In this document: positions 1 to 64,000 of the stretch, piece after piece
Layout: each line of letters opens with the position of its first letter
Numbering within the stretch: the stretch's first letter is position 1
DNA from: Polynucleobacter sp. JS-Safj-400b-B2
GTDB lineage: Bacteria > Pseudomonadota > Gammaproteobacteria > Burkholderiales > Burkholderiaceae
DNA length: 64,000 nucleotides
Reading direction: 5' to 3'
Assembly: GCF_018881975.1 (NCBI RefSeq)
Contig: NZ_JACVPJ010000001.1
Span: 62,001-126,000 of the forward strand
The notes under the pieces: model-generated
Seen by the model: only the letters and a program-made list of their open reading frames with translations
Told to the model about the DNA's origin: nothing
Databases searched by the model: none
Translations under genes and position numbers: made by a program

Positions 1-1157
1 CTGTCTAGTACTTGCTCAAGACCGGCAGCTAATGCTAGCAAGGTTTTGCCAGTACCAGCTTGCCCTAGTAGAGTTACAAAATCTACGTCCGGATTCATGA
101 GTAGGTTCATGGCAAAGTTCTGCTCACGGTTCCGCGCAGTAACGCTCCAGACATTATTTTTCTGATGAGAGAAGTCTCTCAATGTTTGCAGGAGAGCAGT
201 CTTGCCATTAATCTCTTTCACTTGTGCGTAGAAGGGTGTAGAGCCATCCGGATTTTCTTGATAAACAAACTGATTGACCAGCATGCTTTGTACAGATGGT
301 CCAGTTACTCTATAGAACATGGTGCCAGATTTGGAGTCAGCCCAGCTTTCCATATCCTTACCATGCTTTGGCCAAAAATCTGCTGGCAATGACATCACGC
401 CGGCATACATCAGATCACGATCTTCTAAGACCTGATCGTTGAAGTAATCCTCAGCAGGCAATCCAAGCGCACGGGCTTTAATACGCATATTGATATCTTT
501 GGATACCAACACCACTTCTTGACCTTTGCGAGTTTTTTGTAATTCACTGACAACTGCCAAAATCATGTTATCGCCTTTACCCTCAGGTAAGCCTTCGGGC
601 AATGCTTGTGTAGAGAATTTGGTTTGGAAGAAGAGGCGCCCAGTCACATCTTGGTTGCCCAGCTTATTTAGGGGAATGCCGTCATCCAAAGTACCGCTAG
701 TACCTGCGATCAACTGGTCTAAGGATCTGCTGACAGTACGAGCATTACGAGCTACCTCTGTCATGCCTTTCTTGTGGTTATCCAATTCTTCTAGAGTCGT
801 CATCGGCAGATAGAGATCGTGCTCGGAGAAGCGGAATAGGGAACTTGGGTCATGCATCAATACGTTGGTATCGAGAACAAATAAGCTCGGCGGCCCAGTG
901 CGAATTACGCGTTTAGGTTTTGCGGGTGTAGGTACTTTGCTTTCGTTTCGTGCATTGAAAGTGGGGCGATGATCCGCTTTGATCTTTTCAAGAGCTACTT
1001 CTGCAGCGGATAAATCTTCCTCTGCGTCATTGGTCCAGTCAACGGCTTCCACTACCACCGGTTTTGCTTGAGCAGGACGTTTCTTTAAGTCGGGAGTATC
1101 TTTGCGACTGAGTTTGACTTGATCAGCAATTTGAGTGGGGATTGGGGGTAGTGGCAT
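1..1157 (-). CDS. phoH: PhoH-family ATPase with N-terminal PIN domain (partial)
   Basis: The gene runs off the left edge; about 385 codons from the ATG at 1155-1157 are visible. A charged, Pro-rich stretch (residues 1-90) is followed by a PIN ribonuclease domain from about residue 91 (FVLDTNVLMHD, whose first Asp is a metal ligand), and near the window edge the PhoH ATPase domain begins with Walker A GQAGTGKT. The PIN-PhoH fusion (PhoH2/YlaK-type) is predicted to act as an RNA helicase/ribonuclease. The start has a good Shine-Dalgarno (AGGAGAG, 1158-1165 region). Upstream on the same strand lie a terminator-like hairpin and a candidate small RNA, so phoH may be attenuated or separately transcribed. 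Domain assignment is firm; the C-terminus cannot be judged. Confidence 0.93.
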   Translation of the reverse strand, partial: MPLPPIPTQIADQVKLSRKDTPDLKKRPAQAKPVVVEAVDWTNDAEEDLSAAEVALEKIKADHRPTFNARNESKVPTPAKPKRVIRTGPPSLFVLDTNVLMHDPSSLFRFSEHDLYLPMTTLEELDNHKKGMTEVARNARTVSRSLDQLIAGTSGTLDDGIPLNKLGNQDVTGRLFFQTKFSTQALPEGLPEGKGDNMILAVVSELQKTRKGQEVVLVSKDINMRIKARALGLPAEDYFNDQVLEDRDLMYAGVMSLPADFWPKHGKDMESWADSKSGTMFYRVTGPSVQSMLVNQFVYQENPDGSTPFYAQVKEINGKTALLQTLRDFSHQKNNVWSVTARNREQNFAMNLLMNPDVDFVTLLGQAGTGKTLLALAAGLEQVLD

Positions 1158-1165
1158 GTACTCTC

Positions 1166-1202
1166 CTAAAAGAAAAAACCGCCAAGCGGATTGCATTGAC
1201 GG
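1166..1202 (-). terminator. terminator-like hairpin just upstream of phoH
   Basis: On the minus strand AAACCG and CGGTTT can pair around an 18-nt interval and are followed by a run of T. The hairpin ends only about ten bases before the phoH Shine-Dalgarno. It could end transcription coming from bcp or the small RNA, or work as an attenuator for phoH. Visible structure only. Confidence 0.5.
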
Positions 1203-1232
1203 TTTATTACGAAACTGGTTGTAGTGAGGACT

Positions 1233-1258
1233 GAAAAACGGAGGGGGTTGCTCCCCGT
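1233..1258 (-). terminator. rho-independent terminator of the candidate small RNA
   Basis: On the minus strand ACGGGG pairs with CCTCCGT (one wobble) across a short A-rich loop, followed directly by TTTTT. It sits 3' of the closing stem of the candidate RNA and 75 bases before phoH. Confidence 0.6.
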
Positions 1259-1374
1259 ACCTGATCTGAGATATTCAGGTTTCTGATTCAAACGGATTGT
1301 CAGACTTTCCCGTCGTTTACGGTGCATATGAATTACTTTACCCCAAATTTTGGGGTTTGCAAGCACCTCAGATC
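1233..1374 (-). ncRNA. candidate structured small RNA, possibly 6S-like
   Basis: A consensus -10 (TATAAT, 1380-1385) lies about 6 bases before GATCTGAG (1374-1367), which pairs perfectly with CTCAGATC (1270-1263), closing a stem extended by wobble pairs. Inside are an ACCCC/GGGGT hairpin (1356-1340), a GTGC/GCAC pairing around it, an AAACG/CGTTT stem (1317-1292 region) and a TCAG/CTGA hairpin. The RNA ends in a GC-rich hairpin with UUUUU (1258-1233). The result is a stand-alone unit of about 142 nt with its own promoter box and terminator. From memory, CTGAGGTGCTTGCAA resembles the 5' end of E. coli 6S RNA (12 of 15) and the 3' strand of the stem is also similar, but 6S is usually about 180 nt. 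It could instead be a phoH leader element. Confidence 0.5.
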
Positions 1375-1379
1375 AAATT

Positions 1380-1385
1380 ATTATA
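1380..1385 (-). promoter_or_regulatory. -10 box for the candidate small RNA
   Basis: TATAAT on the minus strand, overlapping the region just after the bcp stop codon. Initiation 6-7 bases downstream would fall on the first base of the RNA's closing stem. The -35 region (within the end of bcp) is poor, as is common when a -10 is perfect. Confidence 0.5.
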
Positions 1386-1389
1386 AAAA

Positions 1390-1857
1390 TTATTTAGTGG
1401 CTTGAGCGGCTTGTAATACCTCTGTCACATGACCGGGAACCTTCAGGCCGCGCCACTCTTTTACTAGCTTGCCAGAGGAGTCAAATAAGAAGGTGCTACG
1501 TTCTACGCCACGGACTTGCTTGCCATACATATTCTTCATCTTCATGACGCCAAAGATCTGACAAAGCGTTTCTTCGGTATCGGCAACCAACTCAAATGGG
1601 AGTTCTAGTTTGCTGCGGAAATTGTCATGTGACTTGAGGCTATCGCGGGAAACTCCCACTACAAGAGTGTTGGCTTTGGTAAAGGCTTCAATATTGTCTC
1701 TAAATTCACCTGACTCAGCAGTGCAACCTGGAGTCATGTCCTTTGGATAAAAATACAGAACCAATTTTTTGCCTTCGGCGGATGATGGTGAAAACATTAA
1801 TCCGGAAGTCGCTGGAATCGCGCACTGTGGCATAGGTTGACCGATGGCTACTGTCAT
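1390..1857 (-). CDS. bcp: peroxiredoxin, BCP/PrxQ type
   Basis: A 155-residue thiol peroxidase of the AhpC/TSA thioredoxin fold that reduces hydrogen and organic peroxides in the cytoplasm with thioredoxin as donor. The peroxidatic Cys is Cys45 in YPKDMTPGCTAE. The resolving Cys that sits five residues later in E. coli Bcp is absent (Gly50); Cys12 and Cys99 are the other cysteines, so the enzyme is either 1-Cys or uses a distant resolving Cys. It is the last gene of the run containing the arn genes, 32 bases after arnD, and may be co-transcribed with them. Family certain, exact catalytic class not. Confidence 0.93.
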   Translation of the reverse strand: MTVAIGQPMPQCAIPATSGLMFSPSSAEGKKLVLYFYPKDMTPGCTAESGEFRDNIEAFTKANTLVVGVSRDSLKSHDNFRSKLELPFELVADTEETLCQIFGVMKMKNMYGKQVRGVERSTFLFDSSGKLVKEWRGLKVPGHVTEVLQAAQATK

Positions 1858-1889
1858 GATGATCCTTCGTTGGTTAATATCTCTGAGTT

Positions 1890-2807
1890 CTAGTTATTTT
1901 GAATGATTAAGTCGCCACTGCGATTGGGTATTTCACCCCAGGTCAGTGGTAATACCGCTATTTTATCGAGTTGCTTGGTGGCTTCCCAGGATTTGTGAAG
2001 CTCCCCCATAGTGACGAGCTCATGGCCTTGATTTAGCCATCCAGCCAATAGCTGCTCAAATGCCGGCAATAGCTTTTGACCTTCTAGTTCAGCGTGTAGC
2101 GTGAATACTTGGTCGTTTGGGTTGCTTTGGGTGATCTCTAATAACTTTTTAACTGCACCAAATTCATCTGCGCCATCGATGCCAATAAGTTCATCAAAGG
2201 TGGGGAGTGTAGTTGGGTACTGAACATGCTTTGCTTTGCCGGAAGGTAAGGCAAGACGATAAGGTATGAGATTGGGCTCAGCCCTGCCATCAGAAGAATA
2301 GGCAATGCCCCATTGATCGAGCTGCTCAAAGGCAGCTGCATTCATTTGCCACCCGGCAGCACCATAAGTGACTGGTGTATGACCAAAGATTTCTACAAAA
2401 CGATCCCAACTCTTTTGCATCATCGCTTTTGTCCAAGCAGCATCTTGATTACGCACTGCATCTTGCCAGGCGACATGATCCCAAGTATGAATACCTGTCT
2501 CATGACCCGCTTTGTCAATTGCACGCATTTCTGCAGCAGCTTTTTTACCGATGTCTGGTCCAGGAAGGAGAACCCCATATAGCAAGGTCTTAATGCCATA
2601 GTGCTCTACAACGGAGGTGCGGCTGACTTTCTTCAGAAAGCCTGGGCGAAAGACACGCTTCAAAGCCCAGCCAGTATGGTCAGGTCCAAGACTAAACAGG
2701 AAGGTCGCTTTAAGACCAAGACGATCTAGAGTCCGAGCTAGGTTAGGGACGCCTTCTTTAGTACCGCGTAAGGTATCTACATCAACCTTGAGAGCTATCT
2801 TAGCCAT
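1890..2807 (-). CDS. arnD: 4-deoxy-4-formamido-L-arabinose-phosphoundecaprenol deformylase ArnD
   Basis: A NodB-type polysaccharide deacetylase, 305 residues, that removes the formyl group from undecaprenyl-phosphate-Ara4FN at the inner membrane, giving the lipid donor used by ArnT. Visible features are the N-terminal catalytic Asp motif (KVDVDT, residues 8-12) and the metal-binding HTWDH (His107, His111). Length matches the family (about 300). It sits in a minus-strand cluster with all other arn functions and is followed by bcp. Identification rests on motifs plus context and is firm. Confidence 0.93.
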   Translation of the reverse strand: MAKIALKVDVDTLRGTKEGVPNLARTLDRLGLKATFLFSLGPDHTGWALKRVFRPGFLKKVSRTSVVEHYGIKTLLYGVLLPGPDIGKKAAAEMRAIDKAGHETGIHTWDHVAWQDAVRNQDAAWTKAMMQKSWDRFVEIFGHTPVTYGAAGWQMNAAAFEQLDQWGIAYSSDGRAEPNLIPYRLALPSGKAKHVQYPTTLPTFDELIGIDGADEFGAVKKLLEITQSNPNDQVFTLHAELEGQKLLPAFEQLLAGWLNQGHELVTMGELHKSWEATKQLDKIAVLPLTWGEIPNRSGDLIIQNN

Positions 2808-2829
2808 GTACCTTTGGGTCTACTTTTGC

Positions 2830-3876
2830 TTATTCTTTATCAACTAAGGTACGCGCTTTTTCAACATCTTCACGATAAGCCTCGAAAATATTCTTAAGCG
2901 CATCGCTCATGGTTGTAGTTGGCTTCCAACCTAATTCACTCATCGTATTGTCAATTGCAGGGACGCGATTTTGAACGTCTTGATAGCCTTCGCCGTAGTA
3001 AGCGCCAGAAGTAGTTTCTACAATCTTTACTTCATTAGCAGTCTTTGCATACTCAGGAATACTGCGAGCAATTTCTAGCATCTGATTGGCTAGCTCACGA
3101 ATAGAATGATTGTTCTTTGGATTGCCGATGTTATAGATCTTGCCATTAGCAATATCATCTTTGTTGTCGATGATACGCATTAAGGCATCAATGCCATCAT
3201 CAACGTAAGTAAAGGCACGTTTCTGTGCGCCACCGTCAACCACGTTGATAGATTCGCCACGAACTATGTGACCTAGGAACTGAGTCACTACACGGGAAGA
3301 ACCTTCTTTTGGTGTGTAGATACTATCTAGACCGGGGCCAATCCAGTTAAACGGGCGGAAGAGGGTAAAGCGTAAGCCTTCCATGCCATAACCCCAGATC
3401 ACACGATCCATGAGTTGCTTGGAACAAGCGTAGATCCAGCGCGGCTTATTAATTGGACCGTAAACCATATTCGATTTAGCAGGATCAAATTCGCTATCTT
3501 CACACATTCCATATACTTCAGAAGTTGATGGGAACACTAAATGCTTCTTGTATTTGACTGCTGAGCGCACGATGGGGAGATTGGCTTCGAAGTCGAGCTC
3601 AAATACCTTAAGTGGTTGCTGGACATAAGTTGCAGGAGTTGCAATCGCAACTAAAGGGAGAATAACGTCGCATTTGCGGATATGGTATTCAACCCATTCT
3701 TTATTAATGGTGATATCACCTTCGAAGAAGTGCATGCGTGGATGATTGACTAAGTCACCAAGACGATCATTTTGCATATCCATGCCATAGACATCCCAGT
3801 CGGTTGTCTCGAGAATGCGCTTGGAAAGGTGGTGGCCAATAAAACCATTAACACCAAGAATGAGTACTTTTTTCAT
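2830..3876 (-). CDS. arnA: UDP-glucuronate oxidative decarboxylase (ArnA C-terminal half as a separate protein)
   Basis: A 348-residue extended SDR equal to the dehydrogenase half of E. coli ArnA, which oxidises UDP-GlcA at C4 and decarboxylates it to UDP-4-keto-arabinose. It has the Rossmann motif GVNGFIG (8-14), the Tyr149-x3-Lys153 pair (YACSK), and the Ser119-Glu120 pair in PSTSEVYG that corresponds to the ArnA residues used for decarboxylation. In enterobacteria this domain is fused to a formyltransferase; here the formyltransferase is the next gene upstream (3925-4794), 48 bases away. The neighbours complete the Ara4N pathway. Confidence 0.93.
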   Translation of the reverse strand: MKKVLILGVNGFIGHHLSKRILETTDWDVYGMDMQNDRLGDLVNHPRMHFFEGDITINKEWVEYHIRKCDVILPLVAIATPATYVQQPLKVFELDFEANLPIVRSAVKYKKHLVFPSTSEVYGMCEDSEFDPAKSNMVYGPINKPRWIYACSKQLMDRVIWGYGMEGLRFTLFRPFNWIGPGLDSIYTPKEGSSRVVTQFLGHIVRGESINVVDGGAQKRAFTYVDDGIDALMRIIDNKDDIANGKIYNIGNPKNNHSIRELANQMLEIARSIPEYAKTANEVKIVETTSGAYYGEGYQDVQNRVPAIDNTMSELGWKPTTTMSDALKNIFEAYREDVEKARTLVDKE

Positions 3877-3924
3877 CTTTACTGCCTCGTTTTAATCTAA
3901 TAAGTGTTGCTGCTCAGTTGCCAT

Positions 3925-4794
3925 TTAATTGCTAGCTGGAAACCATTCCAGTACTTCCACTGCTTGATGGTCGCCACAAATGCCGAATACCCGATTATCA
4001 ACCACTTGGATGCCACAAACCCCAAGATCGAGATTGGCTGGAAATGGCCCATTTAGGCTGGTGCGGGCCACGATCATGGTCTTGCCATCATGTGCCGTAA
4101 AGGCCCCTGGATAAGGAGGTGCAACCGCTCTAACGAGGTCATGGACCTGTTTAGCAGTCTGATTCCAATGAATTTGGCCATCTGCAGGCTTTCTACCGCC
4201 AAAATAGCTGCCTTTTTGGAGCTCGTTCGCCTTGCGGGGAACAATTCCTTTTAGAAGGCTAGGCAGGACCTGATCGATCACGTTCACGGCAGCCTGACTG
4301 ACCTTAGCAAATACATTAGTAGCGGTTTCATCTGGGCCGATGCTGACGGCTGCTTGCCCAACAATATCTCCTGCGTCCGGTTTTGCTTCCATGACGTGTA
4401 AAGTTGCGCCAGTCTCAGTCTCGCCATGCAGAATGGCCCAATTAACCGGTGCACGTCCTCGGTATTTGGGAAGAAGCGAGCCATGCATATTGAGTGCGGC
4501 AATTTTTGCGCATTGCAAAATCTGCCCCGGAATCATGAAGCGATAGTAGAAAGAAAAAATGTAATCTGGTGCTATCGCTTGAAACTTCGGAAGTAAAGTA
4601 AGCAACTCATCAGCGCTGGGTGTGATGTAAGAAATAGCTTTTTCTAGACAGAGTTTTTCAACGCTTCCAAACCAAACATTCTCATTGGGGTCGTCTTGGT
4701 GGGTTACCACTAAATCGACTTTTATGCCTGCGTTGAGAAGTGCTTTGAGGCAACTGACGCCAACATCGTGATAAGCAAAGACGACTGCGTGCAA
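3925..4794 (-). CDS. UDP-4-amino-4-deoxy-L-arabinose formyltransferase (ArnA N-terminal half as a separate protein)
   Basis: A 289-residue member of the Fmt family that uses N10-formyl-tetrahydrofolate to formylate UDP-Ara4N. The catalytic set is present at the same numbers known for E. coli ArnA: Asn102 and His104 (NMHGSLLPKYRGRAP) and Asp140 (KPDAGD). A C-terminal OB-like domain follows (about 200-289). Its start codon directly abuts the arnC stop (4795), so the two genes are translationally close. The separation of this domain from the decarboxylase is the main difference from the enterobacterial operon. Confidence 0.92.
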   Translation of the reverse strand: MHAVVFAYHDVGVSCLKALLNAGIKVDLVVTHQDDPNENVWFGSVEKLCLEKAISYITPSADELLTLLPKFQAIAPDYIFSFYYRFMIPGQILQCAKIAALNMHGSLLPKYRGRAPVNWAILHGETETGATLHVMEAKPDAGDIVGQAAVSIGPDETATNVFAKVSQAAVNVIDQVLPSLLKGIVPRKANELQKGSYFGGRKPADGQIHWNQTAKQVHDLVRAVAPPYPGAFTAHDGKTMIVARTSLNGPFPANLDLGVCGIQVVDNRVFGICGDHQAVEVLEWFPASN

Positions 4795-5757
4795 TTATTT
4801 TTTCTCTAAAACGGTTTGCACAACATAGCGAGGACGCTTGCGGATTTGCTGATAGATGCGACCAATATACTCACCTAATAGACCGAGTCCAAAGAGCATC
4901 ACACCAATCAAGAAGAAGGTAAGAGCAAAGAGGGTAAAAACACCCTCAACCTCAGCGCCCAGAACAAAGCGGCGCACTAGCAGGTAGATAAACAAGCTAC
5001 CAGCTGCAAGAGAGAGAAGCATGCCGAGTATTGAGAAAATCTGCAAGGGCATAACAGAAAATCCAGTCACTAAATCAAAGTTCAGACGAATCAATTGATA
5101 CAAACTGTATTTAGATTCACCAGCAAAACGCTCTTCATGCTTAACAGTAATCTCTACTGGATTTGCAGAAAAGGTATAAGCCAGTGCTGGAATAAAAGTA
5201 TTGCTCTCATCACATTGACGAACTAGATCAACAATGCGGCGACTATAGCCACGCAACATGCAGCCTTGATCAGTCATCGTGATACGGGTAATGTTTTCAC
5301 GCAAGCGATTCATGGCGCGCGAAGCAAATTTTCTAAAGAAGCTATCACGGCGATCGGCACGAATAGTGCCAACGTAATCATGACCTTTTAAGAGTTGCTC
5401 AGTGAGCGCATCAATTTCTTCAGGGGGATTTTGTAAGTCTGCATCTAAGGTGATGATGTGTTCGCCTTTGGCGTATTCAAAGCCGGCCATGATCGCCATA
5501 TGTTGACCAAAGTTGCTGTGGAATAAAACAGCACGAGTCACCTCGGGACGCAATTCAACTTGCTTGGAAAGAATGCCGGCGGAACGATCTGTACTGCCGT
5601 CATTTACGAATACGATCTCGTAGCTGATATTGCGTTTGCTGGCCAGAGCATCTAATGCTGGATAGAGGCGACTAAACAGGGCCTCTAGTCCGTCCTCCTC
5701 GTTGTAAACGGGGATAACAATACTGAGTGTTGGGTTGGCAACTAAATTTGCAGTCAT
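4795..5757 (-). CDS. arnC: undecaprenyl-phosphate 4-deoxy-4-formamido-L-arabinose transferase ArnC
   Basis: A 320-residue GT2 glycosyltransferase that moves Ara4FN from UDP to undecaprenyl phosphate on the cytoplasmic face. The N-terminal GT-A domain (about 10-220) carries VNDGSTD and the metal-binding Asp105-Ala-Asp107 (TLDADLQNP). Two strongly hydrophobic segments (about 235-262 and 270-300) are the expected C-terminal membrane hairpin. Length fits ArnC (about 322). It lies between arnB and the formyltransferase gene. The same architecture occurs in dolichol-phosphate mannose synthase-like enzymes, but the arn context settles the call. Confidence 0.92.
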   Translation of the reverse strand: MTANLVANPTLSIVIPVYNEEDGLEALFSRLYPALDALASKRNISYEIVFVNDGSTDRSAGILSKQVELRPEVTRAVLFHSNFGQHMAIMAGFEYAKGEHIITLDADLQNPPEEIDALTEQLLKGHDYVGTIRADRRDSFFRKFASRAMNRLRENITRITMTDQGCMLRGYSRRIVDLVRQCDESNTFIPALAYTFSANPVEITVKHEERFAGESKYSLYQLIRLNFDLVTGFSVMPLQIFSILGMLLSLAAGSLFIYLLVRRFVLGAEVEGVFTLFALTFFLIGVMLFGLGLLGEYIGRIYQQIRKRPRYVVQTVLEKK

Positions 5758-5798
5758 GGCGCAATTTTGCCTGATTCTGTAGGTTTAACCCAAGAACA

Positions 5799-6953
5799 CT
5801 AGTTTTTTCGGTATTTCTGCAAAATTCCGACCAATCCGCTGGCTATGCGGCCAATATCCTCATCGGTCATTGCGGGAAATAAGGGGAGAGTGAGAATGGA
5901 TCTGCCAATGCGTTCAGCAATTGGCGTATCCGATGTTTTGTAATCTTGATTTTTATAAAGAGTAAATCCAGTAATTGCAGGGTAATGAACGCCAGTGCCA
6001 ATACCAAGATCTTTTAACTCGGTCATCACTTGGGCGCGGTCTGTATTTAATTGATCAAGCGGCAAAACAACTTGAAACATATGCCAGTTACTATCAGTGA
6101 AATTTTCTACTGGAAGTTCTAAGCGCAAACTCTTCAATCCAACAGATTTCAATTCAGTACGAATCACATCAAAGTATTGACGGGCAAGTGCAGCACGACG
6201 TGCTTGATAAGAGGGGAGCTGCTTCAGTTGCTCAAGACCAATTGCTGCGTTCACATCAGTTAAGTTATCTTTTCCACCTAATACATCAACATCCATACCG
6301 TCCATACCTTGACGGGTCAAACCTTGAAGGCGGAACTTCTCGGCAAGCTTTGCTTCATCGAGATTATTGAGAACAAGGCAGCCACCCTCAACGGTAGTGA
6401 GATTCTTGTTGGCTTGAAAGCTAAAGCTCACCAGGTCGCCAAAGCTACCAATCTTCTTACCTTGCCACTGTGACCCAAAGGCTTGCGCTGCATCTTCGAT
6501 GACGCGAAGATTGTGTTGTTTTGCCAATGCGTAGAGCTGGTCCATATCCACAGGTAGACCAGCTAAATAGACTGGCATGATTGCACGAGTCTTTGAAGTG
6601 ATTGCAGCAGCAACTTTATTCAGATCAATATTGCGTGTAACGGGATCAATATCCACAAATACTGGTTTGGCGCCAACGCCCAAAATCACATTAGAAGTTG
6701 CTACCCAAGAAATTGGAGTGGTAATTACTTCATCGCCATCACCAATGCCGGCAACTTGCAGAGCGATCTTCATGGTTGCGGTGCCATTGGCAAAACAGCG
6801 TACCGGACGACCGCCAAAGTATTGACTTAAAGCAGCTTCAAACTCGGCCAACTTCGGTCCGGATGTCACCCATCCTGAACGCAATACCTCTGAAACAGCA
6901 TCAATGGTTTCTTGATTAAAGCTAGGGCGTGTGAAGGGGATGAAGTTTGACAT
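5799..6953 (-). CDS. arnB: UDP-4-amino-4-deoxy-L-arabinose--oxoglutarate aminotransferase ArnB
   Basis: A 384-residue DegT/DnrJ/EryC1 sugar aminotransferase that converts UDP-4-keto-arabinose to UDP-L-Ara4N with glutamate and PLP. The PLP lysine is Lys183 in FSFQANKNLTT, and EDAAQAFG (around 153-160) holds the Asp that contacts the PLP nitrogen. Length agrees with E. coli ArnB (about 380). The gene is 11 bases downstream of arnT and 41 bases upstream of arnC, consistent with one transcript. Confidence 0.93.
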   Translation of the reverse strand: MSNFIPFTRPSFNQETIDAVSEVLRSGWVTSGPKLAEFEAALSQYFGGRPVRCFANGTATMKIALQVAGIGDGDEVITTPISWVATSNVILGVGAKPVFVDIDPVTRNIDLNKVAAAITSKTRAIMPVYLAGLPVDMDQLYALAKQHNLRVIEDAAQAFGSQWQGKKIGSFGDLVSFSFQANKNLTTVEGGCLVLNNLDEAKLAEKFRLQGLTRQGMDGMDVDVLGGKDNLTDVNAAIGLEQLKQLPSYQARRAALARQYFDVIRTELKSVGLKSLRLELPVENFTDSNWHMFQVVLPLDQLNTDRAQVMTELKDLGIGTGVHYPAITGFTLYKNQDYKTSDTPIAERIGRSILTLPLFPAMTDEDIGRIASGLVGILQKYRKN

Positions 6954-6964
6954 GGTGTCCTATA

Positions 6965-8647
6965 TTACTGCGAGATATCTGGATGCTTAACAATGACCCT
7001 GCGTGAATCACGATCGACTTCCTGCATTGGGAAGCCCTGAGTCTTAAGCGTATCAAATTGCTCTGGAACCATGATGGCGTAGGCTGTTTGATCTTCTTGC
7101 CAGCGGGTAATAAAGGCGTCTAATGTCGACATCCAAAGTTCTGGCTCTTGATTAACCCCAAACTCAAGCTCATCGGGTGATTCAACCATGATCATCGTTC
7201 TGCCTAAATAGAAAGGCACGGTGTGATCTAAAAGACGTACTGAATAGAAGTTCACTTTTTCAGGAATGGAGGCTTTTACTCGCTCAACTAAATCGATGCC
7301 CGAGACAGCGCGACCCAAAGTCTCATGACCCGTTCCCGCGATGATGGCGCACAGAAAAAATCCACAAGCAAAACTCACAATACTTTGAGTGCCGTTACGT
7401 TTACTTTGCCATGCAGCATATGAGCTAAAACTCACTAGTGCAACTAATGCTGCAATAACCCAATAGGTGTATTGCGCATAAGCTTCAATTTCATCAGGCC
7501 TTGCTTGCTTGCCAATGGCATCCAAAAAGAAAAATCCAACGAGACCGAGAATTGCAAATCCAAAGGTCTGTAATTTCCATGGTAATGCCATGGTGTTGGT
7601 GTGACCAAGTAAGTGATCTAAACGATTGCCAATAATCAAAGCAAGTGCGGGAAAAACGGGGATGATGTAGCCGGGTAACTTAGAGCGTGAGACGCTAAAG
7701 AATGCAAAGATCACTAAAAACCAGCAGACCAATAACCAGCTTGCAGAGAACTCGCGGCGGCGCTCACCCCAGGCTTGTGCAAGTGACCCAGGAATTTGCA
7801 GAACCCAGGGAAGTAGGTCAATTAGCAGTAATGGCACGAAGTAATAGGCAGGACCCGTTCTACTATGTGCATCTTGTGTGAAGCGTTGCAGATGCTCATG
7901 AATAAAGAAGAATTCTAGAAATTCAGGATTGCGTTGCGCAACCAATATGAACCAAGGCGCAGTGATTGCCAAGAACAAGAGGCTGCCACTAAATAAGCGT
8001 AAGCGATCCCAGATTTTCCAGTCCCATGTACTGATGGAATAGGCAATAAAAACCATGGCAGGGATCGCTGCGCCAATGACGCCCTTGGACAAAGTAGCGA
8101 GCGCCATGAAAGCCCAGCAAGCCCACATCCAATTTCGACAACTCCCTTTGTTGTGAGAGGTTTGTGCAAGCAGCAGACTGCAAAGTGCAGCAACTAAAAA
8201 AGCAGATAGGCCCATGTCTAGTGAATTAAAGTGACCGCTGATGATCCACATTGGACTTGAGGCCAATACAACAGCTGCCAGCCATCCTGCTCTGGCGTTA
8301 TAAATTCGAGCGCCAGTAAATCCCACTAAAACAATTGTCAGGAAGCCAGTTAATGCGGCCCACAATCTTGCTTGCCAATCGCCAATACCAAATGCTTGAA
8401 ATGCAGCGGCAGTTGCCCAAGCTTGAAGAGGGGGTTTTTCAAAATACTTGTAGCCGTTGTAACGAGGTGTAATCCAATCACCAGTGACTAGCATTTCTCG
8501 GGCAATTTCTGCGTAGCGTCCTTCATCTGAAGGAATAAGGTGACGGTAATTAAGCGTGCCAAACCAGAGTAGGGCATAAATGATTACCAACAGCAAAATC
8601 TTGCCTGGATGCAGGGCTGAAGATTGCCGAATTTGGCCAAATTGCAT
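6965..8647 (-). CDS. arnT: lipid A 4-amino-4-deoxy-L-arabinose transferase ArnT
   Basis: A 560-residue GT83 (PMT-like) integral membrane enzyme that transfers Ara4N from undecaprenyl phosphate to lipid A phosphates on the periplasmic side, lowering the negative charge and polymyxin binding. It has a first membrane segment at about 16-34, then the periplasmic LIPSDEGRYAE loop with the catalytic Asp41-Glu42, about a dozen further hydrophobic segments and a soluble C-terminal part from about 440. The start codon overlaps the stop of the upstream Mth938-like gene (TAATG), implying translational coupling. This completes the Ara4N pathway. Confidence 0.92.
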   Translation of the reverse strand: MQFGQIRQSSALHPGKILLLVIIYALLWFGTLNYRHLIPSDEGRYAEIAREMLVTGDWITPRYNGYKYFEKPPLQAWATAAAFQAFGIGDWQARLWAALTGFLTIVLVGFTGARIYNARAGWLAAVVLASSPMWIISGHFNSLDMGLSAFLVAALCSLLLAQTSHNKGSCRNWMWACWAFMALATLSKGVIGAAIPAMVFIAYSISTWDWKIWDRLRLFSGSLLFLAITAPWFILVAQRNPEFLEFFFIHEHLQRFTQDAHSRTGPAYYFVPLLLIDLLPWVLQIPGSLAQAWGERRREFSASWLLVCWFLVIFAFFSVSRSKLPGYIIPVFPALALIIGNRLDHLLGHTNTMALPWKLQTFGFAILGLVGFFFLDAIGKQARPDEIEAYAQYTYWVIAALVALVSFSSYAAWQSKRNGTQSIVSFACGFFLCAIIAGTGHETLGRAVSGIDLVERVKASIPEKVNFYSVRLLDHTVPFYLGRTMIMVESPDELEFGVNQEPELWMSTLDAFITRWQEDQTAYAIMVPEQFDTLKTQGFPMQEVDRDSRRVIVKHPDISQ

Positions 8648-9024
8648 TAAGTGGGTTCCACTATCAGGGCAAGCACGACCTGACGACCCTCGCCGACTAG
8701 GATGTTGTAAGTTCGGCAGGCAGCCTGGGAATCCATGATTTCAAAGCCAATTTTGGCCTCAATCAAGGATTTAAGCAGTTCTGGCTTAGGAAAGCGCTGG
8801 CGGATTCCGGTCCCAACAAGGACTAATTCTGGTTTTAAATCAACCATTTGGGCGAAATGACTAGCCTCTAGGCTGTCAAAAGTCTGGGCGGACCAATCAG
8901 TGATGGCGCCATCCGAACTTAGTAGGACTGCATGGGCGTAGGGGATCTTATTGATCTCTACGTAGCCATCGCCGTAGCCGGTGATCGTATTCGCTCCGGA
9001 ATGGGGGTCAGATTGAAGCTTCAA
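8647..9024 (-). CDS. Mth938-like (DUF498) domain protein
   Basis: A 125-residue protein of the Mth938/Xcc1710-like family (DUF498), related to the mitochondrial complex I assembly factor NDUFAF3; its bacterial role is unknown. Family marks are the central VLVGTGIRQRFP and the C-terminal AACRTYNILVGEGR. It starts with TTG at 9022-9024: an in-frame stop lies five codons upstream and no ATG is available, and AGAGAG precedes it. It is the first gene of the arn run and its stop overlaps the arnT start. A role in Ara4N synthesis is not known and should not be assumed. Confidence 0.85.
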   Translation of the reverse strand: MKLQSDPHSGANTITGYGDGYVEINKIPYAHAVLLSSDGAITDWSAQTFDSLEASHFAQMVDLKPELVLVGTGIRQRFPKPELLKSLIEAKIGFEIMDSQAACRTYNILVGEGRQVVLALIVEPT

Positions 9025-9050
9025 GTGGACTCTCTGTCATAATTATGTGG

Positions 9051-9056
9051 ATTATA
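9051..9056 (-). promoter_or_regulatory. -10 box for the Mth938-like/arn operon
   Basis: TATAAT on the minus strand, 27 bases before the TTG start at 9024, within the 79-base divergent gap shared with alaA. A possible TTGAAA -35 (9077-9082) is at a long 20-base spacing, so only the -10 is persuasive. Confidence 0.4.
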
Positions 9057-9103
9057 GCTAGCTGTTTTTTCTCATATTTCAAGAACTTACCCTTAAATTT
9101 ATT

Positions 9104-10360
9104 GTGAAGCCAATCCGAAAGTCCCAAAAGCTCGATAACGTCTGTTATGACATACGTGGGCCGGTGCTCGAGCTTGCTCAGCGCATGGAGGAAGAAGGCC
9201 ACAAAATCATCAAGTTAAACATCGGAAACGTGGGGGTTTTCGGTTTTGATCCGCCTGAAGAGATTCAGTTGGATATGATTCGCAATTTAAGCAATGCCTC
9301 AGCCTATTCTGATTCCAAAGGAATTTTTGCCGCTCGCAAAGCCATCATGCAGTATTGCCAAGAAAAAGGCATTCAAGGCGTGACCTTGGATGATGTCTAT
9401 ACCGGCAATGGTGTTTCTGAGCTCATTGTTCTCTCAATGAACGCTCTCTTAAATGATGGTGATGAAGTTTTAGTTCCAACACCAGACTACCCTTTATGGA
9501 CAGCCGCAGTTAGTTTATCTAGCGGTACACCTGTTCACTATCTTTGTGATGAATCCAAAGAGTGGGCGCCAGACTTAAATGATCTCCGTAAAAAAATTAC
9601 ACCGCGTACTAAAGCGATTGTCGTGATTAACCCAAACAATCCGACCGGCGCAATCTACTCAAAAGAAGTCTTGTTGGAGATGATTCAGATTGCGCGCGAG
9701 CATGGTTTGATTTTGTTTGCTGACGAGATTTACGACAAGATGTTGTATGACGGTGAAAAGCATCTCTCATTAGCTTCTTTATCGACTGATGTGGTTACCA
9801 TCACTTTTAACGGTTTATCTAAGAATTACCGTTCCTGCGGCTACCGCGCTGGCTGGATGGTGGTTTCAGGCGATAAAGAAATGGTCCGCGACTATATCGA
9901 AGGCCTCAATATGTTGGCCTCAATGCGCTTATGTGCAAACGTGCCAGGTCAGTATGCGATTCAAACAGCATTGGGTGGATACCAAAGTATCAATGATTTA
10001 GTGAGTGAGGGCGGTCGTCTTGCAAAGCAGCGTGATCTGGCTTGGAAACTCATTACGGATATTCCGGGCGTCACTTGTGTCAAACCAAAATCAGCTTTGT
10101 ATTTATTTCCAAGGCTAGATCCCGAGATCTATCCTATTGAAGATGATCAACAGTTTGTTGCCGATCTCTTGAAGGAAGAAAAAGTATTGTTAGTGCAGGG
10201 CTCTGGTTTTAACTGGGGCAAGCCTGATCACTTCCGTGTAGTGTTCTTGCCTCACGAAGATGTGCTTAAGGAAGCTATCAGCCGCCTTGCCCGTTTTCTG
10301 GAGCGTTATCGTAATAAACACAGCCGCAAGGCTTCTTCAGCAGCAGCAAAGGCATCATGA
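9104..10360 (+). CDS. alaA: alanine transaminase AlaA-like, class I PLP aminotransferase
   Basis: A 418-residue fold-type I aminotransferase that makes alanine from pyruvate and glutamate in the cytoplasm. The sequence follows E. coli AlaA closely: the start (KPIRKSQKLDNVCYDIRGP), INPNNPTGA, FADEIYD, and the PLP lysine in FNGLSKNYRS. The GTG start at 9104 matches the family N-terminus. One oddity is the substrate-loop segment NIGNVGVFGF, where E. coli has NIGNPAPFGF. The stop overlaps the start of hom (ATGA), so alaA-hom-thrC appear to form one operon. Confidence 0.9.
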   Translation: MKPIRKSQKLDNVCYDIRGPVLELAQRMEEEGHKIIKLNIGNVGVFGFDPPEEIQLDMIRNLSNASAYSDSKGIFAARKAIMQYCQEKGIQGVTLDDVYTGNGVSELIVLSMNALLNDGDEVLVPTPDYPLWTAAVSLSSGTPVHYLCDESKEWAPDLNDLRKKITPRTKAIVVINPNNPTGAIYSKEVLLEMIQIAREHGLILFADEIYDKMLYDGEKHLSLASLSTDVVTITFNGLSKNYRSCGYRAGWMVVSGDKEMVRDYIEGLNMLASMRLCANVPGQYAIQTALGGYQSINDLVSEGGRLAKQRDLAWKLITDIPGVTCVKPKSALYLFPRLDPEIYPIEDDQQFVADLLKEEKVLLVQGSGFNWGKPDHFRVVFLPHEDVLKEAISRLARFLERYRNKHSRKASSAAAKAS

Positions 10361-11667
10361 AACCGATTCAAGTAGGTCTATTAGGTATTGGCACCGTTGG
10401 TGGTGGCGTATTCACTGTTCTCGAGCGAAATCAAGATGAGATTACCCGTCGTGCTGGGCGAGGCATTCGCATTAATACAGTTGCTGATTTAAATGTAGAG
10501 CGCGCTAAAGAGTTGGTTAAAGATCGCGCACAAGTAGTCAATGATGCTCGCGCAGTGATCAATAACCCAGAGATCGATATCGTTGTTGAGTTGATTGGAG
10601 GTTATGGCATTGCTAAAGAATTAGTCCTTGAAGCTATTGCTGCTGGCAAGCACGTGGTCACAGCAAATAAGGCGTTGATCGCCGTTCATGGCAATGAGAT
10701 ATTTAAAGCAGCACATGCTAAAGGCGTGATGGTTGCGTTTGAGGCCGCTGTTGCGGGTGGCATTCCAATCATTAAAGCCTTGCGTGAAGGTTTAACTGCA
10801 AACCGCATTGAATGGATTGCCGGCATTATTAACGGTACAACCAATTTCATCTTGTCAGAGATGCGCGATAAAGGTTTGGATTTCGGAACTGTGCTTAAAG
10901 AAGCACAACGTTTGGGTTATGCGGAAGCAGATCCAACTTTTGATATCGAAGGTGTTGATGCTGCACATAAAGCCACCATCATGAGTGCGATTGCATTTGG
11001 TATTCCAATGCAGTTTGAAAAAGCACATATTGAAGGTATTACTAAATTAGATGCGATTGATATTAAATATGCCGAGCAATTGGGTTATCGCATTAAGCTG
11101 CTTGGTATCGCAAAGAAAACTTCATCAGGCGTTGAATTGCGCGTGCACCCAACCTTAATTCCTTCCAAGCGTTTGATTGCTAACGTTGAAGGTGCCATGA
11201 ATGCGGTTCAAGTATTTGGTGATGCTGTAGGTACTACTTTGTATTACGGCAAAGGTGCTGGCTCTGAGCCAACCGCTTCAGCAGTGATTGCTGACTTGGT
11301 GGATATCACTCGCTTACTAAGTGCTGATGCTGAGCATCGCGTACCTTACTTGGCCTTCCAGCCTGATGCTGTGCATGACACACCAGTATTACCAATTGGT
11401 GAGATCACTACCAGCTATTACTTGCGTTTGCGCGTAGCTGATCAGGCCGGTGTATTGGCTGACATCACGAGGATTTTGGCATCCCATAGTGTTTCTATTG
11501 ATGCGCTCTTGCAAAAAGAAGCTGATGAAGGTGAAAGTCAAACCGATTTAGTCGCCTTAACTCATGAGACTAAAGAAAAGAACATGCTTGCCGCAATCAA
11601 AGAGATTCAGGCTCTCAAAACCGTTGCTGGCGAAGTCGTGAAAATCCGTTTAGAAAATCTGTCTTAA
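10357..11667 (+). CDS. hom: homoserine dehydrogenase
   Basis: A 436-residue NAD(P)-dependent enzyme that reduces aspartate semialdehyde to homoserine, the branch point to threonine and methionine. It shows the nucleotide-binding GIGTVGGGV (10-18), a catalytic domain with NGTTNFIL and GYAEADPTFDIEGVDAAHK, and a C-terminal ACT domain (from about 350) expected to mediate threonine feedback inhibition. Unlike E. coli ThrA it is not fused to aspartokinase. It overlaps alaA by four bases and is followed by thrC after 19 bases. Confidence 0.95.
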   Translation: MKPIQVGLLGIGTVGGGVFTVLERNQDEITRRAGRGIRINTVADLNVERAKELVKDRAQVVNDARAVINNPEIDIVVELIGGYGIAKELVLEAIAAGKHVVTANKALIAVHGNEIFKAAHAKGVMVAFEAAVAGGIPIIKALREGLTANRIEWIAGIINGTTNFILSEMRDKGLDFGTVLKEAQRLGYAEADPTFDIEGVDAAHKATIMSAIAFGIPMQFEKAHIEGITKLDAIDIKYAEQLGYRIKLLGIAKKTSSGVELRVHPTLIPSKRLIANVEGAMNAVQVFGDAVGTTLYYGKGAGSEPTASAVIADLVDITRLLSADAEHRVPYLAFQPDAVHDTPVLPIGEITTSYYLRLRVADQAGVLADITRILASHSVSIDALLQKEADEGESQTDLVALTHETKEKNMLAAIKEIQALKTVAGEVVKIRLENLS

Positions 11668-11686
11668 GTAAAAATTAGCAAAATAC

Positions 11687-13129
11687 ATGCGTTACCAATC
11701 TACTCGTGGCAATAGTCCGCAACAATCCTTCTTAGAAATTTTGCTAGGCGGATTGGCGCCTGATGGTGGTTTATATTTGCCTACTCAGTACCCAAAAGTC
11801 ACTGCGGCACAATTAGATTCTTGGCGTGGCTTGTCATATGCTGATCTTGCTTATGAAGTATTAAGTCTGTATTGCGACGATATTCCTGAGGCAGATTTGC
11901 GTGCACTCTTGCGCAAAACCTATACAGAGCAGGTTTACTGCAATGGTCGTGCACAAGATAATGCTAAAGACATCACGCCTTTACATTGGTTGGGTGAGGA
12001 ACATGGAGCGCGAATTGGTCTCTTGAGCCTTTCAAATGGACCAACGTTAGCCTTCAAAGATATGGCTATGCAATTGCTTGGCAATCTTTTTGAGTATGCT
12101 TTAAAGAAAAAAGGTCAGCATCTCAATATTTTGGGCGCCACATCTGGCGATACTGGTAGCGCTGCTGAATACGCTATGCGCGGCAAAGAAGGTGTGAAGG
12201 TGTTTATGCTTTCGCCACGCGGCAAGATGAGCGCTTTCCAGTCAGCGCAAATGTATTCATTACAAGATCCCAATATTTTTAACTTAGCAGTAGCTGGTGT
12301 CTTCGATGACTGCCAAGATATTGTTAAAGCAGTAAGCAATGATCACGCCTTCAAAGCGAAGAGCCAAATTGGCACAGTGAACTCGATTAACTGGGGTCGT
12401 GTAGTTGCTCAAGTGGTGTATTACTTCCAAGGTTATCTATTAGCCACTAAATCTAGTTCCGAAAGAGTCTCATTTACCGTACCTTCTGGTAACTTTGGCA
12501 ACATCTGCGCAGGTCACGTTGCCCGTATGATGGGTCTTCCTATCGAGCATTTGATTGCTGCTACAAACGAGAATGATGTGCTTGATGAGTTTTTCCGCAC
12601 TGGCGTCTATCGTGCGCGTAAGTCTGCTGAGACACTACATACGTCCAGTCCATCTATGGATATTTCTAAAGCAAGTAACTTTGAGCGTTTTGTATTTGAC
12701 TTTATGGGCAAAGATGGCAAAGCTACTGCAGCCATGTTCAAGCAGGTTGATGAAGTTGGTGGTTTTGATATCTCAAAAGACACAGTCTTTAAAGAGCTTG
12801 GCAAATATGGCTTTCAGTCTGGTCGCAGCACGCATGAGAATCGCCTAGAAACTATTCGCGACATTGATAAACGCTACGGCGTCATGATTGATACGCATAC
12901 TGCTGATGGCATTAAGGTAGCTCGTGATCATCTACAGGCCGGCATTCCAATGATCGTGCTCGAGACAGCGCTCCCAATTAAGTTTGAAGAAACTATCGAA
13001 GTTGCTTTAGGTCGTCCTGCGGAATGTCCGCCAGCTTTCAAAGACATTAAGTCCAAGCCGCAGCGCGTAGAGAATATCGATGCAGATGTAAATCAAGTAA
13101 AAGATTTCATCACAACGCATCTCAATTAA
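11687..13129 (+). CDS. thrC: threonine synthase
   Basis: A 480-residue PLP enzyme (fold type II) that converts O-phosphohomoserine to threonine. The PLP lysine is Lys124 in TLAFKDMAM, and the phosphate-binding loop SGNFGN is visible in the middle of the protein. The long form (about 480 residues) is the class I threonine synthase typical of proteobacteria and yeast. It follows hom directly, a standard pairing, and moeA starts 25 bases after its stop. Confidence 0.95.
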   Translation: MRYQSTRGNSPQQSFLEILLGGLAPDGGLYLPTQYPKVTAAQLDSWRGLSYADLAYEVLSLYCDDIPEADLRALLRKTYTEQVYCNGRAQDNAKDITPLHWLGEEHGARIGLLSLSNGPTLAFKDMAMQLLGNLFEYALKKKGQHLNILGATSGDTGSAAEYAMRGKEGVKVFMLSPRGKMSAFQSAQMYSLQDPNIFNLAVAGVFDDCQDIVKAVSNDHAFKAKSQIGTVNSINWGRVVAQVVYYFQGYLLATKSSSERVSFTVPSGNFGNICAGHVARMMGLPIEHLIAATNENDVLDEFFRTGVYRARKSAETLHTSSPSMDISKASNFERFVFDFMGKDGKATAAMFKQVDEVGGFDISKDTVFKELGKYGFQSGRSTHENRLETIRDIDKRYGVMIDTHTADGIKVARDHLQAGIPMIVLETALPIKFEETIEVALGRPAECPPAFKDIKSKPQRVENIDADVNQVKDFITTHLN

Positions 13130-13154
13130 TACTAATCAAGCAATACAAACCGCT

Positions 13155-14393
13155 ATGACAAAGCCACCGATGTTGACTGCGCAGCAGGCTTTAGATCATT
13201 TGCTTTCTCATGCTCAAGTGGTTTCTGAGAGTGAGAAGGTTGCTATGCAAGCCGCCTTAGGTCGCGTGCTCTCTGAAAACGTGAGTAGCTTAGTTGACGT
13301 GCCGCCATTGGATAACACCTCGATGGATGGTTATGCCGTGCGCACTGCGGATACTCAAACTGCTGGAAGCATTCTTAAGATTGCTCAACGTATTCCAGCT
13401 GGATCCATGGGTGTGCAATTGGAGCCTGGTACTGTTGCCAGAATTTTTACTGGCGCTCCCGTTCCTCCTGGTGCTGATGCAGTGGTGATGCAAGAGGATT
13501 GCTTGACAGAGGGTCAAGCTGATCAAGTTACTATAAACATTGCTCCTATAGAAGGTCAGTGGATTCGTCGCAGAGGCGAGGATTTAACTGCTGGCAAAAC
13601 TTGTTTGACCGCTGGTACATTCTTGCGCCCCCAAGAGTTGGGTGTTGCCGCTTCTGCCGGATTGACCCATTTAAATGTTAAGCGTCGGGTAAGGGTGGCA
13701 GCATTTTTTACTGGCGATGAGTTGGCACTTCCAGGTGAACCCTTAAAACCTGGAGGCATATATAACTCCAATCGCGATACTTTATTGGCCTGTCTCAAGT
13801 CTTTAGGTTGTGACGCAACTGATTTAGGTATTGTTCCAGATCGCTTAGACGCAACCCGTACAGCATTACGTAAAGCTAGTAAAGATCATGATTTGATCAT
13901 CACTTCCGGTGGTGTTTCAGTTGGTGAAGAGGATCATATTAAGCCGGCAGTTACTGCTGAGGGTAGATTGGATCTATGGCAGATTGCCATTAAGCCTGGT
14001 AAGCCGCTGGCCTTTGGTGCGGTTCGCAAATCAGATGAACCCAAAGATGGCGAGGCTTGGTTTATTGGTTTGCCCGGCAATCCTGTATCCAGTTTTGTAA
14101 CCTTCCTATTATTCGTGCGTCCTTTTATTTTGAAGCTGCAAGGGCGTGAAGCCAAGCTTCCGCAATCCTATTTCATACGCGCTGATTTTGATTGGTTAAA
14201 AGCCGATCGCCGCAATGAGTTTTTACGTGTCAAGATGAATCATCGGGGCGGCTTAGATTTATTCCCTAATCAAAGCTCTGGTGTCCTCACAAGCGTCTCT
14301 TGGGGTGATGGTTTAGTAGATTGCCCACCAAACCAGCCAATTAAAACTGGCGATCTAGTGAAGTACATCCCTTTTGATGCACTTCTTAAATAA
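13155..14393 (+). CDS. moeA: molybdopterin molybdotransferase MoeA
   Basis: A 412-residue enzyme that inserts molybdate into adenylated molybdopterin. The order is MoeA N-terminal domains I/II (DVPPLDNTSMDGYA at about 47-60, where the Asp after SM is a conserved catalytic residue), the MoCF-binding domain with the ITSGGVSVGEEDH motif (about 250-262), and a C-terminal domain IV (from about 330). LPGNPVSS is also typical. It is followed by moaD and moaE, which make molybdopterin, so the three act in successive steps of cofactor synthesis. Confidence 0.95.
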   Translation: MTKPPMLTAQQALDHLLSHAQVVSESEKVAMQAALGRVLSENVSSLVDVPPLDNTSMDGYAVRTADTQTAGSILKIAQRIPAGSMGVQLEPGTVARIFTGAPVPPGADAVVMQEDCLTEGQADQVTINIAPIEGQWIRRRGEDLTAGKTCLTAGTFLRPQELGVAASAGLTHLNVKRRVRVAAFFTGDELALPGEPLKPGGIYNSNRDTLLACLKSLGCDATDLGIVPDRLDATRTALRKASKDHDLIITSGGVSVGEEDHIKPAVTAEGRLDLWQIAIKPGKPLAFGAVRKSDEPKDGEAWFIGLPGNPVSSFVTFLLFVRPFILKLQGREAKLPQSYFIRADFDWLKADRRNEFLRVKMNHRGGLDLFPNQSSGVLTSVSWGDGLVDCPPNQPIKTGDLVKYIPFDALLK

Positions 14394-14410
14394 TCGGTTT
14401 ACGATTACTC

Positions 14411-14668
14411 ATGAAACTCGAATTACGATTCTTTGCCTCCTTGCGTGAGGCCCTCGGTGTCTCGCAAGAGACCATCACCATTCCTGCATCAGTCAAAACC
14501 ATTGCCGATCTTAGGTCGTATCTTATCGAGCGTGGTAACCCTTGGGCTGAGGTCTTGGCTGAAGGCAGGGTATTGCGCTGCGCATTGCAGCAGCATATGG
14601 TTGATGCAAGCACTCCATTGCAAGATGGTGCTGAAGTGGCTTTCTTTCCTCCGGTAACTGGGGGCTAA
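14411..14668 (+). CDS. moaD: molybdopterin synthase small subunit MoaD
   Basis: An 85-residue ubiquitin-fold sulfur carrier. It ends in the required Gly-Gly (PPVTGG, 80-85), which is thiocarboxylated and inserted into the MoaE active site to supply dithiolene sulfur. The start at 14411 is 17 bases after the moeA stop, and the stop is followed one base later by the GTG start of moaE, so the two synthase subunits are translated together. Confidence 0.95.
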   Translation: MKLELRFFASLREALGVSQETITIPASVKTIADLRSYLIERGNPWAEVLAEGRVLRCALQQHMVDASTPLQDGAEVAFFPPVTGG

Positions 14669-14669
14669 A

Positions 14670-15125
14670 GTGGCGATCAAAATTCAAGAAGGTGATTTTG
14701 ATATTAGTGCAGAAATAGCGCTATTGCGCAAAGGTGATCCACGTGTTGGCGCGGTGGTTACTTTCTTGGGTACCGTGCGAGATATGAATGATGGTAGCCA
14801 GGTAAAAGGCATGACGCTTGAGCACTACCCTGGAATGACTGAGAAGGCACTCCAAGAAATCCTGAATCAAGCTAAGTCCCACTGGGATCTTTATCAAACT
14901 CTAGTAATTCATCGTGTTGGGCCTTTGTTGCCCGAAGATCAAATTGTGCTGGTAGCGGTCACTAGTGCACATAGAGGTGAAGCTTTTGCTGCTTGCGAGT
15001 TTATTATGGATTACCTTAAAACAGCAGCACCATTCTGGAAAAAAGAAGACACCCCTGATGGTGCTCGCTGGGTTGATGCCCGTGTAACCGATGAAGCCGC
15101 AATGGCTCGTTGGAAGTCGGACTAA
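14670..15125 (+). CDS. moaE: molybdopterin synthase catalytic subunit MoaE
   Basis: A 151-residue subunit that joins with MoaD to convert precursor Z (cPMP) into molybdopterin. The lysines needed for catalysis are in DYLKTAAPFWKKED (about 113-126), and FLGTVRD near residue 32 is a family mark. A GTG start at 14670 sits one base after the moaD stop. No molybdoenzyme lies in the window, so the cofactor client is elsewhere. Confidence 0.94.
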   Translation: MAIKIQEGDFDISAEIALLRKGDPRVGAVVTFLGTVRDMNDGSQVKGMTLEHYPGMTEKALQEILNQAKSHWDLYQTLVIHRVGPLLPEDQIVLVAVTSAHRGEAFAACEFIMDYLKTAAPFWKKEDTPDGARWVDARVTDEAAMARWKSD

Positions 15126-15170
15126 TTTCTTTTTCTTTGCCGGATTGGTTCCTTATTTAAGGTTTTTATT

Positions 15171-15208
15171 GGTGCATCAAGGTGCATCAAAATAGGTTTT
15201 TCTGCACC
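15171..15208 (+). repeat. tandem repeat with inverted partner upstream of the OFA carrier
   Basis: GGTGCATCAA occurs twice back to back (15171-15180, 15181-15190), and an inverted TGCACC follows at 15203-15208. The cluster lies 100-137 bases upstream of the MFS start at 15308 and looks like an operator for a dimeric regulator. No regulator gene is adjacent. Confidence 0.4.
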
Positions 15209-15307
15209 ATCCAAGGGAATTCCTTAGTAATTACCCGCAAATTTAGATCAAAATGCAGGTACAAAAGTATTTAGAAATTTTGATTAAACAATAAACGGGA
15301 GATTCAT

Positions 15308-16576
15308 ATGACTTCAGCAGTAATAGGTGCAGAAAGCACCAGTAAGAACCCCCTTAAGTCGAAGTGGGTGCAATTGGCTTTAGGCGTGATTTGTATGATG
15401 TCCATTTCTAGCCCGCAATATGTCTGGGCTTTATTTACCAAGCCGATCATGGGTCAGCTCGGCGTTACTTTGACGGAATTACAAATAACATTTTCGATTT
15501 TGATTGTGTTGCAGACTTTTTTCTCGCCATTCCAAGGTTATTTAGTAGATAAGTTTGGCCCTCGCCTTTTGTTATCTATTGGCACTATTCTGACGGGCGC
15601 AAGCTGGGTTCTTTCAGCTAACCTCACCACCGTATCTCATCTTTACCTCACCTACGGTGTCTTAGGTGGTCTGGGTACCGGTATTGTTTATATCGGCGTT
15701 GTTGGTTTGATGGTTCGTTGGTTTCCAAATAATCGTGGCTTTGCAGTAGGTATGGTTGCTGCTGGTTACGGCATCGGCGCATTACTCACTACTTTCCCAA
15801 TCTCGACTAGTTTGACTGAGACGGGCATTCAGGGTACTTTGACATTCTTTGGCTACATTATTGGCGCTGTTGGACTATTGGCTGCGCAAGGCATTCGGGT
15901 TCCTCACGCTGATCGCGCGCAAACAGCAGACCAAATAGAAGCTGCTGCATCTGGAGTTGCACCAAAGGTTATGTTGAAGACACCAGTTTTTTGGCTGATG
16001 TTTTTGATGATGTCCATGATGTCTACATCGGGATTGATGGTGATCTCACAAATGGGCGCATTTGCAAAAGACTTTGGTATTACATCGGCCATGGTTTTTG
16101 GTATGGCTGCCTTACCTTTAGCCTTAACAATTGATCGCGTTACTAATGGTTTAACTCGACCAATATTCGGCTGGGTATCCGACCGCATTGGACGTGAATA
16201 TACGATGACCATTGCTTTTGGTTTGGAAGCTGTTGCCATGTTTGCTTGGGTGATGACACGCTCTGATCCAGTGATGTTCGTTTTGCTCTCAGGCATTGTG
16301 TTCTTTGGTTGGGGTGAGATTTTCTCCTTGTTCCCATCTACTTTGACTGATACCTTTGGTCAAAAGCATGCCACTACAAACTACGGTTTCTTGTACATGG
16401 CTCAGGGCGTTGGTTCCATTATCGGTGCTCCAGTTGCAGCCTATATTCATGGTGTAACGGATAGCTGGCTTCCTGTATTTGCCATCATGATCGTATTGGA
16501 TGCTACTGCAGCTATCCTAGCGTTCTTTGTACTGCGCCCAATGCGTGCTAAGTATATGAAAACACTTACTGCATAA
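15308..16576 (+). CDS. MFS transporter, oxalate/formate antiporter (OFA) type
   Basis: A 422-residue permease with about twelve hydrophobic segments and a short soluble N-terminus (1-17). The GYLVDKFGPR loop between segments 2 and 3 is the MFS signature, repeated in the second half as GWVSDRIGREYT. The opening SPQYVWALFTKP and PALPLALTIDR-like segments fit the OFA/OxlT-like branch, which carries small mono- and dicarboxylates such as oxalate, formate or pyruvate. It has an RBS (cGGGAG) and its own long upstream region with repeats. It converges on a GGT-like hydrolase gene with a shared terminator. Substrate is unknown. Confidence 0.8.
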   Translation: MTSAVIGAESTSKNPLKSKWVQLALGVICMMSISSPQYVWALFTKPIMGQLGVTLTELQITFSILIVLQTFFSPFQGYLVDKFGPRLLLSIGTILTGASWVLSANLTTVSHLYLTYGVLGGLGTGIVYIGVVGLMVRWFPNNRGFAVGMVAAGYGIGALLTTFPISTSLTETGIQGTLTFFGYIIGAVGLLAAQGIRVPHADRAQTADQIEAAASGVAPKVMLKTPVFWLMFLMMSMMSTSGLMVISQMGAFAKDFGITSAMVFGMAALPLALTIDRVTNGLTRPIFGWVSDRIGREYTMTIAFGLEAVAMFAWVMTRSDPVMFVLLSGIVFFGWGEIFSLFPSTLTDTFGQKHATTNYGFLYMAQGVGSIIGAPVAAYIHGVTDSWLPVFAIMIVLDATAAILAFFVLRPMRAKYMKTLTA

Positions 16577-16611
16577 GTTTTAACTAAGATGTAATTTAAA
16601 AATCTAGGATG

Positions 16612-16644
16612 GAAAAAAGGCTACCGATTGGTAGCCTTTTTAAT
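16612..16644. terminator. bidirectional terminator between the OFA carrier and GGT-like gene
   Basis: AAGGCTACC and GGTAGCCTT form a perfect stem around GATT, flanked by a run of A on one side and a run of T on the other, so it can end transcription from both converging genes. Confidence 0.85.
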
Positions 16645-16665
16645 ATCGCAAGATAATGTTCCATG

Positions 16666-18264
16666 TTAGAACGAGCTTACTGCTCCATCGCTTCTTGGGT
16701 CCCATCCGCCTTGGAGTGTGCCCGATGGATCGCGAATGATACAGCCCGCATGACCAACAGTTTCATCAAAGGCGTCTAGCATTTCAATCTCATGTCCTAA
16801 AGCGTGAAGCTCTTTAGCTACCCATGGACTAAAGCGTGACTCTAATTTAAGGCTGTCACTGGTTTGCCCCCAGGTTCGACCAAGTAGCCATCGTGGACGA
16901 CTGATAGCATCCTGGGGATCAAGGCCATAAGTTGCCGTACGAGTAAATACTGCGCACTGGGTTTGGGGTTGGCCATCTCCACCCATCGTTCCATAGACCA
17001 TTGAGCGACCATCTTTAAATAAGGCCATCGCTGGGTTAAGAGTATGAAAAGGCTTGCGATACGGCTCAAGGTGATTGAGTGTATTTGGATCGAGAGAAAA
17101 GCTGCAACCGCGGTTTTGCCAGTTGACACCTGAGGTAGGAAGCACAATGCCTGCGCCAAACTCATGATAGATACTTTGAATGAAAGAAACGCAATTGCCG
17201 TTGCCATCAATCACACCCATCCAAATAGTATCTGCAGGACCTTTGCCCTGGCCCCAAGGGAGCGCTTTTTCTGGATCAATATTCTTGGCTAGCTTTTTCA
17301 GGAATGCGGGTGATAAGAAAGATTGCGCATTCTTAGTCATATAGGCAGGATCGGTTACAAATTGATCGCGTACTTTAAATGCTTGTTTGGTAGCCTCAAC
17401 ACAATGATGAATATACTCGGCGCTATCAACCTTAAAGCGTTTTAAGTTTAATTGGTCCAAGATGCCAATAATCATCAATGAGACAACACCTTGTGTAGGT
17501 GGTGTCATGTTGTAGACATTACCCATGCTATGTTTGAGCTCAAGAGGGTCTATGAGTTTTGCCTTATGACGGTGTAGATCGTCTAATCTCAGTGGGCTTC
17601 CTAACTCAGCGAGTTCTTTAGCTAATGATTCAGCTAGCTCACCGCGGTAATAGTCATCAGTTCCTTTTTTGCCAATCTGACGTAAGGTTTTAGCAAGACG
17701 TTCTTGCTTAAAGATGCTGCCAACAGTGGGTGCTTTGCCATTTACTAAAAAAGTCTCTGCAAAGCCTGGTATGGGACTCAGTTCTTGACGCTTCTTTTCT
17801 GTGAGGCTTGATTGGCTGAAAGTAACTGGTGTGCCAGCTTCTGCATAGTGAATCGCATCAGCTAACAGGCGTGAAAGGGGTAGTTTGCCGCCTAACCCTT
17901 GTTTGGAGAGTTGGTGCGCTGCGCCCCAGCCAGAGATGGTTCCAGCAACGGTATTTGCTGCTACTGCACCACGAAATGGAATGGCCTTAGTGATGCCACG
18001 TTCCGCGTACCATTGCTTTGTCGCCAAACCAGCGGCTGCGCCACAGGCATCAATTCCACCCATTGCTTTACCAGGAGAATGAACCACCCAGAAAGAGTCG
18101 CCGCCTATGGAGTTCATATGAGGGTAGACCACTGCAATAGTTGCAGCAGCGGCAACCATTGCTTCTAGGGCATTACCACCTTCTCGTAAAATAGCTAAAG
18201 CAGATTCTGATGCTAGAGAATGTGGCGCTACCGCCATTCCTCTGGTTCCCCATTTTGGTTGCAT
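16666..18264 (-). CDS. cytoplasmic gamma-glutamyltransferase-like Ntn-hydrolase
   Basis: A 532-residue member of the GGT family, made as one chain and cleaved before a catalytic Thr at the start of the small subunit; here the candidate is the Thr in ADTIWMGVIDGNG (about residue 345). NWQNRG, FHTLNPAMA and GTMGGDGQPQ are further family motifs. There is no signal peptide, unlike periplasmic GGT. From memory, the DTIWMGV and FIQSIYHEFG pattern is closer to the YwrD/HpxW branch, which includes an oxamate amidohydrolase, than to classical glutathione-cleaving GGT. Family is sure; substrate is not. Confidence 0.85.
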   Translation of the reverse strand: MQPKWGTRGMAVAPHSLASESALAILREGGNALEAMVAAAATIAVVYPHMNSIGGDSFWVVHSPGKAMGGIDACGAAAGLATKQWYAERGITKAIPFRGAVAANTVAGTISGWGAAHQLSKQGLGGKLPLSRLLADAIHYAEAGTPVTFSQSSLTEKKRQELSPIPGFAETFLVNGKAPTVGSIFKQERLAKTLRQIGKKGTDDYYRGELAESLAKELAELGSPLRLDDLHRHKAKLIDPLELKHSMGNVYNMTPPTQGVVSLMIIGILDQLNLKRFKVDSAEYIHHCVEATKQAFKVRDQFVTDPAYMTKNAQSFLSPAFLKKLAKNIDPEKALPWGQGKGPADTIWMGVIDGNGNCVSFIQSIYHEFGAGIVLPTSGVNWQNRGCSFSLDPNTLNHLEPYRKPFHTLNPAMALFKDGRSMVYGTMGGDGQPQTQCAVFTRTATYGLDPQDAISRPRWLLGRTWGQTSDSLKLESRFSPWVAKELHALGHEIEMLDAFDETVGHAGCIIRDPSGTLQGGWDPRSDGAVSSF

Positions 18265-18334
18265 GATTGTTATCCAGTTAAATGATTGGTTTTGTTATGG
18301 CTATATTGTATTGCTGGCTCATCGATTGCTCTGA

Positions 18335-18604
18335 CTAACTATGCCCAGTTTTGGTGGTGATCTCAGTTTCAAAAAAGGCTAGCTTTTCAGACCTCGGTAA
18401 ACGCTTTAAGCGGAGCTCTGCTTTAGAGGCTTCAGAACGGTCTGGGTGCTTTTGTGTTGCCAAGAGGACAACTGGTCCGCGCGATCTTGTATAACGAGCA
18501 CCTTGCCCTGAGTTATGCGCCTCTAAGCGATGCTCTAAGCGGTTGGTAATGCCAGCATAGTAGGTGCCATCTGAGCATTCAAGGAGGTAAACAAGCCAGG
18601 TCAA
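18335..18604 (-). CDS. GIY-YIG nuclease-domain protein (UPF0213/YhbQ type)
   Basis: An 89-residue single-domain protein with the GIY-YIG core as VYLLECSDGTYYAGITN, then the conserved Arg/His helix (RLEAHNSGQGARYTRSR) and a LKRLPRSEK tail. Such small stand-alone domains of the YhbQ group are common and their cellular role is poorly known; DNA nicking is inferred from the fold. It stands alone, divergent from clpB and 70 bases from the GGT-like gene. Confidence 0.85.
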   Translation of the reverse strand: MTWLVYLLECSDGTYYAGITNRLEHRLEAHNSGQGARYTRSRGPVVLLATQKHPDRSEASKAELRLKRLPRSEKLAFFETEITTKTGHS

Positions 18605-18639
18605 AATAGGGAAAATTAGGGTTAAAAGTGGGGTAGGTG

Positions 18640-18668
18640 CTTGAAATTATTCATATTGCCCTTATATT
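18640..18668 (+). promoter_or_regulatory. probable sigma-32 heat-shock promoter of clpB
   Basis: CTTGAAA (18640-18646) is the sigma-32 -35 element, and after 12 bases comes CCCTTATA, close to the CCCCATnT-type -10. It ends 38 bases before the clpB ATG. clpB is a standard RpoH target, so sequence and context agree. Confidence 0.7.
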
Positions 18669-18705
18669 CTATAAATAGATATAAGTGGAGTTAATGGGGT
18701 AGAAA

Positions 18706-21309
18706 ATGAGAATAGATAAGTTAACAACCAAATTTCAAGAGGCCTTAAGTGAGGCCCAAAGTATCGCTTTAGCTAAAGATAACCAATACATTGAGCCTGC
18801 CCACGTATTGCTGGCTATGTTGCGTGATTCCGATGGTGGTGCCAAGAGCTTATTAACTAGGGCAGGAGTCAATGTCCCTGGCCTTGAAAAAGGCCTAGAG
18901 AAAATCATTGGCAATCTCCCTGAAGTGCAGGGCACCAGCGGAGAAGTACAGGTAGGCCGTGATTTAAGTAACTGGCTCAACCTATGTGAAAAAGAAGCCA
19001 ATAAACGTGATGATCAATTTATTGCAGGCGAATTGTTCTTGCTGGTAGTGGCTGATGACAAAGGCGAGCTCGGTAAAGTGGCTCGTGAGAATGGATTAAA
19101 TCGTAAATCGTTAGAAGCGGCTATTGATTTAGTGCGCGGAGGAGAATCAGTGAATAGTGCGGATGCTGAAGGCCAACGTGAAGCCTTAAAGAAATACACA
19201 GTGGATTTAACTGAGCGCGCTCGTATGGGCAAGCTCGATCCAGTTATTGGGCGTGATGATGAGATTCGTCGCACCATTCAAATTTTGCAACGTCGCGGTA
19301 AGAACAACCCTGTGCTCATCGGTGAACCTGGTGTGGGCAAGACCGCGATCGTTGAGGGCTTAGCGCAGCGCATCGTTAATGGTGAAGTACCTGAAACCCT
19401 CAAGAACAAGCGCGTCCTTGTCTTGGATATGGCCTTGCTACTAGCTGGTGCCAAGTACCGCGGTGAGTTTGAAGAGCGCTTGAAGGCAGTTCTAAGTGAT
19501 GTCGCTAAAGATGAAGGTCAGACCATTATCTTTATTGATGAGATTCATACGATGGTAGGCGCTGGTAAAGGTGATGGCGCCATGGATGCCGGCAATATGC
19601 TCAAGCCCGCCTTGGCCCGTGGCGAATTGCATTGCATCGGTGCAACGACTTTGGATGAGTACCGCAAGTACATCGAAAAAGATCCTGCCTTGGAGCGTCG
19701 TTTTCAAAAAGTGATGGTGGAAGAGCCTACCGTTGAGGCAACTATTGCCATCTTGCGTGGTCTTAAAGAGCGGTATGAACTGCATCATGGTATCGAAATT
19801 ACTGATCCAGCGATTGTTGCGGCTGCTGAGTTATCGCATCGTTACATTACGGATCGTTTCCTACCAGATAAGGCGATTGACCTGATTGATGAAGCGGGTT
19901 CGCGTATTCGAATGGAGATCGACTCTAAGCCTGAAGTGATGGATAGACTGGAGCGTCGGTTGATTCAATTAAAGATTGAGCGTGAAGCGGTTAAGAAGGA
20001 AAAAGATGATGCTTCGCAAAAACGTCTAGGCCTGATTGAAGACGAAATTAAGCGTCTTGGTGCTGAGTATGCTGATTTAGAGGAGGTTTGGAAGGCTGAG
20101 AAAGGGGCTGTATTGGGCGCAGCTCAGCTGAAAGAGGAAATTGAAAAAGTAAGAGTAGATATTGCTAAGTTACAACGCGATGGCAAATTAGAGCAGGTTG
20201 CTCAGTTGCAATATGGCAAGTTACCTGAGCTCGAGGCTAAGTTAAAGTCTGCTGCTGCAGTGGAAGCTCAGGGCGATAAAGATGGCCTTGTGAAAAACAA
20301 ATTGCTACGCACCCAAGTTGGCGCAGAAGAAATTGCCGAAGTAGTTTCTCGTGCGACGGGTATTCCGGTATCCAAGATGATGCAGGGCGAACGCGATAAA
20401 TTGCTCAAGATGGAAGAGTTATTGCATAAGCGCGTGGTTGGTCAAGAAGAGGCGATTCGTGCAGTATCTGATGCAATTCGTCGCTCCCGCGCTGGTTTGG
20501 CAGAAGAGAATCGTCCTTACGGCTCATTCTTATTCCTTGGGCCAACTGGTGTTGGTAAGACTGAACTCTGCAAAGCATTGGCTGGCTTCTTGTTTGATAG
20601 TGAAGATCATTTGATTCGTATTGATATGAGTGAATTCATGGAGAAGCACAGCGTTGCCCGTTTAATCGGCGCGCCTCCTGGTTATGTAGGTTATGAAGAG
20701 GGCGGTTATTTAACTGAGCAAGTTCGTCGCCATCCTTATAGCGTGATCTTGTTCGATGAGATTGAGAAAGCGCATCCAGATGTATTTAACGTACTCTTAC
20801 AAGTGCTTGATGATGGCCGCTTAACCGATGGTCAAGGCCGTACTGTGGACTTTAAAAACACCGTCATTGTGATGACCAGCAATATTGGTTCGCATTTGAT
20901 TCAGTCAATGACCGATAAGAAGCAGGCAGAAATTAAAGAAGCGGTATTTGAAGAGCTGAAGAACCACTTCCGTCCTGAGTTCTTGAACCGTATTGATGAA
21001 ATCGTTGTATTCCATGGCTTGGACAAAGGCAACATTGCCAATATTGCAAAGATCCTGCTTAAAAACTTGTCAGATCGTTTGACTAAGGTCGATATGCAGC
21101 TTGAGGTCAGTGACGCTGCTCTGAATAAGATTGCTGAGGTGGGCTTTGATCCAGTTTTTGGAGCAAGACCGCTTAAGCGGGCGATTCAGCAGCATATTGA
21201 AAACCCAGTCTCCAAGATGATTCTGGAGGGCAAGTTTGGACCTATGGATGTAGTGCCTGTCGATGTCGATAAGGCAGGTGACTTTAGTTTTACCCGACAG
21301 GTTCACTAA
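18706..21309 (+). CDS. clpB: ATP-dependent disaggregase ClpB
   Basis: An 867-residue Hsp100 chaperone that threads aggregated proteins with DnaK. Order: Clp N-domain (1-150), AAA+ 1 with Walker [10 protein letters not shown] (about 206) and Walker B FIDEIH, the coiled-coil middle domain (about 400-525) that marks ClpB rather than ClpA/ClpC, AAA+ 2 with GPTGVGKTE (about 608) and LFDEIEKAH, and a C-terminal D2-small domain. Pore-loop KYRGEFEER and GYVGYEEGG are present. Full length with no odd features; the upstream region carries a heat-shock promoter. Confidence 0.97.
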
Positions 21310-21328
21310 GTAGCAAAAAGGTATTTCA

Positions 21329-21344
21329 GCAGGAATTTTCCTGC
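21329..21344. repeat. inverted repeat between clpB and the following MFS gene
   Basis: GCAGGAA and TTCCTGC are separated by two bases, 18 bases before the MFS start. There is no T-run, so it is not a standard terminator; it may be an operator or an mRNA hairpin. Confidence 0.35.
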
Positions 21345-21361
21345 GCCAGTAAACTCAGGAC

Positions 21362-22594
21362 ATGACTGTTACGCTTAGTAGGCGTGCCAGTGATGTTCGG
21401 GTTATTGGTCTCATTAGCCTAGCTCACGGCGGCTCTCATTTCTTTCATTTAGTGCTTCCTCCCATGTTCCCATGGTTGAAGGGCGCTTTTGCATTGAGTT
21501 ATGCCGAACTCGGCTTGCTCATGTCAGTCTTCTTTGTTGTGTCTTGTATTGCTCAGGCAGCATCTGGTTTTTTAGTGGACCGTATTGGGGCTAGACCAGT
21601 TCTCTTCGGTGGTGTTGGTTTGCTTGTACTTGCAGCACTGGTGTATTCACAAAGCAATGGTTACGCCATGCTGTTACTGGGCGCAGTCATTGCTGGTTGC
21701 GGTAATGGTATTTTTCATCCTGTTGATTACACGCTTATCAATCACAAGGTGTCGTCACCCAATCTTCCATACGCCTATTCGATGCATGGTGTCACCGGAT
21801 ATTTAGGTTGGGCAGCTGCGCCAGCCTTCATGGTGGCAATTGCTCAATTTGCTGATTGGCGTATTGCATTCTTATCTGCAGCTCTATTAGAAGCTTGTGT
21901 CTTGGTGTTACTTTGGATCAATAGAAAATACCTCTTAGATAATGTCAAAGAGCGTCATGAGAATACGCATGTAAGTACTCAGGCGGCCAATCCTGGCATT
22001 GCTCAGGAGAGTCCATTTGCATTCTTGCGGTTGCCAGCAGTTTGGTTATGTTGGGTCTTCTTTTTCTTTAGTATGGCGTCTACATCTAGTCTGCAATCTT
22101 TTGCGCCAAGCGCACTCTTTAGTATTTATGAGGTTCCTTTAAATATAGGCAGTTACTACATCACGCTTTTGGCATTAGGGAGTGCTGGAGGGGTTTTATT
22201 TGGGGGCTACTTGGCGGCAAAGTTGCAGGCACCAGAAAGAATTGTCTCCACATGCCTCTCAATTACGGTAGTGATGTGCTTGCTGTTATCTACAGGATTT
22301 ATTTCAATTGATCTCATTCCCATCATTTTCTTTGCTCTGGGATTCGGGTATGGGGTGGTGGCGCCTTCGCGAGATCTATTGGTGAAAAAGGCAACCCCAC
22401 AAGGCGTAGCTGGACGTGTTTACGGAATTGTCTATTCGGGGATTGATTTAGGCGCGGCAGTTGGCCCATTTATTTTTGGCTTCTTTATGGATGCTGGTTT
22501 ACCTAAAGCCTTGTTCCTTGGAATCGTCGTATTCCAGCTCATGATTATTCCAACCGTTTTTCAGGTGAAATCAAAAGGTCGGCAAGCAGCCTAA
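21362..22594 (+). CDS. MFS transporter, Fsr-like
   Basis: A 410-residue permease with about twelve membrane segments. The opening LISLAHGGSHFFHLVLPPMFP resembles the fosmidomycin-resistance (Fsr) branch of the MFS, and GFLVDRIGARPVLFGG is the loop 2-3 signature. A soluble linker (about 195-215) divides the two halves. It converges on pxpA, overlapping it by four bases at the stops. Proximity to the 5-oxoprolinase genes hints at uptake or release of a related compound, but the convergent arrangement gives no operon evidence. Confidence 0.8.
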   Translation: MTVTLSRRASDVRVIGLISLAHGGSHFFHLVLPPMFPWLKGAFALSYAELGLLMSVFFVVSCIAQAASGFLVDRIGARPVLFGGVGLLVLAALVYSQSNGYAMLLLGAVIAGCGNGIFHPVDYTLINHKVSSPNLPYAYSMHGVTGYLGWAAAPAFMVAIAQFADWRIAFLSAALLEACVLVLLWINRKYLLDNVKERHENTHVSTQAANPGIAQESPFAFLRLPAVWLCWVFFFFSMASTSSLQSFAPSALFSIYEVPLNIGSYYITLLALGSAGGVLFGGYLAAKLQAPERIVSTCLSITVVMCLLLSTGFISIDLIPIIFFALGFGYGVVAPSRDLLVKKATPQGVAGRVYGIVYSGIDLGAAVGPFIFGFFMDAGLPKALFLGIVVFQLMIIPTVFQVKSKGRQAA

Positions 22595-23310
22595 AGTAAT
22601 GCGGCTTTAATCTTTTTCGCAAATTCAACCGCATGCGGATTATCGCCATGAATGCACAGGGTATCGGCCTGGATTTTGATCTCACTACCATCAATTGCAG
22701 TCACTTTCCCATTCATTGACATACCAATCGCTTGATTGAGTGCTTCCGATTCATCCTCAATAACAGCGCCTGCCTGACTTCGCGGAACCAGAAAACCTTC
22801 TTTAGTGTATTTGCGATCTGCGAATACCTCTTGCCATACCAGTACATTCAATTCTTTTGCAGCATCAATCATGCAGCTTCCTGCTAAACCATACAAAATG
22901 ACTTCAGGACCTAAATCTTTTACTGCCCGCACTATTCCTCTAGCAAGCTTCATGTCCTTGGCTGCTTGGTTATATAGGGCACCATGAGGTTTGACATGAT
23001 GTAATGCATTTCCGGCAGCCTTAACAAAAGCTTTTAAGGCGCCAGCCTGGTAGAGGACATAGTTATATGCATCTTCCTCAGATATAGCCATCTCTCGCCT
23101 TCCAAATCCCTCTAGATCTGGAAGCCCAGGGTGCGCTCCAATAAGCACGCTCTTTTGGGTTGCCATTTCAACCAACTTCTTCATGCGAGATGGATCACCG
23201 GCATGCCATCCACAGGCGATGTTGGTAGATGTAATGTAGTTAAGTAATAGAGCATCGTCTCCCATTTCCCAGGCACCAAAGCCTTCGCCCATATCGCTAT
23301 TAATATCCAT
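22591..23310 (-). CDS. pxpA: 5-oxoprolinase subunit A (LamB/YcsF family)
   Basis: A 239-residue member of the LamB/YcsF family, the A subunit of the ATP-dependent PxpABC 5-oxoprolinase that opens 5-oxoproline to glutamate. It opens with the family signature MDINSDMGEGFG and has NIACGWHAGDP (about 31-41), GAHPGLPDLEGFGRR and HVKPHGALYN. Its ATG overlaps the stop of the upstream fused pxpBC gene (TAATG), showing translational coupling of the complex's components. Confidence 0.93.
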   Translation of the reverse strand: MDINSDMGEGFGAWEMGDDALLLNYITSTNIACGWHAGDPSRMKKLVEMATQKSVLIGAHPGLPDLEGFGRREMAISEEDAYNYVLYQAGALKAFVKAAGNALHHVKPHGALYNQAAKDMKLARGIVRAVKDLGPEVILYGLAGSCMIDAAKELNVLVWQEVFADRKYTKEGFLVPRSQAGAVIEDESEALNQAIGMSMNGKVTAIDGSEIKIQADTLCIHGDNPHAVEFAKKIKAALL

Positions 23311-25052
23311 TATGTATTTCCACTAGTTTGAATAATTGTTTGAATCGAGTTAATGGTTGATTGTTGTAACTTTAACGCTTCCGTATTCAAAAGATCTGCC
23401 TCCTGAATATCGACAGGAATAAATTGTATTTTTTCACCCGGCCTAACTTGTGCTAGCTTCACCATATCAGAGCGAATAATTTCAGCTAAGCGTGGATACC
23501 CACCGGTGGTTTGGTGCTCTGCAAGCATCACAATAGGTTCATGTGATGGGGGGAGCTGTACGGTTCCAAACGTAATTGCTTGTGATGGGATGTTGGGCAA
23601 ATCCTTTTTTACATTGAACTCACCTTGAAGGCGCAGACCCATACGATTGCTTTGATTGCTCACAGTCCAAATGGTGGACCAAAATAGTTCTCCTTCTTTG
23701 ATCGAGAGGGAGGATAAATGCGGACCTGCTAAACAGTGGACTTGAGTAATTGCTTTTAAAGGCACAAAAGGGGAGCTCACATGCCATTTTGTATAGCATG
23801 GCAATTGATCGTCTTTGAATAAGGACTTCAAGAAGATGGATTTGAGTGGCGCATGAGGATTCTTGAGCGATAAGACTTGACCCTTTTCTATACGCTTTGG
23901 TCCGATATCTGCGCTAATGTGTGATCCTGAGCGACCCAAAATCTCTGGTAGCTGTAACCCACCACCGATCGCTAATAGCGCTCGAAATCCTGAATTGAAC
24001 GGTAAGAATTTAAGCGTACTTCCCTTTTCTAACCAGACGGGTCTATTCCCGGGGATGCGTTGACCATTCACAATGCCATCGCAATCGGCCCCAACCCAGG
24101 CGATACAAGTTGCTTGATGAAATAGAAGGGTTGGACCGCTAGATGTCATTTCTATAGCAGCCATTCCTATTGAATTGCCCACTAAAGCATTGGCAAGATG
24201 TAATGAGGATAAATCACAAGCACCTCCAGGGCCCACTGCCCAATGTGAAAATCCTAATCTTGGTTCATCTTGAATGCTCGTAAAAGTTCCCGACTGTAAT
24301 ACTTCAATAGCTCCTTGGGCATTATTTTTATCTAATGCGCGGATAATTTCTTGATGTTTATTTTTCTGATCTAATTTTTGAAACTCATCTAATGTAATTT
24401 CTTCAATTTGCATTTGGTCGCCCGCTATAAATAATCCTGGCGGATCATTTTGAATGTCAAACATTTGATTAGGAGATCTGCCAATCAGATTCCATCCCCC
24501 AGGTGTAGTTCGTGGATAAATTGCGGTTTGTAGCTCTGCAATTGCCACACTGCCTTTGGGTACTGCTGGCCGCGGAGAGGGTAGACGAGGTAAAAGCAAT
24601 TTGGGGTTAAGGCCGCTAAAGTACGCAAACCCAGGCATAAAGCCTAGAATATCTGCCGTATAGAGGTTGTTCTTGTGAAGGTAGATTATCTCTTCAATGG
24701 ATAGTTTGCAGGCCTTAGCAATGGCGTGTATATCTAATGCAACATCTGGGTGATAGCAAACTTGAATGCGATGAATCTTAGTCGGATAAGTTGAATACCT
24801 CTTTTGCTTTTCTTGTTGCTTGCTGATTTTTTCTAGGTCTGCGAAAGCTTGCTGGCGCGTTAAGCTTGGCTCCTTAATGCCACTCTGCAATTGAATAACC
24901 AATGAATCAAGCCCGGGCACGATTTCAGCGGCCCATATGGGTTTGTTGGCTAAGAGTAGTTTGCTAAGTTCGTGAATATCTTTTAAAGCTTGCTTTGATT
25001 TTGAGAAATCAATCGATATGCTGTGGTCGCCAATTAGTGTGCAATGCATCAT
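23310..25052 (-). CDS. fused 5-oxoprolinase subunits B and C (PxpB-PxpC)
   Basis: One 580-residue chain holding two subunits that are separate in E. coli and B. subtilis. Residues about 1-230 are a KipI/PxpB domain (opening LIGDHSISIDF, later GFMPGFAYFSGL, RTTPGGWNLIGR and PPGLF). Residues about 250-570 are a KipA/PxpC biotin-carboxylase-like domain (VLQSGTFTSIQDEPRLGFSHWAVGPGG, GFRALLAIGGG, QTTGGYPRLA). It is transcribed before pxpA and overlaps it. A divergent MFS gene lies upstream. The fusion is seen directly; the activity is inferred from PxpABC. Confidence 0.9.
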   Translation of the reverse strand: MMHCTLIGDHSISIDFSKSKQALKDIHELSKLLLANKPIWAAEIVPGLDSLVIQLQSGIKEPSLTRQQAFADLEKISKQQEKQKRYSTYPTKIHRIQVCYHPDVALDIHAIAKACKLSIEEIIYLHKNNLYTADILGFMPGFAYFSGLNPKLLLPRLPSPRPAVPKGSVAIAELQTAIYPRTTPGGWNLIGRSPNQMFDIQNDPPGLFIAGDQMQIEEITLDEFQKLDQKNKHQEIIRALDKNNAQGAIEVLQSGTFTSIQDEPRLGFSHWAVGPGGACDLSSLHLANALVGNSIGMAAIEMTSSGPTLLFHQATCIAWVGADCDGIVNGQRIPGNRPVWLEKGSTLKFLPFNSGFRALLAIGGGLQLPEILGRSGSHISADIGPKRIEKGQVLSLKNPHAPLKSIFLKSLFKDDQLPCYTKWHVSSPFVPLKAITQVHCLAGPHLSSLSIKEGELFWSTIWTVSNQSNRMGLRLQGEFNVKKDLPNIPSQAITFGTVQLPPSHEPIVMLAEHQTTGGYPRLAEIIRSDMVKLAQVRPGEKIQFIPVDIQEADLLNTEALKLQQSTINSIQTIIQTSGNT

Positions 25053-25159
25053 GATGGAGTGTTAAGGGTTTTCTCTAGTTTGCCCTGCAGCAGGAGTAAT
25101 TAGGTTATAAAGATGGTACTCATTCATTAATTTAAAGCCAAAAAAATAAAGGAGACAAA

Positions 25160-26422
25160 ATGAGTCAACAACCGGATACCAGTCTGACTGGTTTTTACAA
25201 AGTCATGAGTCCCAAGGAGAAGAAAACCTTTTGGGGTTGCTTCTTAGGCTGGGCATTAGACGGCATGGACTTCATGATTTACCCTTTAGTAATTGGAACC
25301 ATTATTGCAGTATGGCAGGTTGATCGGGGTATGGCCGGTCTTGCAGTAACCGGAACTCTTTTGGCCTCTGCTTTTGGTGGATGGTTTGCGGGTTATTTGG
25401 CTGATCGAATCGGTCGTGTCCGCACTCTTCAGTTCACGATTCTTTGGTTCTCTAGTTTTAGTTTGATTTGTGCATTCACACAAGACTTTAATCAGCTCAT
25501 GATTGCTCGCGCACTCTTGGGTTTTGGTTTCGGTGGTGAGTGGGCAGCTGGTGCAGTATTGATGGGCGAGACTATTCGTGCTGAATATCGTGGTCGCGCT
25601 GTAGGTACTGTGCAATCCGCGTGGGCAGTAGGTTGGGGCGCTGCAGTTCTCTTGCAAGCCATTATGTTTAGCTTGCTTCCTGCTGATATGGCATGGCGCG
25701 CAATGTTTGTTGTGGGCTTCTTCCCCGCATTACTTTTGCTCTATATCCGACGTAATGTAGAGGAGCCTGAGATTGCGAAGATTGCTCGTGAAAAAGTAGA
25801 GGCGGCGGGTGATTCACCATCTATTTTTGAAATCTTTAAGCCTGGTATTTTAAAAACAACCATCCTTGCTTCTTTGTTGACCATGGGTGCACAAGGTGGT
25901 TACTACGCCATTACCACTTGGGTGCCAACCTTCCTCAAGGCTGAGCGCAAGTTGACAGTGGTTGGTTCCACTGGTTACTTGGCATTCTTAATTGTTGGTA
26001 GTTTTGTTGGTTATTTAGTTGGCGCTTGGATGGCTGATCGTTTTGGTCGCCGGAAACTCTTTATGACTTTCTCATTGGGCGCAATTGTTTTAGTATTGGC
26101 TTATACCCAATTAGAAATCACGAATGAAATGATGATGTGGCTTGGTTTTCCTCTAGGATTTTTTGCCAGCGGTTATTTCTCAGGTATGGGTGCATTTTTA
26201 ACTGAGCTATTCCCAACACGTTTGCGTGGGTCTGGTCAGGGCTTTTGCTACAACTTTGGTCGTGGTATCGGCGCCTTATTCCCGGCTTTAGTTGGTTACT
26301 TCTCAGCTCAATATGGATTGGCCATGGCGATTGCGATCTTTGCAGTCATTGCTTACGGTGTTTTCTTTATAGCTGCAGTAATTCTTCCCGAAACTAAGGG
26401 GCGCGAATTGCAGGCCAACTAA
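25160..26422 (+). CDS. MFS transporter, aromatic-acid/carboxylate type
   Basis: A 420-residue MFS permease with about twelve segments. WALDGMDFMIY at the first segment and GYLADRIGRVRTL in loop 2-3 place it with the AAHS/SHS carriers for organic acids such as 4-hydroxybenzoate or lactate; the matching loop in the second half is AWMADRFGRRKL. A strong SD (AGGAG) precedes the ATG. The next gene, an amidohydrolase, starts nine bases after its stop, so the pair very likely imports and then hydrolyses one substrate. Confidence 0.85.
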   Translation: MSQQPDTSLTGFYKVMSPKEKKTFWGCFLGWALDGMDFMIYPLVIGTIIAVWQVDRGMAGLAVTGTLLASAFGGWFAGYLADRIGRVRTLQFTILWFSSFSLICAFTQDFNQLMIARALLGFGFGGEWAAGAVLMGETIRAEYRGRAVGTVQSAWAVGWGAAVLLQAIMFSLLPADMAWRAMFVVGFFPALLLLYIRRNVEEPEIAKIAREKVEAAGDSPSIFEIFKPGILKTTILASLLTMGAQGGYYAITTWVPTFLKAERKLTVVGSTGYLAFLIVGSFVGYLVGAWMADRFGRRKLFMTFSLGAIVLVLAYTQLEITNEMMMWLGFPLGFFASGYFSGMGAFLTELFPTRLRGSGQGFCYNFGRGIGALFPALVGYFSAQYGLAMAIAIFAVIAYGVFFIAAVILPETKGRELQAN

Positions 26423-26431
26423 CGGTTATCT

Positions 26432-27298
26432 GTGACAAAAAAAGATATTCCGTTTTGCCCAGGACCGCCCGATCATCAGAGTGGTCCTTTTTCTTTTAAG
26501 ATGCCTTTTGGTGCCGTAGACACGCATGCACACGTCATTAGTGCTGCTAGTTTTGTGTCTGATCGTTCTTACACCTCTCCTGAGGCAACAGAGGAGCAAT
26601 ACATCCGAATGCTTGATGAGGTTGGGATGACCTATGGCGTGCTAATTCAAGTCAGTGTGAATGGTCAAGATAACGAGCCAATGCTGATGTCGTTGAAAAA
26701 TCATCTCAATCGCTTGCGTGGAGTTGCTGTACCGTTGCTTGGTCAAGCCGATTCTTATTACCAGCGAATGAAAGATGCCGGCGTAGTGGGTATTCGTATG
26801 AATCTCATGTTTTCCGGTGGTGGTTTAGATATCTCCAGCCTTGAAGAATGTGATGCACTAGCAAGAGACTGGGGATGGCATATTCAATTTTTGTTAGATG
26901 CAAATGGTCTTCCAGCGTTAATGCCGCGCATGCAAAAGCTAAAGTCCACGCTAGTGGTTGATCACATGGGCTACTTAAGAACTTCTGTTGGTCTGGATTC
27001 ACCTGGTTTTAAAGCACTCGTTGATTTGGTACGAGAGAGGGCATGGGTCAAGGTGTCAGGTGCATACCGATTAACTGATCAAGCGCCCCCTTATCCAGAT
27101 GTGGCCCCTTATGCAATGGCATTAATTGACGCTGCACCAGATCGTTGCGTTTGGGGTTCTGATTGGCCGCATGTAGCCAATTGGGGCGTTATGCCAACGG
27201 TGGCGCAGATGCTTGAAAGCCTTGCTTTGTATGCGCCAGAGGAGTCCATGCGCAATCGCATCCTCTGCGCTAATCCGCAGAAGCTTTATTTTTCATAA
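26432..27298 (+). CDS. amidohydrolase-superfamily lactonase/hydrolase (LigI-like)
   Basis: A 288-residue amidohydrolase-2 TIM barrel. The first metal/substrate motif is VDTHAHVIS (about 29-37), a central strand gives LVVDHMGY, and the C-terminal WGSDWPH (about 238-244) holds the catalytic Asp. This arrangement resembles 2-pyrone-4,6-dicarboxylate lactonase (LigI) and sugar-lactone hydrolases. It begins with GTG at 26432, in operon with the MFS carrier. Substrate is not known; a cyclic organic-acid lactone is a reasonable guess. Confidence 0.78.
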   Translation: MTKKDIPFCPGPPDHQSGPFSFKMPFGAVDTHAHVISAASFVSDRSYTSPEATEEQYIRMLDEVGMTYGVLIQVSVNGQDNEPMLMSLKNHLNRLRGVAVPLLGQADSYYQRMKDAGVVGIRMNLMFSGGGLDISSLEECDALARDWGWHIQFLLDANGLPALMPRMQKLKSTLVVDHMGYLRTSVGLDSPGFKALVDLVRERAWVKVSGAYRLTDQAPPYPDVAPYAMALIDAAPDRCVWGSDWPHVANWGVMPTVAQMLESLALYAPEESMRNRILCANPQKLYFS

Positions 27299-27423
27299 TG
27301 TGAAATTCCATTACGCTTCGTAAAATTCAGCCTAGTATGTATTCCCCCGCTTCATTCCAATCAGTGAATACTGATTCCACATAGTAAAAATAAGAATATA
27401 AGTTATTGAATTTAAATAACTAA

Positions 27424-27512
27424 ATATTTTTAAAAATATCTCAGATTTCTCTTGCGTGCCTTATCGAACTGTCTAAACTCTTATATAAGACATAAGACTT
27501 GAATGGGTCTTA
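27424..27512 (+). promoter_or_regulatory. palindrome-rich control region upstream of isocitrate lyase
   Basis: The 260-base gap holds a perfect 16-base palindrome of ATATTTTT and its complement (27424-27439), the 10-base palindrome CTTATATAAG (27480-27489), a tandem ATAAGAC ATAAGAC (27485-27498), and TAAGAC/GTCTTA arms (27493-27498 and 27507-27512). The first may end the amidohydrolase transcript; the others look like operator sites for aceA. No gene was found in the gap. Confidence 0.5.
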
Positions 27513-27558
27513 AAGATTTTTAATTTTTGAAGTACTTGTTTAACTTAGGGAGAAAAAC

Positions 27559-28857
27559 ATGGCAGATCGCAAAGCAGAAATCGCAGCATTACAAAAAGAC
27601 TGGGATACCAATCCACGCTGGAAAGGCATTACTCGTGGCTATACAGCTGAGGACGTAGTGCGTCTTCGTGGTTCATTAAAGATTGAGCACACATTAGCTA
27701 AGCATGGCGCTGAGCGTCTTTGGGAATTGGTAAATAACGAAGCTTACGTTAACTGTTTAGGTGCTTTGACTGGTGGTCAAGCAATGCAGCAAGTTAAAGC
27801 TGGCGTACAAGCAATTTACTTATCTGGTTGGCAGGTTGCTGCTGACGGTAACTCATACGCAGCGATGTATCCAGACCAATCTTTGTATCCAGTAGATTCA
27901 GTTCCTAAAATGGTTGAGCGTATTAATAACTCATTCCAACGTGCTGATGAAATCCAAACAGCTAAAGGTATCTACAAAGGTGACGCTGGCTATATTGAAT
28001 ATTTTGCTCCTATCGTTGCTGACGCCGAAGCTGGTTTCGGTGGTGTATTGAATGCATTTGAATTAAGTAAAGCATTGATTAAGCAGGGTGCAGCTGGCGT
28101 TCACTTCGAAGACCAATTGTCTTCTGTTAAGAAGTGCGGTCACTTGGGCGGTAAAGTATTGTTACCTACTGCTGAATCTGTTCAGAAATTGATCTCTGCG
28201 CGTTTAGCTGCTGACGTTATGGGCGTTTCCACCATCATTTTGGCTCGTACTGATGCAGAAGCCGCTGATTTGTTGACATCTGATTACGATGCAAACGACA
28301 AGCCATTCTTGACGGGTGAGCGCACTCCAGAAGGATTCTACAAAACACGTAAGGGCTTGGATCAAGCGATCTCACGTGGTTTAGCTTACGCTGCTTATGC
28401 TGATATGGTTTGGTGTGAAACTGGTACTCCTGACCTTGAGTTTGCTCGTCAGTTTGCCGAGGCAATTCGTGCGAAGTTCCCAGGCAAGATGTTGGCTTAC
28501 AACTGCTCACCTTCCTTCAACTGGAAGAAAAACTTGGACGACGCAACCATTGCTAAATTCCAGCGTGAATTAGGCGCAATGGGTTACAAGTATCAGTTCA
28601 TCACATTAGCCGGCATCCACTCTATGTGGTACAACATGTTCGACTTAGCGCAAGACTACATGCAACGCGGTATGACTGCATATATCGAGAAAGTACAAGA
28701 GCCAGAATTTGCTGCTCGTGATCGTGGTTACACATTCGTTTCACATCAGCAAGAAGTTGGAACTGGTTACTTCGACGATGTAACTACCGTGATTCAAGGT
28801 GGTAAGTCTTCTGTAACAGCACTGACTGGTTCTACTGAAGAAGAGCAGTTCCATTAA
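27559..28857 (+). CDS. aceA: isocitrate lyase
   Basis: A 432-residue enzyme that splits isocitrate into succinate and glyoxylate, the first step of the glyoxylate shunt. The catalytic Cys motif KKCGH is visible ([11 protein letters not shown], about 191-201), as are [11 protein letters not shown]-type N-terminal and [11 protein letters not shown] motifs. Length fits the prokaryotic short form. The codon use looks uniform and strongly biased, as in a highly expressed gene. It has its own promoter region with palindromes and its own terminator; malate synthase is not in the window. Confidence 0.96.
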
Positions 28858-28908
28858 TCTTTAATAGATCCCTAAGTAGTACGTTGTAAGCAGTAGCACC
28901 ATACTGCC

Positions 28909-28953
28909 GCGGCACCTAAATGACCCCACAAGGGTGACTTAGGTGCCGTTTTC
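28909..28953 (+). terminator. terminator of isocitrate lyase gene
   Basis: GGCACCTAA and TTAGGTGCC pair, with an inner CCC/GGG pair around ACAA-type loop bases, followed by TTTT. It lies 52 bases after the aceA stop and just before the HIT gene. Confidence 0.85.
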
Positions 28954-28968
28954 GTTTACATTCTTCCC

Positions 28969-29409
28969 ATGACCAATTGCGTACTCTGTAAAGATGATCT
29001 TGAGCCCGAAGAGGGGCAACTGATTTGGCGGGGAGATGACTGCCGTGTCATTCTGGTAAACGACCCTGATCTACCTGGTTTCTGTAGGGTGATTTGGAAT
29101 CGCCATGTGGCCGAGATGACTGATCTGAGCTACGGAGAGCGCGACCATTTAATGACTTTGGTATTTGCCGTTGAAGAGGCAATTCGATTTGTAATGCATC
29201 CTGACAAAGTCAATATTGCCGCCTTAGGTAACATGGTTCCCCACATACATTGGCATGTCATTCCACGCTACAAGGACGATGCCTACTTTCCTGGTTCTGT
29301 GTGGTCCTCGAGAACTCAGCAGCCTTCTAAGGCGGCATTAGAAGGCAGGAGGGCTCTAGCTGCAAAACTCCCTGATGCAATTCGCTCAGCAATCTCTCAA
29401 ATGTATTAA
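28969..29409 (+). CDS. HIT-family hydrolase/nucleotide-binding protein
   Basis: A 146-residue histidine-triad protein with the catalytic HIHWHVIPR at about 90-98. Such proteins cleave AMP or other groups from nucleoside phosphoramidates or dinucleotides. An N-terminal CVLCKDD suggests a metal or disulfide feature of no known role. It lies between the aceA terminator and a CoA-transferase operon; a short 5' leader separates it from both. The exact substrate cannot be told. Confidence 0.88.
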   Translation: MTNCVLCKDDLEPEEGQLIWRGDDCRVILVNDPDLPGFCRVIWNRHVAEMTDLSYGERDHLMTLVFAVEEAIRFVMHPDKVNIAALGNMVPHIHWHVIPRYKDDAYFPGSVWSSRTQQPSKAALEGRRALAAKLPDAIRSAISQMY

Positions 29410-29475
29410 ATTAGTGGTAAATCAGCAAAAAGCTGAACAGCAGTGCCCATAATAAAAAATAGACGGAGACTTGTA

Positions 29476-30147
29476 GTGATACAAAAAATGATTCACAGCG
29501 TGGCTGATGCTGTGCGAGATATTGCCAGTGGTTCAACCATTTTGGTTTCGGGTTTTGGTGGTGCTGGCTCACCGATGTTCTTATTGGATGCACTGGCAGA
29601 GCAAGGCGCTAAAGATCTGACCATTATTAGCAACAATGCGGGTAACTCAGGCATAGGTATATCTAAATTGATCGCCAGAGGACAAGTCAAGAAGATGGTC
29701 TGCTCTTTTCCGCGTCAACCAGAATCTGGTGCATTTGATGACTTGTATCGCGCAGGAAAAATAGAATTAGAGCTAGTGCCGCAAGGAACGCTTGCTGAGC
29801 GTATTCGGGCGGGTGGTGCCGGTATCGGTGGTTTTTATACCCCTACTGGATTTGGTACGGAGCTTGCCTTGGGAAAAGACACTCGAGTGATTGATGGCGT
29901 TAATCATATTTTTGAATTCGCTATCAAAGCTGACTACGCACTCATTAAGGCAGATAAAGGCGATCGATGGGGTAACCTGACCTATCACCGCACAGGTCGT
30001 AACTTTGGCCCTATTATGGCTACCGCTGCGCGTTGCACCATTGCACAAGTTAATCAAGTAGTTGAGTTGGGTGATTTGGATCCAGAGGTCATTGTTACCC
30101 CAGGAATTTTTGTAAAACGGGTTGTACTTGCTGGGAAAAAATCATGA
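29476..30147 (+). CDS. 3-oxoacid (3-oxoadipate-like) CoA-transferase subunit A
   Basis: About 223 residues from the GTG at 29476, chosen because GGAGA lies six bases upstream; a further ATG at 29488 is possible. It is family I CoA-transferase alpha subunit: GSTILVSGFGGAGSP (the GxGGF-type CoA-binding loop), SNNAGN, VCSFPRQ and ALIKADKGDRWGNLTY. By eye it is closer to PcaI (3-oxoadipate:succinyl-CoA transferase) than to acetoacetate transferases. It overlaps the beta-subunit gene by four bases. No other beta-ketoadipate genes are present, so the natural oxoacid is open. Confidence 0.85.
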   Translation: MIQKMIHSVADAVRDIASGSTILVSGFGGAGSPMFLLDALAEQGAKDLTIISNNAGNSGIGISKLIARGQVKKMVCSFPRQPESGAFDDLYRAGKIELELVPQGTLAERIRAGGAGIGGFYTPTGFGTELALGKDTRVIDGVNHIFEFAIKADYALIKADKGDRWGNLTYHRTGRNFGPIMATAARCTIAQVNQVVELGDLDPEVIVTPGIFVKRVVLAGKKS

Positions 30148-30806
30148 TTGATCTCTCTAAGGTGCAAAAGCGATCTACAGCAGATATTGCTAAGCGGATT
30201 GTTCAAGATATTCCAGATGGTGCTCATGTGAATTTAGGGATTGGGCAGCCCATGACTATTTCTAACTATCTCCCATCGGATAAAGAGATTCTGCTGCATT
30301 CAGAAAACGGCCTTCTTGGAATGGGTCCTTTAGCTCAAGGTGATGAAATTGATGAGGAGCTGGTAAATGCGGGTAAGCAGCCTGTCACTATGCTCCCTGG
30401 TGCATCACTGTGTCATCATGCAGACTCGTTTGTGATGATCCGAGGCGGACATATTGATATCTGCGTTTTAGGTGCTTTTCAGGTTTCCGTAAAAGGGGAT
30501 ATCGCAAATTGGCGCACTGGTGACCCTAAAGCGATTCTGGCTGTTGGTGGTGCAATGGATCTCGCCCTTGGTGCTAAAAAATTATTCGTGATGATGGAGC
30601 ATTTAACAAAGTCAGGTGAATCTAAGTTGGTGTCTGAATGCACTTATCCATTAACAGCCTTAGCTGCGGTCGATTCTATCTATACAGATCTGGCAACAAT
30701 TGAAGTTACTCCAGAAGGATTGCTCGCTGTCGATTGGGTGAATGAATTGAGTTTTGAAGAGTTGCAAGAAATCAGTGGGGTCCCACTGATAAATGCAAGG
30801 CAATGA
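30144..30806 (+). CDS. 3-oxoacid (3-oxoadipate-like) CoA-transferase subunit B
   Basis: A 220-residue beta subunit that bears the catalytic glutamate in HSENGLLGMGP (about 52-62), which forms the glutamyl-CoA thioester. Other marks are NLGIGQP, ADSFVMIRGGHIDICVLGAFQV and GAMDLALGAKK, again PcaJ-like. It is coupled to subunit A by an ATGA overlap. Seventy bases downstream is a thiolase-fold gene, the place where PcaF (a true thiolase) would be expected in a beta-ketoadipate operon. Confidence 0.87.
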   Translation: MIDLSKVQKRSTADIAKRIVQDIPDGAHVNLGIGQPMTISNYLPSDKEILLHSENGLLGMGPLAQGDEIDEELVNAGKQPVTMLPGASLCHHADSFVMIRGGHIDICVLGAFQVSVKGDIANWRTGDPKAILAVGGAMDLALGAKKLFVMMEHLTKSGESKLVSECTYPLTALAAVDSIYTDLATIEVTPEGLLAVDWVNELSFEELQEISGVPLINARQ

Positions 30807-30876
30807 GCCAAATCTTTATTGTTCTGATTTTGCAGTCTCTACCATTGGGTAGTATTTTTATTCCTTAGGAGGGTCT

Positions 30877-32046
30877 ATGTCTTTTTCTAAAAATGCCTGT
30901 ATCGCTGGAATTTATGAGCATCCCCTTCGAGTTGCTCCCAATCATACGGTTGCTCAATTGCATGCTGAAGTTGCCTACGGCGCCCTGCAAGATGCTGGTT
31001 TGACATTGAATGATGTTGATGGCTATTTTTGTGCGGGCGACGCTCCAGGAATGGGTCCTGTTTCAATGGCTGATTACTTAGGATTAAAGAACTTAAGTTA
31101 CCTGGACTCAACTGATACTGGTGGATCGTCTTATTTAACCCATGTAAATCATGCAGCTCGAGCTATCCATGCTGGGCAATGCCGTGTAGCCTTAATTACT
31201 TTGGCTGGCCGACCAAAGTCAGAGGGCTCTAGTGGCACCCAAGTGCGTAGCCAATATGCTAGCGCTCCCGATTTTGCTTTTGAAAAACCGTATTCCCCCG
31301 CGCCATTAAATACTTATGCCATGTGTGCCATGCGCCATATGTATGAATTCGGAACTACTAGTGAGCAACTAGCTTGGATTAAAGTGGCTGCCTCGCATCA
31401 TGCGCAGCACAATCCTAATGCGTTATTAAAAGATGTTTTAACTGTTGAAGATGTTTTGAATTCTCCAATGATTGCAGATCCATTGCATCGTGCAGATTGT
31501 TGTGTGGTTACCGATAGTGGCGGTGCGCTGGTAGTGGTGCATCCAGACATTGCTAAGACATTGAAGAGGCCTGTGATTACGATGATGGGTGCTGGCGAGT
31601 CCACTAAAGGCCAAATGGGCGGCAAGGTTGATTTAACCTATTCTGGTTTAGCATGGGCTGCCCCGCGCGCGTTTGAGGAGGCGAAGTTAACGCCTGAGCA
31701 GATTCGATATGCATCAATTTACGATAGCTTCACTATTACCGTTCTGATTCAACTTGAGGATCTGGGATTTTGTAAAAAAGGCGAGGGTGGTCGGTTTGTT
31801 GAGGATGGGCAGTTGATTTCCGGGAGGGGGAGGCTAGCTTTTAATACCGATGGCGGTGGTCTTTGCAATAACCACCCTGCAAATCGTGGCGGCATGACAA
31901 AGGTCATCGAGGCAGTAAGACAGCTCCGAGGCGAGGCTCATCCCGCGGTGCAGGTACCCAATCTTGAATTTGCTTTAGCGTCCGGTATTGGCGGCGCCTT
32001 AGGGACACGCCATGGTGCCGCAACTCTTATTATGGGGAGGTTGTAA
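30877..32046 (+). CDS. thiolase-fold protein without the thiolase cysteines (Ltp2-like)
   Basis: A 389-residue thiolase-superfamily protein related to the SCP-x/lipid-transfer branch. Where thiolases carry the nucleophilic Cys after a short Asn/Gly motif, this has LDSTDTGGSSYLTH (about 72-85) with no Cys; near the C-terminus the Cys-x-Gly-Gly-Gly motif is replaced by ASGIGGALG. The His motif survives as GGGLCNNHPANRGG. Thiolytic chemistry is therefore unlikely. It is coupled to a DUF35 protein (stop/start overlap region at 32046), the arrangement of the steroid retro-aldolase Ltp2 and its DUF35 partner. An SD AGGAGG precedes the ATG. Confidence 0.82.
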   Translation: MSFSKNACIAGIYEHPLRVAPNHTVAQLHAEVAYGALQDAGLTLNDVDGYFCAGDAPGMGPVSMADYLGLKNLSYLDSTDTGGSSYLTHVNHAARAIHAGQCRVALITLAGRPKSEGSSGTQVRSQYASAPDFAFEKPYSPAPLNTYAMCAMRHMYEFGTTSEQLAWIKVAASHHAQHNPNALLKDVLTVEDVLNSPMIADPLHRADCCVVTDSGGALVVVHPDIAKTLKRPVITMMGAGESTKGQMGGKVDLTYSGLAWAAPRAFEEAKLTPEQIRYASIYDSFTITVLIQLEDLGFCKKGEGGRFVEDGQLISGRGRLAFNTDGGGLCNNHPANRGGMTKVIEAVRQLRGEAHPAVQVPNLEFALASGIGGALGTRHGAATLIMGRL

Positions 32047-32453
32047 TGTCAGAAGTAAATCAAGTAGCGCATCATCTGCCTAGTCCAATCATTAATCCAG
32101 AAAATCAGGTTTTTTGGCAAGCCGCCCAAAAAGGAAGGCTGGTATTAAAAGTATGCAACTCCTGCAAGGAAGTTCACTACTATCCCCGAACAATTTGTCC
32201 TCACTGTGGTGGTAATGACACCGTATGGCTTGATTCTGAAGGGCTTGGTGAAATTTATTCATACACGGTCATGAGGCGTGGAGTAGAGATTCCTTTTGCA
32301 ATGGCCTATGTTCTTCTTAAAGAAGGCATCTCTTTGCTGACGCACATATGCAATTGCGATTTTGATGCTATTCGTATTGGGCAAAAGGTTCGGGTAGTAT
32401 TTCAAGAAACTCAGGACGGTCAGAAGACGCATCTATTTGAGCCCTTGGCCTAA
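32046..32453 (+). CDS. DUF35 OB-fold protein with N-terminal zinc ribbon
   Basis: A 135-residue protein with a rubredoxin-like zinc ribbon (CNSCKEVHYYPRTICPHCGG, about 38-57, two Cys-x2-Cys knuckles) and a C-terminal OB-fold (about 65-130) that binds acyl-CoA in related complexes. Such proteins are obligatory partners of thiolase-fold aldolases or hydratases, shaping the active site. Its start overlaps the end of the thiolase-fold gene, in keeping with a stoichiometric complex. Confidence 0.88.
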   Translation: MSEVNQVAHHLPSPIINPENQVFWQAAQKGRLVLKVCNSCKEVHYYPRTICPHCGGNDTVWLDSEGLGEIYSYTVMRRGVEIPFAMAYVLLKEGISLLTHICNCDFDAIRIGQKVRVVFQETQDGQKTHLFEPLA

Positions 32454-32540
32454 CTCAAGAATGTATTGCCTACAAGTGTAGCCACCTTCTTGATTGACCT
32501 GATCCGATATAGCAAGTAAGGAAGCTAACTGCATCCCCTC

Positions 32541-32586
32541 AAAAACCAATAGGGAGACCCTTATGAGTCTCCCTATTGGTTTTTAC
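32541..32586. terminator. bidirectional terminator between DUF35 gene and Bug gene
   Basis: AACCAATAGGGAGAC and GTCTCCCTATTGGTT form a 15-base perfect stem with a short loop, with AAAA before and TTTT after. It serves both converging genes. Confidence 0.92.
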
Positions 32587-32607
32587 CGCGGCTAAGTACA
32601 GTTCAAA

Positions 32608-33597
32608 TTATTCAACTTCAATTTTTGCCTGTTGAGCAACTAACTCCCACTTCTTCTTTTCTGCGGCAATAAAAATTTTGGTATTGGCTGGCGTATCACC
32701 CACAGCCCAGCCACCAAGATCTTTCCAACGTTGCTTGATTTCTGGGGTTTCTAGTGCCTTCTTAACCGCTAAGTACAGCTTATCAATGATAGGTTTGGGG
32801 GTGCCGGCAGGCACGAATAGGCCAAACCAAGCGGTCACCTCAAAGTTAGGATAACCCGATTGAATCATTGTGGGGACATCAGGCAACTCCGCAACACGAT
32901 TTTTGCTGGTAACTGCTAAAGCGCGTAATTTTCCAGATTTAATATATTGCATAGAGCTGGGTAGATTGTCTACCATCATGCTAGTTTGGCCAGCAAGAAG
33001 ATCTGCCAATGCGGGACCAGCCCCCTTATAGGGCACATGAATAATGTCAATGCCAGCCTGAGTTCTGAACAATTCCCCGGACATATGGATTGACTGACCA
33101 CGGCCGGATGATGCAAACGAATATTTGCCGGGATTGGCTTTGGCTAATGCCACAAGCTCGGCTACCGTTTTAGCAGGAACCTCTGGATTTACTACCAATA
33201 CATTTGGATTGGCAATCACAATCGTTATCGGCTCCATATCTTCCATTTTGTATGGAAGATTTTTATAGAGACTGTAGTTGATTGCATTTGGGCCAATATT
33301 GCCCATCGCCATCGTATAACCATCTGCTGGTGCGGCAAGTAGTGCTTGAATGCCAATGATGCCTGCTCCACCTGCTTTATTTTCCACAATCACGGTCTGA
33401 CCGAGCTCTTTACCTAGCAAATCAGACAACGCGCGCGAGGCAATATCGGTGGTTCCACCTGGAGCCGCAGTCACAATAATTTTGATCGGCTTATTAGGAA
33501 AGGGTTGAGCTAAGGCTGACTGACTCGCTAATATGGGCGCTACGAATAAGAAAGTACTAAATAAACATGCACGTCTAACAAAATTCAGTCTAAACAT
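32608..33597 (-). CDS. Bug-family periplasmic solute-binding protein (tripartite tricarboxylate type)
   Basis: About 329 residues from the ATG at 33595-33597, preferred over an upstream ATG at 33684 because GGAGA lies just before it and a signal peptide then begins at once (basic FVRRA, hydrophobic core, cut after SALAQ). The mature part has PNKPIKIIVTAAPGGTTDI, the Bug signature binding loop, and VENKAGGAGIIG. Bug proteins bind carboxylates or aromatic acids for TctAB-type carriers; no TctA/B genes are here, as is usual for betaproteobacterial Bug proteins. Ligand unknown. Confidence 0.88.
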   Translation of the reverse strand: MFRLNFVRRACLFSTFLFVAPILASQSALAQPFPNKPIKIIVTAAPGGTTDIASRALSDLLGKELGQTVIVENKAGGAGIIGIQALLAAPADGYTMAMGNIGPNAINYSLYKNLPYKMEDMEPITIVIANPNVLVVNPEVPAKTVAELVALAKANPGKYSFASSGRGQSIHMSGELFRTQAGIDIIHVPYKGAGPALADLLAGQTSMMVDNLPSSMQYIKSGKLRALAVTSKNRVAELPDVPTMIQSGYPNFEVTAWFGLFVPAGTPKPIIDKLYLAVKKALETPEIKQRWKDLGGWAVGDTPANTKIFIAAEKKKWELVAQQAKIEVE

Positions 33598-33817
33598 AGG
33601 TGTCTCCAACGCGGGTCGGTGTAATAGTGATAAGGGGATCTTGAAAGCCCGCTTGCTAAATACTAAACACATATTGCTATTCATTCAATCCTCCGATAAT
33701 AAATTTCTGGGTACGGCGGTAGGATGATTACCCTAAGTACTAGTAAGTCAGAGCCCCTCAGGCTGTATCAGTCCTAGCTGAAATACATCATTACCTAAAG
33801 ATAATTTTGCTCTGTTG

Positions 33818-34249
33818 TTAGGTTAGCTTTTTTAGAGCCTCTAGATATTTCTCTGGGTTAAGTGACTGCCCTTCACGCTGTGCTTCCCACATCACTTGCC
33901 CTAAGCATTCCATCATGACGTGTTGTGCTTCATGCATTGAACCTAGTTTTTGTGACAGCTTATCTGCAATCTCTTTAATGCCTGGCGGCTGATTGATTGA
34001 GATCTGCTCACTAATCGAAAGGTGCATCGACAAATGCAAGAAGGGGTTGGTTTCGCCACGTTCCGGAGTGTAGTCCTGAGCAAGAGCACCCTCTGGATCC
34101 TTGAGTAAGTCGTGGTATTCGGGATGCTCAACCATCCAATCACTTGCGAGCGTCTCCATTGGATCGAGAATATGATTCTCGATCTTCTTTTTCCAGGTAT
34201 CACAGAAAAAGCGCCGCACTTCTTCACGAGTTGGATTAAATATCGCCAC
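33818..34249 (-). CDS. DUF1841 family protein
   Basis: A 143-residue soluble protein found in beta- and gammaproteobacteria, function unknown. It is highly charged and helical, with the conserved MHLSISEQISINQPPGI (about 75-91), HEAQHVMMECLG and an N-terminal FNPTREEVRRFF. Its start overlaps the end of nth by 14 bases, placing it third in an rnfB-nth-DUF1841 operon. Nothing visible suggests an enzymatic role. Confidence 0.85.
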   Translation of the reverse strand: MAIFNPTREEVRRFFCDTWKKKIENHILDPMETLASDWMVEHPEYHDLLKDPEGALAQDYTPERGETNPFLHLSMHLSISEQISINQPPGIKEIADKLSQKLGSMHEAQHVMMECLGQVMWEAQREGQSLNPEKYLEALKKLT

Positions 34250-34895
34250 GCACTTTTCCTTTACCAGTTTTTTGTTTGAAGCCGCATAGAGGCTCTACGA
34301 TGCATTCCGCACAATCCGGATTGCGCGCTTTACAAGTATATCTACCATGCAAAATTAGCCAATGATGAGCGTCTAATAGGTATTCCTTTGGTACGCGCTT
34401 GAGCAATTGCTCTTCCACTTTGACTACATCTTTGCCTGGTGCTAGGCCTGTTCGGTTTGATACTCTAAAGATATGCGTATCAACTGCAATAGTAGGTTGC
34501 CCAAAAGCAGTATTCAAAATGACGTTCGCAGTCTTTCTGCCAACACCTGGAAGAGCTTCTAATTCTTCACGGGTTTGAGGAACTTCACCACCATGTTTTT
34601 CCAGGAGCAGTCGACAGGTCTCCTGAATATGTTTGCCTTTGGAGTTGAATAAGCCGATATGTTGAATATAGGGTCTAACACCTTCTTCACCAAGGTCTAA
34701 TAGGGCTTGTGGCGTATTGGCGACTTTATAGAGTTTGCGTGTTCCCTTATTTACAGACACGTCAGTCGCTTGCGCGGATAGCAGCACTGCAATTAATAAC
34801 TCAAATGGCGAGCTATATTCTAGTTCGGTTTCCGGCTTAGGATTATTGGCTTTTAGCTGCTCAAAAAAAGCACGACGCTTTTCTAGATTCATCAT
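34236..34895 (-). CDS. nth: endonuclease III
   Basis: A 219-residue base-excision DNA glycosylase/AP lyase that removes oxidised pyrimidines. The helix-hairpin-helix is LPGVGRKTANVIL with the catalytic Lys (about 115-127), VDTHIFRVSNR contains the catalytic Asp, and the C-terminal CKARNPDCAECIVEPLC (about 187-203) is the 4Fe-4S loop (Cys-x6-Cys-x2-Cys-x5-Cys). Its start overlaps the rnfB-like stop by four bases, the same pairing as rnf-nth in E. coli. Confidence 0.96.
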   Translation of the reverse strand: MMNLEKRRAFFEQLKANNPKPETELEYSSPFELLIAVLLSAQATDVSVNKGTRKLYKVANTPQALLDLGEEGVRPYIQHIGLFNSKGKHIQETCRLLLEKHGGEVPQTREELEALPGVGRKTANVILNTAFGQPTIAVDTHIFRVSNRTGLAPGKDVVKVEEQLLKRVPKEYLLDAHHWLILHGRYTCKARNPDCAECIVEPLCGFKQKTGKGKVRGDI

Positions 34896-35578
34896 TTCTT
34901 TTGTTGGGCTCTTGCGATAGCTGCAGCAATGATGGCGCGTTTGCGCTCTTGTTCTTTTAATTCATTATCAGAGGTAGGAATTTCTGCATTAACCGCAGAT
35001 AATTTTGCAGCAGCCTTTTTGGCTAAGCGATCATCATTATCCTTTTGCTCTCTATCAAGACGATGTTCGCGATCGTGATAACGCTTACGAGAGGCATCAG
35101 CTAAATCCTGAGACCAGGCCTCCCAGCCAGTTTTATTTTCAGTGACATCAATCATGCTGATGCAATCGACTGGGCAGGGCGGAATGCAAAGATCGCAACC
35201 AGTGCACCACTCAGTCAGAACCACATGCATCTGTTTGGACGCCCCAACGATCGCATCAACAGGACACGCCTGAATACATAGAGTGCAGCCAATACACTTT
35301 TGAGGATCAATGAAAGCAACCGGTCTAGGACGCTCAATCCCGCACTCTGGATCAATGGTTGGATGAAGATCGAAAGCATCTTGTGGGTAAATAGATATCA
35401 GCACCTTACTCAGGCGCTGAATACCTTCAATGCCGCCAGGAGGACATCGATTGGGTAGTGCATTTCCAGAGGCCATCGCTTCTGCATAGCCGCGGCAATC
35501 CGGATAGCCACACTTAGTGCACTGCGTTTGCGGAAGAATGTCCTCAAGCTGATCAATGAGCTTATTCGTCTGACTCAT
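34892..35578 (-). CDS. rnfB: RnfB-like iron-sulfur protein, soluble orphan
   Basis: A 228-residue ferredoxin-type protein. It begins with the RnfB four-cysteine module (TQCTKCGYPDCRGYA ... RCPPGG, about 18-47), then two 4Fe-4S motifs CIGCTLCIQACP and CTGCDLCIPPCP (about 93-137), and ends in a charged helical tail rich in Lys/Arg. The N-terminal membrane anchor of E. coli RnfB is absent, and no rnfACDGE genes adjoin. It is coupled to nth. A role as an electron carrier, perhaps to Fe-S enzymes such as Nth, is inference only. Confidence 0.88.
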   Translation of the reverse strand: MSQTNKLIDQLEDILPQTQCTKCGYPDCRGYAEAMASGNALPNRCPPGGIEGIQRLSKVLISIYPQDAFDLHPTIDPECGIERPRPVAFIDPQKCIGCTLCIQACPVDAIVGASKQMHVVLTEWCTGCDLCIPPCPVDCISMIDVTENKTGWEAWSQDLADASRKRYHDREHRLDREQKDNDDRLAKKAAAKLSAVNAEIPTSDNELKEQERKRAIIAAAIARAQQKK

Positions 35579-35632
35579 AAAAATTACTTCTGGAGATCTC
35601 CTTAAAATTAAAGGCCCCGAAGAGCCCTTAAT

Positions 35633-36913
35633 TTATGCAGACTTAGTGGTCCGAGTAGCTGTTTTTTTCGTATTTTGATGTTCACGAATAAACGTTTTGA
35701 TTTTCGGATATACCTTTTCGCGCCAACGACGACCAGCGAAGATGCCATAGTGACCAGCACCAGCAACTTCATAGTGATCTTTGTTCTCTTTTGAGATGCC
35801 GGTACACAAACCATGTGCAGAACGTGTTTGACCGCTTCCAGAGATGTCGTCTAATTCACCTTCAATAGTGAGCAGAGCAGTCTTATTAATGTCTTCTGGC
35901 TTTACGAGTTCACCAGCAACTTTCCAAGTGCCATTAGGTAATGAATAGTCTTGGAAAACAGTCTTGATGGTGTCTAAGTAGAATTTAGAATCTAAATCTA
36001 ATACCGCGTTGTACTCGTCGTAGAAGCGGATATGAGATTCAGCATCCTGTTCGTCACCACGTACTAAATTTTGGAAGAAATCCCAATGGGATTGCAGATG
36101 GTTTTGCGGGTTCATGGCGATAAAGCCGGTATGTTGCAAGAATCCTGGGTAAACACGACGACCAGCGCCGGGGTAGTTAGGCGGCACGTTATAAATTACG
36201 TGACTCTTGAACCACTCATATGATTTCTGATCTGCTAAGTTATTAACAGCAGTCGGTGACTTGCGTGCATCAATTGGGCCGCCCATCATGATCATAGAAC
36301 TGGGGGTTTCTTCACCAGCAGAAGCCATCAGTGAGATTGCTCCTAAAGTTGGAACAGTGGGCTGACAAACAGATATCACATGTAGATCTTTTGCGCCGAT
36401 AGTGCGAATAAATTCTTGTACATAATGAACGTAGTCATCCAGACCAAATTCTCCATCTTCTACAGGCACTAATCGAGCATCGATCCAATCGGTGATGTAA
36501 ACCTTGTGGTCTTGCAAGAGGGTGCGTACGGTGTCGCGCAATAAAGTGGCATGGTGACCAGACATTGGAGCAACAACTAGTACGGTTGGATCTTCTTTGA
36601 GGCTCTTGATGGTTTCCACATCATCAGAAAATCGCTTAAAGCGAATCAGGTTACAGAAAGGTTTTGAGATGACCGTTCTTTCATGAATTGCAACTTCATG
36701 ACCATATGCCTTAACAGAGCGAATACCAAATTCCGGTTTTTTGTAATCCTTGCCCAAGCGATAGAGGAGTTCGTAGCTGGCAGCCAATCGATCTGATCCC
36801 GGAATCTTGGACGCAGGATTGGAAGCATTGATAAAAGCTTCTGAAGCAGCGCGTGCCCATGAACTAACTGGTTGAAGTAAGGCTTTTTGAAATTCGTGTA
36901 ACTGATATAGCAT
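35633..36913 (-). CDS. phaZ: intracellular polyhydroxyalkanoate depolymerase
   Basis: A 426-residue alpha/beta-hydrolase of the PhaZ1 type that mobilises stored PHB granules. It opens with the family MLYQLHEFQKALL; VVAPMSGHHATLLRDTVRTLL forms the core strand and the nucleophile elbow is VISVCQPTVP with Cys in place of Ser, as in Ralstonia PhaZa1. A C-terminal Asp (EGELDDISG) and His (AGAGHYGIF) complete the triad. The last residues are Lys/Thr-rich. It stands alone between the aminotransferase gene and rnfB. Confidence 0.93.
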   Translation of the reverse strand: MLYQLHEFQKALLQPVSSWARAASEAFINASNPASKIPGSDRLAASYELLYRLGKDYKKPEFGIRSVKAYGHEVAIHERTVISKPFCNLIRFKRFSDDVETIKSLKEDPTVLVVAPMSGHHATLLRDTVRTLLQDHKVYITDWIDARLVPVEDGEFGLDDYVHYVQEFIRTIGAKDLHVISVCQPTVPTLGAISLMASAGEETPSSMIMMGGPIDARKSPTAVNNLADQKSYEWFKSHVIYNVPPNYPGAGRRVYPGFLQHTGFIAMNPQNHLQSHWDFFQNLVRGDEQDAESHIRFYDEYNAVLDLDSKFYLDTIKTVFQDYSLPNGTWKVAGELVKPEDINKTALLTIEGELDDISGSGQTRSAHGLCTGISKENKDHYEVAGAGHYGIFAGRRWREKVYPKIKTFIREHQNTKKTATRTTKSA

Positions 36914-36955
36914 GCTACCTCCGGTAATTCAGTGTATCCGCTTATTTCGCTTTAA

Positions 36956-38155
36956 TTAAGCCAATACGCGGGCGATTGCTTTAGCCACTTTATCAATATT
37001 TTTGGTATTAAGGGCTGCAACACAAATGCGTCCAGTCGAAAGGGCATAAATGCCATCCTCTTTCTGTAAGCGCTCAACTTGCTCAGCCGTTAAGCCTGAG
37101 TAAGAAAACATGCCACGTTGCTTCTCGATAAAAGCGAAATCTTGCTTTACACCAGCAGCAGCGAGTTTTTCGACGAGACCTTGACGCATCGCTTTAATAC
37201 GGTCACGCATTTCAGCCAACTCATCTTCCCAGAGCTTGCGTAATTCTGGCGAATTCAAAACAGCAGCCGCAATTGCAGCGCCATGAGTTGGAGGGTTGGA
37301 ATAGTTTGTACGAATCACGCGCTTTAATTGTGAAAGCACGCGAGTAGATTCATCTTTGTCTTGTGTAACGATAGACAAGGCGCCAACACGCTCACCATAG
37401 AGTGAGAATGATTTGGAGAAAGAACTAGAAACAAAGAAAGACATGCCTGATGCAGCAAAGAGACGAACTGCAATACCGTCTTGCTCAATGCCATCAGCAA
37501 AGCCTTGGTAAGCCATATCTAAGAAGGGGATCAGACCTTTGTTCTTACAGATGTCAATTACTTGGCGCCATTGCGCTTCGGTAATATCTGCACCAGTTGG
37601 GTTGTGGCAGCAAGCATGCAACAAGACAGTCGTGTCCTTTGGGAAAGACTCTAAAGATTTCACCATGCCATCAAAATCTACGCCACGTGTTTTGCCGTCG
37701 AAGTAGGTGTATTCAACCACTGCAAAGCCGGCGGATTCAAAAATGCCGCGGTGGTTTTCCCAGGTGGGATTGCTAATGGCGCATGGTGCGTTTAAGTTCA
37801 GGCGTTTAATAAAGTCAGCACCAACACGTAATGCACCTGTTCCACCAAGGCATTCAGCTGTTACAACGCGGCCATCTTTAATGAGTGCGGAGTCGGCGCC
37901 AAACAATAAATTTTGCACTGCACTGTTGTATGGGTTTGGACCTTCAATTGGGATGTAGCTACGAGGGGAGTGCTTCGCAACAATTGCCTCTTCCGCTTTC
38001 ATGACTGCCTTGAGAAGTGGTACCTTGCCTTCGTCTGTGTAGTACACGCCAACACCTAAATTCACTTTGTCAGCACGCTGGTCTGCAACGTAGGCTTCTG
38101 TGAGGCCGAAAATAGGATCTTTAGGGGCTAATTGAACTGAGGCAAACAGGGTCAT
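36956..38155 (-). CDS. tyrB: aromatic/aspartate aminotransferase
   Basis: A 399-residue class I aminotransferase of the AspC/TyrB group. The PLP lysine is in SSSFSKSFSLYGERVG (about 247), with HACCHNPTGADIT (about 187-199) holding the Asn-Pro-Thr-Gly motif and a C-terminal Arg that binds the substrate carboxylate (TGRICVAAL). It transaminates aspartate and/or tyrosine and phenylalanine with 2-oxoglutarate. It is divergent from uvrB, a common Burkholderiales neighbour. AspC and TyrB cannot be told apart with certainty by eye. Confidence 0.88.
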   Translation of the reverse strand: MTLFASVQLAPKDPIFGLTEAYVADQRADKVNLGVGVYYTDEGKVPLLKAVMKAEEAIVAKHSPRSYIPIEGPNPYNSAVQNLLFGADSALIKDGRVVTAECLGGTGALRVGADFIKRLNLNAPCAISNPTWENHRGIFESAGFAVVEYTYFDGKTRGVDFDGMVKSLESFPKDTTVLLHACCHNPTGADITEAQWRQVIDICKNKGLIPFLDMAYQGFADGIEQDGIAVRLFAASGMSFFVSSSFSKSFSLYGERVGALSIVTQDKDESTRVLSQLKRVIRTNYSNPPTHGAAIAAAVLNSPELRKLWEDELAEMRDRIKAMRQGLVEKLAAAGVKQDFAFIEKQRGMFSYSGLTAEQVERLQKEDGIYALSTGRICVAALNTKNIDKVAKAIARVLA

Positions 38156-38300
38156 TTGAGGTCGAAATTGGTAGTTAGGGGTTGATTGGGGGTGGTTTAG
38201 CTTGTCGTTGACGTTAAATTCAGTTTAATTGTCGGTTTTTGAGGCCAGAATCAACTATTTCCTAAGAAAAACGGCAAAATCATTGTTTGTACAAAATTCT

Positions 38301-38319
38301 CTGTGAAGAAGTCTCACAG
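38301..38319 (+). promoter_or_regulatory. inverted repeat at the uvrB translation start
   Basis: CTGTGA and TCACAG are separated by seven bases and lie five bases before the first ATG of uvrB. The outer bases CTGT/ACAG recall a LexA box, but the spacing is 11 rather than 8 bases, so it is more likely an mRNA hairpin or another operator. Confidence 0.35.
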
Positions 38320-38324
38320 GTGAA

Positions 38325-40478
38325 ATGATAGCCGAGATGCCCCCTAAGTTGCCTAAAACTGGTCCAAATTCTGAAGTAAAAGTGGTAAATAAAAGCCCTG
38401 CGGCAGATCCGTTGGGTGAGGTTGGTCACGACCTCGATCCGGCTAAGTTTGTGACCTTCCCGGACTCCCCTTATTTCCTCTATCAGCCATTTGCCCCCGC
38501 TGGAGACCAGCCCCAGGCGATAGATGCCCTGGTTGAAGGTATTGAGGATGGATTGACCTTTCAGACCCTTCTAGGGGTTACTGGGTCTGGAAAGACCTTC
38601 ACGATGGCCAATGTCATTGCTAGAACAGGTCGTCCAGCCATCATTTTTGCCCCCAATAAGACCTTAGCGGCCCAGCTTTATAGCGAATTTAGGGAGTTTT
38701 TCCCGAAAAACGCAGTTGAGTACTTTGTTAGTTATTACGACTATTACCAGCCTGAGGCCTATGTTCCTCAGCGTGACCTCTTTATTGAAAAAGACTCCTC
38801 CATTAACGAACACATCGAACAGATGCGTTTATCGGCAACAAAGAGTTTATTGGAGCGTCGTGACGTCATCATTGTTGCAACCGTATCGGCAATTTACGGT
38901 ATTGGTAACCCTGGCGACTATCACAGCATGGTGATGACATTACGTCCGGGTGACAAGATGAGTCAGCGCGATATTTTGATGCGCCTCATTGCGATGCAGT
39001 ATGACCGTAATGAGATAGATTTCAAGCGCGGTGTATTTAGAGTGCGCGGTGACACAATTGATATTTTCCCTGCTGAGCATAATGAGTTAGCAGTGCGCGT
39101 TGAACTCTTTGATGATGTGATTGAGAGCTTGCAGTTCTTTGATCCGCTGACTGGAAAGATTCGTCAAAAAATTCCACGCTTTACTGTGTACCCGAGTTCG
39201 CATTACGTAACGCCACGTGATACTGTTTTGAAAGCAATTGAAACTATTAAAACAGAGTTGCGTACTCGCTTAGATGAGTTTGTTAAAGACGGCAAACTAG
39301 TTGAAGCCCAACGCCTCGAGCAACGCACGCGTTTTGATTTAGAGATGCTCAATGAGTTAGGTTTTTGCAAAGGGATTGAGAATTATTCCCGTCACCTATC
39401 TGGCGCCGCGCCAGGCGAAGCGCCGCCGACGCTGGTGGACTACCTGCCCAATGATGCTCTGATGTTCTTAGACGAGAGCCATGTACTAATTGGACAGCTC
39501 AATGCCATGTACAACGGGGATAAATCTCGAAAACATACATTGGTGGAGTTCGGTTTTAGGTTGCCTTCGGCAATGGATAATCGTCCACTCAAATTTACTG
39601 AGTTTGAAACCAAGATGCGTCAAACCATTTTTGTTTCAGCAACTCCTGCTGATTACGAGAAAGAGCATCAAGGACAAGTGGTTGAGCAGGTTGCAAGACC
39701 AACGGGATTAGTGGATCCTGAGATTGAAGTTCTACCAGCAAGTACACAGGTAGACGATTTGTTAGATCAAATTCATGCGCGCGTCAAAGTACATGAGCGA
39801 GTTCTAGTAACTGTATTGACCAAGCGAATGGCTGAGCAATTAACAGACTATCTTTCCGATAATGGTGTCAAGGTACGTTATGTTCACTCAGATATCGATA
39901 CAGTGGAGCGTGTAGAAATACTGCGTGACTTGCGTTTAGGCGTCTTCGATGTATTGGTTGGCATTAATTTATTGCGCGAAGGTTTGGATATTCCCGAGGT
40001 ATCCCTGGTCGCAATCCTGGATGCTGATAAAGAAGGCTTCTTGCGTTCAGAACGTAGCTTGATTCAAACCATTGGTCGTGCTGCACGTAACGTGCGCGGC
40101 AAAGCGATTTTGTATGCTGATCGAATCACAGACTCTATGAAGCGCGCAATGGGGGAGACCGAAAGACGGCGAACCAAGCAAATAGCATTCAATAAGCTTC
40201 ATGGGATTGAGCCTAAGGGCGTCAAAAAGCGCATTAAGGACATTATTGATGGCGTCTATGACGTCAAAGAGAAGCGTCAGGAGATGCAGGTTGAGCAAGA
40301 GCGGGCTCACTATGAAGATATGGGCGAGAAGGACCTAGCATCTGAAATCAAGCGTCTAGAGAAGCAAATGAACGCTGAAGCCAAGAATTTGGAGTTTGAA
40401 AAGGCTGCCAGCACCCGGGATAGGCTTACTAAGGTGAAAGAAATGGCTTTTGGGGCTAGGTCTAGGGACTCCGTTTAA
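38325..40478 (+). CDS. uvrB: excinuclease ABC subunit B
   Basis: A 717-residue DNA-repair helicase that verifies damage with UvrA and recruits UvrC. It has Walker [11 protein letters not shown] (about 84-93), the beta-hairpin [12 protein letters not shown], the helicase motifs ([28 protein letters not shown]) and a C-terminal UVR domain ([21 protein letters not shown]). Residues 1-40 are a divergent extension before [10 protein letters not shown]; the start may be the ATG at 38325 or the one at 38337. It is divergent from the aminotransferase gene. Confidence 0.96.
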
Positions 40479-40524
40479 CAATTGATTGGCTAATTCCTGG
40501 CTTGTACTGAGGTTTTTTGGGGTA

Positions 40525-40549
40525 ATTCCCGAGCAATTTGCTGGGGAAT
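40525..40549 (+). promoter_or_regulatory. IscR type-1 binding site in the iscR promoter
   Basis: A 25-base imperfect palindrome with arms ATTCCC-GAGCAA and TTGCT-GGGGAAT. The half TTGCTCGGGAAT on the other strand is very close to the IscR box of the E. coli isc promoter. It directly abuts TATGAT (40549-40554), a plausible -10, so bound IscR would block the polymerase site. A second inverted repeat, GTCGGG/CCCGAC, lies at about 40570-40591. Confidence 0.75.
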
Positions 40550-40629
40550 ATGATAAAGTTGAGTGGAATGGTCGGGTATTACCCGCCCGACTGTTAGCTG
40601 TCCATAACAATCCATTACCAAGGTGACAT

Positions 40630-41199
40630 ATGAGACTTACAACCAAAGGCCGTTTTGCAGTAACCGCAATGATCGATTTAGCCCTGCGTGAAACGCATGG
40701 TCCTGTAACTTTGGCCGGAATTAGCCAAAGACAAAAAATTTCCCTCTCTTACCTCGAGCAATTGTTTGGCAAATTACGCCGTTTCAATATCGTGGAAAGT
40801 ACTCGTGGTCCTGGCGGTGGATACACCCTGGCTAGACCATCCTCTGAAGTGAGTGTTGCTGACATCATTGTTGCAGTCGATGAGCCTCTTGATGCAACCC
40901 AATGTGGTGGTAAAGGCAACTGCCACACCGATGAAGAGAATCATGGTCGCTGTATGACACACGATCTATGGAGTAATCTCAACTCTAAAATGGTTGAGTA
41001 CCTCAGCTCTGTGAGTTTGAAAGATTTGGTTCAGCAACAAGAAGGGCGCGGCATTGTCATTCAAGATATGCGCCAAAAGAAAATTAAAGTTGAAAGTACT
41101 AAAGCAAATAAACCTGCTCCAGCGCTTGCAGCTAAGAAAGAAGCAGTACCTAAGGCGCCATTAATTAATTCAGTATTCAATTTGGCGCGACAAAGTTAA
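40630..41199 (+). CDS. iscR: Fe-S cluster-sensing Rrf2 repressor IscR
   Basis: A 189-residue Rrf2-family regulator that represses the isc operon when it holds a 2Fe-2S cluster. It opens with the family MRLTTKGRFAVTAMIDLAL, a winged helix-turn-helix (to about 80), GGGYTLARP, and cluster ligands CGGKGNC ... GRCMTHDLW (about 92-110) with His nearby. The second Cys spacing is nine residues, longer than the five in E. coli. The tail from about 145 is Lys/Ala-rich. It heads a complete isc operon behind its own binding site. Confidence 0.95.
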   Translation: MRLTTKGRFAVTAMIDLALRETHGPVTLAGISQRQKISLSYLEQLFGKLRRFNIVESTRGPGGGYTLARPSSEVSVADIIVAVDEPLDATQCGGKGNCHTDEENHGRCMTHDLWSNLNSKMVEYLSSVSLKDLVQQQEGRGIVIQDMRQKKIKVESTKANKPAPALAAKKEAVPKAPLINSVFNLARQS

Positions 41200-41228
41200 T
41201 AACAGTCTTACCTACTAATAAGTAAATC

Positions 41229-42488
41229 ATGAACGCACCACAAGCTTTGCCGCAACAACCGGTTCCTATGTTTAGTCCTGAACACTTTCCTGTGTATATG
41301 GACTATTCGGCCACTACGCCTATTGACCCTCGCGTGGTTGACAAAATGTTGCCTTATTTGCGCGAGCAGTTTGGCAATGCCGCTTCCCGTAGCCATGCTT
41401 ATGGCTGGGCTGCAGAAGAGGCGGTTGAGTGGGCGCGTTCTGAGGTTGCTCAATTAGTGCATGCTGATCCAAGAGAGATTGTATTTACTAGCGGTGCTAC
41501 TGAAAGTATTAACTTAGCCTTGAAAGGTGCTGCACATTTCTACAAAGATCGTGGCAATCACATCATCACCGTGAAGACAGAGCACAAAGCTACTTTGGAT
41601 ACTTGTCGTGAGCTCGAGCGCGAAGGTTATGAGGTCACTTATTTAGATGTGTTGCCGAACGGCTTGATTGACTTTGCACAGCTTGAGGCTGCAATGAAGC
41701 CTGGCACGATTTTGGCTTCAGTCATGTATGTCAATAATGAAATCGGCGTAGTACAAGACATTCCTGCAATTGGCGACTTGTGCCGTTCACGTGGTGTGAT
41801 TTTGCATGTGGATGCAGCCCAGGCAACTGGTAAGGTAGAAATTGATCTCGAAAAGATCAAAGTCGATTTAATGAGTTTTTCTGCGCACAAGAGTTATGGC
41901 CCAAAAGGTATTGGTGCTTTGTTTGTCCGTCGTAAGCCTCGTATTCGTATTGAGGCTCAGATTCATGGCGGCGGTCATGAGCGCGGTATGCGTTCTGGAA
42001 CTCTTGCTGTTCACCAGATCGTCGGTTTGGGCGAGGCATTCCGTATTGCCCGCATCGAGATGGCGGAAGAAAACAAGCGTATTCGGGCTTTGCGTGATCG
42101 CTTGCTAAATGGCTTGAAAGATATTGAAGAGGTTTATGTCAACGGGGATATGGATAATCGCGTTCCTCACAACCTGAATATTAGCTTTAACTATGTTGAA
42201 GGCGAATCGATGTTGATGGCCCTCAAAGATTTGGCGATCTCCTCTGGTTCAGCTTGTACCTCTGCATCTTTAGAGCCTTCTTATGTTTTGCGTGCCCTAG
42301 GCCGCAATGATGAGTTAGCGCATAGTTCGATTCGTTTTACCTTGGGTCGCTTCACGACTGAAGAAGAAGTAGATTTCACTATCAAGTTAGTGAAAGAAAA
42401 GATTGCTAAGTTGCGTGAGTTATCTCCGCTTTGGGAGATGTACAAGGATGGAATTGATATCAGCACGATTCAATGGGCTGCACACTAA
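41229..42488 (+). CDS. iscS: cysteine desulfurase IscS
   Basis: A 419-residue PLP enzyme that takes sulfur from cysteine and passes it to IscU and other acceptors. The PLP lysine is in [12 protein letters not shown] (about 223) and the mobile catalytic Cys in [14 protein letters not shown] (about 345). About 15 extra N-terminal residues rich in Pro/Gln precede the usual start ([15 protein letters not shown]). Second gene of the isc operon, 29 bases after iscR. Confidence 0.97.
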
Positions 42489-42526
42489 AACAAATATAAA
42501 TACATAGAAATTAAAGAGGAAATACC

Positions 42527-42913
42527 ATGGCATATAGCGAAAAGGTCATTGACCACTACGAAAATCCCCGTAACGTTGGTTCATTTGAAAAGGGTGATGA
42601 CACTGTAGGTACTGGTATGGTTGGCGCACCTGCTTGTGGCGACGTCATGAAATTGCAAATTCGCGTGAACGATCAAGGTGTAATCGAAGATGCCAAGTTT
42701 AAGACTTATGGTTGTGGTTCTGCGATCGCTTCATCTTCTCTTGTAACTGAGTGGGTTAAGGGCAAGACTTTGGACCAGGCGCTTGAGATTAAGAATTCGC
42801 TCATCGCTGAAGAGTTGGCTTTGCCACCAGTAAAAATTCATTGCTCCATCTTGGCTGAAGATGCCATCAAAGCTGCAGTGGCGGATTACAAAGAGAAGCA
42901 TCCAGCGAAATAA
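42527..42913 (+). CDS. iscU: Fe-S cluster scaffold IscU
   Basis: A 128-residue scaffold on which 2Fe-2S and 4Fe-4S clusters are built. All ligands are present at the standard numbers: Cys37 and Asp39 (GAPACGDVM), Cys63 (YGCGSAIASSS) and Cys106 (HCSILAEDAI). The LPPVKIHC loop is the HscA recognition site (LPPVK). It has a good SD (AGAGGA) and sits between iscS and iscA. Confidence 0.98.
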   Translation: MAYSEKVIDHYENPRNVGSFEKGDDTVGTGMVGAPACGDVMKLQIRVNDQGVIEDAKFKTYGCGSAIASSSLVTEWVKGKTLDQALEIKNSLIAEELALPPVKIHCSILAEDAIKAAVADYKEKHPAK

Positions 42914-42952
42914 AAGTTGCAATAAAGAACGAAAAAATACGAAGTCAAAACT

Positions 42953-43276
42953 ATGGCAATTACCTTAACCGACAAAGCAGCTGCACACGTAAACCGCAAC
43001 TTAGAAAAGCGCGGTAAAGGTTGTGGCTTGCGCTTGGGCGTACGCACAACCGGTTGTTCTGGCTTAGCGTATCAGCTGGAGTATGTTGATGAGCCTGCAG
43101 CCGAAGATCAAGTATTTGAGTCCAATGGCATTAAGGTATTTGTAGATCCAAAAAGTTTGGCTTACTTAGACGGTACGGAGCTAGACTTTGTGCGTGAGGG
43201 TTTGAACGAAGGGTTTAAGTTCCAAAATCCAAACGTAAAAGATGAGTGTGGTTGTGGCGAATCCTTCCGCGTCTGA
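42953..43276 (+). CDS. iscA: A-type Fe-S carrier IscA
   Basis: A 107-residue carrier that receives clusters from the scaffold and delivers them to target proteins. The three ligands are Cys35 ([10 protein letters not shown]) and Cys99/Cys101 (DECGCGES). Length and motif positions equal E. coli IscA. Its 3' end overlaps the start proposed for hscB. Confidence 0.97.
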
Positions 43277-43781
43277 CGATTACTTTCGCTTCTTTGGACT
43301 AAATCAGCAATTCAACATCGATTTGCCTGCTCTAGATCAGGCATACCTTGCGATTCAGAAGGAAGTGCATCCTGATCGCCATGCACGAGGCAGTGATGCA
43401 GACCAACGCTTGGCGATGCAAATGGCTACCTTGGCAAACACTGCATTTCAGACCCTAAAGAACCCTATTCAGCGCGGCCTCTATATCTGCCATCTTCATG
43501 GCGTTGATGCCAAGTTGGAAACGAATACCTCGATGCCTGCTGCCTTTCTCATGAAGCAGATGGAATGGCGTGAAAGCCTGGATGAGCAAGCAGAAGATTT
43601 GCCTGCATTAGATGCTTTGATGACTGAAGTGCAAGAATCTAAGCGAGATACGCTTGCAGAAATTGCTCAAGCCATTGATGGCGCAAAGAACTATGCGCGC
43701 GCCGCAGAACTACTTCGCGGTTTACTGTTTATCGATAAGTTTGCCGTTGAGCTTGATGACACTATTGCAGCCTTAATATAG
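43242..43781 (+). CDS. hscB: J-domain co-chaperone HscB
   Basis: A 179-residue DnaJ-like protein that brings IscU to HscA and stimulates its ATPase. The J-domain has HPD at about 43-45 ([11 protein letters not shown]), followed by the C-terminal three-helix IscU-binding domain (about 90-179). The ATG at 43242 overlaps iscA by 35 bases and lacks a clear SD; GTG codons at 43248 or 43254 would give starts nearer to [11 protein letters not shown] and are possible. Confidence 0.94.
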
Positions 43782-43808
43782 CCCCTACTCAAGCTAAACT
43801 CATTACTT

Positions 43809-45674
43809 ATGGCCTTATTACAAATTTCTGAACCCGGCAAGTCGCTTGCGCCCCATCAACGCCGAATTGCTGTCGGTATTGATTTGGGCACTACGAATTC
43901 ATTGGTAGCAATTGTGCGCGATGCCTTGCCCAAGGTTTTACCTGATTCACAAGGCCGTGAGTTGCTTCCGTCCGTTATTCGCTATTTGCCAAATGGCAGA
44001 ACACAAGCCGGCTTTGAGGCGCTTGAGAGCGCCGTAATTGACCCAAAGAACACCATTGTTTCCGTTAAGCGTTTTATGGGTCGTGGCTTGCTAGATGTAG
44101 AGAATATTGAAAGCGCTCCCTATGACTTTGTTGATCAGCCCGGCATGCTCAAGCTGAGAACAGTTGCCGGTGATAAGAGTCCAATCGAAGTCTCCGCAGA
44201 AATCTTGGCGCGTTTACGTCAACTGGCTGAAGATTCTGTGTCTGATGACATTGTTGGCGCTGTAATTACCGTCCCCGCATACTTTGATGATGCACAACGT
44301 CAGGCAACGAAAGATGCCGCTAAGTTGGCAGGCATTGAAGTGCTACGTTTATTGAATGAGCCCACTGCTGCTGCAATTGCATATGGATTGGATAATGCCA
44401 CTGAAGGTATCTACGCAGTCTATGACTTAGGCGGCGGTACTTTTGATATCTCCATACTTCGTATGAGTCGCGGTGTCTTTGAGGTGCTTTCTACGGGTGG
44501 CGATTCTGCCTTGGGTGGCGATGACTTTGATCATCGTTTGTATTGCTGGGTGATTGAACAAGCAAAGCTTCCTCCACTATCCATTCATGATCATCGAACG
44601 CTCCTGCAGGCGTGTAAACATGCTAAAGAGTTGTTAAGTCATAATCCGCTGGCGCGAGTACATGAGACTCTTGCGGACGGCACGGTAGTGAATGTTGGAG
44701 TGAGTCAGGCGCAGTTATTTGAGATTACTCAGAATTTAGTAGCCAAGACTTTGATGGCTTGTAAAAAAGCCCTACGTGACGCCGGCCTCAAGGCTGACGA
44801 CGTTAAAGGTGTTGTCATGGTGGGTGGCTCAACTCGCATGCCTAATGTGCAACGTGCCGTTGGAGACCTCTTTGGTACTCAGCCATTAAACAATCTCAAT
44901 CCAGATCAAGTGGTTGCGCTAGGTGCAGCGATGCAGGCTGACTTATTGGCAGGTAATCAAAGCAAAGATGATGAGTGGCTCTTATTGGATGTCATTCCGT
45001 TATCGCTTGGTATTGAAACCATGGGTGGTTTGGTGGAAAAAATCATTCCGCGTAATACACCCATCCCAGTCGCTAGAGCGCAGGACTTTACAACCTTTAA
45101 GGATGGTCAGACTGCCTTGGCGATTCAGGTAGTTCAGGGTGAGCGTGAGCTTGCACAAGACTGTCGCTCATTAGGTAAGTTTGAGTTGCGTGGTATCCCG
45201 GCTATGGCTGCAGGCGCAGCACGTATTAGAGTCACTTTTCAGGTCGATGCCGATGGATTGCTCTCTGTCAGCGCCACCGAGCAAGGCTCTGGTGTAAAAG
45301 CGTCGATTGATATCAAGCCTTCTTATGGTTTAACTGATGCAGAGATTACACGCATGCTGCAAGATGGATTCTCATCTGCAAAAGAAGATTTGCTTTCTAG
45401 ATCATTGCGCGAAGAGCAGGTTAATGCGCAACGTCTACTCGATGCAGTACAAACCGCTCTCGATAGCGATCGTAATCTTCTAAATAAGGAAGAGCAGGCG
45501 GTGATCGATCAAGAAATGGCTGAATTACAAAAGATTTTGAATGAAGAAACAGACAGTGCAACAGTTCGCAAAGCCGTTGACCATGCAGCAAAAGCAACCG
45601 ATGATTTTGCGCAAAAACGCATGAATGCCAGTATTCAGAAGGCTCTGTCCGGTAAAAATGTTGCCGAGATTTAA
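43809..45674 (+). CDS. hscA: Hsp70-class chaperone HscA
   Basis: A 621-residue Hsp70 specialised for IscU: it drives cluster release. It has the ATPase signatures [13 protein letters not shown] (about 23-35), [14 protein letters not shown] and [11 protein letters not shown], a beta-sandwich peptide domain (from about 395) and a helical lid to the end. It lacks the EEVD-like or long Gly-rich tail of DnaK, as HscA does. It follows hscB by 27 bases. Confidence 0.97.
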
Positions 45675-45725
45675 GAGCAGATAATTTAAAAACGAATTCA
45701 AACCATACACAAACAGAAAAGAATC

Positions 45726-46064
45726 ATGACTCAAATCGTTGTCCTACCGCATAGTGAATATTGCCCAGAAGGTGCAGTTGTTGAAGTGGCGCCAGGTACT
45801 TCGATTTGTGAGGCCTTACTTGAGAATGACATTCCGATTGAGCATGCTTGCGATATGGTGTGCGCCTGCACTACTTGCCACGTGATTGTGAAAGAGGGCT
45901 CTCAAAGCCTCAATCCTCCTGATGAAAACGAAGAAGACATGCTTGATCGCGCTTGGGGTTTGAACCCCCAATCCCGCTTGTCTTGCCAGGCGATTGTGGC
46001 AAAACAGGATTTAGTGATTGAAATCCCCAAATATTCAATCAATCATGCCAAAGAGAATCATTAA
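45726..46064 (+). CDS. fdx: ISC-type 2Fe-2S ferredoxin
   Basis: A 112-residue adrenodoxin-like ferredoxin that supplies electrons to cluster assembly on IscU. Cluster ligands are Cys42, Cys48, Cys51 (ACDMVCACTTCHV) and Cys87 (RLSCQAIV), at the same positions as E. coli Fdx, including the extra Cys46. It closes the isc operon; iscX, which follows in E. coli, is not present. Confidence 0.97.
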   Translation: MTQIVVLPHSEYCPEGAVVEVAPGTSICEALLENDIPIEHACDMVCACTTCHVIVKEGSQSLNPPDENEEDMLDRAWGLNPQSRLSCQAIVAKQDLVIEIPKYSINHAKENH

Positions 46065-46183
46065 TGCACCAAATTAATGCATTTATGCCTACAATCATGC
46101 AAACCTAATAAAGTGAGATTTCTGGTGGGGCTAAGATGAAGTTGTTGTTCATTCTTTAGGTAGTACCTCCAAAAAAATCTTTT

Positions 46184-46210
46184 AAGCCATCCTTCGGGGT
46201 GGCTTTTCTT
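46184..46210 (+). terminator. terminator after the isc operon
   Basis: AAGCCATCC and GGGTGGCTT pair around TTCG, a stable tetraloop, followed by TTCTTTT. It ends transcription about 120 bases after the fdx stop and about 100 bases before the yeiH-like gene. Confidence 0.85.
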
Positions 46211-46304
46211 TTGGGGCTTATGTTTTTCCGTCCCCAATAAACATTGCTGTTTATACTGTCCGGCTCGAGTATTCCTGCGAGTTGATTGTCTTAATGCGCC
46301 CCAA
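46211..46304 (+). promoter_or_regulatory. leader of the yeiH-like gene with competing TTGGGG/CCCCAA pairings
   Basis: TTGGGG (46211-46216) can pair with CCCCAA at 46232-46237 or with another CCCCAA at 46299-46304, four bases before the start codon. A TATACT box (46252-46257) may be a -10. There is no clear SD. Whether the pairings matter is unknown. Confidence 0.3.
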
Positions 46305-46307
46305 ATA

Positions 46308-47378
46308 ATGTCATTTATTAAAAATATCCCAGGAATATTATTCGCAACGATAGTTGCTTTGGTAGCTATAGAAATGTCTAGTAGGTACCCTTCATTGGGG
46401 AAAAATGGCTTAAGCATTCTTACTCTAGCCATTTTGATTGGCATTGCGATTGGCAACATGCCAATTTATAAATTTTTGATTTCTTATTGCGGTTCTGGGA
46501 TCAACTTTTCCAAGCAAAAAGTGCTGCGCTTAGGGATTATTTTGCATGGTTTCAGGCTAACATTCCAAGATATTGGCGATGTCGGTATTGGCGGCATTGT
46601 GATTGATGCGGTCATGCTGATATCTACATTTATCTTGGCGGTATATCTAGGTATGAGATATTTCAAACTAGACCGAGATACTTCAGTTTTAATTGGTGCG
46701 GGCAGTTCAATTTGTGGTGCGGCGGCAATCTTAGCGACTCAACCTATTCTGAAGGCGAGCAATGAACGTGTTGCCGTTGCTATCTCTACTATCGTGATTT
46801 TTGGAACTGTTGCGATTTTTATTTATCCAATTATCCATTCTTATGCCTTGCTTCATTACGTCGAGTATTGCAGTCCAGAAAAATTTGGTATCTATATTGG
46901 CTCGACTATTCATGAAGTTGCTCAAGTGGTCGCAACTGCAGACGCGATTAGTGATGATGTTACTAATACCGCTGTGATTGCTAAAATGGTGCGCGTCATG
47001 ATGTTAGCGCCATTTTTAATTGGTGTTTCAGTCTTAGTATCCCTGTCAGAAAAGGCAGACAAAACCTCTGCGAACCGAAATGCGACTAGTGGCGGTATAA
47101 GAAAGTCTATCGGTAAATTTTTTCCAGTATTTGCAGTCTTATTTTTGATTGCTATTGGAATTAATTCAACAGGCTACATTAGCCAGCCTGTTCGTACTGG
47201 CCTTGTCTATCTAGATAATTTTTTATTAGCCTTAGCTATGGGTGCCCTTGGGTTGACTACCCATATTTCTGCTATAGCCAAAGCAGGAACAGGACCATTG
47301 AAGCTGGCGGCTATTCTATTTCTGTGGCTTGTGCTTGGTGGGGTTGTGATCAATATTGCTGTGGGTCAGTTCGTCTAA
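46308..47378 (+). CDS. YeiH-family putative sulfate/anion exporter
   Basis: A 356-residue membrane protein of the YeiH (Cons_hypoth698, PSE) family with about ten hydrophobic segments. Family marks are LRLGIILHGFRLTFQDIG (about 74-91), GAGSSICGAAAI (about 130-141) and GSTIHEVAQVVA. Members are linked with sulfur metabolism, and some have been proposed to export sulfate or related oxyanions. It lies next to the cys genes, converging with cysN, and after the isc operon, which fits a sulfur role, but the substrate is not shown. Confidence 0.85.
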   Translation: MSFIKNIPGILFATIVALVAIEMSSRYPSLGKNGLSILTLAILIGIAIGNMPIYKFLISYCGSGINFSKQKVLRLGIILHGFRLTFQDIGDVGIGGIVIDAVMLISTFILAVYLGMRYFKLDRDTSVLIGAGSSICGAAAILATQPILKASNERVAVAISTIVIFGTVAIFIYPIIHSYALLHYVEYCSPEKFGIYIGSTIHEVAQVVATADAISDDVTNTAVIAKMVRVMMLAPFLIGVSVLVSLSEKADKTSANRNATSGGIRKSIGKFFPVFAVLFLIAIGINSTGYISQPVRTGLVYLDNFLLALAMGALGLTTHISAIAKAGTGPLKLAAILFLWLVLGGVVINIAVGQFV

Positions 47379-47387
47379 ATCCATCGA

Positions 47388-48731
47388 CTACTTCGCTACT
47401 GCCTCACGAATCATGCCTGCAGCGACCGTATGATTGGTGGCTTCATCGATCAAGATAAAGGCTCCAGTGCGCTGAGATTGATCAAACAAGTCAGCAACGA
47501 TTGGCTTTTGCAAGATGAAATCAACCCGACCGATTTCATTGGTGGATAGGGCACGTACATCACTTGCTTGAGACAATGTTTGTACATCCAGTACTTGTTG
47601 AATGCTCTTCACTTTCGCGCCAACAGTGTTGGTGGTGTGACGCAAGGCATATTTACGACTCAATGAGAGTGGTTCACTATCTAGCCAGCATAGATCTACA
47701 GAAAGTTGCTTGCTTAGTACTGGAGGGCGACTATCTTCAGCGCTAATAAATAAAGAGCCGCGTGAGATGTCAATATCCTCAGATAGTTGGATGGCAACAG
47801 CTTGCCCAGTTTGCGCCGACTCAACAGCATTATTGCCATTGGTTTGCTTGTTACTGGAGCGATTGCCCAGATAAATCTCAGCAACCGTTGCCTCAGAGCC
47901 ACCTGGCAATACTTTAATCTTTTGTCCCTTGCGAATGCTTCCCGACTCAATTTCTCCAAGGTAGCCGCGAAAGTCATCAGAAGCGCTGCCATCTTGGCGG
48001 GCCACGTATTGAACAGGAAAGCGCAGTGACAGTTTTTCAGACTCAGGGCTAGTATCTAAACTTTCTAGCCATTCAAGCAGGGTAGGGCCTTTGTACCAAG
48101 GGGTATTTTTACTTGCAGTAACTACGTTAGCACCAAGCAATGCAGAGATTGGAATCAAAGTTGGCTTAGGTAGACCAATCTTCTGGGTGAGATCTTCAAT
48201 GGAAGTCTTGATGGTATTAAATACTTTTTCATCAAACTCATATAGATCCATCTTATTAACGGCAAACACTACATGACGCAAGCCTAATAAATGCACAATA
48301 GCGGCATGACGTTTCGTTTGCGCTAGCAAGGTTGCGGGAGTGGTGTTGAGATCAACGCGGGTTGCATCCACTAAGATCACTGCCACATCCGATTGAGAGG
48401 CGCCAGTCACCAAGTTGCGGGTGTACTGCTCATGACCCGGGGCATCAGCTACGATGAACTTGCGTTTTGGGGTAGAGAAGTAGCGATAAGCCACATCAAT
48501 GGTGATGCCTTGCTCACGCTCAGCCTCTAGCCCGTCGGTAAGGAGGGCCAAGTCGACGCCTGCATCAGAGGAGGTAACTCGAGCGTGCTTAGTCTTTGAG
48601 AGGGACTCTAATTGATCTACCAAAATAGATTTTGTGTCATAGAGCAAGCGCCCAATTAAAGTACTCTTGCCATCATCTACGCTACCAGCGGTAATGAAGC
48701 GAACGACGTTTTGATTTTGATTGGTAGTCAT
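47388..48731 (-). CDS. cysN: sulfate adenylyltransferase subunit 1 (GTPase)
   Basis: A 447-residue EF-Tu-like GTPase whose hydrolysis drives adenylation of sulfate by CysD. The G motifs are GSVDDGKST (about 16-24), DAPGHEQYTRN (about 95) and NKMD (about 158), with RFPVQYV beginning domain 2. It ends without a CysC (APS kinase) domain, in contrast with the CysNC fusions of many proteobacteria. Its start codon touches the stop of cysD (48731), so the subunits are made together. Confidence 0.96.
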   Translation of the reverse strand: MTTNQNQNVVRFITAGSVDDGKSTLIGRLLYDTKSILVDQLESLSKTKHARVTSSDAGVDLALLTDGLEAEREQGITIDVAYRYFSTPKRKFIVADAPGHEQYTRNLVTGASQSDVAVILVDATRVDLNTTPATLLAQTKRHAAIVHLLGLRHVVFAVNKMDLYEFDEKVFNTIKTSIEDLTQKIGLPKPTLIPISALLGANVVTASKNTPWYKGPTLLEWLESLDTSPESEKLSLRFPVQYVARQDGSASDDFRGYLGEIESGSIRKGQKIKVLPGGSEATVAEIYLGNRSSNKQTNGNNAVESAQTGQAVAIQLSEDIDISRGSLFISAEDSRPPVLSKQLSVDLCWLDSEPLSLSRKYALRHTTNTVGAKVKSIQQVLDVQTLSQASDVRALSTNEIGRVDFILQKPIVADLFDQSQRTGAFILIDEATNHTVAAGMIREAVAK

Positions 48732-49654
48732 CAGAAGTAACCTTCTTTCTTACGGCGCTCCATAGAGGCTTCATTAGTTTGATCGTCCATGCGAGTGGCG
48801 CCACGTTCAGTAATCTCAGAAATAGCGGTTTCAGCAATGATCTCTAGTGGAGTTGATGCAGTGCTAAGTACTGGGCAGGTACAGCTGATATCGCCTACAG
48901 TGCGGAAACGTACGCTCAGGACCTCGCTAATATCATCAGCCGCTTTTGGCGTAACGTTAGTTACTGGAACCAATAAATTATTTTTCTTTACCACTTCGCG
49001 TTGGTGTGTGTAGTAAATGCTTGGGAGTTCTAGTTTCTCGCGAGCAATGTATTGCCAAATATCGAGCTCCGTCCAGTTCGAGATTGGGAATACACGCATA
49101 TTTTCGCCTTTGGCAATACGTGCGTTGTAGAGCTTCCAGAGCTCAGGGCGCTGAGCTTTAGGGTCCCATTGCCCAAATTCATCACGGAAAGAGAAGATGC
49201 GCTCCTTAGCACGTGCTTTTTCTTCGTCACGACGGGCGCCCCCCATGAGGGCATCGAATTCATGCTCAGCAATCGCCTCGAGCAAAGTCACAGCTTGAGC
49301 AGCATTGCGCGAATCCGTTTCCTTACGCAAACGTACAGTGCCTTTTTTAATGGAGTCTTCAACGTGACCCACAATCAGCTTCACGCCGGTCTTTTCCACT
49401 ACAGCATCACGATAGGCGATCACTTCTGGATAGTTATGACCGGTATCAATATGCAAAATAGGGAAAGGTAATTTCACTGGACGATCGCCAAACTGGAAAG
49501 CCTTACGCGCTAAGTGAAACATCACGATGGAGTCTTTGCCGCCGGAGAACAGCATGGCTGGGTTGGAGCACTGTGCTACTACTTCGCGGATGATGTAGAT
49601 CGATTCAGCTTCAAGCCAATCGAGGTGATCATCAAGCAATTTTTGTTCTGACAT
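48731..49654 (-). CDS. cysD: sulfate adenylyltransferase subunit 2
   Basis: A 307-residue PP-loop ATP pyrophosphatase that forms adenosine 5'-phosphosulfate from ATP and sulfate. The PP-loop is FSGGKDSIVM (about 36-45); HIDTGHNYPEV and GGARRDEEKARAKERIFS are also characteristic. It sits between cysH and cysN in a five-gene sulfate-assimilation run. Confidence 0.97.
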   Translation of the reverse strand: MSEQKLLDDHLDWLEAESIYIIREVVAQCSNPAMLFSGGKDSIVMFHLARKAFQFGDRPVKLPFPILHIDTGHNYPEVIAYRDAVVEKTGVKLIVGHVEDSIKKGTVRLRKETDSRNAAQAVTLLEAIAEHEFDALMGGARRDEEKARAKERIFSFRDEFGQWDPKAQRPELWKLYNARIAKGENMRVFPISNWTELDIWQYIAREKLELPSIYYTHQREVVKKNNLLVPVTNVTPKAADDISEVLSVRFRTVGDISCTCPVLSTASTPLEIIAETAISEITERGATRMDDQTNEASMERRKKEGYF

Positions 49655-49689
49655 TCTGTAAGTTATTTCTACTAAGTTTTTACAATTGT

Positions 49690-50418
49690 TTATTTATTGA
49701 CGTGCAAGCCACATTCTTTGCTATCGCTTTGAAGCCACCACCAGCGACCAGCACGGATATCTTCACCCTTTTTCACCTGACGGGTGCAGGGCTCGCAGCC
49801 AATGCTGGGGTAGCCCTTGAGATGTAATGGATGAATAGGAACATTTTCTTGTTTGATGTAAGCCCAAATATCCGATTCACTCCAATCAAGCAAAGGATTG
49901 AACTTTGCGATGCCTCGTGCATCATCGAGTTCTTCAAAATTAAGCTCAGTACGAGTGGTAGATTGCTCACGTCGCTGGCCGGTAATCCAGGCATCGGCGC
50001 CAAGAAGTGCAGCATTGAGTGGTTTAATCTTGCGCGCTCCACAACAAGCTTTTTTAGGCTCTTCACCATCGTAAAAACCATTCATGCCATATTGATCAAT
50101 AAAGACTTGAACATCACTATCTTGTGGATAAACTTTTTCAATGGATACGCCGTAATGATCTTCAGTAGTTTTGACCATATCTACGGTTTCTTGATGCAGG
50201 CGACCCGTAGCCAAAGTAAATAGCTTGATATTCGCTTTTGCCTTGTTGATGGCATCAGTTACCACCATATCTTCCGCTGCTAAGCTAGTTGCAAAGCGAA
50301 TATCTGAAAAACGCCCTGAAATATCTATTAAGCGTTGCTTCAGGATGGCAGATTTCTCAGCAAGCTCTGTGGCGGAAAGGGTGCTTGGCGGAATCGACCA
50401 AAATTCTGGAGCAATCAT
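49690..50418 (-). CDS. cysH: adenylyl-sulfate reductase, assimilatory APS type
   Basis: A 242-residue PP-loop reductase. It carries the paired cysteines CCGARK (about 123) and the CEPC pair (YPSIGCEPCTRQ, about 207), the four ligands of a 4Fe-4S cluster that mark APS reductases; PAPS reductases such as E. coli CysH lack them. The C-terminal catalytic Cys is in KECGLH. It therefore takes APS straight to sulfite, which explains why no APS kinase is present. Its ATG overlaps the stop of the upstream transporter gene (ATGA). Confidence 0.95.
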   Translation of the reverse strand: MIAPEFWSIPPSTLSATELAEKSAILKQRLIDISGRFSDIRFATSLAAEDMVVTDAINKAKANIKLFTLATGRLHQETVDMVKTTEDHYGVSIEKVYPQDSDVQVFIDQYGMNGFYDGEEPKKACCGARKIKPLNAALLGADAWITGQRREQSTTRTELNFEELDDARGIAKFNPLLDWSESDIWAYIKQENVPIHPLHLKGYPSIGCEPCTRQVKKGEDIRAGRWWWLQSDSKECGLHVNK

Positions 50419-51209
50419 GAGGTAACTAATTTAATTCCGACTAAAAATAAGGTTGCCGCAAGAGTGGTCCTAGTTGCACGTTCTGATAAGGTGCTGGATA
50501 ACTTGGCGCCGAGCCAAATTGCAGGTACTGAACCTAGTAAAAGACCGAATAACAAGTCAAAGTGCACGTTACCAAGCCACCAGTGACCCACACCAGCCAG
50601 AGCTGTAAGTGGTACTGCATAGGCTATATCGGTACCAGCAACTTGGGCAGGCTTAAGGTATGGATACAGAACCAAAATAAGCGTTGCACCAATTGCACCC
50701 GCCCCGATTGATGAAACAGTTACAAGTACACCAATCACAGCACCAACAGTAATGGTCGCGATTTTTAAATTGGTGCCGCTAGGTAAAAAGTTGGGGTTGT
50801 CTTGCACCCATTTCAAAATCTTAGCCCTAAACAAAAGTGATGCCGCTGTTAGCAAGACAGAAATGCCAATCGAAATGCTAATCAAATGATTAAAGTCCTT
50901 TGAAACTGGACCAACATACTTGAGAACAAGAATGGAGAATATTGCAGTGGTAAGGCTACCAATACAAAGAAGGCGAACAATATCCCAGCGAACATTGCCA
51001 TGAAGTCTGTGAGCAGCAGTACCAAAGCCTTTAGTGATGGCGGCAAAAGCTAAATCAGTTCCAACTGCAGTAGTTGGTGCTACGCCAAAGATGATTGTGA
51101 GCAAAGGGGTCATTAATGAGCCACCACCAACGCCGGTCATGCCTACAAGTAGACCAACCAGTGCACCAGAAATGATAAATTGCGAAGAGTCTATAAAAAA
51201 TTGGATCAC
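50415..51209 (-). CDS. TSUP (TauE/SafE) family sulfur-anion transporter
   Basis: A 264-residue membrane protein with about eight segments in two repeated halves. GLLVGMTGVGGGSLMTPLL (about 19-37) and the second-half VSSIGAGAIGATLIL are the family signature; PAQVAGTDIAYAVPL is also typical. It starts with GTG (51207-51209) after GGGG-AAG. Translation is coupled to cysH, so it likely moves sulfate, sulfite or a related anion; family members are known both as exporters and importers and direction cannot be read from sequence. Confidence 0.88.
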   Translation of the reverse strand: MIQFFIDSSQFIISGALVGLLVGMTGVGGGSLMTPLLTIIFGVAPTTAVGTDLAFAAITKGFGTAAHRLHGNVRWDIVRLLCIGSLTTAIFSILVLKYVGPVSKDFNHLISISIGISVLLTAASLLFRAKILKWVQDNPNFLPSGTNLKIATITVGAVIGVLVTVSSIGAGAIGATLILVLYPYLKPAQVAGTDIAYAVPLTALAGVGHWWLGNVHFDLLFGLLLGSVPAIWLGAKLSSTLSERATRTTLAATLFLVGIKLVTS

Positions 51210-51227
51210 GATATTTGCTTCCCCTGC

Positions 51228-51392
51228 TTAAGCAAATGATTGCTCGAATTCTTCGAGCTTGATTGTGTTCATGAGAAACAAAATTTGACGCTGAAAGCTT
51301 TTACGTTCTTCAACCTGATCATGGGGTAAGCGATCATGCTGACGCAGTAAATTGGTGATAACTGGATTGAAGTGCTCTCTGACTGGTGACAT
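51228..51392 (-). CDS. 54-residue small protein at the head of the cys operon
   Basis: An uninterrupted reading frame of 54 residues (begins MSPVREHFNPVITNLL, ends KLEEFEQSFA), ATG at 51390-51392 with AAGGA seven bases upstream, stop 18 bases before the TSUP start codon. It is charged and probably helical, with no Cys, signal or membrane segment. Position in the sulfate-assimilation run and spacing support a real gene; I do not recognise the family. It is too short to be listed by usual length cut-offs. Confidence 0.7.
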   Translation of the reverse strand: MSPVREHFNPVITNLLRQHDRLPHDQVEERKSFQRQILFLMNTIKLEEFEQSFA

Positions 51393-51399
51393 TGCAATT

Positions 51400-51436
51400 C
51401 CTTGGTAAATAGCTCGTTAAGGAGAATTTACCAAGG
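51400..51436 (-). promoter_or_regulatory. mRNA hairpin covering the small-protein ribosome binding site
   Basis: CCTTGGTAAA (51400-51409) and TTTACCAAGG (51427-51436) are exact 10-base inverted arms with a 17-base loop. On the transcript the 3' arm contains the AAGG of the Shine-Dalgarno for the small gene starting at 51392, so the fold would mask it. Confidence 0.55.
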
Positions 51437-51440
51437 CATC

Positions 51441-51489
51441 TATATATCCACAAGGAATATATAGCGATATCTAAATGACTTTTAGATAT
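51441..51489 (-). promoter_or_regulatory. palindromic operator/promoter region of the cys operon
   Basis: Two inverted repeats: ATATCTAAA/TTTAGATAT with a five-base spacer (51467-51475 and 51481-51489), containing ATC-N11-GAT in the LysR-type pattern, and TATATATCC/GGAATATATA (51441-51463), which could also supply -10 bases. They lie between the fpr stop and the hairpin. CysB- or Cbl-like control is a reasonable guess. Confidence 0.5.
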
Positions 51490-51504
51490 ATAGGGATAAA
51501 CCGA

Positions 51505-52281
51505 TTACTTCTCTACGAAAGCACGTTCAAAGACGTAGTCACCCAATTGACCAAGGCTTGGCGAGACTTTGAAGCCTTTGGCATCGAGCATTTCAGAGGT
51601 TTCTTTGAGCATGGATGGGCTGCCGCAAATCATGGCGCGATCGACTGCTGGATCGAGTGGTGGCAAGCCAATATCTTTGAAAAGTTGACCTGTTTCAATT
51701 GCAGTAGTGAGGCGTCCAGTGTGCTTAAATGCTTCGCGTGTCACTGTTGGGTAATAGATGAGTTTTTCGCGAATGAGTTCGCCCAAGTATTCATCTTGAG
51801 TGAGTTCATTTTTAATGTAGTTCTCATAAGCTAACTCGCTTACTAAACGCACGCCATGAATGAGAACAACTTTTTCAAACTTCTCATAGGTTTCTGGATC
51901 GCGGATGATGCTCATGAATGGAGCAAGGCCGGTACCAGTACTAAACAGGTAGAGATGCTTGCCTGGATTTAAATCATCTAGTACTAATGTGCCTACAGAC
52001 TTCTCGCTGACAAGAATCGGATCGCCGACTTGAATCTTCTGTAAACGTGAAGTCAAAGGACCGTCTTGAACTTTAATACTCAGGAACTCAAGATGCTCTT
52101 CATAGTTCGGGCTAGCAACGCTATAAGCGCGCACCAATGGTTTACCTTCAACCTCAAGCCCGATCATCAAGAAGTGGCCACTGCGAAAGCGCAAGCCCTT
52201 ATTGCGGGTGGTAGTAAAGCTGAAAAGAGTGTCATTCCAGTGGTGAACTGACAAAACGGTTTCGGTGTTGTATGCGGCCAT
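51505..52281 (-). CDS. fpr: ferredoxin--NADP(+) reductase
   Basis: A 258-residue flavoprotein that exchanges electrons between NADPH and ferredoxin or flavodoxin. The FAD-binding motif is RAYSVASP (about 55-62), the NADP-binding part has FSTGTGLAPFMSIIRDP (about 107-123) and CGSPSM (about 217), and it ends in FVEK as in Fpr, a tail important for FAD/NADP stacking. It is upstream of the cys operon on the same strand and could feed electrons to sulfite reductase or the ISC ferredoxin. Confidence 0.95.
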   Translation of the reverse strand: MAAYNTETVLSVHHWNDTLFSFTTTRNKGLRFRSGHFLMIGLEVEGKPLVRAYSVASPNYEEHLEFLSIKVQDGPLTSRLQKIQVGDPILVSEKSVGTLVLDDLNPGKHLYLFSTGTGLAPFMSIIRDPETYEKFEKVVLIHGVRLVSELAYENYIKNELTQDEYLGELIREKLIYYPTVTREAFKHTGRLTTAIETGQLFKDIGLPPLDPAVDRAMICGSPSMLKETSEMLDAKGFKVSPSLGQLGDYVFERAFVEK

Positions 52282-52375
52282 AAATGCGTATTAATTAGGT
52301 GATAGCAAAACGATAATTATCCCATTCTTGGGGGTCTAAATAGGGGCTAATCCCCCAAAAAATAGGACTCTGTAG

Positions 52376-52387
52376 TGATATAGATCA
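52376..52387. promoter_or_regulatory. FNR/Anr-like half-sites between fpr and dsbB
   Basis: TGAT-ATAG-ATCA matches the core of the FNR consensus TTGAT-N4-ATCAA but lacks both outer bases. It lies about 95 bases from the fpr start and 63 bases before dsbB. Confidence 0.3.
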
Positions 52388-52449
52388 GACTTTTAGTAAT
52401 AAGGCGGTGGTTTATGGTGGATTCTGAACCCATTGGCTATCATCTATAG

Positions 52450-52932
52450 ATGAAAAGAACTCAGTACCTCTTCCTATCAACCCTCAGTCTGAGTTTGGTG
52501 ATTTTTGCCGTAATCTTGCAGCAGACTGGCTACCAAGGTGTGAGCTTCTTGCCTTGTCCTTTATGTATTTTGCAAAGGGTTGGCTATCTTGGCATCGCTA
52601 TTTCCTGTTTGTTGGCTGCTGGTCTTGCACCATTGAGAAGGTTATTTCATGGCTTGGCGCTGTTGGCTGCTGGATATGGAGTTGCGGTGGCCGGGCACCA
52701 TGTTTGGCTTTTATTTCATCCAAGTGAATCTTGTGGAATAGATCCTTTGGAGACTTGGATTAATCAGTTTCAGTTAGCGAATTATCTTCCCTGGCTATTC
52801 AAAGCAGATGGATTGTGTTCTGCAAAGCTCCCAGCCATTTTGGGTCTGCAAGTTCCGGAGTGGTCCTTGTTATGGTTTTCGGCTCTCTGCTTGATATTGC
52901 TAATTACCTTTTTTAGAAAATCTAAGTCCTAA
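52450..52932 (+). CDS. dsbB: disulfide bond formation protein DsbB
   Basis: A 160-residue inner-membrane quinone reductase that reoxidises DsbA. It has four hydrophobic segments and both redox Cys pairs: Cys36-x2-Cys39 (LPCPLCILQR) in the first periplasmic loop and Cys95 with Cys123 in the second. The first motif and the Arg two residues after it (quinone contact) agree with DsbB. It is divergent from fpr and followed after 107 bases by cysK. Confidence 0.93.
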   Translation: MKRTQYLFLSTLSLSLVIFAVILQQTGYQGVSFLPCPLCILQRVGYLGIAISCLLAAGLAPLRRLFHGLALLAAGYGVAVAGHHVWLLFHPSESCGIDPLETWINQFQLANYLPWLFKADGLCSAKLPAILGLQVPEWSLLWFSALCLILLITFFRKSKS

Positions 52933-53039
52933 TCCTTAGAAGCTTTAATTGTGAGCAAATAACAATTACATCTTTTACAAGTTTTGTCTTAAATCATATG
53001 ATCTTTACTAAACCTATTTTTTTGCACTAAGGAATATTC

Positions 53040-54011
53040 ATGGCTTATTTTTCTGACAACTCACAAACCATTGGTAGGACACCATTGGTTCGACTCAACC
53101 GTGTGACTGATGGTGCAAAGGCGACCGTTCTGGCTAAGATTGAAGGTCGTAATCCTGCTTACTCTGTTAAGTGTCGTATTGGCGTTGCAATGATTAATGA
53201 CGCTCAAGAAAAAGGCTTACTAGGCCCAGGTAAGGAGCTCGTGGAACCTACTAGCGGGAATACCGGTATCGCTTTAGCCTTCGTAGCGGCTGCTCGTGGA
53301 ATTCCGTTGACGCTGACGATGCCAGAGACTATGAGTATTGAGCGTCGTAAATTGCTTACTGCTTTGGGTGCGAAGATTGTTTTAACTGAAGGTCCCAAAG
53401 GTATGAATGGCGCTGTAGCTAAAGCAAAAGAGATTGCCGGGTCTGATTCTAAATATGTGCTGCTCCAGCAATTTAGCAATCCATCCAATCCTGCAATTCA
53501 TGAAAAGACTACCGGCCCGGAAATATTGGAAGACACTGAAGGCAAGATTGATGTGTTTGTAGCGGGCGTTGGTACCGGCGGAACAATCTCTGGCGTGGGG
53601 CGCTATATCAAGAATGTTCAGAAAAAGAATATTGAAGTGGTTGCTGTTGAGCCAACTACAAGTCCAGTCATAACCCAAAAGCTTAATGGCGAAGAAATCA
53701 AGCCTGCACCGCATAAGATTCAAGGTATTGGTGCTGGATTTATCCCGGACAACTTAGATTTATCAGTGGTGGATAAGGTTGAGCAAGTTTCCAATGAAGA
53801 GGCTATTGAGTTTGCCCGCCGTATCGCCAAAGAAGAGGGTATTTTGGTCGGAATCTCCTGTGGTGCGGCTGCTGCTGTAGCAGTTCGTTTAGCCAAGAAG
53901 CCTGAATACGCTGGTAAAACCATCGTGGTAGTTCTGCCAGATGCCGCTGAGCGTTACTTAAGCTCTGCCTTATTCGAAGGCGTGTTCGATGAAAAAGGTT
54001 TGCCAGCATAA
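53040..54011 (+). CDS. cysK: cysteine synthase A (O-acetylserine sulfhydrylase)
   Basis: A 323-residue PLP enzyme that makes cysteine from O-acetylserine and sulfide, the last step of the sulfate route encoded next door. The PLP lysine is Lys44 ([11 protein letters not shown]), [11 protein letters not shown] is the substrate loop, and [10 protein letters not shown] binds PLP phosphate. The sequence tracks E. coli CysK closely, including [13 protein letters not shown], and is less like CysM. It has its own promoter region and a strong terminator. Confidence 0.94.
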
Positions 54012-54035
54012 GAAATCTTTAATGAAGTTGGCAAT

Positions 54036-54065
54036 AAAAAAGGCACCCTAGGGTGCCTTTTGTTT
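54036..54065. terminator. bidirectional terminator between cysK and lysS
   Basis: AAAAGGCACCC and GGGTGCCTTTT form a perfect stem with a two-base centre, with A-run and T-run on the two sides, serving both converging genes. Confidence 0.92.
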
Positions 54066-54078
54066 ATTTCAAGAATGA

Positions 54079-55623
54079 TTACTCTTCTTCGCGACGCAAG
54101 TGCGGGAACAAAATCACGTCACGAATGTTAGGTGCATCTGTCAGCAGCATCACTAAACGATCGATACCGATACCGCAGCCGCCAGTTGGGGGCATCCCGT
54201 ATTCGAGAGCGCGGATAAAGTCATGATCAAAGTACATCGCTTCTTCATCGCCCGCTTCTTTTTGTTCTACTTGCTTGCGGAAGCGATTAGCTTGATCTTC
54301 GGCATCGTTTAACTCGGAGAATCCGTTAGCAATTTCACGACCAGTAATAAAGAGTTCGAAGCGCTCGGTAATACCTGGGCGGGTATCGGATTCTCTAGCG
54401 AGTGGACTGACTTCAATTGGGTAATCGATGATGTACGTTGGCTCCCAAAGGTGTTCTTCGGCCACTAATTCAAAGAGTGCGAGTTGAAGTGCGCCAATAC
54501 CTGCATTCTTGAGGGTGGGGGCATCTGGATTCTCGCCACCTTTTTTCAATTCTGAGCGAATGAAGTTGATGTCATCCAATTGAGAAGCTTCATAACTCTT
54601 GCCAGACTGACTGCAGTACTTAAGGATAGCTTCGGTAATCGTCAAGCGTTGGAATGGCTTGCTCAAATCAAGCTCACGACCTTGGTGAGTTAAAACAGCA
54701 GTACCTTGTGCATCCATTGCCGCCGCACGAATCAAGCCTTCCGTGAAATCCATTAACCAACGATAGTCTGTATAGGCCGCATAGAACTCCATCATGGTGA
54801 ATTCAGGGTTATGACGTGGGCTTACGCCCTCGTTGCGGAAGTTGCGATTGATTTCAAAGACACGCTCAAAACCGCCAACTACCAAACGCTTGAGGTAGAG
54901 CTCAGGAGCAATACGCAAGAACATTTGCATGTCGAGTGCGTTGTGATGGGTAATAAATGGTTTAGCTGCTGCACCACCTGGGATTGGGTGGAGCATCGGC
55001 GTCTCTACTTCCATAAAGTCAGCATCCAACATATGGCGGCGTAATGAAGCAATAGCATTGCTGCGTGCCTTGAAAGTATTGCGACTTTCTGGATTAACAA
55101 TGAGGTCTACATACCGTTGGCGGTATTTAGTCTCTAGATCTGATAAGCCGTGGAACTTGTCTGGCAATGGACGTAATGATTTGCTGAGCAGGCGTAAATT
55201 ACTGCACTCAACAGACAATTCACCTTTATTGGTCTTAAAGAGGTTGCCTTCAGCAGAAATGAAGTCACCCATATCCCAATGTTTAAAGGCGCCATGAACA
55301 TCCGCTCCGCTAAGCTCATCATTGATATAGAACTGAATCTGACCGCTGCGATCTTGAATAGTGGCGAAGCTCGCTTTACCCATGACACGCTTGAGAACCA
55401 TACGTCCCGCTACTTTGACGTGAACCTTCTTCTCAGCCAATTCTTCTTTAGTTAAGCTGTCATAGTGGGTATGCAGGTCAGCGGCTAAATGAGTGGGAAC
55501 AAAGTCATTTGGAAAGGCAATGCCACCAGCGCGAAGTTTGGCAAGTTTTTCACGGCGCTCTGCAATGATGTGATTTTCATCAACTGCTTCGGCAACAGGG
55601 GGTAAATTCGTTTTATCGTTCAT
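54079..55623 (-). CDS. lysS: lysyl-tRNA synthetase, class II
   Basis: A 514-residue class IIb synthetase. An N-terminal OB-fold (about 70-180, [16 protein letters not shown]) binds the anticodon; the catalytic part has motif 1 ([18 protein letters not shown]), motif 2 ([20 protein letters not shown]) and motif 3 ([12 protein letters not shown], near the end). It follows prfB by 12 bases; recJ-prfB-lysS is the same order as in E. coli, so the three are probably co-transcribed. Confidence 0.97.
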
Positions 55624-55635
55624 ATTCGTGATTAA

Positions 55636-56740
55636 TTAAACGCCTTGCTTCAGGCTGGCTTCAATAAAGGCATCCAAATCTCCATCCAATACTTTTTGGG
55701 TATTAGAGATTTCGACGTTAGTTCGTAAGTCTTTAATGCGGCTTTGATCCAAAACATAGGAGCGAATCTGATGACCCCAGCCTACATCAGTTTTACTAGC
55801 CTCTAATTTGTCTTGCTCAGCGCGGCGCTTTTGCATCTCGTGCTCGTAAAGGCGGGACTTAAGCATGCTCATCGCTTCAGCGCGGTTACGGTGTTGGCTA
55901 CGGTCGTTCTGACATTGCACCACTATCCCAGTTGGGATATGGGTTAAACGGACAGCTGAGTCGGTTTTATTGATGTGCTGACCTCCGGCACCGGAAGCGC
56001 GATAGGTATCTGTTCGAATGTCGGCAGGATTGACGTCGATCTCAATAGAGTCATCAATCTCTGGATAAACATAAATAGAGGCAAACGAAGTATGGCGACC
56101 ATTGGAGGAGTCAAAAGGAGATTTGCGCACTAAGCGATGCACCCCTGTTTCTGAACGCAGGTGACCGTAGGCATATTCACCATCGACCTTAATGGTCGCG
56201 CTCTTAATACCAGCAACGTCACCATCGGATTCTTCGAGAATTTCTGTTTTGTAACCTTTGCGCTCGCAATACTTGAGGTATTGGCGATAGAGCATGCTAG
56301 CCCAGTCACAGGCTTCCGTACCACCAGCACCAGCTTGAATATCGATAAAACAATTACATGAATCCATCTCGTTATGGAACATGCGGCGGAACTCTAGGTC
56401 GCCAATAATCTTGCTATAACTTTCAACATCTTGCTCAATCGCGCCGATAGTTTCAAAATCACTTTCTTCTTTAGCCATGTCAAACAGCTCAAGTGCGCTA
56501 GTAATATTGGTATTGAGATCAGTAAGAGTAGCTACTACGCCATCGAGCAATTTCTTTTCTTTGCCCAGCGCCTGCGCTTTCTTTTGATCATCCCAAATAG
56601 TGGGATCTTCCAGAATTGAATTTACTTCGGTAAGGCGACGTGACTTTACGTCGAAGTCAAAGATACCCCCGAAGAGCTTGCTCACGGGTGAGCAGATCAG
56701 ACAAGGTATTCGAAATAGTATTTAGTTGTTCAGCTTCCAT
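55636..56740 (-). CDS. prfB: peptide chain release factor 2, with programmed +1 frameshift
   Basis: RF2 recognises UGA and UAA stops. The ATG is at 56738-56740; 27 codons ([11 protein letters not shown] ... LRGYL) lead to an in-frame TGA at 56657-56659. Ribosomes must slip +1 at CTT-TGA-C to read on as Asp-Phe-Asp-Val-Lys, giving 367 residues. The stimulatory SD-like CGGGGG sits three bases before CTT. Further marks are the SPF anticodon-like tripeptide (KSPFDSS) and GGQ (SGAGGQHIN). The frameshift is the family's normal self-regulation, not a mutation. A TATAAT lies just upstream (56747-56752). Confidence 0.97.
56657..56672 (-). promoter_or_regulatory. prfB recoding site
   Basis: On the minus strand CGGGGG-TAT-CTT-TGA-C: an SD-like purine run, the slippery CTT, and UGA followed by C, the weak stop context known to favour the +1 shift. 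It differs from the E. coli site only in having C instead of A before the G run. Confidence 0.95.
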
Positions 56741-56774
56741 CCCCTAATTATAAGGGGGTTATTGCACCCTACCC

Positions 56775-58535
56775 TCAGGGGGTGTCTGTCTCATCATGGG
56801 CTTCAATCATGAGCTGTACTCTGGCTTGGCCCTGATAGCGGTCGGTAACTAGGCGGTAGGCTAATTTAGCTTTAGCCGGCAGGCTTTGCGTGCGGTTGAA
56901 CCAAACAGCGGTAATTGGTTTGTCAGTTGCCTTGATTTCAGAACTTCCAACGGGGCGAACCATCAGTCGTAAATGCTTCTCTTTCATGAGGCTTTGCTGG
57001 GCAATCTCAAATTCTCCGTAGAAAACCGGCTGAGGGAAGCCTTGGCCCCAAATCTCTTCAGCGAGCAAGTCGCCGATTTCGGGGGTGAATTCCGACAGAT
57101 CCAAAGCACCATCATGAGCATGGCGCCGCTCTAGCAACTCGTCAGTCAGCAAGTCAGATGCCACCTTCTGAAAGCAGGTATCAAACTTCTCAAAATCACT
57201 TTTCCGAATGGTTAAGCCTGCAGCCATTGCATGACCACCAAATTTCAGAATCAGTCCAGGCTCACGTTTTGAAACTAGATCTAGAGCATCCCTTAGATGA
57301 AAGCCCGTAAGTGAGCGACCTGAACCACGCAACTCTTCGCCGGTACTGCCATCGGCAGGAGCAAACACAATTGCCGGTCGATTAAATCGTTCTTTCAGTC
57401 GGGAGGCAACAATACCAACAACACCTTGATGCCACTCTGGGTTCCACATACAAATGCTATTGCGCTCAGACATGGTGCCATCAAGTTGATCTTCGGCAAG
57501 ATGGGAGAGAGCAGTTTCCTGCATCCCTGTTTCAATCACACGTCTTTCACGATTAATGCGATCAAGTTCATGGGCCAAAGTTATCGCTTCGTCGACGTTA
57601 TCCGAAATGAGTAAGCGAATGCCTAAGGTCATATCTGCTAGACGACCAGCAGCATTGAGTCTGGGACCGATAGCAAAGCCCAGATCGAAGGTGTTGGCTT
57701 TGCGCGGGTCGCGGTTTGCAGCCTGAAACAGTGCCTGAATGCCTGGTTGTGATATCCCAGCGCGAATACGCTTTAGGCCATTAAAAACTAATACTCGATT
57801 ATTGCGATCGAGTTGCGCTACGTCAGCAACAGTTCCTAAAGCGACTAGGTCGAGGAGATTCTCTACTTTAGGCTGAGTCTCATTGGTAAATTTTCCACGT
57901 TTACGAAGTTCTGCACGCAATGCAACCAGCATATAAAACATCACACCAACACCAGCAAGTGCTTTGCTCGGAAAACCGCAACCGGGTTGATTGGGATTTA
58001 CGATAGCAAGCGCTTTAGGTAAACGGTCTCCAGGAAGATGGTGGTCAGTCACAATAACTTCCATGCCTAGCTCACGGGCACGATCAACACCAGCTTCGCT
58101 TGCAATGCCGTTGTCCACGGTGATGAGGTATTTAGGTTTCGGATTTTGTTGTGCGGCTAAATCCACAACTTCAGGCGTAAGACCATATCCCATCGTGAAG
58201 CGATTGGGAACCAGAAACTGAACCCGAGTTTGCGGGCCACCTAGCATTCGTAAGCCTCGAAGTCCTACAGCGCAAGCGGTGGCGCCGTCGCAGTCATAGT
58301 CTGCAACGATCAGCATCGGCTCATTTTTCTCAAGAATATCTGCAAGTAAACAGGCGGTACTGATGCAATTCTTTAGTTCAACTGGTGAAAGCAGTTGCTT
58401 TAAATCAAGAGAAAGCTCTTCAGGGGATTGCAGACCTCGAGCGGCATAGAGTCTAGCTAGTAGCGGATGTAAGCCGCTCTGCGCCAACCAGGTGGCTGTA
58501 CGTTCTGAAAAAGGGCGCTGGGAAAATAGGCTCAT
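56775..58535 (-). CDS. recJ: single-stranded-DNA exonuclease RecJ
   Basis: A 586-residue DHH-family 5'-3' exonuclease for recombination and mismatch repair. Conserved motifs are LIVADYDCDGATACAVG (about 73-89), VTDHHLPG (the DHH motif, about 161), GVGVMFY, and IGPRLNAAGRL (about 288); the DHHA1 domain contains GGHAMAAGL (about 437). A C-terminal OB-fold follows. It is the first of the recJ-prfB-lysS series; prfB starts 34 bases after its stop. Confidence 0.96.
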   Translation of the reverse strand: MSLFSQRPFSERTATWLAQSGLHPLLARLYAARGLQSPEELSLDLKQLLSPVELKNCISTACLLADILEKNEPMLIVADYDCDGATACAVGLRGLRMLGGPQTRVQFLVPNRFTMGYGLTPEVVDLAAQQNPKPKYLITVDNGIASEAGVDRARELGMEVIVTDHHLPGDRLPKALAIVNPNQPGCGFPSKALAGVGVMFYMLVALRAELRKRGKFTNETQPKVENLLDLVALGTVADVAQLDRNNRVLVFNGLKRIRAGISQPGIQALFQAANRDPRKANTFDLGFAIGPRLNAAGRLADMTLGIRLLISDNVDEAITLAHELDRINRERRVIETGMQETALSHLAEDQLDGTMSERNSICMWNPEWHQGVVGIVASRLKERFNRPAIVFAPADGSTGEELRGSGRSLTGFHLRDALDLVSKREPGLILKFGGHAMAAGLTIRKSDFEKFDTCFQKVASDLLTDELLERRHAHDGALDLSEFTPEIGDLLAEEIWGQGFPQPVFYGEFEIAQQSLMKEKHLRLMVRPVGSSEIKATDKPITAVWFNRTQSLPAKAKLAYRLVTDRYQGQARVQLMIEAHDETDTP

Positions 58536-58553
58536 ACAAAACTCATGCGTAAC

Positions 58554-59534
58554 TCATGTCTGACTAATTTCTTTCCAAGTCAGCGGCTCTGACTTTTTCC
58601 AGAATGCCCATGATTTTTTATTGAGGTCTTTAGCAGCGAAGACGCGTTCACGAACTTTTCCTTTGGGAAAGTCAATGATGACTACTTCATCCAATTGCTT
58701 GTCGCGTAGTGCTGCACTTAATTGTTGCCATGCTAACTGAGGTTGTTCAAGCCAAGCAAAAGCGCCGGTTAGATTTTGATCATCTAAAGTAATTTCATGC
58801 GGAATGCTGAATAGCTTCGCTAGGCCAGCCAGTATGGGGTGCGGACCTATTAGGTGCTGTGATTGTTTTAGTAACGTAGGTATTTGTACATCCTCAAGCC
58901 TGCCAATTCCGCTAACCCAGATTGAGTTGATGCTAGGCATGCCACGTTGTTCACGCTCTTCATTAACTGGGCCAATATGCCAGAGCATCTGAATTTCATT
59001 CTGGAGTTTTCGCCAAAGTTTAGCAATACCTTCTTTGTCAGTATCTCTAGGCATCCACCAATCAATATTGCGTCCATGTGCTTGGTCTACGCTGTAGGTT
59101 GCTAAGCTTGAAAATGGACCGGCAGGAACAAACCAATAATGCCGATCATGAAAAAGTACAGGGCCTTGAAAATCTTCTTCAATAAAAGGTAGTGCTGCTT
59201 TGAGTAGCCGATCAGATTCTTCTGCTGTCAGATCGATCTGGTTTTGCCCCATCAAAATAAGGTGATCTCGCGTAGCATGCAGATGAACTGGTTGAAGGCA
59301 GGCAATAACTTGGGTAGGATCAACGAATTGATTGGATTGCCCAAGTAGTAAAACGGGAGCTAGGGGGACTAATTTCCCAAGCAAAAAGCGCTCATGAGGT
59401 AGTCCTTGGCTTGGACCAACCCTGCTATCGAGCTCATCCAAGACATCTTCCCCAGAAAGCATCAGGGTAAAGCGTCTCAGTGCAGCTTTGGAGGGGGTGG
59501 AATTTGCAGTCATTCCCCTGATTTTAGGTGGCAT
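58554..59534 (-). CDS. cofactor-independent phosphoglycerate mutase-like protein
   Basis: A 326-residue protein that recurs beside recJ in betaproteobacteria and is often labelled a phosphoglycerate mutase or regulatory protein. No alkaline-phosphatase-type Ser/metal motif of true iPGM could be seen, so the catalytic claim is weak. Visible blocks are LPHERFLLGKLVP, LHATRDHLILMGQ, HDRHYWFVPAGPF, RNIDWWMPR, RGMPSINSIWVSGIG and a C-terminal WAFWKKSEPLTW. The ATG at 59534 or a second at 59513 may be used. It ends 18 bases before recJ. Confidence 0.6.
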   Translation of the reverse strand: MPPKIRGMTANSTPSKAALRRFTLMLSGEDVLDELDSRVGPSQGLPHERFLLGKLVPLAPVLLLGQSNQFVDPTQVIACLQPVHLHATRDHLILMGQNQIDLTAEESDRLLKAALPFIEEDFQGPVLFHDRHYWFVPAGPFSSLATYSVDQAHGRNIDWWMPRDTDKEGIAKLWRKLQNEIQMLWHIGPVNEEREQRGMPSINSIWVSGIGRLEDVQIPTLLKQSQHLIGPHPILAGLAKLFSIPHEITLDDQNLTGAFAWLEQPQLAWQQLSAALRDKQLDEVVIIDFPKGKVRERVFAAKDLNKKSWAFWKKSEPLTWKEISQT

Positions 59535-59580
59535 TTAGATATTCCATCAGTTTGTCCGCGCTATTCACTAAACTGTGACT

Positions 59581-60843
59581 ATGTTGAGACTTCCTATAGA
59601 GCTAGAAATTGGCCTGCGCTACACCCGATCCAAGCGTCGCAAGACGGTAGGAAGGCGTGATGGCTTCCTATCCTTTATTTCTGGGATTTCCACCGCCGGC
59701 ATCGCCTTAGGGGTTGCTTCACTGATTGTGGTTTTGTCGGTGATGAATGGTTTCCAGAAAGAAGTACGCGACCGCATGTTGTCGGTGTTGTCCCATGTGG
59801 AAATCACTGCACCTGATGGTTTGGCAAATTGGGAGCCTCTAGCTCTGAAGATTGCATCTCAACCTCACGTTGTTGGGGTAGCGCCGATGGTGAGTTCACA
59901 AGGATTATTAAGTCGTGAAGGCATGATGCGTGGCGTAGCCATTCGGGGAATCTTGCCGAGCGAAGAAGGTAAGGTTTCGGATTTACCAAAACAATTTGTT
60001 GCGGGCAATATTGATGATCTCAAGCCAGGGAATTTTGGGGTTGCTCTAGGCGCACAACTTGCAGCGATGGTTGGCGCACATGTTGGGGATCGCATTAATT
60101 TAATTGTTCCTGAAAGTGATTTAACTCCGGCTGGTGCAATGCCACGGATGCGAACTCTGCAGGTGGTGGGCATTGTTGATAGCGGCCACTATGAGTACGA
60201 CAGCTCATTGGCCATCATGCACTGGCAAGACGCTGCTGCCTTATTGCGCTTGCGTGATCCATCTGGCCTACGCGTTAAAGTAGATGATATGCAACGGGCT
60301 CCTGAGATCGCTAATGAGTTAGCAGGCATTGTTCCACAGGCACTTTGGGTTACTGACTGGTCAAGATCAAACCGCAATTGGTTTGCAGCAGTTCAGACCG
60401 AAAGAAAAATGATGTTCATCATCCTAACTTTGATTATTGCCGTGGCTGCATTTAACTTAGTGTCTACGCTCGTAATGACGGTCAATGAGAAGCAGGCAGA
60501 TATTGCGATACTGAGAACCATGGGCGCAAGCCCTGGATTAATACAGAGAATATTTTTAATTCAAGGATTGGCAATTGGACTTCTTGGTTCTTTGGTTGGT
60601 GTTGCCTTAGGTTTATTGATTGCGCTAAACATTGATGTCATCGTGCCGGTAATTGAGGCTATCTTCAGGGTGCAGTTCTTGCCGCGTGAAGTGTATTTCA
60701 TTAGCGAGTTACCATCAGATGTGAGGGCAAGTGATGTGCTGACGGTGGGTTTAATGGCTTTTGGCCTCTCGGTCTTGGCTACGCTTTACCCAAGTCGTCG
60801 TGCTGCAAAAGTTCAGCCTGCGGAGGCTCTGCGTTATGAGTAA
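59581..60843 (+). CDS. lolC: lipoprotein-releasing ABC transporter permease (LolC/LolE)
   Basis: A 420-residue FtsX-family permease from the ATG at 59581 (a GTG two codons upstream is possible). It has the N-terminal membrane segment (about 20-45, [20 protein letters not shown]), a large periplasmic MacB-like domain (to about 265) and three C-terminal segments. [13 protein letters not shown] is the cytoplasmic coupling helix. With LolD it extracts lipoproteins from the inner membrane for LolA. Only one such permease gene is next to lolD, which fits a homodimeric (LolF-type) complex, though a second copy elsewhere cannot be excluded. Confidence 0.93.
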
Positions 60844-61531
60844 TTTAGATCAGTTAGTACTCAAGGCGAGAGGTTTAGCTAAGACCTATGGTCAAGGCCC
60901 TACTGCAGTTGAGGTTCTTAAAGATATCGATTTAGATGTTTCTCCATCAGAGAAAGTCGCTATTGTTGGCTCTTCGGGGTCTGGTAAGAGTACTTTGCTG
61001 CACTTATTAGGTGGTTTAGATAGCCCAAGTGCTGGTTCTGTCATTTTGGCGGGCGCTCATTTGAGCAACTTATCAGTCAAGCAACTAGATCAGCTTCGTA
61101 ACCATAGCCTCGGGTTTATTTATCAGTTCCATCATCTCTTAGATGAATTTAGTGCTGCAGAAAACGTGGCATTACCTTTGCGTATTCGTGGCTTGGGCAA
61201 TGATGAATCTATGGATCGTGCCAGCAAGATGCTTAAAGCAGTTGGCTTGGCTGCGCGTGAACTTCATACTCCTGGAGAGCTATCCGGTGGAGAGCGTCAG
61301 CGTGTTGCTGTAGCTCGAGCCTTGGTGGGTAATCCGGCCTGTGTTCTAGCGGATGAGCCAACGGGTAATTTGGATACCGAGACTGCTGATGGAGTTTTTG
61401 ATTTGATGCTAGATATTGCTCGTGATCAAGGAACGGCCTTTGTGATCGTGACTCATGATCCAGTACGCGCTAAACGTTGCGATCGTATTTTGCATTTAGA
61501 GCGTGGAGTACTAAAGACGTTTTCAGTGTGA
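60836..61531 (+). CDS. lolD: lipoprotein-releasing system ATPase LolD
   Basis: A 231-residue ABC ATPase from the ATG at 60836 (GGAGG lies nine bases before it), overlapping the permease gene by eight bases. Walker A is [10 protein letters not shown] (about 41-50), signature [15 protein letters not shown] (about 147-161), Walker [12 protein letters not shown] (about 168-178) and the H-loop VTHD. It powers lipoprotein release with the upstream permease. tatD follows with overlapping or closely spaced start. Confidence 0.95.
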
Positions 61532-61542
61532 GTGGGCATCCC

Positions 61543-62379
61543 ATGTGGATCGATACCCATTGCCATCTAGATGCTCCTGAGTTTGCAGACATACTCAATG
61601 CAATTATTCAGAGAGCTACCCAGCACAAGGTCAAAGCAATTCTGTTGCCAGCGGTAAAGGCGGCTGACTGTACTAGCGTAAAAGCACTCACTCATCAATT
61701 CAGTCAAATAATTCCTGGACTAGTTTATACGCTTGGGATACATCCCTTGTACACGAATCAATCCCAAGAGAGCGACATCGAAATTCTTGAGAAACACATT
61801 ATTCAATCACTTTCCGACCCTCGATTTGTTGGTGTTGGTGAAATTGGCTTGGATTATTTTGTAGAAAATTTGGATCCACATAAGCAAGAATTCTTTTTTA
61901 ATGCGCAATTAGACTTGGCCCAGAAATATCAATTACCAGTGATCATGCATGTCCGGCGCTCGCAAGATGCCATTCTGAAGTCCTTACGTCGTCGCAATAT
62001 TCCTGGCGGTATCGCGCATGCTTTTAATGGTAGTTTTCAGCAGGCGGATCAATTTATCGAACTTGGATTTAAGTTAGGCTTTGGTGGTGCGGCTACTTAT
62101 GAGCGAGCCCTTCAAATCCGTAGGCTCTTAAAAGAGCTGCCGCTAGATAGTATTGTTACTGAAACCGATGCTCCCGATATTCCACCTGCATGGCTCAGGG
62201 AAGAGGGTATTGCTTTTAATGAGCCCGCTTTTCTGCCGAGAATTGCAAAAGAACTTGCCTTGGTTAGGGGTATCAGCGAGGCTGAATTTGCTTCTGCTGT
62301 TTGGCGTAATGCTATGCAGGCATTGCCTCGCTGGTCTGCATTATGTGCAGATATTCCAAGCTTTAATTTAGCCTCTTAA
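61543..62379 (+). CDS. TatD-family metal-dependent hydrolase (YcfH-like)
   Basis: A 278-residue TIM-barrel phosphoesterase. DTHCHLD (3-9 of this start), GEIGLDYF (about 90-97), IMHVRRS, IAHAFNG and TETDAPDIPP (about 201-210) are the metal-ligand motifs of TatD DNases. The ATG at 61543 gives MWIDTHCHL, the usual YcfH-like start; a GTG at 61528 overlapping the lolD stop is an alternative. Member proteins have been reported as DNases or D-aminoacyl hydrolases; here the role is unproven. Confidence 0.9.
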   Translation: MWIDTHCHLDAPEFADILNAIIQRATQHKVKAILLPAVKAADCTSVKALTHQFSQIIPGLVYTLGIHPLYTNQSQESDIEILEKHIIQSLSDPRFVGVGEIGLDYFVENLDPHKQEFFFNAQLDLAQKYQLPVIMHVRRSQDAILKSLRRRNIPGGIAHAFNGSFQQADQFIELGFKLGFGGAATYERALQIRRLLKELPLDSIVTETDAPDIPPAWLREEGIAFNEPAFLPRIAKELALVRGISEAEFASAVWRNAMQALPRWSALCADIPSFNLAS

Positions 62380-62383
62380 ATCT

Positions 62384-64000
62384 TTGCGCTTAGCTATTAC
62401 GGCGTTTATCGCCGGGGGATCACTCCTTCTCTTTTTGCCGCAAGTGCCAGAGTATTGGTTGTTTGTATGCATCGCAGTCGCCACCCCTTGTTTATTAGCA
62501 TCCTATTTAATTGCTCAAGAATCTCACTTCAAAAAGTTTGCGGTACTTGGTTTGCTATTTACCATAGGGTTTGCATGGAACGCTCGATATGCAGAATATC
62601 GCTTGAACAATATTCTTTCCGTAGAGTTAGAGGGAAAGGATTTAATTCTTGAGGGAAGGGTAGCAGCGCTTCCACAAAGTAGTTCATCCGGCGCCAAGTT
62701 TGCTTTTGAGATAGATAAAGCGAGCATAGGAAATGAGTGCCTCAACAATTCACCAAAAAGAATTTACTTAAGTTGGCAGCCCGCCTGGAGAAATCCCCAA
62801 GCAATTCCCGATGTTATTCCTGGACAACGCTGGAAATTCAAAGCAAAGCTAAAGCGCACTTATGGATCTCTAAATCCCTATACCTTTGATTTTGAACTCT
62901 GGTCCTTTCATCAGGACTTTGGCGCTAGCGGCTCAATCAGGACAGGAGAGTTGCTACTAGATAAAGATATTGCCTGGACAGAGTTTGAGTTGCGTATGGA
63001 GCTTGCCCGCTGGCATTTACGTCAAAAGATTCAAGCAATGCTACCAAGCGATGCGCGGTATGTAGGGGTTTTAGTTGCGCTAGTAATGGGTGATCAAAAT
63101 GCTATTAATCAAGATGATTGGCAAGTATTTAATGCAACAGGTATTGGGCACCTTATTTCAATATCAGGACTTCATGTCACCATGTTGGCGGGTATTGGTG
63201 CTTCTCTCGCTGCGTTTATCTGGCGTCGACGTACATGGCCTCTAATTGCTCCGGTAGGTAAGGTTGCAGCAGCCTCTGGATTTTTGACTGCATTCATCTA
63301 TGCCTGGTTGGCAGGCTTTCAGATTCCAGCGCAAAGAACCATGTATATGGTTGGAGTCGTAGCATTTGCTTTATGGACCGGCAGAAATCCCCGATCATTT
63401 GATATTTGGTGGTGGGCACTTGCTTTTGTATTGCTGCTTGATCCTATGGCTGCCTATACCCCTGGCTTTTGGCTATCTTTTGGGGCGGTAGCTGCCATTC
63501 TGTATGCCATGGGTAACTCGTCTGATTTGTTAGGCATCCCTACCGGGAAAGAACTAGAAGTGCATTGGATGCTACGCATGTTCCAAGCGTTGCGTGAAGC
63601 GTGTCGCGTGCAAGCTGTGGTCACACTAGCATTACTACCATTTACTTTGTATTGGTTTTATCAAGTTTCTGTTGTTTCGCCATTGGCTAATGCATTTGCC
63701 ATTCCACTGGTTAGTTATGTTGTGACACCGCTGGCAATCGCTGGGGCATTGCTCCCGGAATTTATTGGCAGATGGCTTTTATGGCCAGCCCATGCATCTA
63801 TGGAATATTTAGGAATTGCACTTGAGTGGATGGCTGGTTGGAGTTGGGCTGTTATTTGGTCAAAGCAGCCAGAGTGGTGGATGCTCGTTCTTTCTGGGGC
63901 TGGAATTGTGTATGCCATTCGTCCGGGGGAGATTGGCGAATCGTGGAAGCGAAGGTTGCTTGCTATTGCTCTATCTGCCCCCTTATTTATTTGGCCAACT
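62384..64000 (+). CDS. comEC: ComEC/Rec2 family DNA-uptake channel protein (partial)
   Basis: The gene runs off the right edge; about 539 codons are visible. Translation must begin with TTG at 62384 or later, since TAG precedes in frame and no ATG is available nearby. Order: membrane segments (1-60), DUF4131/OB region with NPYTFDFELWSF (about 165), then the Competence domain (from about 220) with VALVMGDQNAIN and the hallmark TGIGHLISISGLHVTM (about 253-268), then several membrane segments. The C-terminal lactamase-like domain is beyond the window. ComEC carries single-stranded DNA into the cytoplasm in natural transformation. Confidence 0.92.
   Translation, partial: MRLAITAFIAGGSLLLFLPQVPEYWLFVCIAVATPCLLASYLIAQESHFKKFAVLGLLFTIGFAWNARYAEYRLNNILSVELEGKDLILEGRVAALPQSSSSGAKFAFEIDKASIGNECLNNSPKRIYLSWQPAWRNPQAIPDVIPGQRWKFKAKLKRTYGSLNPYTFDFELWSFHQDFGASGSIRTGELLLDKDIAWTEFELRMELARWHLRQKIQAMLPSDARYVGVLVALVMGDQNAINQDDWQVFNATGIGHLISISGLHVTMLAGIGASLAAFIWRRRTWPLIAPVGKVAAASGFLTAFIYAWLAGFQIPAQRTMYMVGVVAFALWTGRNPRSFDIWWWALAFVLLLDPMAAYTPGFWLSFGAVAAILYAMGNSSDLLGIPTGKELEVHWMLRMFQALREACRVQAVVTLALLPFTLYWFYQVSVVSPLANAFAIPLVSYVVTPLAIAGALLPEFIGRWLLWPAHASMEYLGIALEWMAGWSWAVIWSKQPEWWMLVLSGAGIVYAIRPGEIGESWKRRLLAIALSAPLFIWPT

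Follow-up and report, generated by a model that had tools for sequence, protein, structure and literature searches.

The window, a stretch of 64,000 nucleotides from Polynucleobacter sp. JS-Safj-400b-B2, carries four consecutive genes for the two subunits of a CoA-transferase (CtfA and CtfB), a thiolase-fold protein and a DUF35 protein (Table 1). The ctfA and ctfB genes overlap by 4 bases, the thiolase-fold and DUF35 genes by 1 base, and a gap of 70 bases separates ctfB from the thiolase-fold gene. The GTG start of CtfA, with GGAGA just before it, fits better with the start of its Polynucleobacter relatives than the longer open reading frame from 29443. The initial annotation had named a PcaIJ-type CoA-transferase followed by a thiolase-fold protein and a DUF35 protein, and family and domain models bear out all three identities. 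CtfA scores 351 bits against TIGR02429 (cut-off 128.5) and CtfB 275.4 bits against TIGR02428 (cut-off 243.55), which places both in the PcaIJ family, while the thiolase-fold protein matches Pfam Thiolase_C_1 and belongs to the subfamily NF006010 (PRK08142), whose cut-off of 462 bits it passes with 716 bits. The DUF35 protein (135 residues) stands alone with its zf-ChsH2 and OB_ChsH2_C domains; its zinc site, read off the translation, is C37-x2-C40-x10-C51-x2-C54, and a PDB sequence search ranks ChsH2(DUF35) of 6OK1 first.

Table 1. Genes of the block and its immediate surroundings, in positions of the window.
Feature	Position	Strand	Model or basis
Isocitrate lyase	27559..28857	+	profile match
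HIT-domain protein directly 5' of CtfA	28969..29409	+	domain match
CoA-transferase subunit A (CtfA), PcaI/ScoA family	29476..30147	+	TIGR02429
CoA-transferase subunit B (CtfB), PcaJ/ScoB family	30144..30806	+	TIGR02428
Cys-less thiolase-fold protein, NF006010/PRK08142 clade, YDSF 282-285, His333	30877..32046	+	
Stand-alone DUF35 protein, C4 zinc ribbon and OB fold	32046..32453	+	zf-ChsH2, OB_ChsH2_C
TctC/Bug solute-binding protein, convergent	32608..33684	-	PF03401

A survey of 151 genomes of the genus found 34 orthologues of the thiolase-fold gene in 33 of them, and a CoA-transferase is encoded within 5 kb upstream of 31 of these 34. The linkage of the CoA-transferase to the thiolase-fold/DUF35 pair exceeds chance, and the joining proposed in the initial annotation is real as a single conserved block in the genus. 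The linked cases fall into two spacing classes, the wider of which (1.7-1.8 kb) accounts for 24 of the 31, and the annotated loci of this class hold a TctC/Bug gene in that gap. The window is without this in-block copy that many relatives have. Judged by identity, the convergent TctC/Bug gene seen here is a different one, as it is 96% identical to a separate TctC in L176, and the in-operon Bug genes are just 40-43% identical to it. Five genomes have CtfAB without an orthologous thiolase-fold gene alongside. The block could in principle be a plain neighbourhood effect, in which unrelated genes gathered at a variable island beside isocitrate lyase and HIT. The site does vary, since L032 has an insert of about 5.4 kb and G286 and G306 have catabolic islands, but the gene order and its close or overlapping junctions are retained, also in L172, L173 and L179, in which the block is found away from isocitrate lyase in the same order. 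This makes the explanation highly improbable.

A wider route that also took in the preceding MFS/lactonase pair and isocitrate lyase, as first suggested, is not supported by the survey. Isocitrate lyase is near-universal, with a match in 148 of the 151 genomes (five of the 148 distant, E about 1e-8 to 1e-12) as against a thiolase-fold orthologue in 33, and was rejected as a member of the unit. By a hand reading of coordinates in these 33 genomes, 20 have it no more than 1 kb upstream of CtfA, one has it 2.4 kb away, three have it about 6 kb away, eight have it on another contig, and one gave no match; it is not in the stretches fetched around the block in L172, L173 and L179. It is a frequent neighbour that is not tied to the block. 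The order isocitrate lyase-HIT-CtfAB occurs in many relatives, and the HIT-domain protein is likewise a frequent neighbour not thought to be a member of the unit. The MFS/amidohydrolase pair was rejected because the amidohydrolase, present in 22 of the 151 genomes (E up to 1e-60), varies independently; its share is higher in genomes with the orthologue (10 of 33, against 12 of 118 without), in a hand count that ignores strain relatedness.

PcaIJ-family transferases are known to act on 3-oxo acids. CtfAB is of the same family as the 3-oxoadipate CoA-transferase PcaIJ, but its partner is the Cys-less thiolase-fold/DUF35 pair and not PcaF, and a quick tree of 40 chosen rows, with long branches flagged, places CtfA in a side set of its own among the PcaI proteins. 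No PcaF lies beside CtfAB at the locus; as had been claimed, the 3' neighbour of the transferase is the Cys-less thiolase-fold protein. CtfA shares 58-64% identity with proteins that adjoin PcaF or another thiolase. The PcaIJ-like pairs of the genus itself (58-62% to CtfA) adjoin a Cys-bearing PcaF in all seven fetched stretches (L208-L214), and the genome G327 holds both systems, the CtfAB block and PcaIJ/PcaF, together. For the plasmid relatives of CtfA, a thiolase gene is adjacent in all six that were fetched of 25 listed, namely pcaF in four and a 'thiolase family protein' in two. A search of the genome that carries the window gave no match to an intradiol dioxygenase. This implies that the usual source of 3-oxoadipate is missing and that 3-oxoadipate would need to be imported; a complete beta-ketoadipate pathway with an exchanged thiolase was rejected on this ground. 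The Thiolase_C model gave a single match in the same genome, and as this match sits near phaC/phaB-like genes by the authors' reading, no separate PcaF was found there.

The active site of the thiolase-fold protein has lost both catalytic cysteines, as claimed, with the qualification that the clade keeps another one. The column of the nucleophilic Cys holds Gly83 in 122 of 122 clade sequences, which sets the clade apart from classical and SCP2-type thiolases, and is Cys in 7YVY and three ENAC-type relatives. Ser284 occupies the Cys column of Sal's YDCY motif, also in 122 of 122. The other cysteine, Cys330, is near-invariant (121 of 122) and lies three residues before His333; it is Asn in L101, a member from outside the genus with CtfAB nearby. 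The thiolase His of the GHP motif is kept as His333 (122 of 122), as in classical and SCP2-type thiolases, and Tyr282 of YDSF is invariant across the same 122 sequences. Where 7YVY, BbsB and the ENAC-type rows have the His of HDxF, the thiolase-fold protein has Tyr, as do the aldolases compared here. In a quick tree of 73 chosen rows with long branches flagged, the PRK08142 clade (45 rows, SH-aLRT 100) is separate from Cys-bearing thiolases, Ltp2 and Sal, so that the protein falls outside the Cys-bearing thiolases, in keeping with the initial annotation. The AlphaFold model (mean pLDDT 83.2, pTM 0.88) has a thiolase fold, and the closest solved structures by Z are Sal (46.7), Ltp2 (44.7) and the thiolase-like 4U4E (44.0). 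The Cys-bearing 7YVY follows at 42.7, just 2-4 units below Sal and Ltp2, and therefore fold alone splits the Cys-bearing and Cys-less classes only slightly.

These features bear on whether the protein is an unusual thiolase that stands in for PcaF, with CtfAB making a 3-oxoacyl-CoA that is thiolysed or hydrolysed by means of a relocated Cys330 and His333. The position of CtfA within the PcaI family, the thiolase genes beside its fetched plasmid relatives, the separate PcaF that was not found in the genome and the conservation of His333 and Cys330 would all suit such an enzyme. We nevertheless consider it rather unlikely in view of the invariant Gly at the nucleophile column, the Asn at position 330 in one of the few non-genus members with CtfAB nearby, the aldolase-like Tyr in place of the HDxF His, and the genome without an intradiol dioxygenase match.

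Known enzymes that combine a thiolase fold with a DUF35 protein offer a closer comparison. In the Sal paper, Sal and Ltp2 are described as retro-aldolases with DUF35 partners, and BbsAB and PhlABC as containing DUF35 subunits (PMC12329534). The steroid aldolase CtSal-CtShy (9MYR; PMC12329534) heads the structural matches when ranked by Z (46.7, with an rmsd of 2.3 and 371 residues) and has in common with the proteins studied here the thiolase fold, the DUF35 partner, Gly for Cys and the Tyr base of YDxx. The authors of that paper state that Gly at the nucleophile position excludes thiolysis by Sal, and activity was abolished in the C304S variant (PMC12329534). By contrast, the thiolase-fold protein has Ser284 for this essential Cys304 of YDCY and His333 where Sal has Gln352, and it lies apart in the tree; in CtShy, moreover, the DUF35 shares one protein with a MaoC hydratase domain and its zinc site is of the C3H1 type, whereas the DUF35 protein here is stand-alone with a C4 site. 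The aldolase TcLtp2-ChsH2 (6OK1; Z 44.7) is alike in thiolase fold and DUF35 partner, in the Tyr of YDxF and in Gly at the nucleophile position. It differs in that the His of its YDHF is Ser in YDSF with the Tyr kept, that its second catalytic Tyr344 is replaced by His333, and that the two do not group in the quick tree of chosen rows. On these residues, Ltp2 is a relative of the thiolase-fold protein and not the same enzyme. The initial interpretation, built on the Ltp2-type aldol precedent, is partly supported: the conserved block, the nearest folds (Sal and Ltp2) and the tree favour it, but Ltp2's second Tyr and Sal's Cys are both absent.

The putative thiolase 4U4E from Sphaerobacter thermophilus, a structure to which no function is assigned, comes first by Foldseek E-value and in the PDB sequence search. 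It shares YDSF and the His of HP, but has Ser at the Cys330 column, and the tree does not place it in the PRK08142 clade. BbsAB (7PXP/7PYT) and PhlABC (5M3K) also pair a thiolase fold with a DUF35 subunit; in structural alignments BbsB is just 25-26% and PhlC 20% identical to the thiolase-fold protein, and BbsB has HDAF in place of YDSF. The name of the subfamily to which the protein belongs, NF006010/PRK08142, carries no assigned reaction. The active site of Tyr, Ser and His is best read as a third arrangement beside those of Sal and Ltp2.

The PRK08142 family is widespread and was found in Proteobacteria, Actinomycetota and haloarchaea. At the loci examined beyond Polynucleobacter, PcaIJ/SCOT-type transferases are scarce around the pair: only 2 of 75 genome loci and 1 of 14 plasmid loci have one no more than 8 kb away. 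A set of 80 loci used in the survey was the best 80 of a capped list and leans towards close relatives. Length-based picking of open reading frames is poor in G+C-rich loci, so their neighbours were identified with tblastn and a limited set of references, which leaves other kinds of gene out of view. The thiolase-fold/DUF35 pair might be free-standing, possibly catalysing a condensation or acyl transfer, while the adjoining CoA-transferase of this genus serves another reaction. The scarcity of such transferases at loci of other genera, surroundings of housekeeping type by the authors' reading (L038, L051 and L072) and the five genomes with CtfAB but no orthologue alongside point in this direction. 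Set against this are the tight linkage in the genus, which spans two spacing classes and extends to sites away from isocitrate lyase, and the transferases that accompany the pair in L101, L106 and L125; on balance we regard a free-standing pair as unlikely.

We give slightly less than an even chance to the reading in which the four genes form a unit for CoA activation of a carboxylic acid followed by C-C cleavage of the retro-aldol type. In this scheme, the Bug-type binding protein inside the block of many relatives would probably capture the acid for import, and the PcaIJ-like CoA-transferase would pass CoA to it from a donor such as succinyl-CoA. A complex of the thiolase-fold and DUF35 proteins would then split the alpha-beta carbon bond of a beta-hydroxyacyl-CoA by retro-aldol cleavage. 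Tyr282 of YDSF could take the proton of the beta-hydroxyl, and His333, perhaps with Cys330, could replace the proton donor. The products would be an aldehyde or ketone together with acetyl-CoA or a different short acyl-CoA. The scheme draws on the linkage of 31 in 34, on Sal and Ltp2 being among the closest folds, and on their base Tyr and Gly83 being kept throughout the 122 sequences. It is further suggested by the Bug gene in the annotated loci of the wider spacing, by the genus's PcaIJ-like pairs that adjoin PcaF in seven of seven cases, and by the coexistence of both systems in G327.

Several observations count against this scheme. A retro-aldolase needs a 3-hydroxyacyl-CoA, while the PcaIJ family is known for 3-oxo acids, and no hydratase or dehydrogenase gene lies in the block. 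Ser at the position of Cys304 inactivates Sal, the second Tyr of Ltp2 is absent, and the Z gap between Sal/Ltp2 and the Cys-bearing 7YVY is just 2-4. The scheme is also weakened by the five CtfAB genomes without the orthologue and by the rarity of the transferase near the pair outside the genus.

A broader reading, which we put forward as possible but doubtful, joins both levels: PRK08142 would be a third class of DUF35-dependent thiolase-fold C-C lyases, and Polynucleobacter would have built a short import-activate-cleave route around one member. The wiring of this class, Tyr-Asp-Ser-Phe with His and Cys330, would be separate from that of the other classes. In Polynucleobacter, the PRK08142 member would have teamed up with a Bug binding protein and with transferases from a side branch of PcaIJ, so that a carboxylic acid could be degraded without passing through beta-ketoadipate or beta-oxidation.

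Titles and abstract openings of the open-licence literature yielded neither a reaction for PRK08142 nor an operon of a CoA-transferase with a DUF35-thiolase pair. The clade is broad, and its annotation in the records examined is just 'thiolase domain-containing protein'. If PRK08142 proteins are retro-aldolases, a different reaction takes place in genomes where the gene passes for a thiolase, and reconstructions that let beta-oxidation end with it are wrong. As perhaps just two enzymes separate the acid from the products, the Polynucleobacter operon is a compact place to learn the reaction of PRK08142.

The block consists of the CoA-transferase subunits CtfA and CtfB, a thiolase-fold protein of the PRK08142 subfamily and a stand-alone DUF35 protein. 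Reading the translated open reading frames of the window places these genes where the initial annotation had reported them, and its observation of the gene set was accurate. The CtfA start most likely lies at a GTG whose position is the same in relatives. The DUF35 protein has four cysteines spaced Cys-x2-Cys-x10-Cys-x2-Cys, the canonical C4 type according to PMC12329534, and the thiolase-fold protein is the sole match of its kind in its own genome. A promoter and terminator scan gave six promoter-like sites against a mean of 10.5 in shuffled sequence, which is no enrichment, and eight terminator-like sites, roughly equal to the 5.9 (sd 2.6) of shuffled sequence; one of these terminator-like sites, whose number is at about the shuffled level, falls within the 70 bases separating CtfB from the thiolase-fold gene.

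Genes of the block and other gene sets in the window (window coordinates)
Feature	Position	Strand	Remarks
arn-like run	1890-8647	-	resembles the lipid A aminoarabinose pathway, by reading of translations
pxp-like set	22591-25052	-	
CoA-transferase subunit A (CtfA)	29476-30147	+	PcaI/ScoA family; most likely a GTG start at 29476
CoA-transferase subunit B (CtfB)	30144-30806	+	PcaJ/ScoB family
Thiolase-fold gene	30877-32046	+	NCBIfam NF006010, 716 bits vs cut-off 462
DUF35 gene	32046-32453	+	two Pfam domains named after ChsH2

The description of a thiolase-fold protein without both catalytic cysteines is borne out by an alignment with 4U4E (a putative Sphaerobacter thermophilus thiolase), the DUF35-partnered retro-aldolases Sal and Ltp2, the Cys-bearing Pyrococcus thiolase 7YVY and part of benzoylsuccinyl-CoA thiolase, in which the nucleophile column holds Gly83 and the cysteine column of Sal's YDCY motif holds Ser284. 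Across 122 distinct clade sequences that share at least 55% identity with the window protein (itself counted among the 32 at 86% or more), Gly83, Tyr282, Asp283, Ser284, Phe285 and His333 are invariant; the motif is variable in more distant rows (YDAF, YDHF, YDCF, YDCY, HDAF and others). Cys330 is present in 121 of the 122, and as the sole exception, L101, is a clade member with a CoA-transferase downstream, an obligate nucleophilic role for this residue is disfavoured. Sal requires its Cys304, with undetectable activity for C304S, as stated in PMC12329534. The tyrosine base is common to the clade and the aldolases Sal and Ltp2, with a second tyrosine in Ltp2 at the column where the clade has histidine; relative to thiolases, the clade has retained the histidine and lost the nucleophile. 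4U4E has YDSF and the histidine as well, but serine at the Cys330 column. This combination makes the PRK08142 clade, as read from aligned residues, a third active-site arrangement that is partly common to 4U4E.

The best-supported account of the block, of which only the anatomy is observed, is that an acid would be imported first, that CoA would then be transferred onto it and that the resulting CoA ester would be cut by retro-aldol-type cleavage. At this core the interpretation in the initial annotation was plausible, but in its outer parts it reached too far. In the main rival reading, a 3-oxoacyl-CoA would be split by thiolysis or hydrolysis through relocated residues. An AlphaFold model of the thiolase-fold protein, with 45 aligned sequences as input, reached a mean pLDDT of 83.2 and a pTM of 0.88, and the top structural matches of this predicted model by Z were Sal (46.7), Ltp2 (44.7) and 4U4E (44.0), while ranking by Foldseek E-value puts 4U4E ahead of Sal and Ltp2. 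Aldolase and thiolase cannot be told apart by fold alone, because the next rows by Z (trypanosomal SLP, the archaeal thiolase of the HMG-CoA synthase complex and the thiolase 7YVY) reach a Z of about 43. A quick maximum-likelihood tree was built from 73 chosen rows. In it, the PRK08142 clade (45 rows, support 100) groups with 4U4E and a ten-row YDAF/YDHF group (support 99), separate from Sal, from Ltp2 and from the Cys-bearing rows (support 98), so the protein does not cluster with Cys-bearing thiolases, an outcome that the initial annotation had named as refuting its reading. The branching order among the groups is tentative, given weak support at the deepest forks and the length of several deep branches.

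Linkage was surveyed in 151 Polynucleobacter genomes, its own included, with orthologues defined by at least 86% identity to the window thiolase-fold protein. There are 34 orthologues in 33 genomes, two being fragments (G222, G307), and CtfA lies on the same strand at most 5 kb upstream in 31. Two exceptions (G273, G278) are fragmented assemblies in which CtfA and the thiolase-fold gene sit on separate contigs, and the third (G252, the 3.4 kb contig L215) has the order CtfB, Bug, thiolase-fold and DUF35 genes. The spacing is about 0.7 kb in 7 cases, window included, and 1.7-1.8 kb in 24, where a gene for a TctC/Bug solute-binding protein fills the gap in those loci that were annotated. Against the reading of the block as a unit stand G286, G306, G297, G314 and G243, with CtfAB but no adjoining thiolase-fold orthologue; in all of these except G243, a more distant relative of YDAF type lies at least 10 kb off or on another contig. 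One Polynucleobacter strain (L032) has an insert at 2235-7580 between HIT and CtfA that resembles TRAP transporter genes and a second pxp-like set. Isocitrate lyase is apparently broken in two genus genomes of 1.6-1.7 Mb (G094:C1:1072808-1073659, fragments with stops; G213:C1:362461-363362, fragments).

Beyond the genus set, 94 loci (L032-L125) were compared: 5 Polynucleobacter-like, 75 other genome loci and 14 plasmid loci. In 90 of them the thiolase-fold gene has a DUF35 match at most 400 bases downstream; the annotation of L115 shows one too, the contig of L093 stops 146 bases downstream of the thiolase-fold gene, the match in L120 is located elsewhere, and in L073 no DUF35 match was found after that gene. 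A transferase of PcaIJ/SCOT type is no more than 8 kb away in 5/5 Polynucleobacter-like loci, 2/75 other genome loci (L101, L106) and 1/14 plasmid loci (L125). In L044 and L114 an IpdAB-like transferase takes its place, and frequent neighbours elsewhere are acyl-CoA ligases, CaiB-type transferases, acyl-CoA dehydrogenases, hydratases, SDRs and Bug proteins. From these varied activating genes we infer that the CoA-activating step seems exchangeable between loci. The L101 record, labelled Planococcus glaciei, combines the pair (thiolase-fold protein 69-70% identical to that of the window) with CtfAB (57%, 51%), a wide jump between phyla with respect to Polynucleobacter.

The closest solved structure to the transferase by sequence is 3CDK, a succinyl-CoA:3-ketoacid transferase. 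Genus proteins 58-62% identical to CtfA are adjoined by a PcaF-like thiolase in 7/7 fetched stretches, several with pcaD-like and weakly pcaH-like genes close by; these thiolases are 68-79% identical to an annotated PcaF and have the cysteine of the NRLCGS motif. Plasmid-borne CtfA relatives (61-64% identity) are adjoined by a thiolase gene in all 6 records fetched of 25 listed. A quick PcaI-family tree places the window transferase in a separate 22-row set (support 93), and G327 contains both a block-type and a PcaIJ-PcaF-type set. The genome of the window has three CoA-transferase pairs and one Thiolase_C match, near phaC/phaB-like genes by reading. A search of that genome for an intradiol dioxygenase gave no match. 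A second CtfAB copy in L174 (G200:C53, 6762-8104), its A subunit 72% identical to that of the window, lies near genes resembling, by reading, a ring-hydroxylating dioxygenase, an alpha/beta hydrolase and an amidohydrolase, which suggests that the transferase branch is used in more than one route.

Wider catabolic islands hint at the kind of substrate and name none. G203 has acyl-CoA dehydrogenase, MmgE/PrpD, 2-hydroxyacid dehydrogenase and class II aldolase genes before the block, and isocitrate/isopropylmalate-dehydrogenase-like, SDR and carboxymuconolactone-decarboxylase (CMD)-family genes after it. MmgE/PrpD and class II aldolase genes recur in G286, and further members of the G203 set are common to G286 and G306. 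In stretches L165-L168 and L172, from several Polynucleobacter genomes, CtfAB is surrounded by many TctC/Bug genes together with genes of the MmgE/PrpD, class II aldolase, isopropylmalate-dehydrogenase-like, SDR and CMD-family kinds. The island genes hint at small, oxidised carboxylic acids. No assigned reaction for PRK08142, a large family, was found in the literature searched.
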